Assembly: GCA_018969975.1 (NCBI GenBank) | Contig: JAGWXI010000021.1 | Location: 1-35,601, forward strand | Source of the DNA: Burkholderiales bacterium | GTDB taxonomy: Bacteria > Pseudomonadota > Gammaproteobacteria > Burkholderiales > Burkholderiaceae_C | Direction: 5' to 3' | DNA: 35,601 bases | Shown here: positions 1-35,601 of the stretch, one piece after another | Position numbering within the stretch: the stretch's first letter is position 1 | Layout of the letters: every line of letters starts with the position of its first letter | Program-made: the position numbers and the translations under genes | The notes under the pieces: model-generated | What the model was told of the DNA's origin: nothing | Seen by the model: only the letters and a program-made list of their open reading frames with translations | The model's database searches: none

Positions 1-8
1 AGTCTCGC

Positions 9-14
9 TATAAT
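9..14 (+). promoter_or_regulatory. -10 box of the tRNA promoter
   Basis: A perfect TATAAT lies 10 nt before the first base of the tRNA. The -35 region falls outside the window, so only half of the promoter can be seen. The short distance fits transcription starting just before the mature 5' end. Confidence 0.6.
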
Positions 15-23
15 TTGCGGCTC

Positions 24-100
24 GGCGCTTTAGCTCAGTCGGTTAGAGCGATGGAATCATAATCCACAGGTCCGCGGTTCGAATCCGTGAAGCGCCACCA
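24..100 (+). tRNA. tRNA-Met (anticodon CAT)
   Basis: The cloverleaf can be folded by hand. The 7-bp acceptor stem pairs GGCGCTT (24-30) with AAGCGCC (90-96). The D stem is GCTC/GAGC. The anticodon loop ATCATAA has CAT at positions 34-36. The T arm contains the standard TTCGAAT loop. Discriminator A97 is followed by an encoded CCA (98-100). The outermost anticodon-stem pair is an A-C mismatch. CAT could also mark a lysidine-modified tRNA-Ile2. The overall sequence looks more like the elongator tRNA-Met of Burkholderiales, and the initiator type is unlikely because the acceptor begins with a paired G. The next gene is convergent and no clear terminator separates them. Confidence 0.93.
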
Positions 101-130
101 CTCCATACCGGTACAACCTGAAGACACTAT

Positions 131-1048
131 TTACCAACTAACCCCTTCAGGACTTAAAAGCGCATCTACGCCGCCCTGTGGTTCGAAGCGTCCTTCAAAG
201 AAGCGCAATCTTGTTGGCCCAATCATGGCTCTTGCTTGGATGGAATGTAGAGGGTCACCTGGATAGCAAATATGGCGCAAGCCGTCGGCATCGAAGGTTT
301 CTGGCATTACTACTGCTGGCTTTCTTTGTCGTGCAGCATGCAAAACGCTTGCACAATTTATATAGGGTAGTAAGTTGACCAAAGTCATAATTTGTGGAGG
401 CGCCATACTGATACTGCGGTCCCAGTAGCGCAGCAACGCCTCTTTGGGCGAAAGCCACATACTATCGACCGCCTCGATGTCGTCATGTAAGGGATTTTGA
501 TTTTGGGGTAGCAAGGCTACAAAAAAACGTGTGTCAAATCGCTTGCTAGTGACAGAGGGCATGCGCGGTGTTACCCATCGTGACCAAGGTGCCAAGTGTT
601 GGGTGTCTAGTTGTAAATCACCATTTGCCAACACATTGGTAAAGGTTTCTCCAGCATGGAGTTTTTTTTGCCATTGCGCACGTTGCGCAGTGTTGTGCGC
701 TGAGTCATCTGGGTTGCGTGCACGGGCATATAAAACACCACACTCTTCTAGCGCTTCCCGAATGGCGGCCACATAAAGCCCTGCTGCCATCTTTATTTGA
801 ATTTCTGGTTCGGCTAATGCACGGTGCAAATCTTGTGGATCACAATCCAAATGGCGCAAAACATCTTCACTACTGTCTGCTTCATCTAACTTGCCACCCG
901 GGAAAACATAAGCCCCTCCGAGAACAGCTGAATCAGTATGACGACGCAACAAAAATACTTCTACTCCATTTTGCGGCGCATCACGTAACAACACCACCGT
1001 GGCCGAAGCACGCGGTGGTGTGGTGATAACTTCACTGTTGAGTTGCAT
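131..1048 (-). CDS. Nudix hydrolase (NUDT7/NUDT19-like)
   Basis: This is a soluble hydrolase of the Nudix superfamily, which cleaves nucleoside diphosphates linked to another moiety. The sequence contains AYVFPGGKLDE and, after an insertion of about 40 residues, the helix REALEECGVL, so the Nudix box is split. This split arrangement is seen in the NUDT7/NUDT19 branch, whose studied members cleave CoA or acyl-CoA, but the substrate here is inferred. The start is uncertain. ATG at 1048 gives 305 aa. An in-frame TTG at 1063 would add five residues. Neither has a convincing Shine-Dalgarno sequence. The gene lies about 40 nt downstream of the Pal-like gene on the same strand and may be cotranscribed with it. 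It is convergent with the tRNA. Confidence 0.85.
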   Translation of the reverse strand: MQLNSEVITTPPRASATVVLLRDAPQNGVEVFLLRRHTDSAVLGGAYVFPGGKLDEADSSEDVLRHLDCDPQDLHRALAEPEIQIKMAAGLYVAAIREALEECGVLYARARNPDDSAHNTAQRAQWQKKLHAGETFTNVLANGDLQLDTQHLAPWSRWVTPRMPSVTSKRFDTRFFVALLPQNQNPLHDDIEAVDSMWLSPKEALLRYWDRSISMAPPQIMTLVNLLPYINCASVLHAARQRKPAVVMPETFDADGLRHICYPGDPLHSIQARAMIGPTRLRFFEGRFEPQGGVDALLSPEGVSW

Positions 1049-1089
1049 CAACGGATGCAACAAATGGGTCTGGGCATTGTTGTGACTAT

Positions 1090-1635
1090 TTATTTATTGG
1101 GATAGGCCAAATCGACACGGCGGTTTTGAGCCCACGCCGCTTCATCATGGCCTAAGGCTTGGGGTTTTTCTTTGCCATAACTGACGGCCTCTAGTTGCTT
1201 GTCACCAGCTCCGTAGACTTTCAAAGCGCGGACGACAGCATCAGCACGTTTTTGGCCCAAGGCCAAGTTGTACTCACGTCCACCACGCTCGTCTGCATTT
1301 CCTTCAACACGAATGGCCAAGCCTTTATTCGCGGCGAGGTATTTTCCTTGGCGCTCGATTAAGGCAGTTGATTCAGCTTTGATATCAAATTTATCGAACT
1401 CAAAATAAACGCTTCTCTCTTTCGAGATCAAGCTGTTGGGATTCAAATGGTCAGCAATCACTGCAACGACCGCTGAGCGAGGGGCCACCACCGCTGGCCC
1501 CGCTGACGAGGCTGCCGCAGTGTCTACCGGCTTTCCTTTAACTTCATTGGTATCAGCTAATTTTGTGGAACTACATGCAGACAAAACAAGCGCCGCAATG
1601 GCAAGAGTGGTTCTGAGGGTGAGATGGAGTGTCAT
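1090..1635 (-). CDS. pal: OmpA/Pal-family outer-membrane lipoprotein
   Basis: The 181-aa protein has a lipoprotein signal: a hydrophobic stretch at residues 8-18 and the lipobox LSAC with lipidated Cys21. A short Ala/Ser linker follows. The C-terminal OmpA-like peptidoglycan-binding domain spans about residues 75-180, with VYFEFDKFDI at its start and the conserved VEGNADERG and NRRVDL segments. Pal normally ties the outer membrane to peptidoglycan and works with TolB. Here there is no tolB or cpoB alongside: the upstream gene is divergent and the downstream gene encodes a Nudix hydrolase. It may therefore be a second Pal paralogue or a relocated pal, and the gene symbol is provisional. No strong ribosome binding site is visible. 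Confidence 0.82.
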   Translation of the reverse strand: MTLHLTLRTTLAIAALVLSACSSTKLADTNEVKGKPVDTAAASSAGPAVVAPRSAVVAVIADHLNPNSLISKERSVYFEFDKFDIKAESTALIERQGKYLAANKGLAIRVEGNADERGGREYNLALGQKRADAVVRALKVYGAGDKQLEAVSYGKEKPQALGHDEAAWAQNRRVDLAYPNK

Positions 1636-1971
1636 TGGAGGGTTGGCCTTTTTTAATGGAGACCGTCGAGTTTACTGGAGGCTATTGCGTAAACTGCGAA
1701 AGAATAAACTGCTAAAAACGCAAAAAGTGTTGTTTTTTTTGACACTTTGTCAAAAACAATATAAATCAACAACTTAGCATTTATTCTTCATTAAGTTTCT
1801 TTTTCAAATTTTTTTAATACTAATTAATACTACAAACTGATTTTTATGTAGTTTTTGACGACTTAATCACAAAATTACAAATATTGACGGCAATACAACT
1901 AGCCTTTAAATTCCGTATCCCGCTTCTGCTTTATCCCTTAGTCGTAGCGAATTTGAATCTGGAGTTAGTCA
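1636..1971. other. AT-rich divergent intergenic region
   Basis: This 336-bp stretch separates the divergent pal-like and parA-like genes. It is markedly AT-rich around 1730-1880 and I see no credible coding sequence. It holds a good plus-strand promoter (1884-1912). A short inverted repeat (AAAGTGT at 1724-1730, ACACTTT at 1742-1748) flanks a T run. A minus-strand TTGACA lies at 1748-1753, but I could not find a matching -10 box for the pal-like gene. Confidence 0.6.
1884..1912 (+). promoter_or_regulatory. sigma70 promoter for the ParA-like operon
   Basis: TTGACG (1884-1889) and TAAATT (1907-1912) are separated by exactly 17 bp, and each matches the sigma70 consensus hexamer in five of six positions. 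The start of transcription would be near 1919, about 50 nt before the ParA-like start codon. That codon has a GGAG ribosome binding site at 1961-1964. Confidence 0.65.
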
Positions 1972-2964
1972 ATGTCTGCTTTCAAAATTTTGGTCACCAG
2001 TCAAAAAGGTGGCGTTGGTAAGAGTACGGTATCAGCCAATTTAGCCGCCTATCTTCGCCGTCAAGGTCAGAGCGTAACTTTGGTGGACTTTGACACCCAT
2101 GGCTCCTCTAGCACCTGGCTAAACCGTGCACCGAATATCGGAATTGTTGTCCAACACCATATCTTGCCCCTAGACCAGGGCGGCAATCGGCCTATTCTTG
2201 ACGCGCGACTGCATTTGCGTCGTGCCGCCAGCAGCTCGGACATAGTCATTTGTGATTTGACTTGGACCGATTCCATTGCAGGCGAGTTGATGTTTGAGTA
2301 CGACTTGGTTGTTGTACCAACGTCGGTCTCTGAAATTGAACTCGTAGCAACATCTGGTTTTTTGAATCGCCACCGCTGGGTTTTTGATTCCGCAATTCAC
2401 ACACCGCCTACATTGCTGCTGTGTCCTACACGTGTTCGAAATGAACAAATGCAAGGAGATACATTCACCAAACAACGTTTCCCTGTTAGCTTTATGCTGG
2501 CACCTCCAGTTTTAGAGGCACAAAGCGCGCGTGAATCTTTTGAGCGCGGTTATCTGATGGATCTACCAGATGAGTGTGGCGCATCTTTTATTGAATTTGG
2601 CAAGGCTGTTTGCACAGCCCGTGAAATGCGCGCTAGTGCGCAAGGTATGCGACAGACAACCGCCTCCACGCGTATCAATACACTCAACGGAGTCCGCTCC
2701 AGCCATCAGTCTAATGCGCTGAATATGCCAGCTAAAAACCTTTTAGGCCGAACAAGTACGCTGTCCAACCAATATTCAGTTTTAGGGCGTCATCGTTTGC
2801 ATAAGGTTGAAGAGAATGCACCTGCGCCAACTCAGGCCCCCGCCAATACGACAAAGACCGTCACCCCTGCTAATGCCCCATCAGTTCAAGAGGCAGAAAG
2901 CGTTACGTCTATGGGTATTCCACAATTTCTGAAACGGATGTCTATGGGCATGCTGAGCAAATGA
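1972..2964 (+). CDS. ParA/MinD-family ATPase
   Basis: This 330-aa P-loop ATPase of the ParA/Soj class is expected to bind DNA or membrane in an ATP-dependent way and position a cargo. The deviant Walker A KGGVGKST is at residues 12-19, with the signature lysine K12. VDFDTHGSSSTW near residue 40 is the A' region. VICDLTWTD near residue 95 is the Walker B-type strand. Residues from about 220 onward are low-complexity, rich in Ser, Asn, Thr and Pro, and look disordered. ATG 1972 is preceded by GGAG at a good distance. The stop codon overlaps the next start (ATGA), so the two products are likely translationally coupled. There is no parB, no parS-like repeat and no replication gene nearby, so chromosome segregation is unlikely. 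Cargo positioning is the better guess. Confidence 0.85.
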   Translation: MSAFKILVTSQKGGVGKSTVSANLAAYLRRQGQSVTLVDFDTHGSSSTWLNRAPNIGIVVQHHILPLDQGGNRPILDARLHLRRAASSSDIVICDLTWTDSIAGELMFEYDLVVVPTSVSEIELVATSGFLNRHRWVFDSAIHTPPTLLLCPTRVRNEQMQGDTFTKQRFPVSFMLAPPVLEAQSARESFERGYLMDLPDECGASFIEFGKAVCTAREMRASAQGMRQTTASTRINTLNGVRSSHQSNALNMPAKNLLGRTSTLSNQYSVLGRHRLHKVEENAPAPTQAPANTTKTVTPANAPSVQEAESVTSMGIPQFLKRMSMGMLSK

Positions 2965-3491
2965 GTACTGAACCGCAATTTTTATCCTTTAAAGGACTTA
3001 AACAGTATTCGCCAGACGAAGGCTGGGGGCAGGTCAATGCATTGCTGCAATCGCATGCGCGTGCGGCCGCTTCCCCTCCAGAAACGGCTGCCAGCCCTAG
3101 CACCCAATACGCACCTGAAAAAGTACCTACCCTGACCGAGACACAAGAGAGTGTTGCCTCACCTGCTAGTGCTGCTCCCATGTTTGATCCGTTGATCAGT
3201 GAATTGTTCGACCAATTGCGTGTTGCACCATCTGACGAACTCACTCAAACATGGCGCACGATTGCAGCTGAGGTCAATTTATTGACACAGCGCATGGCAT
3301 TGCAACGTGAACTTCAAGATCGCGCTCGCAAGTTAGAGCTTGATTTGGTCGATCTGCGTGCATCCATCATGTCGCACCTCCAAGATGTGCAACACGTAGC
3401 GGACCAACAACTCACCTCTGCTCGTTTACGCTCCGAAGTATCAGCCTTAGCGCAATCTAAACTAGCGGCGAAGCTTAATCAAAGAAAATAG
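2961..3491 (+). CDS. Hypothetical coiled-coil protein (ParA partner candidate)
   Basis: I do not recognise a family for this 176-aa protein. Residues 1-75 are Ala/Pro/Ser-rich and likely disordered. Residues from about 105 to 170 are strongly heptad-like, with many Leu, Gln, Arg and Glu, and predict a long coiled coil. There is no signal peptide and no membrane segment. The start ATG overlaps the stop of the ParA-like gene by 4 nt, the classic coupling of a ParA ATPase to a small partner that stimulates or loads it. A partner role is inference from that layout only. Confidence 0.7.
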   Translation: MSTEPQFLSFKGLKQYSPDEGWGQVNALLQSHARAAASPPETAASPSTQYAPEKVPTLTETQESVASPASAAPMFDPLISELFDQLRVAPSDELTQTWRTIAAEVNLLTQRMALQRELQDRARKLELDLVDLRASIMSHLQDVQHVADQQLTSARLRSEVSALAQSKLAAKLNQRK

Positions 3492-3519
3492 TTTTTCCAC
3501 CGCCTAAGGAGTTGGTTGC

Positions 3520-5142
3520 ATGCTGGAGAAAGTAAATGAAATCTATCCAATGCGCTACACCGCATTTTTGGCATCAGTAGTTTTATTGTTCTTCTCACTA
3601 GTAGGGGCTAGTTTTACCGGCTTAAGTGGTTGGTGGCCTGTTTTATTTTTGTTTCTTAGTTTGGTTGGACTGCACGACCTCCAGCAAAAACACCATGCGA
3701 TTTTGCGCAACTACCCGGTAATTGGGCATTTACGTTTCTTGTTGGAATACATCCGGCCTGAAATTCGTCAATATTTTTTAGAGTCTGAAACTGATGCCGC
3801 CCCTTTTTCTCGTGCACAACGCAGCTTGGTCTACGCCCGCGCGAAAGGAGAAGGCGACAAACGTCCTTTTGGAACGCAACTAGATGTCAAAGCAATTGGC
3901 TATGAATGGATTAACCATTCCATTGCAACGACCGCGCTTGAAAGCCATGACTTTCGCATCAGCGTGGGTACAAGCGCTTGTACCCAACCCTACAGCATCA
4001 GTCGCTTCAATATTTCCGCGATGAGTTTTGGTGCATTGAGTGCAAACGCGGTATTGGCACTTAATTTAGGAGCAAAGCGCGGTGGTTTTGCGCATGACAC
4101 AGGAGAAGGTTCGATCTCGCGCCACCATCGCACACATGGTGGTGACTTGATTTGGGAAATTGGCTCAGGCTACTTTGGCTGTCGTGATGCGCACGGCCGA
4201 TTCAGTCCTGAGCATTTCACTGAGAACGTCAAGTCAGCGCAAGTCAAGATGGTTGAAATCAAGCTAAGCCAAGGTGCTAAACCCGGGCATGGTGGTGTTT
4301 TACCGGGAGCCAAAGTTACCGAAGAAATTGCACAAGCGCGCGGTGTTGGCATTGGTGAAGACTGCATTTCGCCCTCTAGCCACAGCAGTTTCACTACGCC
4401 GCTTGAATTGATGCAATTTGTTCAACAACTTCGGGAATTAAGCGAAGGCAAGCCTGTTGGAATAAAGCTATGCATAGGCCACCCTTGGGAATGGTTTGCA
4501 ATCGTCAAAGCCATGATGGAGAGCAAAATTTATCCAGACTTTGTGGTGGTCGACGGTGCAGAAGGTGGCACTGGTGCAGCACCTTTAGAGTTTTCTGACC
4601 ATATGGGCATGCCATTGCAAGAGGGTCTGCGCTTGGTTCAAAACACATTGGTTGGTGTTGGTCTGCGCGAACACATCCGTGTAGGTGCAAGTGGCAAGAT
4701 CATCAGCGCATTTGATATGGCGCGTGCCTTTGCTTTGGGTGCAGACTGGTGCAATAGTGCCCGTGGCTTTATGTTCGCTCTAGGATGCATTCAAGCGCAA
4801 GCTTGCCATACGGGCAACTGTCCTACTGGTGTTACCACCCAAGATCCTAAGCGCCAGATGGCCTTGGTCGTTCCCAGCAAAGCTGAGCGTGTTGAAAATT
4901 TTCACCGTAAAACGATGCAAGCGCTGCAAGAATTATTGGAAGCAGCTGGCCTGCGAGACCCGAGTGAATTTTCACCACGCCACATCATGCAAAGAGTGAG
5001 TGAAACGCAAGTCTTGCACTTATCCGAACTGGTAGACACCTTGGCACCGAATGCCTTGCTACAAAAAGATATCAGTAGCCTGCCCGTCACTTACCAAGAC
5101 TGGTCGCTAGCGAGTGCTAGTCGATTCAGTCTCAACGCTTAA
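3520..5142 (+). CDS. Membrane-anchored FMN-binding glutamate-synthase-domain protein
   Basis: This 540-aa protein resembles stand-alone GltS-domain proteins such as Bacillus YerD. Two hydrophobic segments at about residues 14-32 and 38-52 anchor it in the membrane. The rest is the FMN-binding beta/alpha barrel of the glutamate synthase large subunit (GEGSISRHHR, VEIKLSQGAKPGHGG, VDGAEGGTGAAP). The 3Fe-4S motif is intact as C423-x5-C429-x4-C434, the spacing of true GltB. It lacks the glutamine amidotransferase domain, so classical glutamine-dependent synthesis is not expected. Its electron partner and substrate are unknown. ATG 3520 follows AAGGAG at 3506-3511. It is third in the ParA-like operon and its TAA overlaps the stop of the convergent 408-aa gene. 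Confidence 0.9.
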   Translation: MLEKVNEIYPMRYTAFLASVVLLFFSLVGASFTGLSGWWPVLFLFLSLVGLHDLQQKHHAILRNYPVIGHLRFLLEYIRPEIRQYFLESETDAAPFSRAQRSLVYARAKGEGDKRPFGTQLDVKAIGYEWINHSIATTALESHDFRISVGTSACTQPYSISRFNISAMSFGALSANAVLALNLGAKRGGFAHDTGEGSISRHHRTHGGDLIWEIGSGYFGCRDAHGRFSPEHFTENVKSAQVKMVEIKLSQGAKPGHGGVLPGAKVTEEIAQARGVGIGEDCISPSSHSSFTTPLELMQFVQQLRELSEGKPVGIKLCIGHPWEWFAIVKAMMESKIYPDFVVVDGAEGGTGAAPLEFSDHMGMPLQEGLRLVQNTLVGVGLREHIRVGASGKIISAFDMARAFALGADWCNSARGFMFALGCIQAQACHTGNCPTGVTTQDPKRQMALVVPSKAERVENFHRKTMQALQELLEAAGLRDPSEFSPRHIMQRVSETQVLHLSELVDTLAPNALLQKDISSLPVTYQDWSLASASRFSLNA

Positions 5143-6365
5143 TCAGCCGGTCTTGGATATTGGATAGGTCGTTCACGCACCACGGGTGCGGGCGCTGGTG
5201 CAGGCGTAGCAGCCTGGGCGGCGGCGGCACGGGCTTTTTCGGCAGCACGTTCGGCAGCTGCAGCCCGCTCTGCTGCTAGGGCAGCTGCTTTTTCGGCGGC
5301 GGCCCTTGCTGCCGCTCTATCTGCAGCAGCCTTATCGGCAGCAGCTTTATCGGCTTGGGTTCTCTCTGGTGGTTTTTCAGCAGGTGCGAAACGCATGGCT
5401 GCGGCTTTTTCTGCTGCAGCTTTTTGTGCATTCAGGCGCTCTGCTGCCGTCGCTTTTTCTGCCGCTACTGCGCTATCAGCTGCTTTTTGTGCGGCCAAGG
5501 CGGCATTGCTAGCACTCTTGACAGCTTGTTCATAGGCGGAAGCCTGTAATTTCTCTCGGGCTTGCATGCTTTGGTTAATTTCTGTGCGCATGGCCTGCAT
5601 GCTTTGGTTGGTGTCAGCACGCATTTTTTGGATTTCAGTCAACACCAGTTGAACAGGTTGCTGCTTGATTTTGTCTGCATCCATATTCGCAGCAATCTTG
5701 GCATCCATAGCCGCCAGAGATTTGTTCATAGCGAGCAACTTAGCGTCAATCAGCTTGTTGTTTTGATCGGCAACCAAATTAGGCATGTTGGCCATTACGC
5801 GGCCAATTTCGTCTAAGCGGTTTGCAACATTCTTTTGTGTGGTGTTGAGTTCTGTTTGTTTTTCTGTGATTTCAGAAAAGTCAGAATTAGTTTTGCCAAT
5901 CGCACTGATACTTCCATCGATCTCAATCATGCGCTTAGACATAGCGTAAGTCATCACATCCAATTCTTTGATCGATTTAGTCATCTTCAAAGTGATGCCA
6001 AAGAAAAAGCCCATAGCCACCAACAGACTTAGGCAGATGGCGCCAAGCATGATGCGTGAATGTAGAACGTTACGGCGGTTGGTTTCTTCAATTTTTGCCA
6101 CCACCATGCGCATCGAACTGCTGACATCTGCGGCAATGGATGCAGAACGCGTTGATACCTCTGCTGAATCTAAAACGACCGAGGTCAGTTCTTCAATTTG
6201 ACGCGCCACTTCATTGCTATCGGCAGACAGGCCTGCAATTTCAGTCAAACGGTCAGCGGTTGCATCGATATCAATAATCGGTTCAGCTTCGCTGGTGGAC
6301 TCGGCTTGGTCTACCGGACCTTCCAGCACGGCCGTGTCTTCGGTGTTTTGTTCTGCTTCTGCCAT
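5139..6365 (-). CDS. Ala-rich single-pass membrane coiled-coil protein, flagellar operon
   Basis: I do not recognise a family for this 408-aa protein. The N-terminus (1-100) is acidic and then helical, with an MCP-like Ser/Ala/Val pattern. One transmembrane segment spans about residues 105-125. A long helical region follows (130-290) with MQAMRTEINQSMQA-type repeats. The tail (about 290-395) consists of Ala/Lys/Glu/Arg repeats like the TolA stalk and ends in a Pro-rich segment. Topology is probably N-in, with the long stalk in the periplasm. It starts 2 nt after the stop of the 135-aa gene and is the last gene of the fliO operon. No enzymatic motif is visible. It might be a structural or anchoring part of the motor or pole, which is inference from context. 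Its stop overlaps that of the convergent GltS-domain gene. Confidence 0.75.
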   Translation of the reverse strand: MAEAEQNTEDTAVLEGPVDQAESTSEAEPIIDIDATADRLTEIAGLSADSNEVARQIEELTSVVLDSAEVSTRSASIAADVSSSMRMVVAKIEETNRRNVLHSRIMLGAICLSLLVAMGFFFGITLKMTKSIKELDVMTYAMSKRMIEIDGSISAIGKTNSDFSEITEKQTELNTTQKNVANRLDEIGRVMANMPNLVADQNNKLIDAKLLAMNKSLAAMDAKIAANMDADKIKQQPVQLVLTEIQKMRADTNQSMQAMRTEINQSMQAREKLQASAYEQAVKSASNAALAAQKAADSAVAAEKATAAERLNAQKAAAEKAAAMRFAPAEKPPERTQADKAAADKAAADRAAARAAAEKAAALAAERAAAAERAAEKARAAAAQAATPAPAPAPVVRERPIQYPRPAD

Positions 6366-6367
6366 GG

Positions 6368-6775
6368 TTAACCCTTTGATTGTTTTTCTAAAACATCGAG
6401 CCGCACGTGCAGCGTTTTGATTTCTTCGGTTAGTTTTTCGGTACGTTTACGCAATACCTCTATCCATGTATCGACTGGAGGAGGCATCTCTTGAGCATGA
6501 ATCTCATCCAATACAGGCAATGCTTCTAGCTCATCTAGCACCGAAACGCTGGGAGTTTCTTCAAGCTTGGGAGGAATAAGAGCGGCTTGCTCGGGCGCTT
6601 TGCTAGCCTCAGGATCGCGCAAGGTCGGTACCTGGGCTAAATCCTTGGCAGAAAGCCCTGTTGCGTCTTGCGGCACATTGGGTAAGTGAAGACGCGGGAG
6701 TTGTTCGGCCTCGAACGCAGGCTCGAACGTCTCATTGCCTTTATTGACGATATGGTCAGCTTCGGAACTACTCAT
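6368..6775 (-). CDS. Hypothetical acidic protein with C-terminal coiled coil
   Basis: This 135-aa soluble protein has no family I recognise. Residues 1-100 are acidic and Pro/Glu/Leu-rich and probably disordered. Residues from about 104 to 133 form a predicted coiled coil. It has no signal peptide or membrane segment. It lies between the SPOR-domain gene (23 nt gap) and the 408-aa membrane protein gene (2 nt gap), so the three are very likely one transcription unit. It may be a cytoplasmic linker between those two membrane proteins, which is inference from gene order. Confidence 0.65.
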   Translation of the reverse strand: MSSSEADHIVNKGNETFEPAFEAEQLPRLHLPNVPQDATGLSAKDLAQVPTLRDPEASKAPEQAALIPPKLEETPSVSVLDELEALPVLDEIHAQEMPPPVDTWIEVLRKRTEKLTEEIKTLHVRLDVLEKQSKG

Positions 6776-6798
6776 TTGTTGGTCCTTATCTTGATCTA

Positions 6799-8313
6799 TC
6801 AGGCCTTGGCAAGTTGCGCTTTCACAGACTTAACGCTGCGCAACCACCCCTTAGCAAGCAAGGGGTTCGATTTCATAAATTGATCCGCCTGCGTTTTGGT
6901 CTCAAACGGGCCAGCAAGAAGAATAAAGTAGCGTTTGTTGGTGTCTTTTTTTCTGACCTGCATCACACGTGCCGAGGCATAGGCCGGATGGCTGCGTTTG
7001 AAGTTAAGCATCTCTTCCTCGACATCAAATGCAGAAAGCTGCAAAACAAAACCCTCCTCGGGTAATTTACTTATCCAATCTGCATCAGATACTTTGTCGG
7101 ATTGAGTTGCGTTTGTTTGAGGCTCTTTGTCGATAGATTCTCTTTTTTCTACCCTTGGAGGAATGTCCATGGCAGCAGAGGCTACCTCGTTTGCGGGCGT
7201 TGGACTTGATGCTACTTGTTCCGGTGCATCAGAGGCGACTGGCTCGGGTGAACTAGCGGCAACAGGCTCTGGCACGCTGGCCACTGGCATAGGCGCCGGG
7301 GCTGCCGCTGTACCGCGTAACAAATATTTCTTAAAGAGCTCCGCCTCTTGCAACAACATGTCCTTATACATATAGCCAAAAACAGCCATTGACATGAGCA
7401 TTACCAATAAAACAATTCCCCAACGCGGCTTACTTGTGCTGCGTTTAAAGGTATTTGTTTCTGCATTCAGCGTGGATGGGTTTGCAGTGGTACTGGCGAA
7501 AGTGCCCAAAACAGGGGCACCTAGTTCAGGCTCACGCGGCGTGTGTGCATCTAAGTCGTTACCTAAAGCAACTTGCTGCGGTTGGATTGGTTGGGACGCT
7601 GGTGCTGGGGCGGGTGCCTTAGGGGGCACTGGCTCTACCACTTCAGAGGTGGGAGCTGGCTGGGCTTGGGATTTTTTTCCAAATCCTGGAATACGCCAAG
7701 ATGTTTTCTTAGGCATTTGGAGTTGCTTGACGGCCTCTTGCGAGTCGTCGGGTGTCATGGATTGCAAAACAGGTGGCTGCGATGCAGGCGCAGGTTCTGG
7801 TGCGTCAGCTACCCAATCTGACAGCACCCGCTTCGGTTCTCCCGCTTTGGTTTCGACTTCCCATTGCAAAATATTTTTCCCAAACGCTTCGAGTTTTTTC
7901 TGGTAATTGCCAGCGCTGTTGATGAGCAAAATCACACTGATATTGCCTGCTGGAAATCCATTGACCAATCGCGCTAAGAGTTGCAACTCGAAGTCTTGCA
8001 TCAAGATAGAGTCACGAAACAGCAAAAAGCGACGAGGCGCTAATTTCGCTTCTTTTTCAGTAGCTTGGTTGAGCGTAAGCTCTGACAAAATATCGTTGAA
8101 GGTTTGTACCAACTGTTCTGAACTCGTGGAGGTACAGAATTCAATATTCTTTTCGCCTGCTGCACGCAAACGTTCTTCAAACAAACTGCCGTAGAAATCC
8201 AGAACCAAATCATGCTGGCTGAGAACAGCTAAATTAATGCTCCCCTCCGTCAAAGACTTCAGAAGAATTTCAAACCGCAATCGGTCGCCGGGGCTTTGAA
8301 AAATATCTGTCAT
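6799..8313 (-). CDS. SPOR-domain membrane protein of the flagellar operon
   Basis: This 504-aa protein has DamX-like architecture. An N-terminal cytoplasmic domain (about 1-170) looks like a P-loop-type fold but has no Walker A motif. A Pro/Ala/Gln-rich linker follows. One transmembrane segment lies at about 298-316. A Pro/Ala/Val-rich periplasmic spacer leads to a C-terminal SPOR domain (about 418-500: GFVLQLSAF, RYFILLAGPF). SPOR domains bind peptidoglycan lacking stem peptides, as found at septa and new poles. The gene lies 18 nt after flhB and shares its operon. A role in placing or holding the flagellum at the pole or in peptidoglycan is inferred. It is not damX by context, since the aroB/dam neighbourhood is absent. 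Confidence 0.82.
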   Translation of the reverse strand: MTDIFQSPGDRLRFEILLKSLTEGSINLAVLSQHDLVLDFYGSLFEERLRAAGEKNIEFCTSTSSEQLVQTFNDILSELTLNQATEKEAKLAPRRFLLFRDSILMQDFELQLLARLVNGFPAGNISVILLINSAGNYQKKLEAFGKNILQWEVETKAGEPKRVLSDWVADAPEPAPASQPPVLQSMTPDDSQEAVKQLQMPKKTSWRIPGFGKKSQAQPAPTSEVVEPVPPKAPAPAPASQPIQPQQVALGNDLDAHTPREPELGAPVLGTFASTTANPSTLNAETNTFKRSTSKPRWGIVLLVMLMSMAVFGYMYKDMLLQEAELFKKYLLRGTAAAPAPMPVASVPEPVAASSPEPVASDAPEQVASSPTPANEVASAAMDIPPRVEKRESIDKEPQTNATQSDKVSDADWISKLPEEGFVLQLSAFDVEEEMLNFKRSHPAYASARVMQVRKKDTNKRYFILLAGPFETKTQADQFMKSNPLLAKGWLRSVKSVKAQLAKA

Positions 8314-8331
8314 GCTGGCTTCATTTCCGTC

Positions 8332-9480
8332 TTAAGAATGCATTAAGACGCCATTGGCATCGAATTTCATTTGATCAGGAATTTTGGGGTCGGGCTTGAT
8401 CACTTCTTGGCCTATTCCGTAAGACTGATTCAAACTAAACACATACGCAATAACCTGCGCCACAGCGTGGTAGAGCGCCTCGGGGATCGGATGATCCAAC
8501 TTAGTCGTGAAGTATAAGGCGCGGGCTAGTAATGGCGCCTCAAAAAGATAGACCCCATGCTTGGTTGCTTCATCACGAATACGCGCTGCCAATCCGTCAT
8601 CACCCTTTGCAACCAAAATAGGCGCGCCGTCGCCATGGGGGTCATACGATAGCGCTACTGCAAAGTGGGTTGGGTTGGTGATGACGACGTCAGCATCTTT
8701 GACTTTTGTCATCATCTTGTTGTTCAAAATTTCACGTTGGCGACGGCGAATCTGACCCTTGACCTCGGGGTTACCTTCGGAATTCTTCATCTCGTCTTTG
8801 ACCTCTTGTTTGGTCATTTTGAGTTTTTTATTCAATTGGTGTCGTTGCAAGGGAACATCAACCAAAGCCACCAATACCAAGCCCAGACTTAGCCAAAAAC
8901 AAGAGTCCACAATGATGGTGCCTGCTACCTTTACTGCCTGGCCCAAATCCATTTGGGAAATATTGGTCAAGTCGTTCAAATTGTTCATGACCGACACCAA
9001 CAAAATAGCACCAACCACCAAAAACTTTGCGACCGACTTACCCAGCTGAATCAGTGCATCTGGTCCAAACATGCGCTTTAACCCACTCAGCGGGTTGAGC
9101 TTGCCGAAATTAGGCAAGGCGAGTTTGGGAGAAAAGATAAAACCGCCTGCCAACGTAGTCGATAAAGCAGCAATTACTGCCATGATGGCTATAAGAGGTA
9201 GAACAATCACAAAACCATCGACGATGGCACTACCAAAAATAGCAGGTAGAAGTTCCGCTTTATCGGTAATTTTTCGATCAAATTGCAATTGGTTTTTGAA
9301 CAGATTTCCCATGCTGTTGAACAAATACTGTCCCATCATGGTGAAAAACAAGGTCGCTAAAACCATCATTGCAGCTGGCGCAAGTTCTTGTGAGCGCGCA
9401 ATTTGGCCTTCCTCCCGCGCTTTATTGAGTTTTTGCGCCGTTGGTTCTTCGGTTTTGTCTTGGCCGCTTTCTTCTGCCAT
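8332..9480 (-). CDS. flhB: Flagellar export switch protein FlhB
   Basis: FlhB is the export-gate component that switches substrate class from rod/hook to filament. The 382-aa protein has four hydrophobic segments between about residues 35 and 210. A cytoplasmic domain follows, with the self-cleavage motif NPTH at 269-272 intact within VVITNPTHFAVALSY. The N-terminus has the usual QDKTEEPTAQKL. Length is normal for the family. It follows fliR by 13 nt. In many proteobacteria flhB sits with flhA, but here it ends the fliOPQR string and is followed by three uncharacterised genes. No flhA is in the window. Confidence 0.97.
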   Translation of the reverse strand: MAEESGQDKTEEPTAQKLNKAREEGQIARSQELAPAAMMVLATLFFTMMGQYLFNSMGNLFKNQLQFDRKITDKAELLPAIFGSAIVDGFVIVLPLIAIMAVIAALSTTLAGGFIFSPKLALPNFGKLNPLSGLKRMFGPDALIQLGKSVAKFLVVGAILLVSVMNNLNDLTNISQMDLGQAVKVAGTIIVDSCFWLSLGLVLVALVDVPLQRHQLNKKLKMTKQEVKDEMKNSEGNPEVKGQIRRRQREILNNKMMTKVKDADVVITNPTHFAVALSYDPHGDGAPILVAKGDDGLAARIRDEATKHGVYLFEAPLLARALYFTTKLDHPIPEALYHAVAQVIAYVFSLNQSYGIGQEVIKPDPKIPDQMKFDANGVLMHS

Positions 9481-9493
9481 ATTGCCTACCTTA

Positions 9494-10261
9494 TCAACTT
9501 CCTAAAAGGGAGCGCAACATCAAAAACGCTTGCGTCCAAACCCATTGAATACGCGAAACGTTGTTGCCCATGGAGAAAATCAAAATGACAAATCCCACCA
9601 ATATCAAGGCGGGAAATCCAACGGTAAAAATATTTAAAGCTGGTGCAGCCCGGGCTACAAATCCCAAGCCTATGTTGATAAAAAGTAATGTCATCATGAC
9701 AGGCAGCCCAATCAGTAAGGCGCCCAAAAACATCATGGCACTCCAATTGAGCATCTTGCCCAACATGTCTTGGTTGAAAAATTCTTGTCCAATCGGTAGC
9801 AATTTAAAAGACTCCAGCACCAAGCCAAAGACAATCAAATGACCGCCAATACCCAAAAAGATCAAAGTTCCCATGATGTTGAAAAAGGCGGACAACACCG
9901 GCACGCTGCCCATATTGGGATCAATCATGTTCGCCATTGACAAGCCCATAGAAGCTGAAATGGCCTGACCCGCTACAACCAGCGTGGCAGAAGCCACTTG
10001 AAATACCAAACCCATGGTCAGACCAATCAAGATTTGGCGAAAAATCTCCATCAATCCCTCGGCCGTTATCGGGTCAATCCGCGGAATAGAAATTTGCTGC
10101 GAGACAAAAAATGCCAGCGCAAAACCTAAACACAAGCGAATACGTAAATTGACAGCGCGGATTGAAAAAATAGAGGTGAAGGCTAGAAATGCCGATAAAC
10201 GCAACATCGGCCAAATAATGACCAAAAATTTCTCCAGAATATCAATCAGCGTTGCGTTCAT
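9494..10261 (-). CDS. fliR: Flagellar export protein FliR
   Basis: FliR is an inner-membrane part of the flagellar type III export gate, forming a helical core with FliP and FliQ. The 255-aa protein is almost wholly hydrophobic, with six or so membrane segments. It has typical FliR features such as the SIRAVNLRIRLCLGFALAFF segment near residue 30 and a GLVFQVASA-type segment mid-protein. It starts at ATG 10261, 9 nt after the fliQ stop. Length is normal. Confidence 0.96.
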   Translation of the reverse strand: MNATLIDILEKFLVIIWPMLRLSAFLAFTSIFSIRAVNLRIRLCLGFALAFFVSQQISIPRIDPITAEGLMEIFRQILIGLTMGLVFQVASATLVVAGQAISASMGLSMANMIDPNMGSVPVLSAFFNIMGTLIFLGIGGHLIVFGLVLESFKLLPIGQEFFNQDMLGKMLNWSAMMFLGALLIGLPVMMTLLFINIGLGFVARAAPALNIFTVGFPALILVGFVILIFSMGNNVSRIQWVWTQAFLMLRSLLGS

Positions 10262-10270
10262 CGCACACCA

Positions 10271-10540
10271 TCACATGAACAAACTTGGAATACGTGTGAA
10301 GATGGCTTTGGTGTAGTCCACCATGGTGTTGATCATCCAACCGCCCATGACCGTAACAGTCAAACCAATAGCGAACACTTTGGGAATAAAGCTCAGCGTT
10401 TGCTCGTTGATGGATGTCGCGGCTTGAAAAATACCCACGACTAAACCAACGACTAAACCAACCACCAACAAGGGCGCTGAAATGAGCATGGTCATCCACA
10501 AAGCTTGGCGGGCTAAATCTACAACGGCGGCTGAATCCAT
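10271..10540 (-). CDS. fliQ: Flagellar export protein FliQ
   Basis: The 89-aa protein has two transmembrane helices (about 16-38 and 50-75), the standard FliQ layout, with the conserved GLVVGLVVGIFQAATSINEQTL stretch in the first half (quoted here only by its central motif FQAATSINEQTLSFIPK). It forms part of the FliPQR export gate in the inner membrane. It begins 12 nt after the fliP stop and has normal length. Confidence 0.96.
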   Translation of the reverse strand: MDSAAVVDLARQALWMTMLISAPLLVVGLVVGLVVGIFQAATSINEQTLSFIPKVFAIGLTVTVMGGWMINTMVDYTKAIFTRIPSLFM

Positions 10541-10552
10541 AGTGGTACTTTC

Positions 10553-11320
10553 TTAAAAAACGAAACTGTTTGAAAGAGACGCCATCAAAAGCGTCCATCC
10601 GTCTATCAACACAAACAACATCAGTTTGATGGGCATCGAAATAATCATGGGCGAGAGCATCATCATGCCCATGGACATCAATACGCTAGCGACAATCAAG
10701 TCAATCACGACAAAAGGGATGTAAATCAAAAAGCCAATAGTGAATGCGCTTTTAATTTCAGAGGTAATAAAAGCTGGCATCAAGGTGGTGAATGGCACTT
10801 GCGTTGCATTGTCGAGTTCACGGCGATTGGCAATTTGCATAAACATAGCGATATCGTCTTCGCGTGTTTGCTTCATCATGAAATCACGAATCGGTGCTTC
10901 AGCTTTGATGAGGGCTTTGTCAAAATCCAAATTGGCATTCATATAAGGGCCTACTGCATCTTTATAGACTGTCTCAAATACAGGCGACATGATGAAGAAA
11001 GTCAAAAATAATGCGAGCCCTACCAGCACCGTGTTGGGTGGAGTTTGCGCTGTACCAAGGGCTTGACGCAAAATGGACAAAACAATGATGATGCGAACAA
11101 AGGAGGTCATCATCAGCAACATCGATGGCAACAATGTGAGGGTTGTCATCAGACCAAGCAACTGCAAGCTCATGCTGTATTGCTGACCGCCCTTGCCGCC
11201 ACTGACATTGACCAACGGAATACCCTGCGCTTGCGCCATCATGGGTATCACGCTCAGCGTGATAAGCAACAGCGCCAACCAACCAACACGCGAACGGGCA
11301 GAAATACATTTACGCAACAT
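10553..11320 (-). CDS. fliP: Flagellar export protein FliP
   Basis: FliP is the export-gate core protein. The 255-aa sequence has a cleavable-type signal peptide (about 1-32), a family hallmark. It also has the conserved LTLLPSMLLMMTSFVRI, QTPPN, VPFTTLMPAFITSE and IDLIVASVLMSMGMMMLSP segments. ATG 11320 has GGAGA a few bases upstream. It overlaps the end of fliO by 11 nt, indicating coupled translation. Within it, on the plus strand, is a consensus sigma54 site (10793-10808). Confidence 0.97.
   Translation of the reverse strand: MLRKCISARSRVGWLALLLITLSVIPMMAQAQGIPLVNVSGGKGGQQYSMSLQLLGLMTTLTLLPSMLLMMTSFVRIIIVLSILRQALGTAQTPPNTVLVGLALFLTFFIMSPVFETVYKDAVGPYMNANLDFDKALIKAEAPIRDFMMKQTREDDIAMFMQIANRRELDNATQVPFTTLMPAFITSEIKSAFTIGFLIYIPFVVIDLIVASVLMSMGMMMLSPMIISMPIKLMLFVLIDGWTLLMASLSNSFVF
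10793..10808 (+). promoter_or_regulatory. Sigma54-type site, antisense inside fliP
   Basis: TGGCACTTGCGTTGCA matches the -24/-12 consensus TGGCAC-N5-TTGCA with GG-N10-GC spacing. It reads on the plus strand, opposite to fliP. It lies in a conserved FliP coding segment (ATQVPF), so the match may be a by-product of coding constraint. If active, it would give an antisense transcript through fliP and fliO towards the plus-strand gene at 11711. Confidence 0.35.
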
Positions 11321-11582
11321 GCGATGTCTCCTCGGTCCAAGCGTGCAAAGTTTTTACCTCCCCTGGACTGACACTGGCCAACACCATTTGCTTGTCGATT
11401 TGGATTAGCACCATCTTGTGCTTCAGACTCAAAGGAAGTGCCTCCACCAATTGAATTCGGCGCTCTCCACTTCCTTGGGGCCCCATAGTTTTATTTCGTT
11501 TGACCCACCACCATGCGGCGCCTAGCAAAAGCAAGATGCTGACAGTGCTGGCGATGAACTGAGCCCAATTAAAGCTTTGCAT
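11310..11582 (-). CDS. fliO: Flagellar protein FliO
   Basis: FliO helps assemble the FliP ring of the export gate. The 90-aa protein has one membrane segment (about 8-27, ending WWWVKR). A small cytoplasmic beta domain follows with VEALPLSLKHKMVLIQIDKQ, the typical FliO core. ATG 11582 has AGGA about 10 nt upstream. It is the first gene of the fliOPQR-flhB operon and is preceded by a strong sigma54 promoter (11645-11660). FliL, FliM and FliN, which usually precede fliO, are absent here. Confidence 0.92.
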   Translation of the reverse strand: MQSFNWAQFIASTVSILLLLGAAWWWVKRNKTMGPQGSGERRIQLVEALPLSLKHKMVLIQIDKQMVLASVSPGEVKTLHAWTEETSHVA

Positions 11583-11644
11583 GGTGGATTTCCTGTACGC
11601 AATGACGATTTATTGACACATGGTGTGCCTGTATGCCTAGACTT

Positions 11645-11660
11645 TGCAATCAATATGCCA
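11645..11660 (-). promoter_or_regulatory. Sigma54 promoter of the fliO operon
   Basis: On the minus strand the sequence is TGGCATATTGATTGCA, i.e. TGGCAT-N5-TTGCA, with the invariant GG and GC 10 bp apart. Transcription would start near 11634, about 50 nt before the fliO ATG. The site sits in the gap between divergent fliO and the plus-strand gene at 11711, as expected for a real promoter. Confidence 0.8.
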
Positions 11661-11710
11661 AGTCAAATTGGCACCGTCTGGCGATGGGCTCGCAGATATA
11701 GTTCAACGAT

Positions 11711-12463
11711 ATGGAATTAAGAGAAATTCTGAAGAACTTGGTAGATGCTGGGGGCACTGGCGGACTCAACTGGCATCTGCACGCTTTTAATTCTCAAAAG
11801 CGTTGGCAAACTACAGTTGCTTATATTGAGAACTTTTTATTGCACTGCAAGCCACGCCATTCCCATCTGCTGTTAATAGGATGCAGTGCTGGTTGGATGA
11901 TGCCTAGTTCTTGGCTTAGCCAATTCGAACTTATCGATGCTTACGACATTGACCCACTTGCGCAGTACTTATTTAATTGGCGCCATGGCAGCGCACTTCG
12001 CAAAAGCGCAACGCAACTATTGCACCACCGCCAAGATGCGCTGGCGCATCTACCGGAAATCCTCTTAGAACATCCCCAAGCGAGCCTCTGGTTTGACAAT
12101 GTGTTGGGCCAACATCGCTACCGTGTTCGCAATGAAGCGCAGGTTGAAAACGAACTGCGCAGACTCAAAACAACGCTTCTTGGACGCGACTGGGGAAGTG
12201 TGCATGACTTGCTCTCGGGTCCCAGCCATGCTGCGCTCGATCCCCAAGTGTGTCTCCACGATGTACGCCAACGCGTGTATCCGTATGCGCTTGATTCCGC
12301 GTACAACCAATCTTTGGTGCAGAGTTTGTATGCGCAAGGTATTTGGTTTGACCATCTGACCGGTTGCGTATTTTCAGACGACACCCCCACCACGCTGATT
12401 CCTTGGGAATTCAAACCCCGTTATTGGCATTGGTTACAAGCAGGCTGGCAGTCACCAAACTAG
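11711..12463 (+). CDS. Hypothetical protein, possible SAM-methyltransferase-like fold
   Basis: This 250-aa protein is the only plus-strand gene inside the fli block, between fliJ (convergent) and fliO (divergent). Residues 50-85 (HLLLIGCSAGWMMPS, then LIDAYDIDP) resemble motif I and the acidic motif II strand of class I SAM-dependent methyltransferases. The G-rich loop is not a clean GxGxG, so the assignment is tentative. There is no signal peptide or membrane segment. Trp, His and Gln are frequent. No strong promoter is visible: TTGACA at 11613-11618 lacks a well-spaced -10. It occupies a place where fliK often sits but shows no FliK features. It may modify flagellar or surface proteins, which is speculation. 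Confidence 0.65.
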   Translation: MELREILKNLVDAGGTGGLNWHLHAFNSQKRWQTTVAYIENFLLHCKPRHSHLLLIGCSAGWMMPSSWLSQFELIDAYDIDPLAQYLFNWRHGSALRKSATQLLHHRQDALAHLPEILLEHPQASLWFDNVLGQHRYRVRNEAQVENELRRLKTTLLGRDWGSVHDLLSGPSHAALDPQVCLHDVRQRVYPYALDSAYNQSLVQSLYAQGIWFDHLTGCVFSDDTPTTLIPWEFKPRYWHWLQAGWQSPN

Positions 12464-12482
12464 GGTCACCGTATTTTTTTGT

Positions 12483-12920
12483 TCACTTCAAATTAAACAG
12501 CATCACGCCAGTAGCATCCATCTCGCGTTGCTCGCGCTTGGCGGCTGCGTCCCGAATGCGGCGAACATCTTGTTCGTGCAGTGTTTCCATTTGGATACGT
12601 TTTTTTTCAGCTGCTAGTAAGTTGCCTTTGAGTATCTCTAACTCGAACGTAGCATGTTCAATATCCACATTGACCCGAGAAATCAAGGTTTGTATCTGTT
12701 GCAGAAACCCTCTAAAGTTCACTGTCTCTTGCATGCTGAGGGACTTCTTTTCAGCTTCTATAGAGCGGGCAAGATAGTCTGCGTATAGCGCCTCCATGCG
12801 ACTGCGGCTTTGCTCTAAGCTTTTAATTTTTTCACGGCCTCTGACCAACGCTGCCATAGCTTGGTCGCATTTTTCTTTGGCTTTCTTTGCCAATATAGGC
12901 CACGCTGCGCGGGGTTTCAT
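12483..12920 (-). CDS. fliJ: Flagellar export chaperone FliJ
   Basis: FliJ is the coiled-coil stalk that inserts into the FliI hexamer and connects it to FlhA. The 145-aa protein is almost entirely helical and highly charged, forming a two-stranded antiparallel coiled coil as expected. Sequence conservation in this family is low, so the call rests on length, composition and position directly after fliI. Its ATG overlaps the fliI stop by 4 nt (ATGA). It ends 19 nt from the convergent gene at 11711-12463. Confidence 0.88.
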   Translation of the reverse strand: MKPRAAWPILAKKAKEKCDQAMAALVRGREKIKSLEQSRSRMEALYADYLARSIEAEKKSLSMQETVNFRGFLQQIQTLISRVNVDIEHATFELEILKGNLLAAEKKRIQMETLHEQDVRRIRDAAAKREQREMDATGVMLFNLK

Positions 12921-14236
12921 GACATCAATTGCTTGAGGTTACCCAACGTCACTTCATAGTCTTCGCTGATGTGCATGTCTTGACGCAAGAACATGACCAT
13001 TTGTTCGCGCAAGCGTATGGCTTCATCTAATTCGGGGTTGGTGCCTGCCTCATAGGCACCAACTTGCACCAAATCAGCGTTTTGTTGGTAGACAGACCAA
13101 AGACGCCTAAACCGATTGGCTTGGTGCATAGATTCGCTGTCAACCAAGGTTTGCATCACCCGTGAGATGGAGCCATTCAAATCAATCGCAGGGTAATGCG
13201 CTTGGTCGGCTAAAGCCCGCGAAAGCATGACTTGTCCGTCCAAAGATGCGCGGGCAATGTCAACGATTGGATCGGAGGCATCGTCCCCCTCTGCCAGCAC
13301 GGTATAGATCGACGTGATCGAGCCGTGCCCGTGTCGGCCAACGCCACCACGTTCAATCAAATTGGGCAACAAACCGAATACCGAAGGGGGGTAACCTTTG
13401 GCAGTGGGAGGTTCTCCAATTGCCAAACCAATCTCGCGCTGTGCATGGGCGACACGCGTCAAACTATCACACAGCATCAACACATTCATGCCTTTGTCGC
13501 GAAAATATTCTGCGACCACATGGGTCATATGCGTGGCTTTGAGTCGCAATACGGGAGAAACGTTAGCGGGTGCTGCAATCACTACCGATTTGGCCAAACC
13601 TTCATCACCCAGAGATTCACTGATAAAAGCCTGCACTTCGCGGCCTCGCTCACCGATCAAACCAATCACAACAATATCGGCCTTGGTGAAACGGGTCAAC
13701 ATGCCGAGCAAAATACTCTTGCCCACACCTGAGCCAGCGACTAAGCCAATGCGCTGTCCTTGACCTACCGTCAAAACTGCGTTGATCGCCTTCACGCCAA
13801 CATCCAAGATAGATTGGATAGGACCACGCTCCATAGGATTGAGCGGTCGGCCCAAAAGAGTCATTTGGTCTGGCAATTCAGGCAAGGGGCGCCCATCTAA
13901 GGGTTGACCACGGCCGTCGATCACGCGTCCTAGCAAACCATCTCCTAAACGAACATGACCTGAGTTGCGCATGACACGCACCATGTCGCCTGGGCCTACA
14001 CCCACAGGATCCGTAAAGGGCATCAAATACAAAGTGCGGTCGTTGAATCCAACTACCTCGGCTTCTATGCGGTGGCCGTGTCGACCCAGAACTTCGCAAC
14101 ACGCGCCCAAAGGCGCCATGATGCCGCGCGTCTCTAAAGTCAAGCCGACCAATCGGACCAAGGTGCCGCTGCGTTGCGGATCAGGCACGCGCAACTGCTC
14201 TAGCGTAGTTTCTACTTCTTGGGCGAAATCAAGCAT
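12917..14236 (-). CDS. fliI: Flagellum-specific ATPase FliI
   Basis: FliI is the export ATPase related to the F1 beta subunit. The 439-aa protein has Walker A GSGVGKS at residues 168-174, the family motif GLIGERGRE at 192-200, and Walker B-type LMLCDSLTR near 255. The FliI-type YPPSVFGLLPNLIERGG segment follows. Length is typical. It begins 15 nt after the FliF-tail-like gene and is coupled to fliJ. Confidence 0.97.
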   Translation of the reverse strand: MLDFAQEVETTLEQLRVPDPQRSGTLVRLVGLTLETRGIMAPLGACCEVLGRHGHRIEAEVVGFNDRTLYLMPFTDPVGVGPGDMVRVMRNSGHVRLGDGLLGRVIDGRGQPLDGRPLPELPDQMTLLGRPLNPMERGPIQSILDVGVKAINAVLTVGQGQRIGLVAGSGVGKSILLGMLTRFTKADIVVIGLIGERGREVQAFISESLGDEGLAKSVVIAAPANVSPVLRLKATHMTHVVAEYFRDKGMNVLMLCDSLTRVAHAQREIGLAIGEPPTAKGYPPSVFGLLPNLIERGGVGRHGHGSITSIYTVLAEGDDASDPIVDIARASLDGQVMLSRALADQAHYPAIDLNGSISRVMQTLVDSESMHQANRFRRLWSVYQQNADLVQVGAYEAGTNPELDEAIRLREQMVMFLRQDMHISEDYEVTLGNLKQLMS

Positions 14237-14251
14237 GGCAGTTAGTAACCG

Positions 14252-14887
14252 TTATTGTGTTTGGATCATGCTACGAATGACGCTGGCAACACGGCTTTGG
14301 TCGTTTTGCACCACCATGCGCACCACGCCCACTTTGTCTTCATAGCTATTAGCGTTATTGAGGAGTTCTGGCGGAATAGTCGGCTTTTTAGTTTTTGCTT
14401 GCTCGCGTTTCATGCGTGCTTTGACATCTGCCAGCGTCTCGCCCTCCTGCATTTCAATTTCGCCACTCCCCAAAGGCGCATCTTCTGTTGCTTCTTCGTT
14501 AGAGAGGGCTGCATTTTCATCTGCTAGTGCGCCTTCTGTCGCCAATTCCTCAACCATTGCATCTGCCACAACAGGCTCTTCAATTTGCGCATCGACGCGG
14601 GCCTCGTCTGCCTCCAGATCCACCTCGGGCAAAGGCTTGGGCTTAGGTTTGTCAGGTACTTCCAAGAGCAATTGTTGGAACCGAATTTGGTCATTGCGTT
14701 GTGCCTCAGCCAGCATGCTGACGCGCATCATTTCTAGCTGCACTGCTTCGATAGCTTCTTTTTGCATATCTTCGGTCGTCATCTCACCGTTGACGATGTG
14801 CATCACAAATGGCCGAACCACGGTAACCACGATCACCATGAAAATCAAACCCATCAACAAAGTGTTGATGACGTCAGGAATAAACAT
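14252..14887 (-). CDS. Mini-FliF: membrane protein with FliF-like FliG-binding tail
   Basis: This 211-aa protein lies between fliH and fliI. Residues 4-27 are one membrane helix ending VVRPFV, matching the end of FliF TM2 (LVVRPMV, FliF 518-523). The middle is acidic and Glu/Ala/Pro-rich. The C-terminus (144-159 and 171-211) parallels the FliF C-terminus: EIEMQEGETLADVKARM against EIEIQEGESLEEVKARM, then LLNNANSYEDKVGVVRM against LLSTANSYDDKVALIRM. By hand I count 19 identities over the last 39 FliF residues. That FliF segment binds FliG. The ring-building domains of FliF are absent. I chose ATG 14887 because GGGAGG lies 6 nt before it. An upstream start at 14944 would run 71 nt into fliH. 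It probably anchors or competes for FliG. Not a known named gene to me. Confidence 0.85.
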   Translation of the reverse strand: MFIPDVINTLLMGLIFMVIVVTVVRPFVMHIVNGEMTTEDMQKEAIEAVQLEMMRVSMLAEAQRNDQIRFQQLLLEVPDKPKPKPLPEVDLEADEARVDAQIEEPVVADAMVEELATEGALADENAALSNEEATEDAPLGSGEIEMQEGETLADVKARMKREQAKTKKPTIPPELLNNANSYEDKVGVVRMVVQNDQSRVASVIRSMIQTQ

Positions 14888-16250
14888 CGTCGCCCTCCCG
14901 GCCATCGTGGTTATCTTCCTCTGAAGGCTCGTCATGCTTGTCAACGAATTGCTCAGAGCGAGGTGATATTTCTTGCAGCGCCAAACTTCTGGTCAAGGCC
15001 TCAAGCCTGTTTTCTATTAGATCTTCCACCACCATATCGTTTGCAATCACACGCACACTTCCCGACGCCAATTGGGGAACGGCCTCTAGGTGAATGCCTT
15101 GCAAACTGAGAGTGGTCAATTTTTCAAGTAATTTTTTGTCTTCGGGATGAAGTTCTACGACGACGGCTCCCTTGATAGGGTGGTCTAGTTCGTTCAAACA
15201 GTTTTGCACCAAGGCATCAATCGCTTGCGGTGACGTGCGCAATTCATGTTTGGCAATATGCTGCGCCATATTCAAGGCTAGGCGTTTTAAAGGATCAAAA
15301 AATCTTTGTGGATCTTGCAACAAATCGTGCAGGCCTTCCGACACCTGCGACAGCACCTCGCATTGGGTGGCGACCTCTTGCTCCATCGCTTCACGCGCTT
15401 GGCGTTCACCCTGTTCTACACCTTGCGCAATGCCTTCTTCTAGTCCTTGTGCCCTACCTTTTTCCAAAGCTTCTTGCACGGCCTCTTCTAGTCCAAGCCC
15501 CTTTCCCTCCTCTAAACCCTGGGCTTTGCCTGCTTCGAAACCGAGTGCCCTACCCTCTTCCAAGCCTTGCGTCTTGCCTTCATCAAAGCCTAGGGCCTTT
15601 CCTTGCTCGATTCCTTGCGTCAAACCCTTGGCAAACTCTGCTTGTTCGCGTTGCGCAACTTCCGCAAGCGATATGCCAGGCGCTGGTTCAATATGTTCAG
15701 GCTCGGCTTGGGGCTCTTGCTGCGTTGGTTCAGATTCTTCAAGCGCCACAGCGTCTAATGCTTCTTGCGTTGCTTCTAGGTGCGATGGCGGTGTGCTTAA
15801 TTCTTCCGTATCAGAATGAAAGTTGGATTTTGTAGCCGAGAGATCATCTACAAATCGACCAGAGCTGGTTTTATCTAACAAGCCTTTGGCGAGTAACACC
15901 TTAATCCGTCTTGCAGCCGCGTAGTCATCCATTACAAAAGGCAAATGCGCATTGACAGATGCAGTGGTTTTAGCTGGAGTTAGATCGCTGTCAAAGAGGG
16001 CTTGTGCCTCTTGTTCTTGCAACAACGCCAAAGACAGCCTGGCTTGTTCAGTTAAGGTTTGCGTAACAGAGGTATAGGTATCTGTTGAAAAGCCATCTGG
16101 GTTTTCGGGGTAAGGCGCATCCGCAAAATCAGGGCGCGCGTCTTCGCCCCACGCTGTTGCGCCATATTCCAAATCTGAACGGCGCAATTGCAATTGAGAA
16201 GCGGTCTGCCACGCAGGGCCAGAGCGCTTTGCCACCACATGGTTATACAT
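14874..16250 (-). CDS. fliH: Flagellar assembly protein FliH (enlarged)
   Basis: FliH is the FliI-binding stator of the export apparatus. At 458 aa it is about twice the size of the roughly 235-aa enterobacterial protein. An N-terminal extension (about 1-200) is Glu/Ala/Pro-rich and unassigned. Next is an exceptional glycine-every-fourth-residue helix: 12 consecutive GxxxG steps at about 209-253 and 5 more at about 265-281. The C-terminal FliH domain (about 300-420) contains HIAKHELRTSP and VELHPEDKKLL. I prefer ATG 16250, with AGGTGG 8 nt upstream, over GTG 16262, which has no ribosome binding site. It overlaps fliG by 8 nt and the mini-FliF start by 14 nt. Confidence 0.92.
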   Translation of the reverse strand: MYNHVVAKRSGPAWQTASQLQLRRSDLEYGATAWGEDARPDFADAPYPENPDGFSTDTYTSVTQTLTEQARLSLALLQEQEAQALFDSDLTPAKTTASVNAHLPFVMDDYAAARRIKVLLAKGLLDKTSSGRFVDDLSATKSNFHSDTEELSTPPSHLEATQEALDAVALEESEPTQQEPQAEPEHIEPAPGISLAEVAQREQAEFAKGLTQGIEQGKALGFDEGKTQGLEEGRALGFEAGKAQGLEEGKGLGLEEAVQEALEKGRAQGLEEGIAQGVEQGERQAREAMEQEVATQCEVLSQVSEGLHDLLQDPQRFFDPLKRLALNMAQHIAKHELRTSPQAIDALVQNCLNELDHPIKGAVVVELHPEDKKLLEKLTTLSLQGIHLEAVPQLASGSVRVIANDMVVEDLIENRLEALTRSLALQEISPRSEQFVDKHDEPSEEDNHDGREGDDVYS

Positions 16251-17277
16251 AATCGCCGCCACCTAAGACCAATTCACCCGAATCGGATAACTGTCTAGCC
16301 ATTCGCATGATCTTCTTTTGGGCCTCTTCCACGTCGGACATACGTTGGGGGCCTTTGGCCTCCATGTCGTCGCGGAACATGCCGCGCGCACGCTCGGACA
16401 TATTGTCGAAAAAGCGGGCTTGGCACTCTGGACTTGCGCCTTTCAAAGCCACCATCAGCATATCTGGCTCGACCGTGCGCATGAGCACCTGGATACCTTT
16501 GTTGTTCACACCTACCAAGCTCTCAAAGGTGAACATATTGTCTTGAATCTTGAGCATCAACTCGGGGTCGATTTCATTCAAGCCATTCATAATGCTCGAC
16601 TCCAAGGCTGTCTTGGTCAAGTTCATGATCTTGGCGGCAGCCACCACACCACCAAAACTAGATGATTGTGAAGATGCGCTCTTGGAGAACTGCATTTTCA
16701 TAATGCCTTCGAGTTCGGCCATGGCAGAGGGTTGCACGGTGTCCAAACTAGCCACACGCTGAATAACTTCCGCGCGTGAATCGGGTGGCAAAAAGTTCAA
16801 CACATCCGCGGCCACTGTGGCTTCTAGTAAAGACAAGATGATGGCAACGACTTGTGGATGCTCTGCTTTGATCATGTCTGCAATGCCTCGGGCATCCATC
16901 CACGTCAAAATTTCTAATCCTTTGCTGGCTTGTCCAGGCATGATGCGGTTCAAAACAGAAGCCGCTTTGTCATCGCCTAGGGCGCGGCGCATCACGTTTT
17001 CGACATAGTCTGTGCTACCCATACTCAAAGATGACTGTCTCTTCAAATGGTCGACGAATTCATCGAGCACCACGTTGACAGCTTCTTGCGAAAAATCGGC
17101 CGCAGCCACCATGGCAGCACCTAGGGCTTGAACCTCTTTAGGATTCAAAAATTTAATGATGTCAGCTGCTTGCTCTTCCCCCAGTAACAACATCAACACG
17201 GCCGCACGTTGGGTGGAGGTAATGTTGGCCATCTCTGCACGCAGTGCTTCCGACATTCCCATATTGATATCAGCCAT
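16243..17277 (-). CDS. fliG: Flagellar motor switch protein FliG
   Basis: FliG is the C-ring protein that couples the MS ring to the stators. The 344-aa protein has the N-terminal FliF-binding domain (TSTQRAAVLMLLLGEE), the middle-domain motif AEHPQVVA for FliM binding, and the C-terminal torque helix with charged residues (RFFDNMSERARGMFRDDMEAKGP, cited by position near 285-310). Length is normal. It follows fliF by 31 nt. It would be the natural partner for both FliF and the FliF-tail-like protein encoded two genes downstream. Confidence 0.97.
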   Translation of the reverse strand: MADINMGMSEALRAEMANITSTQRAAVLMLLLGEEQAADIIKFLNPKEVQALGAAMVAAADFSQEAVNVVLDEFVDHLKRQSSLSMGSTDYVENVMRRALGDDKAASVLNRIMPGQASKGLEILTWMDARGIADMIKAEHPQVVAIILSLLEATVAADVLNFLPPDSRAEVIQRVASLDTVQPSAMAELEGIMKMQFSKSASSQSSSFGGVVAAAKIMNLTKTALESSIMNGLNEIDPELMLKIQDNMFTFESLVGVNNKGIQVLMRTVEPDMLMVALKGASPECQARFFDNMSERARGMFRDDMEAKGPQRMSDVEEAQKKIMRMARQLSDSGELVLGGGDYV

Positions 17278-17308
17278 TTTGTAGTCCTCAAACTTAAATT
17301 GTTCAGTG

Positions 17309-19411
17309 TTATTGACGTATCAAATTCTTCAGTACGCCAGCCACGCGGGTTGAATCTTCAGCCACGATCATACGAATAAGCGCCACTTTGTCATCATACG
17401 AATTAGCCGTACTGAGCAAGTCAGCAGAAATAGACTGCTTCTTAGGTTTCATGGCTGCCATACGCGCTTTCACTTCTTCTAAAGACTCGCCCTCTTGTAT
17501 CTCAATTTCTTCTGACGATTCACCCTCAGCTCCACTTTGTGCAGCCAAGGCATCTGCCTGTGCTTTGGCTGCTAGAGCCAGCGCTTCGGCCTCAGCCTTT
17601 GCAGCGGCTGCAAGCTGGGCTTCTTCGGCCAAGCGCGCTGCTTCTTGTGCAGCCAGCATGGCTTCTTCTGCAATGCGGGCAATCTCTGCTTCGTGTGCTT
17701 CTCGAGCTTGTTGCGCTGAGAGTTTGGCGGCAGCAGACTCTGCCGTAGCCACCTCGATCGCCATTTTGGCCTCCGCATTTGCAGCTTCGGCAGCAGCAGC
17801 AGCCACTGCAGCAGGGTCGACCTCGGGGGCTGTGAGGCGACGCACCATCGGACGCACTACTAACAACAAGACCAGTAAGAAGATGGCTCCCACTACACCA
17901 GCATTGACCATCACCTGGTAATTTTCATCACGGTACCAAGGCACGATTGAAGGGTCGTACTGGGGTTCAAATTTGGTTGCGACAACTGTCACGACGTCGC
18001 CACGTGTTTCGTTGAATCCGACAGCGCCTTTGACCAATTGGTTCAAACGCTCCAACTCTTCGGGCGTGTAAGGAATGGATGTTGGAGCTGCGGAGCCATC
18101 GGCAGGCTTTTCCACCTTGGTGCCAGCGGGAATTGGCCGCTCATTGATCAACACACCGACACCAATTTTGGTGATCGTGCCCATCGCCCCTTTGGTGTGG
18201 CGCACGGAGCGGTCGAGTTCATAGTTTTTAGTGCTGCGTGCAGTCACTTGCACGCCTTTTTCACTCACACCTTTTAAGGGATCTGAATTTGACTGGGTGG
18301 TAGCTTGTGGATTGACCTGTGCAGGTGGTGTATTGGCTAGCGAGCCCGGCAAACCAATCGCATCGCGCAAGGTGTTACGGTCTTCTACAAATAATTCAGA
18401 ACGTGTCTTTGGCCCCTTGTCTTGGGAGTCAAAGTCTTCTGTCGTGATTTCGGTTTGGGTGAAGTCCAAACTCATACTAACTTGTGCACTCACATTGGAC
18501 TCACCAACGATAGGGGCCAATAGTTGAATCAATCTTGTGCGATAGAGATCTTCCATCTGCTGCTTCTGTGTCAATTGCGCAGAGGTCAAACCCAAGGGCT
18601 GCTCGACCAACATTTCGTTCATCAGGCTGCCAAAGTTATCCACCACTGAAACATTTTCTGGTGCCAAATACGGCACGCTAGAGGCGACCAATTGAATAAT
18701 GGCTTGCACATTGGCTGAGGAAATAGTGCGCCCGGGCAAACGGGTGATGATCACAGAAGCCTTGGTAGGTGCGCGGTCGCGCACAAACACACTTTGCTTG
18801 GGAGCGGCCAAATGCACGCGGGCAGATTTGATACCGCCAATTTGCACAATGCTGCGCGAGAGCTCTTGCTCCATCGCGTTGTTGTAGCGCACCTGCTCCA
18901 TAAATTGGCTGGTGGTCATAGCAGGCATGTCTTTGAGGTTGTCCATGCCAGAGACTTCTGTACGCGGCAAACCTTTAGAAGCCAGCAACATACGGGCTTC
19001 TTGATAACGGGTAGTAGGCACTGACAACTGCCCTGTTGCGGGATCTACCTCTGGTTTGAAGTCTGCAGTCTTCAAGGTTTCAATAGCAATTTGCTTGTCT
19101 GCATCGTTGAGCATCAACACCAAAGGACGGTAAGGCGTTGGTTTCATCGAGGTGAAGAAAACCGCAACAGACATCAACAACATGAAGATCACCATGAAAG
19201 GCAATGCTTTGCGCACGCTGGGTTGGCGCAATACATCCATCACCAAAGCGCCAGGGCCTTCTTTGGAATTGATCCATGCTGGTAATTTAGAGCTATCCAC
19301 TTTGAGCGCTGTACCAGAGGCATTGTTGGCGCCTGGCGTGGCGGTTGGGTTGTCAGACGCTTGGCCCGAGGGCAAGGTCATCGCGTTCATATTGAGAGTG
19401 TCTGTTGCCAT
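17309..19411 (-). CDS. fliF: Flagellar MS-ring protein FliF with long Ala-rich linker
   Basis: FliF forms the MS ring. At 700 aa it is longer than the usual 550-570. It has an N-terminal cytoplasmic tail, TM1 at about 72-88, periplasmic ring-building domains (about 95-490, including the VRYNNAMEQELSRSI and ARVHLAAP segments), TM2 at about 503-522, and the FliG-binding C-terminus at about 660-700. Between TM2 and that tail lies an unusual Ala/Glu/Lys-rich helical insert (about 534-625), predicted to be a long coiled coil. The segment EIEIQEGESLEEVKARM and the last 40 residues are closely matched in the mini-FliF at 14252-14887. It starts 20 nt after fliE. Confidence 0.97.
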   Translation of the reverse strand: MATDTLNMNAMTLPSGQASDNPTATPGANNASGTALKVDSSKLPAWINSKEGPGALVMDVLRQPSVRKALPFMVIFMLLMSVAVFFTSMKPTPYRPLVLMLNDADKQIAIETLKTADFKPEVDPATGQLSVPTTRYQEARMLLASKGLPRTEVSGMDNLKDMPAMTTSQFMEQVRYNNAMEQELSRSIVQIGGIKSARVHLAAPKQSVFVRDRAPTKASVIITRLPGRTISSANVQAIIQLVASSVPYLAPENVSVVDNFGSLMNEMLVEQPLGLTSAQLTQKQQMEDLYRTRLIQLLAPIVGESNVSAQVSMSLDFTQTEITTEDFDSQDKGPKTRSELFVEDRNTLRDAIGLPGSLANTPPAQVNPQATTQSNSDPLKGVSEKGVQVTARSTKNYELDRSVRHTKGAMGTITKIGVGVLINERPIPAGTKVEKPADGSAAPTSIPYTPEELERLNQLVKGAVGFNETRGDVVTVVATKFEPQYDPSIVPWYRDENYQVMVNAGVVGAIFLLVLLLVVRPMVRRLTAPEVDPAAVAAAAAEAANAEAKMAIEVATAESAAAKLSAQQAREAHEAEIARIAEEAMLAAQEAARLAEEAQLAAAAKAEAEALALAAKAQADALAAQSGAEGESSEEIEIQEGESLEEVKARMAAMKPKKQSISADLLSTANSYDDKVALIRMIVAEDSTRVAGVLKNLIRQ

Positions 19412-19431
19412 ATCAATCTTTCAGTCCTACA

Positions 19432-19773
19432 TCAAACCGGCATATTCATGATTTCTTCATACGCTTTCATCACTTTGTTGCGTACTTGGAGGGTGGCTTC
19501 AAAAGCTAGCGATGCTTTTTGCATGCTCAACACCACTTCGGTGAGAGGCACTTCTTCGCCACGGTCATAGGCCTCTGTCATAGATCTGGACTTTTGTTGC
19601 GTATCGTTAACGCTGTCAATGGCGTTTTTGACAGAATCAAAAAACGTGGGTTGACCAACTTTTGCAGGTGTGGATTCGTTCGTTGCACTTGCATTGCCAG
19701 CGGCTTGGGATTGGTGGCTGCGTAAAACTTCCAGCATCGACTGGACAGTTGCACTAGAGATGCGATCGATCAT
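19432..19773 (-). CDS. fliE: Flagellar hook-basal body adaptor FliE
   Basis: FliE is the rod component that joins the MS ring and export gate to the rod. The 113-aa protein has the conserved C-terminal half with LTEVVLSMQKASLAFEATLQVRNK and the terminal YEEIMNMPV (motifs given in short form: VLSMQKASLAFEATLQVRNK). Length is normal. Its ATG overlaps the TGA of the sigma54 activator (ATGA), which ties fliE, fliF, fliG and the rest to the activator's transcript. Confidence 0.95.
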   Translation of the reverse strand: MIDRISSATVQSMLEVLRSHQSQAAGNASATNESTPAKVGQPTFFDSVKNAIDSVNDTQQKSRSMTEAYDRGEEVPLTEVVLSMQKASLAFEATLQVRNKVMKAYEEIMNMPV

Positions 19774-21194
19774 GCTGCGACTCCTTGCGTCATGCCACGG
19801 CTACGCAGTTGTGCGAGCTTGTAGCGCAATGTGCGTGGGCTGATACCTAACTTGGCAGCGGCTTCTATTCGACTGTCGGTACTTTGAATAGCGGCCATGA
19901 TCACCTGTTGTTCGCTCACCATCACGGCTTGCTCCAAGTTGACGGGTTGCTCTGAGGGGCGGATTTCAATCGGAGCCATCGATGCCAGATGCTGAGGCAA
20001 TGCAGTGGGTATCGACTGCACAAAACTCTCCAATTGGCTTGTATAGCCAGCCTGATCGTCTAAACCTGCATCGTCAAACATCACATGGGCAGGCGTGATC
20101 ACCCGACCAGAGCACAAAACCACCGCGCGTTGCACCACGTTTTCAAGTTCGCGCACATTGCCCGGCCAGGGGTAACTAGCCAACATGGCTTGTGCCTCTG
20201 GGGAAACACTAAAAGGCAGGCCACCTTGGATATGTCGCGACAGCGCTTGGTAAGCCAAAGGCATGATGTCGCCTGGGCGCTCTTTCAAGGGCTGGATGCG
20301 TAAGCGAAATGTGCTGATGCGGAAATACAAGTCTTCACGGAATTCGCGTTGCTCGATAGCAAGCTTTAAATCTTTATTGGTTGCAGCAATCACACGCACA
20401 TTCAGATCGATGAGCGACTCACCGCCCAAACGATTGAGCTTTTTTTCTTGTAAGACGCGTAACAACTTGGCCTGCAAGTTCATCGGCATCTCACCAATCT
20501 CGTCCAAGAAAATCGTGCCGCCCTCGGCTTGCTCAAACAAACCCTTGTGTTCTTTCAAAGCGCCAGTGAAAGCGCCCTTCTCATGGCCGAACAACATGTC
20601 TTCGATCAAATGCTCAGGCATCGCTGCGCAGTTCAAGGCAACAAACGGGCCTCTGGCGCGTGGTGATGATTCGTGCAACACGCGGGCTAAGACTTCTTTT
20701 CCAGCACCCGTGGGTCCCACGAGCAAGGCGGTGACTTCGGTTTGAGCAACGCGCTGGGCCAAGGCCAACAAATGTTGGCTATTGGGGTCTACAAATACAT
20801 AACTCTTGGTGGTGAGCTCAGGAGAATTTAAACCTTTGACAGCCTCTTGCCATACCGAGGGCGTCCATTCATCAGCGGCAAGAGCGTGTAGGGCGCCTAA
20901 ACGCATCGCCTCTACTGCAACTTCCATGCGCCGGCGATCTACGCGACACAGCACAGGCACGGTGTTGCCCAACTGGCCGATGAGCGTTTGCACCTCTTGC
21001 AGCAACTCGGCGCTATCGCCCAAGCGAATGACCAACATATGCGCACGGCGCAATGCCAGGGTGAGCTCACCAAGCGTACGAACAGTTTCCACGCTGATGC
21101 CGGCGGCATCTAGCTGGGCGCGATCTGCGGTATCGATGGAACTAAAAGGGTCCAACCAAACAGCATGAATGACGTTGACAGAAGAAGCAATCAC
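19770..21194 (-). CDS. Sigma54-dependent flagellar transcription activator (FleQ/FlrC type)
   Basis: This protein is a bacterial enhancer-binding protein that uses ATP to open sigma54 promoters. With the GTG start chosen here it has 474 aa. The N-terminal domain (about 1-115) resembles a receiver but lacks a clear phospho-acceptor Asp and the conserved Lys, as in FleQ and FlrA. The AAA+ domain has Walker A GPTGAGKE (160-167), the sigma54-contact loop GAFTGA (207-212) and Walker B IFLDEIGEM. The C-terminal Fis-type helix-turn-helix is AAAKLGISPRTLRYKLAQLR (444-463), which is close to FlrC. I chose GTG 21194 because a perfect sigma54 promoter (21229-21244) covers the longer TTG start at 21233, and CTAGG lies 9 nt before the GTG. 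It probably activates fliC, fliO, the TPR gene and its own operon. Confidence 0.92.
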   Translation of the reverse strand: MIASSVNVIHAVWLDPFSSIDTADRAQLDAAGISVETVRTLGELTLALRRAHMLVIRLGDSAELLQEVQTLIGQLGNTVPVLCRVDRRRMEVAVEAMRLGALHALAADEWTPSVWQEAVKGLNSPELTTKSYVFVDPNSQHLLALAQRVAQTEVTALLVGPTGAGKEVLARVLHESSPRARGPFVALNCAAMPEHLIEDMLFGHEKGAFTGALKEHKGLFEQAEGGTIFLDEIGEMPMNLQAKLLRVLQEKKLNRLGGESLIDLNVRVIAATNKDLKLAIEQREFREDLYFRISTFRLRIQPLKERPGDIMPLAYQALSRHIQGGLPFSVSPEAQAMLASYPWPGNVRELENVVQRAVVLCSGRVITPAHVMFDDAGLDDQAGYTSQLESFVQSIPTALPQHLASMAPIEIRPSEQPVNLEQAVMVSEQQVIMAAIQSTDSRIEAAAKLGISPRTLRYKLAQLRSRGMTQGVAA

Positions 21195-21228
21195 TTTAAA
21201 CAGCCTAGAAATGAAGGTAAGACTGTTA

Positions 21229-21244
21229 TGCAAGGCGCGTGCCA
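21229..21244 (-). promoter_or_regulatory. Perfect sigma54 promoter of the activator-fliE operon
   Basis: On the minus strand the sequence is TGGCACGCGCCTTGCA, identical to the consensus TGGCACG-N4-TTGCA at every specified base. Transcription should start near 21218, 24 nt before the GTG start at 21194. It lies between the 109-aa gene and the activator gene. Because it is sigma54-dependent, the activator may control its own synthesis and that of fliE-fliJ. Confidence 0.88.
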
Positions 21245-21258
21245 GCAGTAATTGAAAT

Positions 21259-21588
21259 CTAAATTATTAAGTTAATCTGTGGAAATGGGCCGCCAGGGTC
21301 AGTATTTCGACGATTCGTCGTCTTACCGACAGACAATGTGGGTTTGGTTTTGGTGGTTGCAGCCACTGGGGCAGGCTTGGCAGTAAAACCGCTGCAAAAG
21401 CGCCCGTCATTGCGCAAAACCTCGATGGAGGGGATCACGCGTGAACGAAAACCCATCAACTTACAACTGTAGGGTGTTCGCACATCCCAAGTGATCGCCA
21501 TATGGCGACAGTCCCAGCAGTTCGGGCCTTTTGTGGGGCCCGCTGCATGGTCTGCTGCTTTTGGCGTTTGACCTTGGACGGCTTTCAC
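21259..21588 (-). CDS. Small four-cysteine protein downstream of flagellin
   Basis: This 109-aa soluble protein contains CWDCRHMAITWD (CxxC), then C-x3-G and a final C within GRFCSGF, giving four Cys suited to a zinc or Fe-S site. I believe similar short proteins occur in other Burkholderiales, but I know no function for them. The flanking N- and C-terminal regions are Lys/Pro/Thr-rich and probably disordered. The start is GTG at 21588 with a weak purine-rich stretch before it. It begins 21 nt after the fliC stop with no terminator in the gap, so flagellin transcripts may continue into it. A redox or metal-sensing role would be a guess. Confidence 0.72.
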   Translation of the reverse strand: MKAVQGQTPKAADHAAGPTKGPNCWDCRHMAITWDVRTPYSCKLMGFRSRVIPSIEVLRNDGRFCSGFTAKPAPVAATTKTKPTLSVGKTTNRRNTDPGGPFPQINLII

Positions 21589-21609
21589 TTTTTATCTTTC
21601 ACGTTGCAG

Positions 21610-24600
21610 TTAACCGCCCAAGAGTTTGAGCACAGTTTGTTGGCTGGTGTTGGCCTGAGCCAGCACAGCGGTTGCCGCTTGTTGCATGATTTGAGTTTTT
21701 GCCAACTCCGTGCTTGAAGAGGCGTAGTCTGCGTCTTCAATACCACTGCGTGACGTAGACAAGTTCATCGACACATTGGTCAAGTTGTTGATCACATGGT
21801 CGAGACGGTTCATCACCGCACCCATGGTGGCACGTGTGGCGTTGATTTTGTCCATGGCGGAGTCCAACTTGGTCAAGACATCTGACGCGCCTTCACGCGT
21901 ATTGATGCGCACCGTGCGTTGTTCCACGTTCTTGTCAACGTCGCCCGTAATCTCACCCGTGATAGGGCCTTCTTGGCCAAAGTCCGCTAGGTCAATCGTT
22001 ACCGTCTGATTAGCGCTAGAGCCCACTTGGAATGCTAAGCGGCCAACCTTGGGAGGATCCATATCTGAACTGGAGCGACCACCGTAGCTGCCCTCGTTAA
22101 AGCCCAAGGCAGAGAAATTGCTGTTGGTGCTAAATCCATCTGCGCCAGAGGAGACGATAAATGGCTTGGCATTGGCCAATAACAATTTATCCAACTCAGA
22201 AGGGGGCGCGCCAATGGGTTTTGGCAAACCGGGTAAGTTAGGCGGTTGCGCAATCATGCGCACAGTGCCGTACACCGTCCGTGCGGTAGAGCTGGTTGCT
22301 GTGGCATCGCGGATACCCGTAATCTGGTTATTGCCGTAACTATTAGGGGTCACTTCGTTGATTGAAATGGCAGAAGCAACAGAAGTTCCGCCCATGTTTG
22401 CGCCATTGATTTCAAACGGCGATCCGGCAACGGTTGAAGTAATAGTCAAAATATCTGTAGCCCTAGAGACGCTGATATTTTTTAAGGCTCCCGATGTAAT
22501 TGCCGCATTAATAGCAGTTTCTAGAGCAGTAGCCAATGCGGTTGCAGTGGCTGTTCCAGCCGCAGCCGACGTCACTTGTACGCCGTTAATAGTTACGGAC
22601 GCGGTGTCTGTAGTTGCGTAAGTACCAGAAGAACTAATTTGGACAGATTGCGCAACCGCTCCACCTTGGTCAAGGCCAAAGTTAGCAGCAGACAGGTCTT
22701 TGACGTTGGAGTCAAACCATACAGCCAGATTGCGACCGTCAGACTTCAGGCTAATGCCATTGCCGTTATTGACAGCTGTCACGCCATGCGCGCCGGTGCG
22801 CTGGTTGATAGCCTCAGCCACTTTGGTCAAACGGTCGGTGGACGATTCGTTTTGAACAAACTGGACCTTCACTTCTGTTCCATTGATGAACAAGGAATGG
22901 AAGGTTGGAACTGACAAAACAGGCAAGCTGGTGACTGTTTGTGTGCCTTTGATCTCAGCGCCATTGGCTTTTGCCAAAACGCCAGTCAAGGGGGTTTGTG
23001 AATTTATCGCCGCAGCAATGGCAATGGCGCTCGAGGCGGGGTCGCTGCTGGTGGCAATCGTGCTGGAGTCTATATCGCCTGCGCTAGAAGAAGCTGGGAT
23101 TTTGACGCCGTTGATCACCAAGTCATCTAAGCCTAGGGGCTTGAAGTCGGCCTTGGCATTGGCTTTGACTGTGGTGGCCGTTACTGTGGTGGTGGCGTTG
23201 CTCTTTGAATTGGTCAAAGTAAAAGACGTACCAGCGGTGTCGGCCGTCAATAAGATCTCGCCCTTGTTCCGCCCAGCAGTCGCTGTCACAGGTAAGGTGG
23301 TGTTGGCGTTTACCAATGCAACCAAGCCGTTGCGCACCGCTTGTGTCGTCAGGCCATCGGTGGTGTTGGCGGTGTAAGTAAACGTCGTCCCGTTGAGTGT
23401 CAAGGAAAAAGTATCCCCTGCTACAGGCACCGTGCCGGTGTAGGTCACGCTCTCAACCTGAGCGACATTGGGCGCCACGATAGCGCGCGGTGCTGTGTTT
23501 GCTACCGCCTCGTTTTTGCTGAAGTTTCCAGTAATCAATCCTGCGCGCTTAATGTCTCCCGTGCTGTCTGAACTCAACACCACGGGTGCAGGAATCTTGG
23601 ACTCCAGAGAAATCGTGCTCGACTGCACGCCTGTACGCAAACCAATGCGCGCCCCAAAGTCGTCTGCGTTGGCGTTTGTCTCAAAACTCACCTCAATATT
23701 GCGACCATCTGCCGCGGTGAGCGTAATGCCTTTGGCATCGACACCCGTGTCGATCGCTTTGACTCCCGTTTTGTCGCTGATCAAGTTGATGGCACGGACC
23801 ACGTTGGCGCGCGTTTCACGCGAGTTGTTCAACACGGTGGTGATGTCTGCGCTGGCGTAGCCATTGATAAACACGGTGCCTTTGACAACCGAGGTTCCCG
23901 ACATGGCGCGTCCGGTCATCAGGTTTTCGTTGACTTTGGCAAACACACCGGTTCCAGCCGAGGAGATGAAGTGCTCGGCCGTGGTGTCAACAATTGCTGT
24001 CAAGCCGGTAGCACCCGTCTGAATAACCGTCTCGGGCATATTGCCCTCGGTGGGCGCGTATTTGATTGTCAGGTTGGAGTTGCCCGGTATGTATGTCACT
24101 GTGCGCCCAGTGCTTGGGGCGAAGAGAGAGCTTGCTTGAAGGGCGGCAGCAATTTTGGTAGCCGCTGCAGCGGTGGTTGTGTCAAGTGCTGTCAGCGTCA
24201 CGCTCACACCAGCAACTGTCATTACTCCTGGAGCAGGGGTACCGCTCAAGGTCAGCATCTGGGTCTCGCCTTGCGTCACGCCGGTGGCAACTGCCATACG
24301 GTTGATTGCCGCAGCCTTGGCGATCGCACTGCCCGCAGCATTGCCCACGGGGGAGACTTTGTCATCCGTGGCGTAGGAGGCGCCTATATCGATACTGTTG
24401 ATTTTCAAGTCCCCAGCGCGCAGTGCAGGAATGCTTCCCTCGACCGAGACGCTGTAAGAAAACGCGCGACTGGTCAAAGTGGCGGCTGTGGCATCGGATT
24501 TTTTGAAGGCATAGACCAAGTCATCGGAAATGACTTTGGCGTTTGAGCCCGAGTCTTTGATGAATGTGATCGAACCAGCCGGTGCTCCTTGCGTCACCAC

Positions 24601-25905
24601 CACACTGGGCAATGTTCCAGAGCCACTGATTGGCATATTGGTGACGTTGGTACCTGTGGATGCGCTTGTAAAGGTGACAGTACTGGTAGAGACCGCGCCT
24701 GAGGAGAATCCTGAGAGTGTTCCACTGTAAGTACCAGTAGTAATAAGAGCCTTTGTTGTTGCACCGTTAGAGAGGGACGCAAATGCCGCCGCCACCTCGG
24801 CAGCGGTGTTAGCGGCCGTAGCTGTATAGGTCAGGCCCCCCAAAGTAATCGATTGACCGGCTGTCATCGCATTGAAAGTTACGGCAGACGTTTCAGTCAC
24901 TGCGCTGTTGTTCAAGATACCTTGCATCGGGATGGTCTCGCCCGTTGAAGTCTTGAATGAGGCAGTCACCACCCCAGCCGTATCGGCGCTCATGGTCAAT
25001 GCGCCGCTGTTTAAAAATGCACCGTTGGCCTTAAAGCTCTCAGCGCCTTGGGTAATTGCCTCTCGTGTAGTGCTGACGGTGGAGGTGATAAGCGTTGCCG
25101 CTCTCGGGTCAAAACTCGTATTGCTTACATTGCCATCGCTGGCCGCGTAGGTGAAGGTCAAGGTCGCACCCGAGACCGTGACAGTGCGCCCAGAGCTTGC
25201 GTTAAAGGCGGCGTTGTTACTGAGGGTTTGCTGAATTTGCGTTGCCACCGTTGAAGCAGTTGCAGATGTTGCTGCATCGAGCACCACATCTACACCAGCC
25301 ACGCTGATCGTCAACGTTTGTGAACCAGTCAGGGTTGGCATGGTGCCCGCTATGAGCATGGTTTGCTTCTCACCCGAATCCGTTCCAGCGACTGTGCGCG
25401 AAGTGGTGGGGTTGATAAATACCGAGCCGAATTGGTTCTCGGACGTTACTTTAAATACTGGCATCTCGCCCACGCGCTCGCCTGCGGTGCCGTTTAATAC
25501 GGGGAATCCATTCCACTCGGTGTTGTTGGAGATTTGCACAATTTGCTGCTTGAGTTGTTGGAACTCAAGGTCTAGGTAGCTGCGCTGCGCGTTGTCGTTG
25601 GTGTCGTTGACTGCTTGGACGGCCAATTCACGCATGCGTTGCATCATGTCGGTGATTTCGTTGGTCGCGCCTTCTGCGGTTTGGATCAGGTTGATGGCAT
25701 CGCCCGCATTACGCACAGCTTGGTTTAAGCCGCGAATTTGCTGCGTCATTCTGGTGGCAATGGCCATACCGGCAGCGTCATCTCTTGCTGAGTTGATGCG
25801 CTTGCCTGTTGACAATTGCTGCATAGCTAAGCTTTGCGCCCTACCAGAATTGGTCAGTGCGTTCTGCGAGAACAATGCTTTGACGTTGGTGTTGATTACT
25901 GCCAT
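21610..25905 (-). CDS. fliC: Giant flagellin
   Basis: Flagellin forms the filament outside the cell through the flagellar export pathway. The 1431-aa protein is about three times the usual size. Residues 1-145 are the standard D0/D1 N-terminus (MAVINTN, LSTGKRINSARDDAAGMAIA). Residues 1335-1431 are the D1/D0 C-terminus (SRSGIEDADYA, LAQANTSQQTVLKLL). The roughly 1190-residue centre is Thr/Ser/Ala-rich beta-type sequence with repeated flagellin-IN-like modules. Module pairs I can align by eye: 193-270 with 549-630, 498-540 with 927-970, and 677-760 with 1003-1078. I see no cysteine, as usual for flagellins. The ATG follows AGGAGA. A sigma54 promoter lies at 25952-25967. No second flagellin, fliS or fliD is present here. 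Confidence 0.96.
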   Translation of the reverse strand: MAVINTNVKALFSQNALTNSGRAQSLAMQQLSTGKRINSARDDAAGMAIATRMTQQIRGLNQAVRNAGDAINLIQTAEGATNEITDMMQRMRELAVQAVNDTNDNAQRSYLDLEFQQLKQQIVQISNNTEWNGFPVLNGTAGERVGEMPVFKVTSENQFGSVFINPTTSRTVAGTDSGEKQTMLIAGTMPTLTGSQTLTISVAGVDVVLDAATSATASTVATQIQQTLSNNAAFNASSGRTVTVSGATLTFTYAASDGNVSNTSFDPRAATLITSTVSTTREAITQGAESFKANGAFLNSGALTMSADTAGVVTASFKTSTGETIPMQGILNNSAVTETSAVTFNAMTAGQSITLGGLTYTATAANTAAEVAAAFASLSNGATTKALITTGTYSGTLSGFSSGAVSTSTVTFTSASTGTNVTNMPISGSGTLPSVVVTQGAPAGSITFIKDSGSNAKVISDDLVYAFKKSDATAATLTSRAFSYSVSVEGSIPALRAGDLKINSIDIGASYATDDKVSPVGNAAGSAIAKAAAINRMAVATGVTQGETQMLTLSGTPAPGVMTVAGVSVTLTALDTTTAAAATKIAAALQASSLFAPSTGRTVTYIPGNSNLTIKYAPTEGNMPETVIQTGATGLTAIVDTTAEHFISSAGTGVFAKVNENLMTGRAMSGTSVVKGTVFINGYASADITTVLNNSRETRANVVRAINLISDKTGVKAIDTGVDAKGITLTAADGRNIEVSFETNANADDFGARIGLRTGVQSSTISLESKIPAPVVLSSDSTGDIKRAGLITGNFSKNEAVANTAPRAIVAPNVAQVESVTYTGTVPVAGDTFSLTLNGTTFTYTANTTDGLTTQAVRNGLVALVNANTTLPVTATAGRNKGEILLTADTAGTSFTLTNSKSNATTTVTATTVKANAKADFKPLGLDDLVINGVKIPASSSAGDIDSSTIATSSDPASSAIAIAAAINSQTPLTGVLAKANGAEIKGTQTVTSLPVLSVPTFHSLFINGTEVKVQFVQNESSTDRLTKVAEAINQRTGAHGVTAVNNGNGISLKSDGRNLAVWFDSNVKDLSAANFGLDQGGAVAQSVQISSSGTYATTDTASVTINGVQVTSAAAGTATATALATALETAINAAITSGALKNISVSRATDILTITSTVAGSPFEINGANMGGTSVASAISINEVTPNSYGNNQITGIRDATATSSTARTVYGTVRMIAQPPNLPGLPKPIGAPPSELDKLLLANAKPFIVSSGADGFSTNSNFSALGFNEGSYGGRSSSDMDPPKVGRLAFQVGSSANQTVTIDLADFGQEGPITGEITGDVDKNVEQRTVRINTREGASDVLTKLDSAMDKINATRATMGAVMNRLDHVINNLTNVSMNLSTSRSGIEDADYASSSTELAKTQIMQQAATAVLAQANTSQQTVLKLLGG

Positions 25906-25951
25906 CTTTTTCTCCTGACCTTCTTAGGCCGAATTGACTTGCCACTGGTTA

Positions 25952-25967
25952 AGCACATCTTGTGCCA
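25952..25967 (-). promoter_or_regulatory. Sigma54 promoter of fliC
   Basis: On the minus strand the sequence reads TGGCACAAGATGTGCT: GG and GC are 10 bp apart, TGGCAC is perfect, and GTGCT departs from TTGCT at one base. Transcription would start near 25941, giving a 5' leader of about 36 nt that holds the AGGAGA ribosome binding site (25911-25916). I found no sigma28 (FliA) promoter instead. Confidence 0.75.
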
Positions 25968-26063
25968 ACTAACTTTTGCTTTTCTGAAGTAGGTTAAATA
26001 CCAGTTTCAGACATTTTTTTGAGATTTTTTTTCGTAAAAAAGTATTCAGTGGCAAGCATTTGT

Positions 26064-26106
26064 CGGTAATACGGCAATCAGTTGCCGATTGCCGCCGTGT
26101 TTGCCG
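26064..26106. promoter_or_regulatory. Half-site cluster, possible enhancer for the fliC promoter
   Basis: Five copies of a hexamer cluster lie within 43 bp: CGGTAA (26064), CGGCAA (26072), TTGCCG (26082), TTGCCG (26089) and TTGCCG (26101). The second and third form a perfect inverted repeat with a 4-nt spacer. The cluster is about 100-140 bp upstream of the fliC -24 box, where enhancers of sigma54 activators usually lie. It is also just after the stop of the TPR gene, so the hairpin could act in transcript ending, though no U run follows it. Confidence 0.5.
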
Positions 26107-26107
26107 T

Positions 26108-26581
26108 TTAGTGTTTTTGACCAGCCGAAGCCATGGGCATCATGGACTCACTAAAGTCATCCAAGGCCAGTTTTTCAGCCATCAGTTCGAGTTGTGCGGG
26201 GTAGAGAGCGAGCCCTCTACGAACCACTTCTAAAGCGCGTGCTGGCTCAAGGTTGCAGCGAAGCGCACGCACCATCATCACAAATGTGAAGGGGGGGGTA
26301 GTGTCCTTTTGCAACTCCATCAATTCATCCATCAGCTCAACAGCCTCTTGCCAACTTTGGTTGACCATGGCGAGCAAGCTATTGATTGCCAACATGTCTT
26401 CACTGTGGGGGTAGATACTCATTCCAGCATCGCCCAAAGCGCTTGCTAAGTCGATTTGCTCTGTTGCCACCAGGGATTGGATGGTTTCACGTATCTCCGC
26501 AGGGCTGAAGCGCTTGATGGTTTGGGTATTCAATAATCCACCAACTGCGGCCTGGTTCATCAATTCTTGTATGAGTGTCAT
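26108..26581 (-). CDS. TPR-like small protein, flagellar regulon
   Basis: This 157-aa soluble helical protein upstream of fliC contains repeated helix pairs with TPR-like spacing, for example WQEAVELMDELMEL and RALEVVRRGLALYP. Those segments recall the TPR chaperones of type III secretion. I place the start at ATG 26581 because AGGAG lies 7 nt upstream and the sigma54 promoter at 26655-26670 lies inside any longer version. With its own flagellar-type promoter next to the giant flagellin, it could be a flagellin or export chaperone. No fliS is present here, so it might replace it, which is speculative. Confidence 0.75.
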   Translation of the reverse strand: MTLIQELMNQAAVGGLLNTQTIKRFSPAEIRETIQSLVATEQIDLASALGDAGMSIYPHSEDMLAINSLLAMVNQSWQEAVELMDELMELQKDTTPPFTFVMMVRALRCNLEPARALEVVRRGLALYPAQLELMAEKLALDDFSESMMPMASAGQKH

Positions 26582-26654
26582 TGCAAAGCTCCTGCTTAAA
26601 GTGTCAGAAAGTTCCCGCCCATGAAGGATTTCATCGGTGGCTTGCGAAGGGTTA

Positions 26655-26670
26655 AGCAAGAAAAGCGCCA
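26655..26670 (-). promoter_or_regulatory. Sigma54 promoter of the TPR-like gene
   Basis: On the minus strand the sequence is TGGCGCTTTTCTTGCT, with GG and GC 10 bp apart. TGGCGC differs from the consensus TGGCAC at one base and TTGCT is a good -12 element. Transcription would start near 26644, leaving a leader of about 63 nt before ATG 26581. Confidence 0.7.
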
Positions 26671-26789
26671 GGTTTTGTCTAGTTTTTTGTCGAAAACCTT
26701 GCACATCGATGATTCAAAAGTCGAGGTGTACGAGAAGTACATTTGCAACTGACTTTATTGATAATTCCAGCTTTCAAAAACTACTTACC

Positions 26790-28478
26790 ATGCAACTAGC
26801 CGAACTCTTCACCACCTGCGAACAGCTACAACAAGCGGGCAAGGTGGATGAGGCACTCCAGACCTATAAAACTTGGTTAGAGACATCCAGCGACCCCAAC
26901 CGTTTTATGGCTTGGTTCAATTACGGATCTCTATTGCAGTCCACTGGCGATACGCTGGCAGCTGAAGGCGCCTATCGGCAATGCTTGACGGTTCAACCGC
27001 GGTTTCCGCAAGCGTTGATCAATCTTGGGCTCACCCTTGAAAAACTTGGTAAGCGGGATGAGGCCCTGCAGCAATGGGCTTCATTGGTAAGCCAGCGCTA
27101 CCTTCAAGATGCGCCACCCACAGACATGATCACCATGGCGTTCAACCATATTGGCCGGGTGCAAGAAGAACTCAAACAATACGATTTGGCCGAACAAGCC
27201 TTAGAGCAAAGCCTGGCGATAGACCCGAAACAAACCCCTGCCCTGCAACATTGGATCCATATTCGCCAAAAGTCATGCGCTTGGCCTGTTTACAAACCGC
27301 TACCCAACATCACGCAAAACGCCATGCTGATGGCGACTTCGCCATTGGCCATGTTGGCTTTAACGGATGACCCGGTGCAACAGTTGTTAACCGCTTTTGC
27401 TTTTGTGGAGCGCACCTACAGCTTTCAACAAGAGTTTCTGTGCCAGGGTCGGCAATACAACCATGCCAGAAAGCGCATTGGTTTTGTGTCTGGCGACTTA
27501 TGTGTGCATGCAGTGGGTTTGCTTTTGGCGGAACTTATAGAAGGCATAGACCGAACCAAGAATGAGGTCGTGGCATATGACTTCAGCCCTGAAGACAGCA
27601 CTGCGCATAGAGCGCGGCTAAAAAGCGCGTTTGACCATGTGCGTTCTATTCATACGCTGACTGATAGACAAGTGGCTGAACAGATTTTGGAAGATGAAAT
27701 TGATGTTTTGATAGATCTTCATGGTTTGAGCTCAGGCGCACGGCCCGGCATATTTGCTTTGCACCCGGCGCCTAAGCAAGGGACTTACCTTGGGTTTATT
27801 GGCACGACTGGGATGCCTTGGTTTGATTTTGTGATTGCTGATAAATATGCTTTGCCAGAGGAGCTTACCCAATACTTCACTGAAAAACCGCTGTATGTAG
27901 ACGGCAGCTTTATTCCACTCACCCGTGATGAAACGCCTGTTCGCGAGGCATCACGAAGCGAATTCGGTTTAAGCGATGAAGCGTTTGTGATGGCCGCATT
28001 TGGTAATGTTTACAAAATTACACCTGAGATGTTTGCTACTTGGATGGCCTTGCTAGATGAAATACCTAGTGCGGTGCTTTGGATCATCGACGACAACCCC
28101 ACCACGACTGCCAACCTCAAAGCACATGCTGTTGCTGCTAATGCTGACTTGAATCGCATTCAATTTACTCCGCGTACTACGCATATCGAATACAAGGCCA
28201 AGTTGAAGTTGGCGGATGTCTTTCTAGACACGTTCCCCTACAACTGTGGGTCTACTACCAACGATGTGGTGCAGGCGGGAGTGCCGATTGTGACTATGAG
28301 TGGTAGGACTTTGGTGTCTAGGATGGGGGGGTCGATATTGCAAGCCACAGGTAAGTCTGCAGATCTGATTGCTCATTCATATGGTGATTACAAGGCCAAG
28401 ATTACAGCTTTGTCCGAACTTGCCAAATTTTCTGATTACTACCCCACCAAAACCAATGCTTGGAAGTTTCCTTTTTAA
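26790..28478 (+). CDS. TPR-GT41 (SPINDLY/OGT-like) glycosyltransferase
   Basis: This 562-aa protein is a likely O-linked protein glycosyltransferase. Residues 1-160 are three or four TPR repeats (AWFNYGSLLQSTGDTLAAE, ALINLGLTLEKLGKRDEAL). Residues about 225-560 are the GT41 catalytic region: KRIGFVSGDLCVHAVG with the family His, DVLIDLHGLSSGARPG, GTTGMPWFDFVIAD, LDTFPYNCGSTTNDVVQAG and the SRMGGSIL sugar-nucleotide loop. I place the start at ATG 26790, the first Met of the TPR region. The 51 residues in front look unlike protein and overlap the promoter of the divergent gene. Its position suggests Ser/Thr glycosylation of the large Ser/Thr-rich flagellin. Confidence 0.88.
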   Translation: MQLAELFTTCEQLQQAGKVDEALQTYKTWLETSSDPNRFMAWFNYGSLLQSTGDTLAAEGAYRQCLTVQPRFPQALINLGLTLEKLGKRDEALQQWASLVSQRYLQDAPPTDMITMAFNHIGRVQEELKQYDLAEQALEQSLAIDPKQTPALQHWIHIRQKSCAWPVYKPLPNITQNAMLMATSPLAMLALTDDPVQQLLTAFAFVERTYSFQQEFLCQGRQYNHARKRIGFVSGDLCVHAVGLLLAELIEGIDRTKNEVVAYDFSPEDSTAHRARLKSAFDHVRSIHTLTDRQVAEQILEDEIDVLIDLHGLSSGARPGIFALHPAPKQGTYLGFIGTTGMPWFDFVIADKYALPEELTQYFTEKPLYVDGSFIPLTRDETPVREASRSEFGLSDEAFVMAAFGNVYKITPEMFATWMALLDEIPSAVLWIIDDNPTTTANLKAHAVAANADLNRIQFTPRTTHIEYKAKLKLADVFLDTFPYNCGSTTNDVVQAGVPIVTMSGRTLVSRMGGSILQATGKSADLIAHSYGDYKAKITALSELAKFSDYYPTKTNAWKFPF

Positions 28479-28536
28479 GCATTTACATTTTTTTATTTTT
28501 AAAGGATAATTATTGATATTTAATAAAGGAGTCTAA

Positions 28537-29691
28537 ATGTCCTCTGTCGATGACGTTTTCCACCGTCCTGATTACGCCAAGGACATGGCCAAGCAACTTC
28601 TACGGCCCACGGCTTTTCAAACAAATATCCGATCTGGGGTATTTCTTTCTGGGATTCGGCGAATTGGTAAGACTACTTTTTTGAAGCAAGATTTGATACC
28701 GGCACTTGAAGCAGAGGGTGCACTAGTACTTTATATTGATCTTTGGTCTGATCGGTCGCTCACACCCTCTGCATTGGTACACAAAGCAGTTCAACAAGCA
28801 CTTGAAAAATTCAACACCCCCAGTTCTAGCTTGCTCGAGCGATTCAAAGGTTTAAATATGGGTGCTGCTGGTATTTCATTTGGATTTCAAATTGACAGTG
28901 TTGGATCGCGCGAGGGCACATCCCTTGCCCAAGCAATTTCAGAGTTGATTGACAAAACGGGCATCAATGTCGTGTTGATCGTTGATGAGATCCAACAGGC
29001 TTTGGTGACAGATGATGGAAACAACTTGTTGCATGCATTAAAAGCCGCGCGAGACGCAGTCAATGCAAAGCCTGGTGATCATGGCTATTTTTTGTTTTTA
29101 GGTACGGGCTCGCACAAGTCGCTGGTTACCGATATGGCAACGCGGCGCTCGCAACCCTTTATGGGAGCGATGACAACCACCTACAACCCCCTCTCGGAAG
29201 ACTTTGTTGCGTGGAAGATAGCCCAACTTCAAGCCTCTCCCGATGTCATTTTGCCCAGTCTAGAAGTTGCATTTTCTGGTTTTCAAACTATGGGTAACCG
29301 CCCAGAAGAACTTTTAAAGGCTCTTGTTCAATTGCAATCTACGACTATCAGTGCCGATCAAGCTTTTCCTATTATTTGCGCTACTTTAGCGTCAGCTGCT
29401 GCCGATTCCGAATTACACGCCTTAGATCAATTTGGACAACTGGGAGAGGCGCTATTTACGCGAATTGCTTCTGGCCCCGCAGAAGGGGTTTCACGTTTAT
29501 ACGGCGCAGAGTCGCTTGAATTTTTTAGCAAGCGTGTAAATGCAAATGTTGAAGCGCCCCAAGTACAAAACTTAGTCGAGAAAATGATTGCAGCGAACCT
29601 AATCACTAGGAGTGGTCATGGGCTGTATGTTGTCGCGGACCCATTTGTTCGCGAAGTATGGCTTGGTAAACAAGTTTTACTCGCTATCTAG
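28537..29691 (+). CDS. P-loop ATPase (AAA, archaeal-ATPase-like)
   Basis: This 384-aa protein has Walker A GIRRIGKTT at residues 39-47 and Walker B VVLIVDEIQQ ending at D150-E151. The region near 185-215 (FLGTGSHKSL) has a sensor-like segment. The C-terminal part is helical and may include a winged-helix domain. ATG 28537 has a strong AAAGGAG 5 nt upstream, in a short AT-rich gap. Such stand-alone ATPases are common in variable islands and have no settled function. It marks the boundary between the flagellar block and the accessory arm. Confidence 0.82.
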   Translation: MSSVDDVFHRPDYAKDMAKQLLRPTAFQTNIRSGVFLSGIRRIGKTTFLKQDLIPALEAEGALVLYIDLWSDRSLTPSALVHKAVQQALEKFNTPSSSLLERFKGLNMGAAGISFGFQIDSVGSREGTSLAQAISELIDKTGINVVLIVDEIQQALVTDDGNNLLHALKAARDAVNAKPGDHGYFLFLGTGSHKSLVTDMATRRSQPFMGAMTTTYNPLSEDFVAWKIAQLQASPDVILPSLEVAFSGFQTMGNRPEELLKALVQLQSTTISADQAFPIICATLASAAADSELHALDQFGQLGEALFTRIASGPAEGVSRLYGAESLEFFSKRVNANVEAPQVQNLVEKMIAANLITRSGHGLYVVADPFVREVWLGKQVLLAI

Positions 29692-29761
29692 CGACTAGGA
29701 GCCATTACATCAACATCATCTCAACTTTGGATACTATGTGTATATTTTGAGAAATAATGTA

Positions 29762-29767
29762 TATAAT
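29762..29767 (+). promoter_or_regulatory. -10 box of the XRE regulator gene
   Basis: A perfect TATAAT lies 10 nt before ATG 29778. No good -35 is visible upstream, so an XRE-regulated or extended promoter is possible. If this is the true -10, the mRNA begins about 4 nt before, or at, the start codon, so it would be nearly leaderless. Confidence 0.45.
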
Positions 29768-29777
29768 GAGCAACATT

Positions 29778-30263
29778 ATGCCCTCTAAACTTCCACATAC
29801 CAGTTCCGCAGTCGCAGAAAGAATCCAAATCCTTGGAGAAACAATTCGTGCACAACGGAAAAGTTTGCATATAAGTGCGCAATCAACTGCAGATTGCGCG
29901 CATATTTCGCGTGTCACTTTGCACCGCATAGAAAAGGGCGAGCCATCTGTCACCATGGGTGCTTATTTCACAGTATTGGATGCTCTGGGCTTGCAAATTC
30001 AAACCAAGTCAAAAGCCGGTCTTGGTGAGGAATCGCAAGCAGGTCCTAATACCTCAGTCATACCCTCTGAAATCAAACTCACTGAATATCCACAGTTAAA
30101 ACAACTGGCTTGGCATATCCATGGCCTAGACACGCTCACACCTATTGAAGCTTTCGGTATTTACGATCGTAATTGGCGTCACTTGGATGAAACCAACTTG
30201 ACAACCCGTGAAAAGTCTTTGATTGAAGCCTTAAAACGGGCTGATGCCGCTGGAGAACTATAG
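29778..30263 (+). CDS. XRE-family regulator, antitoxin of a broken AbiEii-type module
   Basis: This soluble DNA-binding protein has an XRE helix-turn-helix at about residues 15-75 (RAQRKSLHISAQSTADCA, then RVTLHRIEKGEPSVTMG). A C-terminal part of unknown fold begins around 90. The start is uncertain: ATG 29778 gives 161 aa and ATG 29757 gives 168 aa. The first is preferred because TATAAT lies over the longer start. It ends one base before the AbiEii-type gene, a tandem seen for XRE antitoxin plus nucleotidyltransferase toxin. Because the partner gene is broken, this antitoxin is probably an orphan. Confidence 0.8.
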   Translation: MPSKLPHTSSAVAERIQILGETIRAQRKSLHISAQSTADCAHISRVTLHRIEKGEPSVTMGAYFTVLDALGLQIQTKSKAGLGEESQAGPNTSVIPSEIKLTEYPQLKQLAWHIHGLDTLTPIEAFGIYDRNWRHLDETNLTTREKSLIEALKRADAAGEL

Positions 30264-30720
30264 ATGTTTAAAAGACCGCACCATCAGCGTATAGCCACTG
30301 TCTTGCAGTCATTGAACAGCCAGCTTCTATTAGAAAACCATTGCTACTTTGGTGGCGGTACGGCTATAACGCTTTGCTATGGAGAGTTCAGGGAATCTGT
30401 TGATATGGATTTCTTGGTATCTGATCTAGGTTGCTATAGAAACCTAAGGCAACTTTTTACAGGACCAGAAGGACGCATCGGTTTTTAGCCGAGATGTTAT
30501 TGATTTAGCCATGATGTCGCCTTCTTCAGAGCTATTGAACGCCGCCATTTCTAAGGCGCAAATCGCTTATGGCAATGCAATCGTTCGCGATTTAGACAAG
30601 GCCATTGAAAAGCTCACCACGCACAATGATTGGCTTGATAGATGTATTTTGGCTATGGATATAGAGACGCCGAAAGCGTTGATCTGGAAAAATTTGCAGC
30701 GCTTACAGCAGCGTATTTAA
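30264..30720 (+). pseudogene. Decayed AbiEii/AbiGii-type nucleotidyltransferase toxin
   Basis: Residues 1-70 from 30264 match the start of AbiEii-family nucleotidyltransferases: HCYFGGGTAI and ESVDMDFLVSD, the Gly-Gly and Asp-x-Asp region. The frame then hits a TAG at 30486-30488. In another frame the natural C-terminus begins at about 30479 (VFSRDVIDLAMMSP) and runs to 30720. By my recollection of the family, a middle portion of over 50 residues that normally lies between these parts is missing. This is the signature of an internal deletion with a frameshift. Each half alone should be inactive. It directly follows the XRE antitoxin gene. Confidence 0.8.
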
Positions 30721-30744
30721 ATCATTCCTCTTTCGCTTCCCACA

Positions 30745-30936
30745 TCACTTGAATCTGTACAAAATTCCAGACTGAGCCATTACACCGTTGGCCGTATGCC
30801 TTGAATAGCAGTTTGTCGACACTGTTACAGATCTTTTACCGTTTGACCATATTTGATGCGACGTGCTACCTTGGCGAATCAAAATGAAACCATTGCTACG
30901 CAACTGCGCAGCAACTAACTTGTAGTACCCCTTCAT
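30745..30936 (-). CDS. hicA: HicA-like toxin
   Basis: This 63-aa protein has the small double-stranded-RNA-binding-like fold of HicA mRNA-cleaving toxins: MKGYYKLVAAQLRSNGF, then LIRQGSTSHQIW with the catalytic His, and a final hydrophobic segment. I place the start at ATG 30936, which overlaps the stop of the upstream antitoxin gene as ATGA. The longer form starting at 30963 would run deep into that gene. The order is antitoxin first and toxin second. It is convergent with the AbiEii pseudogene. Confidence 0.75.
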   Translation of the reverse strand: MKGYYKLVAAQLRSNGFILIRQGSTSHQIWSNGKRSVTVSTNCYSRHTANGVMAQSGILYRFK

Positions 30937-31208
30937 GCACTGGCTTGTTGAACCGTGTGCCAAATAAAGTCTGTTTGTGTTTCTGGGGCTGATTTATTTA
31001 GTGCAATTTCAAGAAGAATTTTGGAGCAACTTAGGGCTTCGTTTTTTATCTCTTCCAGTGTTTGGCCTTCGAGAACCAATCCCTCAAGGTCAGGGCTTTG
31101 AGCAACATAAACATTTGACTCAAGGTCTTGCGCTATGTAAACGCGAAGACGAACAGGCACACCCAACTTAGCAGCTAATTTCCAACCCGGAAACCCAACC
31201 CTGTACAT
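30933..31208 (-). CDS. hicB: DUF1902/HicB-like antitoxin
   Basis: This 91-aa protein has the HicB/DUF1902 core: VRLRVYIAQDLESNVYVAQS, DLEGLVLEGQTLEE and SKILLEIAL. I place the start at ATG 31208, which has AGGA about 6 nt upstream. The longer reading from 31244 lacks a site. It likely binds the HicA-like toxin and its own promoter. No separate DNA-binding domain is obvious in the sequence. Two 13-bp direct repeats lie upstream. Confidence 0.75.
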   Translation of the reverse strand: MYRVGFPGWKLAAKLGVPVRLRVYIAQDLESNVYVAQSPDLEGLVLEGQTLEEIKNEALSCSKILLEIALNKSAPETQTDFIWHTVQQASA

Positions 31209-31235
31209 GAAGATCCTTTTTTTAAAGAGTGGTGA

Positions 31236-31279
31236 TTTTGACACTAAAGTTTACATAAATAGTTAGTTTTGACTCTAAA
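31236..31279. repeat. Direct repeats upstream of hicBA (operator candidate)
   Basis: TTTTGACACTAAA (31236-31248) and TTTTGACTCTAAA (31267-31279) are 13-bp direct repeats with one mismatch, 31 bp apart (about three helical turns). They lie 28-71 bp upstream of the hicB ATG on the minus strand. A perfect 8-bp inverted repeat AATTTCTT/AAGAAATT (31278-31296) abuts the second copy. They could be antitoxin binding sites. Confidence 0.5.
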
Positions 31280-31417
31280 TTTCTTTAGAAGAAATTAATT
31301 TAATTCCATCTGAGTTGTTACGATTTCATTATGGGTCAACCGGTTGTTTTCTTATAGGCCATGACCAGATTACATAAACAGTAATCTTTGATTTTCAGTA
31401 CTTTAATTATCCTATTA

Positions 31418-31447
31418 TCAACAATTATTTGTTTATTTGAATATAAT
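31418..31447 (+). promoter_or_regulatory. hipBA promoter with palindromic operator
   Basis: A -10 TATAAT lies at 31442-31447 and a weak -35 TCAACA at 31418-31423 (18-bp spacing). Between them is a perfect inverted repeat AACAA-TTAT-TTGTT (31420-31433). A start 7 nt after the -10 would fall on the ATG of hipB (31454), implying a leaderless message. The palindrome could be the HipB operator. Confidence 0.55.
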
Positions 31448-31453
31448 AGAAAA

Positions 31454-31753
31454 ATGCCAAAGAAACCACCCATTATCTTTCCCCAAGAGCAAAAACTGCT
31501 TTCCGAACTTGGAGAGCGGCTTAAGCTCGCCCGTTTACGCCGTAAATTAAGCAGTGTGGTTGTTGCTCAGCGCGCTGGCATTTCAAGATCATCCTTATAT
31601 AAAGTGGAAAAAGGCGACCCAGGGGCCACTTTGGGTAGTTATGTACGCGTTCTGGCTGTGCTTGGCTTGACAGCAGACATTTCCGCTCTCGCTGCTGACG
31701 ACAAAGTAGGCCGCAAATTACAAGACTTAGCCTTAGCGCACTCAAAAACATGA
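31454..31753 (+). CDS. hipB: HipB-like antitoxin (XRE regulator)
   Basis: This 99-aa helix-turn-helix protein (RLKLARLRRKLSSVVVAQRA, then SRSSLYKVEKGDPG) is the DNA-binding antitoxin of the hipBA module. It represses its operon and neutralises the HipA kinase. I place the start at ATG 31454, where TATAAT lies 7 nt upstream. The longer reading from 31388 would add a hydrophobic lead that spans the promoter. The last 4 nt overlap hipA (ATGA). Confidence 0.82.
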   Translation: MPKKPPIIFPQEQKLLSELGERLKLARLRRKLSSVVVAQRAGISRSSLYKVEKGDPGATLGSYVRVLAVLGLTADISALAADDKVGRKLQDLALAHSKT

Positions 31754-32985
31754 GTGCCAAAGAAAATAACTTGGAAGTCTGGCTTGATTGCGATTTGGCA
31801 GCAGCTTGCCTTGTCGGCAATCTGGCGCACGACCGAGGACAAATACGCTTTCGATATGACCCTACTTGGCTAGAAAACCCACGTGCATTTGCACTTGACC
31901 CGGATTTGTCATTAGATTCTCAACCGTTTTTTCCTAAGCCAGAGTTGGGGAATTTCGGCATATTTTTAGATTCATCGCCTGATCGGTGGGGGCAGACACT
32001 CATGAAACGCCGTGAATCTCTTCAGGCCAAAGATGAAGGGCGCGCACCTCGTACTTTGTACGCATGGGACTATCTCATTGGTGTTCAAGACATCACAAGA
32101 CAAGGTGGTTTGCGTTTTCGTATTACAGGTACTGAAGCTTTTTTAGACAACGATAAATTCGCAGCACCACCAGTTACAACTTTGCAAGAGCTCGAGGCAT
32201 TTGCGTATCAACTGAGTGACAAAAGAATTGATGACTTAGACGCCCTACGTAAATGGTTAGCTGTCTTAGTAGCACCAGGGGCGTCACTTGGAGGCGCAAG
32301 ACCAAAAGCAAACTTCACAGATACAAATGGTTCACTATGGATTGGTAAATTTCCCGCACGAGATGATGTCCGCGATATGGGTGCCTGGGAATACGTATTG
32401 CACCAATTAGCCATTCAAGCCGGTATTGATGTACCCGCTGCTAAGTTGGTACGTCTAAACAATGAATTCCATACTTTTTGTGTTCAACGATTTGATCGTA
32501 TCCATGGTCGGCGCAGGTTTTACGCCTCTGCCATGACATTACTGCGTAAAGAACAAAGCGAAGGAACCAGTTACCTCGAACTCGCACAATTTTTACGTTC
32601 TCAGGGAGATGGGGAGCACACTTCATCTGACTTGGAGCAATTGTTTCGCAGAGTTGTTTTCAACGTAATAGTGGGGAATAGAGATGACCACCTACGAAAT
32701 CATGGATTTGTGCTCGAGGCAACAGGTTGGCGGTTAGCTCCTGCTTTTGATGTCAACCCGAATATCGACAAATCTGAGCATGTTCTCAACATTGATGACT
32801 CGGACAATAGGCCAAATCTCAAGACGGTTTTGAGTACAGCTGCGTTTTACGGGCTTAGGACGGATCAAGCTCAAAAAATTATTGACGACGTAACCGCAGT
32901 GGTCGCTAACTGGCGGCAGCTTGCGAAAAAGTTTTGTATAAGTAGTGCGGATATAGAACTTACTGCTGCTGCTTTTCAAAAGTAA
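31750..32985 (+). CDS. hipA: HipA-like serine/threonine kinase toxin
   Basis: HipA kinases phosphorylate glutamyl-tRNA synthetase or other targets and cause growth arrest. The 411-aa protein has the G-rich loop GASLGGARPKA at about 177-187, the catalytic loop NRDDHLRNHGF at 310-320 (Asp312 and Asn317 in the usual pattern) and the metal-binding segment PAFDVNP at 331-337. All expected motifs look intact. It is coupled to hipB by ATGA. A short convergent-type gap of 29 nt separates it from vapC. Confidence 0.88.
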   Translation: MSAKENNLEVWLDCDLAAACLVGNLAHDRGQIRFRYDPTWLENPRAFALDPDLSLDSQPFFPKPELGNFGIFLDSSPDRWGQTLMKRRESLQAKDEGRAPRTLYAWDYLIGVQDITRQGGLRFRITGTEAFLDNDKFAAPPVTTLQELEAFAYQLSDKRIDDLDALRKWLAVLVAPGASLGGARPKANFTDTNGSLWIGKFPARDDVRDMGAWEYVLHQLAIQAGIDVPAAKLVRLNNEFHTFCVQRFDRIHGRRRFYASAMTLLRKEQSEGTSYLELAQFLRSQGDGEHTSSDLEQLFRRVVFNVIVGNRDDHLRNHGFVLEATGWRLAPAFDVNPNIDKSEHVLNIDDSDNRPNLKTVLSTAAFYGLRTDQAQKIIDDVTAVVANWRQLAKKFCISSADIELTAAAFQK

Positions 32986-33014
32986 AAAGTTAACTTCTTT
33001 CTCTTGAACTCCAC

Positions 33015-33407
33015 TCAAAACGGATTCACAACAGTCACACTCTCCATCGACATACCGTTTTGCATATTTTCTGAAAACAAGGTGTCGGCCCCACACAATA
33101 TGGCAGTTGCGACAATATTTGCGTCATAAAGAGAAATCTGAAACCGCTTAGCCAGTCCAACCGCTTTTTCATGAGAAGCCAGTGTTACTGGCAATACTTC
33201 GCAAGTGGATCTAAGTGTCTCTAAAACGGCGTCAACCTCTTCCCAAGTCATTTTGATTTTGCGTAGGCAGACAGATGCAACCTCATTGAGTACTTGAACG
33301 CTGATCAAACCGCCTGATTGCAAAATCGATTCGGCATGATCTGCTTTTACCGTATTGCTTGAGAACAGATACAAGACAACATTGCTGTCGATGAAAGGCT
33401 TGGCCAT
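33015..33407 (-). CDS. vapC: VapC-type PIN-domain toxin
   Basis: This 130-aa PIN-domain ribonuclease has the expected acidic residues: FIDSN (D7), LNEV (E42) and LYDANIVATAI (D95), and a C-terminal ADTLFSEN. I place the start at ATG 33407. It follows vapB by 7 nt. VapC proteins cleave tRNA or rRNA, but the target here is not predictable. The longer reading from 33506 would run into vapB. Confidence 0.85.
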   Translation of the reverse strand: MAKPFIDSNVVLYLFSSNTVKADHAESILQSGGLISVQVLNEVASVCLRKIKMTWEEVDAVLETLRSTCEVLPVTLASHEKAVGLAKRFQISLYDANIVATAILCGADTLFSENMQNGMSMESVTVVNPF

Positions 33408-33414
33408 AGAAGTG

Positions 33415-33645
33415 TTAGCGGGCGTTAGCCTCAAAACGGTCAAAGTGAAAGTCTGCAGGTAGTCGACCACGGAATTGGCGCAACTGCGCAAGTAACTCTT
33501 TGGCACCGGCTTTCTTGCTCACCGCAAAAGTACGTGCGCCAATGAGGTGAAGCTCAACCTCTTCTCCCTCTTTTAAATCAAGCGCCTTAACCAAGCCAGC
33601 AGGGAATCTGACTGCCAAAGAGTTGCCCCATTTAGAAACTTGCAT
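33415..33645 (-). CDS. vapB: AbrB-type antitoxin (VapB/MazE-like)
   Basis: This 76-aa protein has a SpoVT/AbrB swapped-hairpin N-terminus (MQVSKWGNSLAVRFPAGLV). This domain binds DNA, and the acidic/aromatic C-terminus (FHFDRFEANAR) would wrap the toxin. ATG 33645 is preceded by AAAGGA. A perfect 10-bp inverted repeat lies 14-43 bp upstream. Confidence 0.87.
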   Translation of the reverse strand: MQVSKWGNSLAVRFPAGLVKALDLKEGEEVELHLIGARTFAVSKKAGAKELLAQLRQFRGRLPADFHFDRFEANAR

Positions 33646-33658
33646 CGTATTTTCCTTT

Positions 33659-33688
33659 AAAGATATACATTTTAAATAGTATATCTTT
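33659..33688. promoter_or_regulatory. vapBC operator palindrome
   Basis: AAAGATATAC (33659-33668) and GTATATCTTT (33679-33688) form a perfect 10-bp inverted repeat with a 10-bp AT-only spacer. On the minus strand a TATACT -10-like element (33678-33683) sits within it. The site ends 13 bp before the vapB ATG and is a likely VapBC binding site. Confidence 0.7.
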
Positions 33689-33810
33689 TTTTGTCCGCCA
33701 TACTGCTACCCGTTATCTTGGCCAGATTAGACCGAAGCGTTTTCATTTTTTTCTCCCACTGCACTATATAAAATAATAATTTAGTTCTATAAAACTGAAA
33801 GGGTGAACTT

Positions 33811-34119
33811 ATGCCAAAACTCAAACTGCGCAAGTGGGACAGCGCAGAACATCTCAAGACCGAAGAGGATATGGCCCTAAACCTAGAGGCATGTTTTCAA
33901 GAGGCCGGGGACGACGCCCTCTTTATAGCGAAGGCGCTTGGCAATATTACTCGCGCTAAAGGCATGTCTCAACTTTCACGCGACACGGGGCTTGGACGTG
34001 AAAGCCTCTACAAAGCTCTATCTGGTGAAGGCAATCCAAGTTTTGCCACTATTCTTAAAGTGACTACAGCTTTAGGAATTAAGTTACATGCGCAGTCTAT
34101 GCATACTGCCATTACATGA
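33811..34119 (+). CDS. HigA-like addiction-module antidote (orphan)
   Basis: This 102-aa protein resembles the HI1420-type 'addiction module antidote' family. It has an N-terminal segment EEDMALNLEACFQEAGDDALF and a helix-turn-helix (SQLSRDTGLGRESLYKALSGEG). These antitoxins usually follow a RelE/HigB-like toxin gene, but 33646-33810 holds no such gene. It therefore looks like an orphan. AAGGG lies 8 nt before the ATG. It is coupled to the next gene by ATGA. Confidence 0.78.
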   Translation: MPKLKLRKWDSAEHLKTEEDMALNLEACFQEAGDDALFIAKALGNITRAKGMSQLSRDTGLGRESLYKALSGEGNPSFATILKVTTALGIKLHAQSMHTAIT

Positions 34120-34307
34120 ACATCAACCACAACACCTACCGAGTCACATGGTCTTCAGATGACAACAAACACGTTTGTCTTTGTGCCGAGTTCCCCTCAC
34201 TGTCTTGGCTAGCGCCCTCCCCCGAAAAGACGCTCTCAGGTATTCGCAAGATAGTGGCTGATGTTGTTGAAGAAATGACCGCCTCAGTAGAAAGCGACCT
34301 GGGCTGA
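34116..34307 (+). CDS. Short HicB-like protein, probably truncated
   Basis: This 63-aa protein matches the N-terminal HicB-like half: NTYRVTWSSDD, CLCAEFPSLSWLAPSPEKTLSGIRK. Family members I know continue into a ribbon-helix-helix DNA-binding part of about 50 residues. Here the frame ends at a TGA, and I see no such continuation in the next 60 nt. It is coupled to the HigA-like gene by a 4-nt overlap. No HicA gene accompanies it. It may be a shortened but still stable remnant. Confidence 0.62.
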   Translation: MNINHNTYRVTWSSDDNKHVCLCAEFPSLSWLAPSPEKTLSGIRKIVADVVEEMTASVESDLG

Positions 34308-34331
34308 AAAACGCATCCCATTAGGTTATTA

Positions 34332-34366
34332 TTTGCAAATCCGAACTTTAAACTTGGATTTGCAAA
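34332..34366. repeat. Inverted repeat of TTTGCAAA boxes before the DUF4143 ATPase
   Basis: TTTGCAAATCC (34332-34342) and GGATTTGCAAA (34356-34366) are perfect 11-bp inverted arms around a 13-bp spacer. Each contains the self-complementary 8-mer TTTGCAAA. The second box ends 2 bp before the ATPase ATG at 34369. A role in autoregulation or as an operator is inferred. Confidence 0.6.
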
Positions 34367-34368
34367 AA

Positions 34369-35565
34369 ATGATCCCTCGTCAAGCCACCACAACGCTTCA
34401 ACGCCTTGCGAAAGGTTTTCCAATCGTGGCCATCACAGGGCCACGCCAATCTGGAAAAACGACATTGTCAAGGCATGTCTTCCCAAGCAAAACCTATGTT
34501 TCGTTGGAAAACCCAGAAGAATTGGAATTTGCAAATAGCGACCCGCGTCGATTTTTGGCACGTTTTGACAATGGCGCGATCTTGGACGAAGTACAACGTT
34601 GCCCTGCTTTGCTGTCGTGGCTACAAACCCTGGTTGATGAACGCGCCGTCATGGGTGACTTTGTGCTGACCGGCTCCTCTCAGTTTGAATTGATCGCGGG
34701 TATTACCCAATCGTTGGCTGGGCGTGTCGGACGCGTCGAGCTGCTACCACTCTCAGTCCATGAATTGAGCGCATCTGGAAAACTGCCCAGCGAACTCAAC
34801 ACACTTTTGTTGCAGGGGGGCTACCCAAGCCTGTATGACCGTGCCATCAGCCCTCAAGATTGGTTTGGCAACTATATCGCCACATATATTGAACGAGATG
34901 TCCGACAACTCATCGCCATACGCGACTTGTTGCAGTTTCAACGCTTCGTCAAGATGTGTGCAGCCAGATCGGGCCAGTTGTTAAACCTCACAGCACTGGG
35001 GGCTGACTGCGGTTTATCCGCTACCACAGCACGCGAGTGGCTGTCTGTTTTGGAGGCCAGCTACTTGGTCATGCGCCTGCAACCGCACCATGAAAATTTT
35101 GGCAAACGATTGGTCAAAAGTCCAAAGCTTTACTTTTTAGATGTGGGCTTGATGGCGTGGCTCCTGGGCATACGGGATACCAACACTTTGGATACCCACG
35201 CATCAAGAGGCGCGTTGTTCGAAACATTTGTCGTGAGTGAACTGGTCAAGCATCGGTTCAATCAGGGCGAAGCGTCCGACTTGTATTTTTGGCGGGATAG
35301 CACCGGCAACGAGGTGGACGTGGTGTTCGATACCCCCGATGGGCTTCAAGCTATCGAAATCAAATCAGGTAGTACTTTTGCGCCGGACTGGGTCAAAGGA
35401 CTCAACAAGTGGCAGTTCATCGCTGGTGTCAGCAAACGACAACCCCAGATCATTTATGGGGGTGCGACAGGCTATGAGCGAGAAAGTTGCCAAGTGGTGG
35501 GGTGGCAAATGGGGGCAGGTAAGCTCACCCCATCTTTGCAATCGAAGCCGCCGAACAAGGAGTGA
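34369..35565 (+). CDS. AAA ATPase with DUF4143 C-terminal domain
   Basis: This 398-aa protein has Walker A GPRQSGKTT at residues 24-32, Walker B AILDEVQRCP, a sensor segment LTGSSQFEL, then ELLPLSVHEL. The C-terminal DUF4143 part ends with YFWRDSTGNEVDVVFDTPDGLQAIEIKS, a PD-(D/E)xK-like D...ExK pattern suggesting a degenerate nuclease fold. I place the start at ATG 34369. A TTG at 34333 would put the start inside the TTTGCAAA repeat. Function is unknown. Such genes are frequent in mobile or defence-like regions. Confidence 0.85.
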   Translation: MIPRQATTTLQRLAKGFPIVAITGPRQSGKTTLSRHVFPSKTYVSLENPEELEFANSDPRRFLARFDNGAILDEVQRCPALLSWLQTLVDERAVMGDFVLTGSSQFELIAGITQSLAGRVGRVELLPLSVHELSASGKLPSELNTLLLQGGYPSLYDRAISPQDWFGNYIATYIERDVRQLIAIRDLLQFQRFVKMCAARSGQLLNLTALGADCGLSATTAREWLSVLEASYLVMRLQPHHENFGKRLVKSPKLYFLDVGLMAWLLGIRDTNTLDTHASRGALFETFVVSELVKHRFNQGEASDLYFWRDSTGNEVDVVFDTPDGLQAIEIKSGSTFAPDWVKGLNKWQFIAGVSKRQPQIIYGGATGYERESCQVVGWQMGAGKLTPSLQSKPPNKE

Positions 35566-35601
35566 GTATTAACCGATTGGTGTCTGCTAAGTTGGCGCTT
35601 T

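Follow-up and report, generated by a model that had tools for sequence, protein, structure and literature searches.

Why should a flagellar operon that already encodes a complete FliF encode, on a separate small protein, a second copy of the FliF tail? The question is raised by a gene for a protein of 211 aa, designated here as mini-FliF, which lies between fliH and fliI in the window, i.e. the whole stretch of 35,601 nucleotides that was analysed. The genes fliE, fliF, fliG, fliH, fliI and fliJ were identified around it by Pfam matches. The open reading frame of mini-FliF runs on the minus strand from an ATG at 14887 to a stop codon at 14252-14254, and its start overlaps the end of fliH by 14 nt. 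The motif GGGAGGG before this ATG can be read as a putative ribosome-binding site. The features of the locus are as follows.

12917..14236, minus strand: fliI (Pfam), starting 15 bp past the mini-FliF stop
14252..14887, minus strand: mini-FliF, the gene of the second FliF tail, 211 aa, between fliH and fliI (ORF and BLASTP)
14255..14443, minus strand: FliF tail of the FliG-binding type, residues 149-211 of mini-FliF (BLASTP against its own FliF; tail profiles)
14444..14662, minus strand: variable acidic linker, residues 76-148 (AF2, with low confidence at 84-143; dN/dS)
14663..14776, minus strand: helix of residues 38-75, following the membrane helix (AF2, alignment)
14792..14881, minus strand: membrane helix of residues 3-32, similar to FliF TM2 and with VVRPFV near its end (AF2 secondary structure, hydropathy, TM2 profile)
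14893..14899, minus strand: GGGAGGG, within the 3' end of fliH
14874..16262, minus strand: fliH, long, 462 aa (Pfam)
16243..17277, minus strand: fliG, the one gene for FliG detected in this genome (both Pfam matches fall within it)
17309..19411, minus strand: full-length fliF, 700 aa (Pfam), with its own tail retained at about 17312-17500

Between fliJ and fliO, an ORF of 250 aa that has no Pfam match is encoded on the plus strand (11711-12463).

The C-terminus of mini-FliF was compared by BLASTP with the last 61 residues of the FliF encoded in the same window, and 30 of 61 residues were identical (49%, E 7e-15); a whole-genome tblastn search extended the similarity to residues 6-209 (37% identity to FliF, E 2e-20). 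An earlier sequence-only reading of this locus had described a truncated FliF paralogue on the basis of motifs such as VVRPFV and ANSYEDKV/ANSYDDKV, all of which occur in the sequences exactly as quoted, and of 19 identities counted by hand in the last 39 residues of FliF; a recount by eye gave 19 identities over a span of 40 residues. Its statement that the ring-building domains are lacking was borne out by Pfam, which assigned mini-FliF to no family and gave no match to YscJ_FliF or YscJ_FliF_C, both of which are found in its own FliF. NCBIfam returned a single row at chance level (E 0.14), no Pfam or NCBIfam family was obtained for the other second tails described below, and a PDB sequence search yielded nothing for mini-FliF and chance matches alone for the tail profile.

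The FliFs of 13 relatives without a detected second tail were used to build this profile. It matched all 78 second tails tested (L137 and L141, found later, are not among them) with 31-70 bits, compared to 8.9 bits for the best of 1560 shuffled and 4.8 for the best of 78 reversed sequences; in a set of 11,000 ORFs taken from the loci retrieved, with overlapping loci included, none other than FliF and the second tails exceeded 10.5 bits. The similarity is not confined to low-complexity sequence, a possibility raised in the sequence-only reading, as 78 of 78 second tails were likewise matched when the profile was restricted to the final 40 residues of FliF and so left out the repetitive linker (23-54 bits, the worst 23.0; best of 1560 shuffles 8.2). 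On these sequence comparisons, homology of the second tail to the FliF tail is established.

Upstream of the tail, the membrane helix of mini-FliF scored 18.2 bits with a profile of FliF TM2. The 64 anchored proteins of the window's genus ranged from 0.9 to 19.3 bits, with medians of 15.5 and 14.2 for their two subtypes, compared to 12.2 for the best shuffle; within the same set of 11,000 ORFs the best one outside the clade (10.7 bits) was itself located in a FliF of another flagellar type. The helix is thus probably homologous to FliF TM2. AlphaFold2, run with 15 sequences, placed helices at residues 3-32, 38-75, 152-167, 173-178 and 182-210, so that the tail is predicted as helix-break-helix, with low confidence for the stretch 84-143. 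Since the mean pLDDT was 65 and the pTM 0.24, the model was used for secondary structure alone.

The locus could also be a partial copy that has no function and is decaying, or it could have arisen as an error in assembling the sequence. The variable linker fits decay, and nothing else does. The dN/dS ratios of 15 chosen pairs were well below 1, amounting to 0.01-0.07 for the first 60 residues (15 of 15 pairs computable), 0.00-0.10 for the tail (14 of 15) and 0.07-0.31 for the linker (8 of 15), where one tail and seven linkers could not be computed owing to saturated dS and many other dS values exceeded 1. The gene is under purifying selection. It is moreover found in dozens of genomes, single-contig ones such as G080 and G423 among them. 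Decay or artefact is therefore hardly credible, and was rejected on the grounds of genus-wide presence and dN/dS. The tail homology, the probable FliF-like TM2, the location in the same operon and the purifying selection together give good support to the view of the sequence-only reading, namely that mini-FliF is a truncated paralogue of FliF which corresponds to its C-terminal part, comprising the second membrane helix, the linker and the FliG-binding-type tail, and is devoid of the ring-building domains.

We infer that the genus of the window is Limnohabitans, given that the second-tail protein of genome G184 is the same as that of Limnohabitans sp. Jir61 (NZ_NESD01000002; L012, L051). The 84 genomes of this genus comprised 59 with matches to both FliF and a second tail, 11 with the second-tail type alone, one with FliF alone (at a contig edge) and 13 with neither; the two kinds of match were separated by frame length and position, some FliF frames are cut by contig ends and many genomes are incomplete. 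Among the 70 genomes with a second-tail match 65 loci were read, and after a fragment (L124) was dropped 64 distinct proteins remained. All 64 carry one hydrophobic helix each. Their genes follow fliH in 63 of 64 cases and precede fliI in all 64, and in the 63 cases with fliH their start overlaps its end by 8, 14 or 17 nt (57 cases) or is separated from it by a 1-nt gap (six cases). Two N-terminal subtypes occur, starting with MFIPDVINTLLMG... (n=25) and MIDWVN...LRT... (n=39). One fliG per genome was found in all 16 genomes tested. Four genomes of the genus (G381, G417, G424 and G461) gave no tail match in spite of a completeness of at least 96%, which may reflect lost flagella or missing contigs; in G381 the fliI gene is cut by a contig end. 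In locus L090 the FliF coding sequence is broken into frames of 260 and 523 aa, possibly owing to a sequencing frameshift.

What such a tail may do is suggested by its counterpart in FliF. The C-terminus of FliF wraps domain D1 of FliG (PMC11087270), structures show it in the inner portion of the C ring together with the N-terminal domain of FliG (PMC11087270, PMC11528121), and the contact is supported by coevolution across species (PMC6079021). The second tail probably binds the N-terminal domain of FliG as well, judging from its homology, and would dock there at the junction of the MS and C rings. A protein that has a FliF-type tail but lacks ring domains should bind FliG while contributing nothing to the MS ring. 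The second tails would in this way supply docking sites for FliG subunits not paired with a FliF, the FliG ring and with it the C ring could exceed the number of FliF subunits in the MS ring, giving a wider or a fully occupied rotor, and in Limnohabitans the protein would also tie these FliG subunits to the membrane. The addition of attachment points for FliG, one of the roles put forward in the sequence-only reading, appears to be the most plausible reading of mini-FliF. Extra docking tails for FliG, beyond those that FliF serves, are the best explanation of the locus, to which we would give close to even confidence; that the second tail works specifically by serving FliG without a FliF partner may be so, with confidence slightly short of even.

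Published work leaves room for such an arrangement and also provides a caution. In E. coli the copy number of FliG equals, and is restricted by, 34 FliF (PMC10128058), while a FliF33:FliG34 motor has been proposed elsewhere, with the remark that FliF:FliG "need not be 1:1" (PMC11087270). C rings comprising 38-40 subunits are reported for Campylobacterota (PMC10655999, PMC11870540). For H. pylori the outer ring of FliF is assumed by the authors to match the 39-fold C ring (PMC10655999), on which view a C ring could be larger without any additional tails.

The tail has also diverged from its FliF counterpart. Across the 49 genomes with all three genes, the mean identity of the tail core was 65% for the second tail, 81% for the FliF tail and 82% for the FliG N-domain (the latter in 48 of 49 genomes), and changes such as LIR to VVR and D to E are consistent among the second tails. 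This drift could point to altered or different binding and speaks against extra docking. A tail reused for another partner, for example a polar-placement or export factor, with loss of FliG binding, would account for these systematic changes, and also for the members of two other genera (g158 and g261) whose genes are not on the contig of fliF. At ten positions of the core (L, A, N, D, K, R, R, V, A, I) the majority residue is nevertheless that of FliF, and we know of no other receptor for a FliF-type tail; a new partner was consequently regarded as quite improbable.

A second form of the tail was found in a sister genus (L017-L019; MAGs labelled Oxalobacteraceae or Burkholderiales). Its 21 genomes included 15 with FliF and a second tail, one with FliF alone and one with the second tail alone, both of these at contig ends, and four with neither. 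Here the second tail is encoded directly 3' of fliF, and fliG is the next gene in 14 of 15 cases (in L134 the contig ends first). None of the 16 proteins shows a membrane helix (L142 is cut at its start). The whole stop-to-stop frame measures 66-93 aa in 10 of 16, and in the others the tail is preceded by a longer linker or by a repeat of the PAKTA type. The stress of the sequence-only reading on membrane attachment thus does not apply to the family as a whole. The part common to the family is the FliG-binding-type tail and not the anchor, and its common function should accordingly be sought in the tail, in occupying FliG rather than in anchoring it. The single fliG, the FliF that retains its own tail, the tail homology, the conservation and this form without a membrane helix were all counted in favour of extra docking.

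The short frames adjoining fliF are also what would be expected of an assembly factor, i.e. a chaperone or, as the sequence-only reading also considered, a competitor of FliF that binds FliG before or during assembly and sets the timing or the number of C rings; FliF and FliG of C. jejuni are mutually dependent for their stability (PMC6946799). Such a role appears unlikely, as all 64 distinct proteins of Limnohabitans are anchored in the membrane and a stable competitor expressed at an equal level would be expected to harm docking.

A FastTree phylogeny of 146 distinct tails placed the second tails from both genera, 74 in total, together in one clade apart from every FliF tail; this single origin rests on one SH-like value (0.989) from a tree of about 60 residues. 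Shared ancestry of the second tails of Limnohabitans and the sister genus is likely on this basis. When 399 genomes of the order were sampled, 12 gave a profile match, and nine of these, the genome of the window included, contained a second tail. The other eight belong to four genera: g158 (G643, G738, G873), g261 (G767, G795, G823), g221 (G756) and g279 (G824); a further candidate, G849, showed a doubtful fragment only (E 0.0026). The FliF-type tails of these four genera represent three further families and are carried by other membrane proteins. In G756 the tail is part of a one-helix protein encoded between fliF and fliG, and in G824 it is carried by a one-helix protein encoded near a putative flhB (read from its translation). 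In the five genomes of g158 and g261 in which FliF was found as well, the two genes are on different contigs, and the second-tail proteins contain between two and four hydrophobic segments (in L171, five exceed the cut-off). This tail profile gave no FliF in G823 and G824; the other second-tail genomes of this sample carry a FliF with its own tail beside the second one. In the tree the tails of these four genera fell on the side of the FliF tails and outside a supported FliF clade (0.895), so that a separate origin may be suspected.

Two gene neighbourhoods of these lineages were recorded by eye. Near the multi-helix second-tail gene of g158 and g261 a similar-looking protein of 196-246 aa with an N-terminal helix is encoded (L176:4878-5474, L173:755-1345, L183:7473-8213), and the copy in L176 has no Pfam match. 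Downstream of flhB, both L180 (4686-9501) and the window (5139-9480) encode, judged by size and order, a protein of 469-504 aa, one of 130-135 aa and a larger one; the window's protein of the first class has a SPOR domain, and in L180 the second-tail gene is the next one after this set.

The window also encodes a giant flagellin of 1431 aa (21610-25905, minus strand), with Pfam flagellin domains at its ends only. Flagellin frames of at least 1000 aa were present in all 16 tested genomes of Limnohabitans, in seven of the eight from the sister genus (the remaining one gave no match), in all three of g261 and in two of four of g158 (of the others, one gave a fragment only and one no match), while the flagellin of G756 has 870 aa and that of G824 at most 304 aa. 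Among 15 comparison genomes without a detected second tail (G382, G161, G310 and G601 included, the doubtful G849 left out) only two reached 1000 aa, both in genus g124. Counted by genus, 4 of 6 second-tail genera reached 1000 aa versus 1 of 6 others (Fisher p 0.24); at a cut-off of 800 aa, chosen after the data had been seen, the counts were 5 of 6 and 1 of 6 (p 0.08). The link is not significant and is confounded by kinship, and it is a lead only. Giant flagellins form thick filaments in two marine species (PMC6248924). In g124, flagellins reach 1000 aa in two of four genomes although no second tail was detected there, which counts against the extra-docking explanation.

A broader scheme was considered, in which the FliF tail is a portable docking module placed, probably more than once, on separate proteins of several Burkholderiales lineages (membrane proteins of one, two or about four helices, or a tail by itself), uncoupling FliG from the number of FliF; motors with giant flagellins would have a C ring larger than the MS ring, with the surplus FliG held by second tails. 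As a whole this scheme is possible yet doubtful. By current understanding the FliF ring limits the number of FliG, and how the symmetries of the MS and C rings relate is still argued over (PMC11087270, PMC10128058). A natural and conserved second source of FliF tails would offer a handle on whether FliG can be added beyond FliF, and could explain motors that attach more rotor subunits than the membrane ring provides for. Carried by different small proteins, the tail would also be a general way of hooking accessories onto the rotor.

Among known flagellar proteins mini-FliF resembles most the C-terminal part of FliF itself, with a membrane helix ending in VRP, an acidic linker and the FliG-binding-type tail, but it has neither the first membrane helix nor the ring-building domains and is encoded beside a complete FliF. 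Its closest functional analogue is FlgV of H. pylori and C. jejuni, likewise a small membrane accessory of the motor at the junction of the MS and C rings in motors with large C rings; in H. pylori it forms a 21-fold ring beside the 39-fold C ring, and it supports motility (PMC10655999). By its published description FlgV differs in its size (104 and 118 aa), its location between flhG and fliA, its two membrane helices and the GFFxG motif in the first of them, and it is described as a partner of FliF (PMC10655999). Mini-FliF lies between fliH and fliI and has one hydrophobic helix and no GFFxG. SwrB of Bacillus is comparable by description too, being a monotopic membrane accessory whose genetic links to FliG and FliF concern maturation of the basal body; it is conserved only in Bacillus, and the portion of the article consulted mentions no FliF tail (PMC4526659). 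The link of FliF and FliG is also altered in FliF-FliG fusions, whose motors assemble and rotate (PMC10128058). Fusion fixes the ratio of FliF to FliG at 1:1, which a separate tail would relax.

The example of FlgV suggests a further role for mini-FliF, namely a supplementary ring or struts at the MS/C junction which bind FliG or the FliF/FliG interface and stiffen the transfer of torque, the ring subunit numbers being unchanged. A helix similar to FliF TM2 could pack beside those of FliF, and giant flagellins, with presumably heavy filaments, in all tested Limnohabitans genomes would suit a stiffened motor. Such bracing was judged rather unlikely: the sister form has no membrane helix, so that bracing from the membrane is not general, and the available text on FlgV mentions no FliF tail (PMC10655999). 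No truncated, short or FliF-like paralogue or FliG-binding accessory of this kind was described among the literature matches listed, which cover few subscription papers. This agrees with the claim of the sequence-only reading that no protein of this architecture had been described, though FlgV as a functional analogue had gone unnamed there. What is new is a known module, the FliF tail, in a new use, where a small accessory, FlgV, is already known.

The reach of the survey is set by the tail profiles, which matched 18 of 399 genomes of the family and 12 of 399 of the order, while FliI is present in 327 of the 399 family genomes. The profile thus reaches only this flagellar clade, and absence elsewhere, including the 387 unmatched genomes of the order, is not to be read from it. 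Within the clade, five related genera (g38, g87, g92, g124 and g82) had FliF alone in all 13 matching genomes, and no second-tail ORF was seen in their fetched operons. A profile of 25 FliFs of the family's commoner flagellar type gave at best 10.2 bits for the FliF tails of the present clade and 6.1 bits for the second tails (best shuffle 7.0); since it misses the clade's own FliF tails, it is uninformative about the second tails. FliF, FliG and FliI were found together in 25 of 26 fetched loci of the commoner type (L145 is cut off), with fliF adjoining fliG, and none of the 26 contained an ORF matching the window protein. The interval between fliG and fliI measured less than 800 nt in 24 of 25 loci and 1032 nt in L150 (between stop-to-stop frames).

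FliH is unusually long in these lineages, with 462 aa in the window, a stop-to-stop frame of 722 aa in L113 and frames of 526-540 aa in g124, the genus that has giant flagellins in two of four genomes and no detected second tail. In genome G382, contigs C39 and C51 encode two types of FliI, 73% and 56% identical to that of the window, and this genome probably has two flagellar systems.
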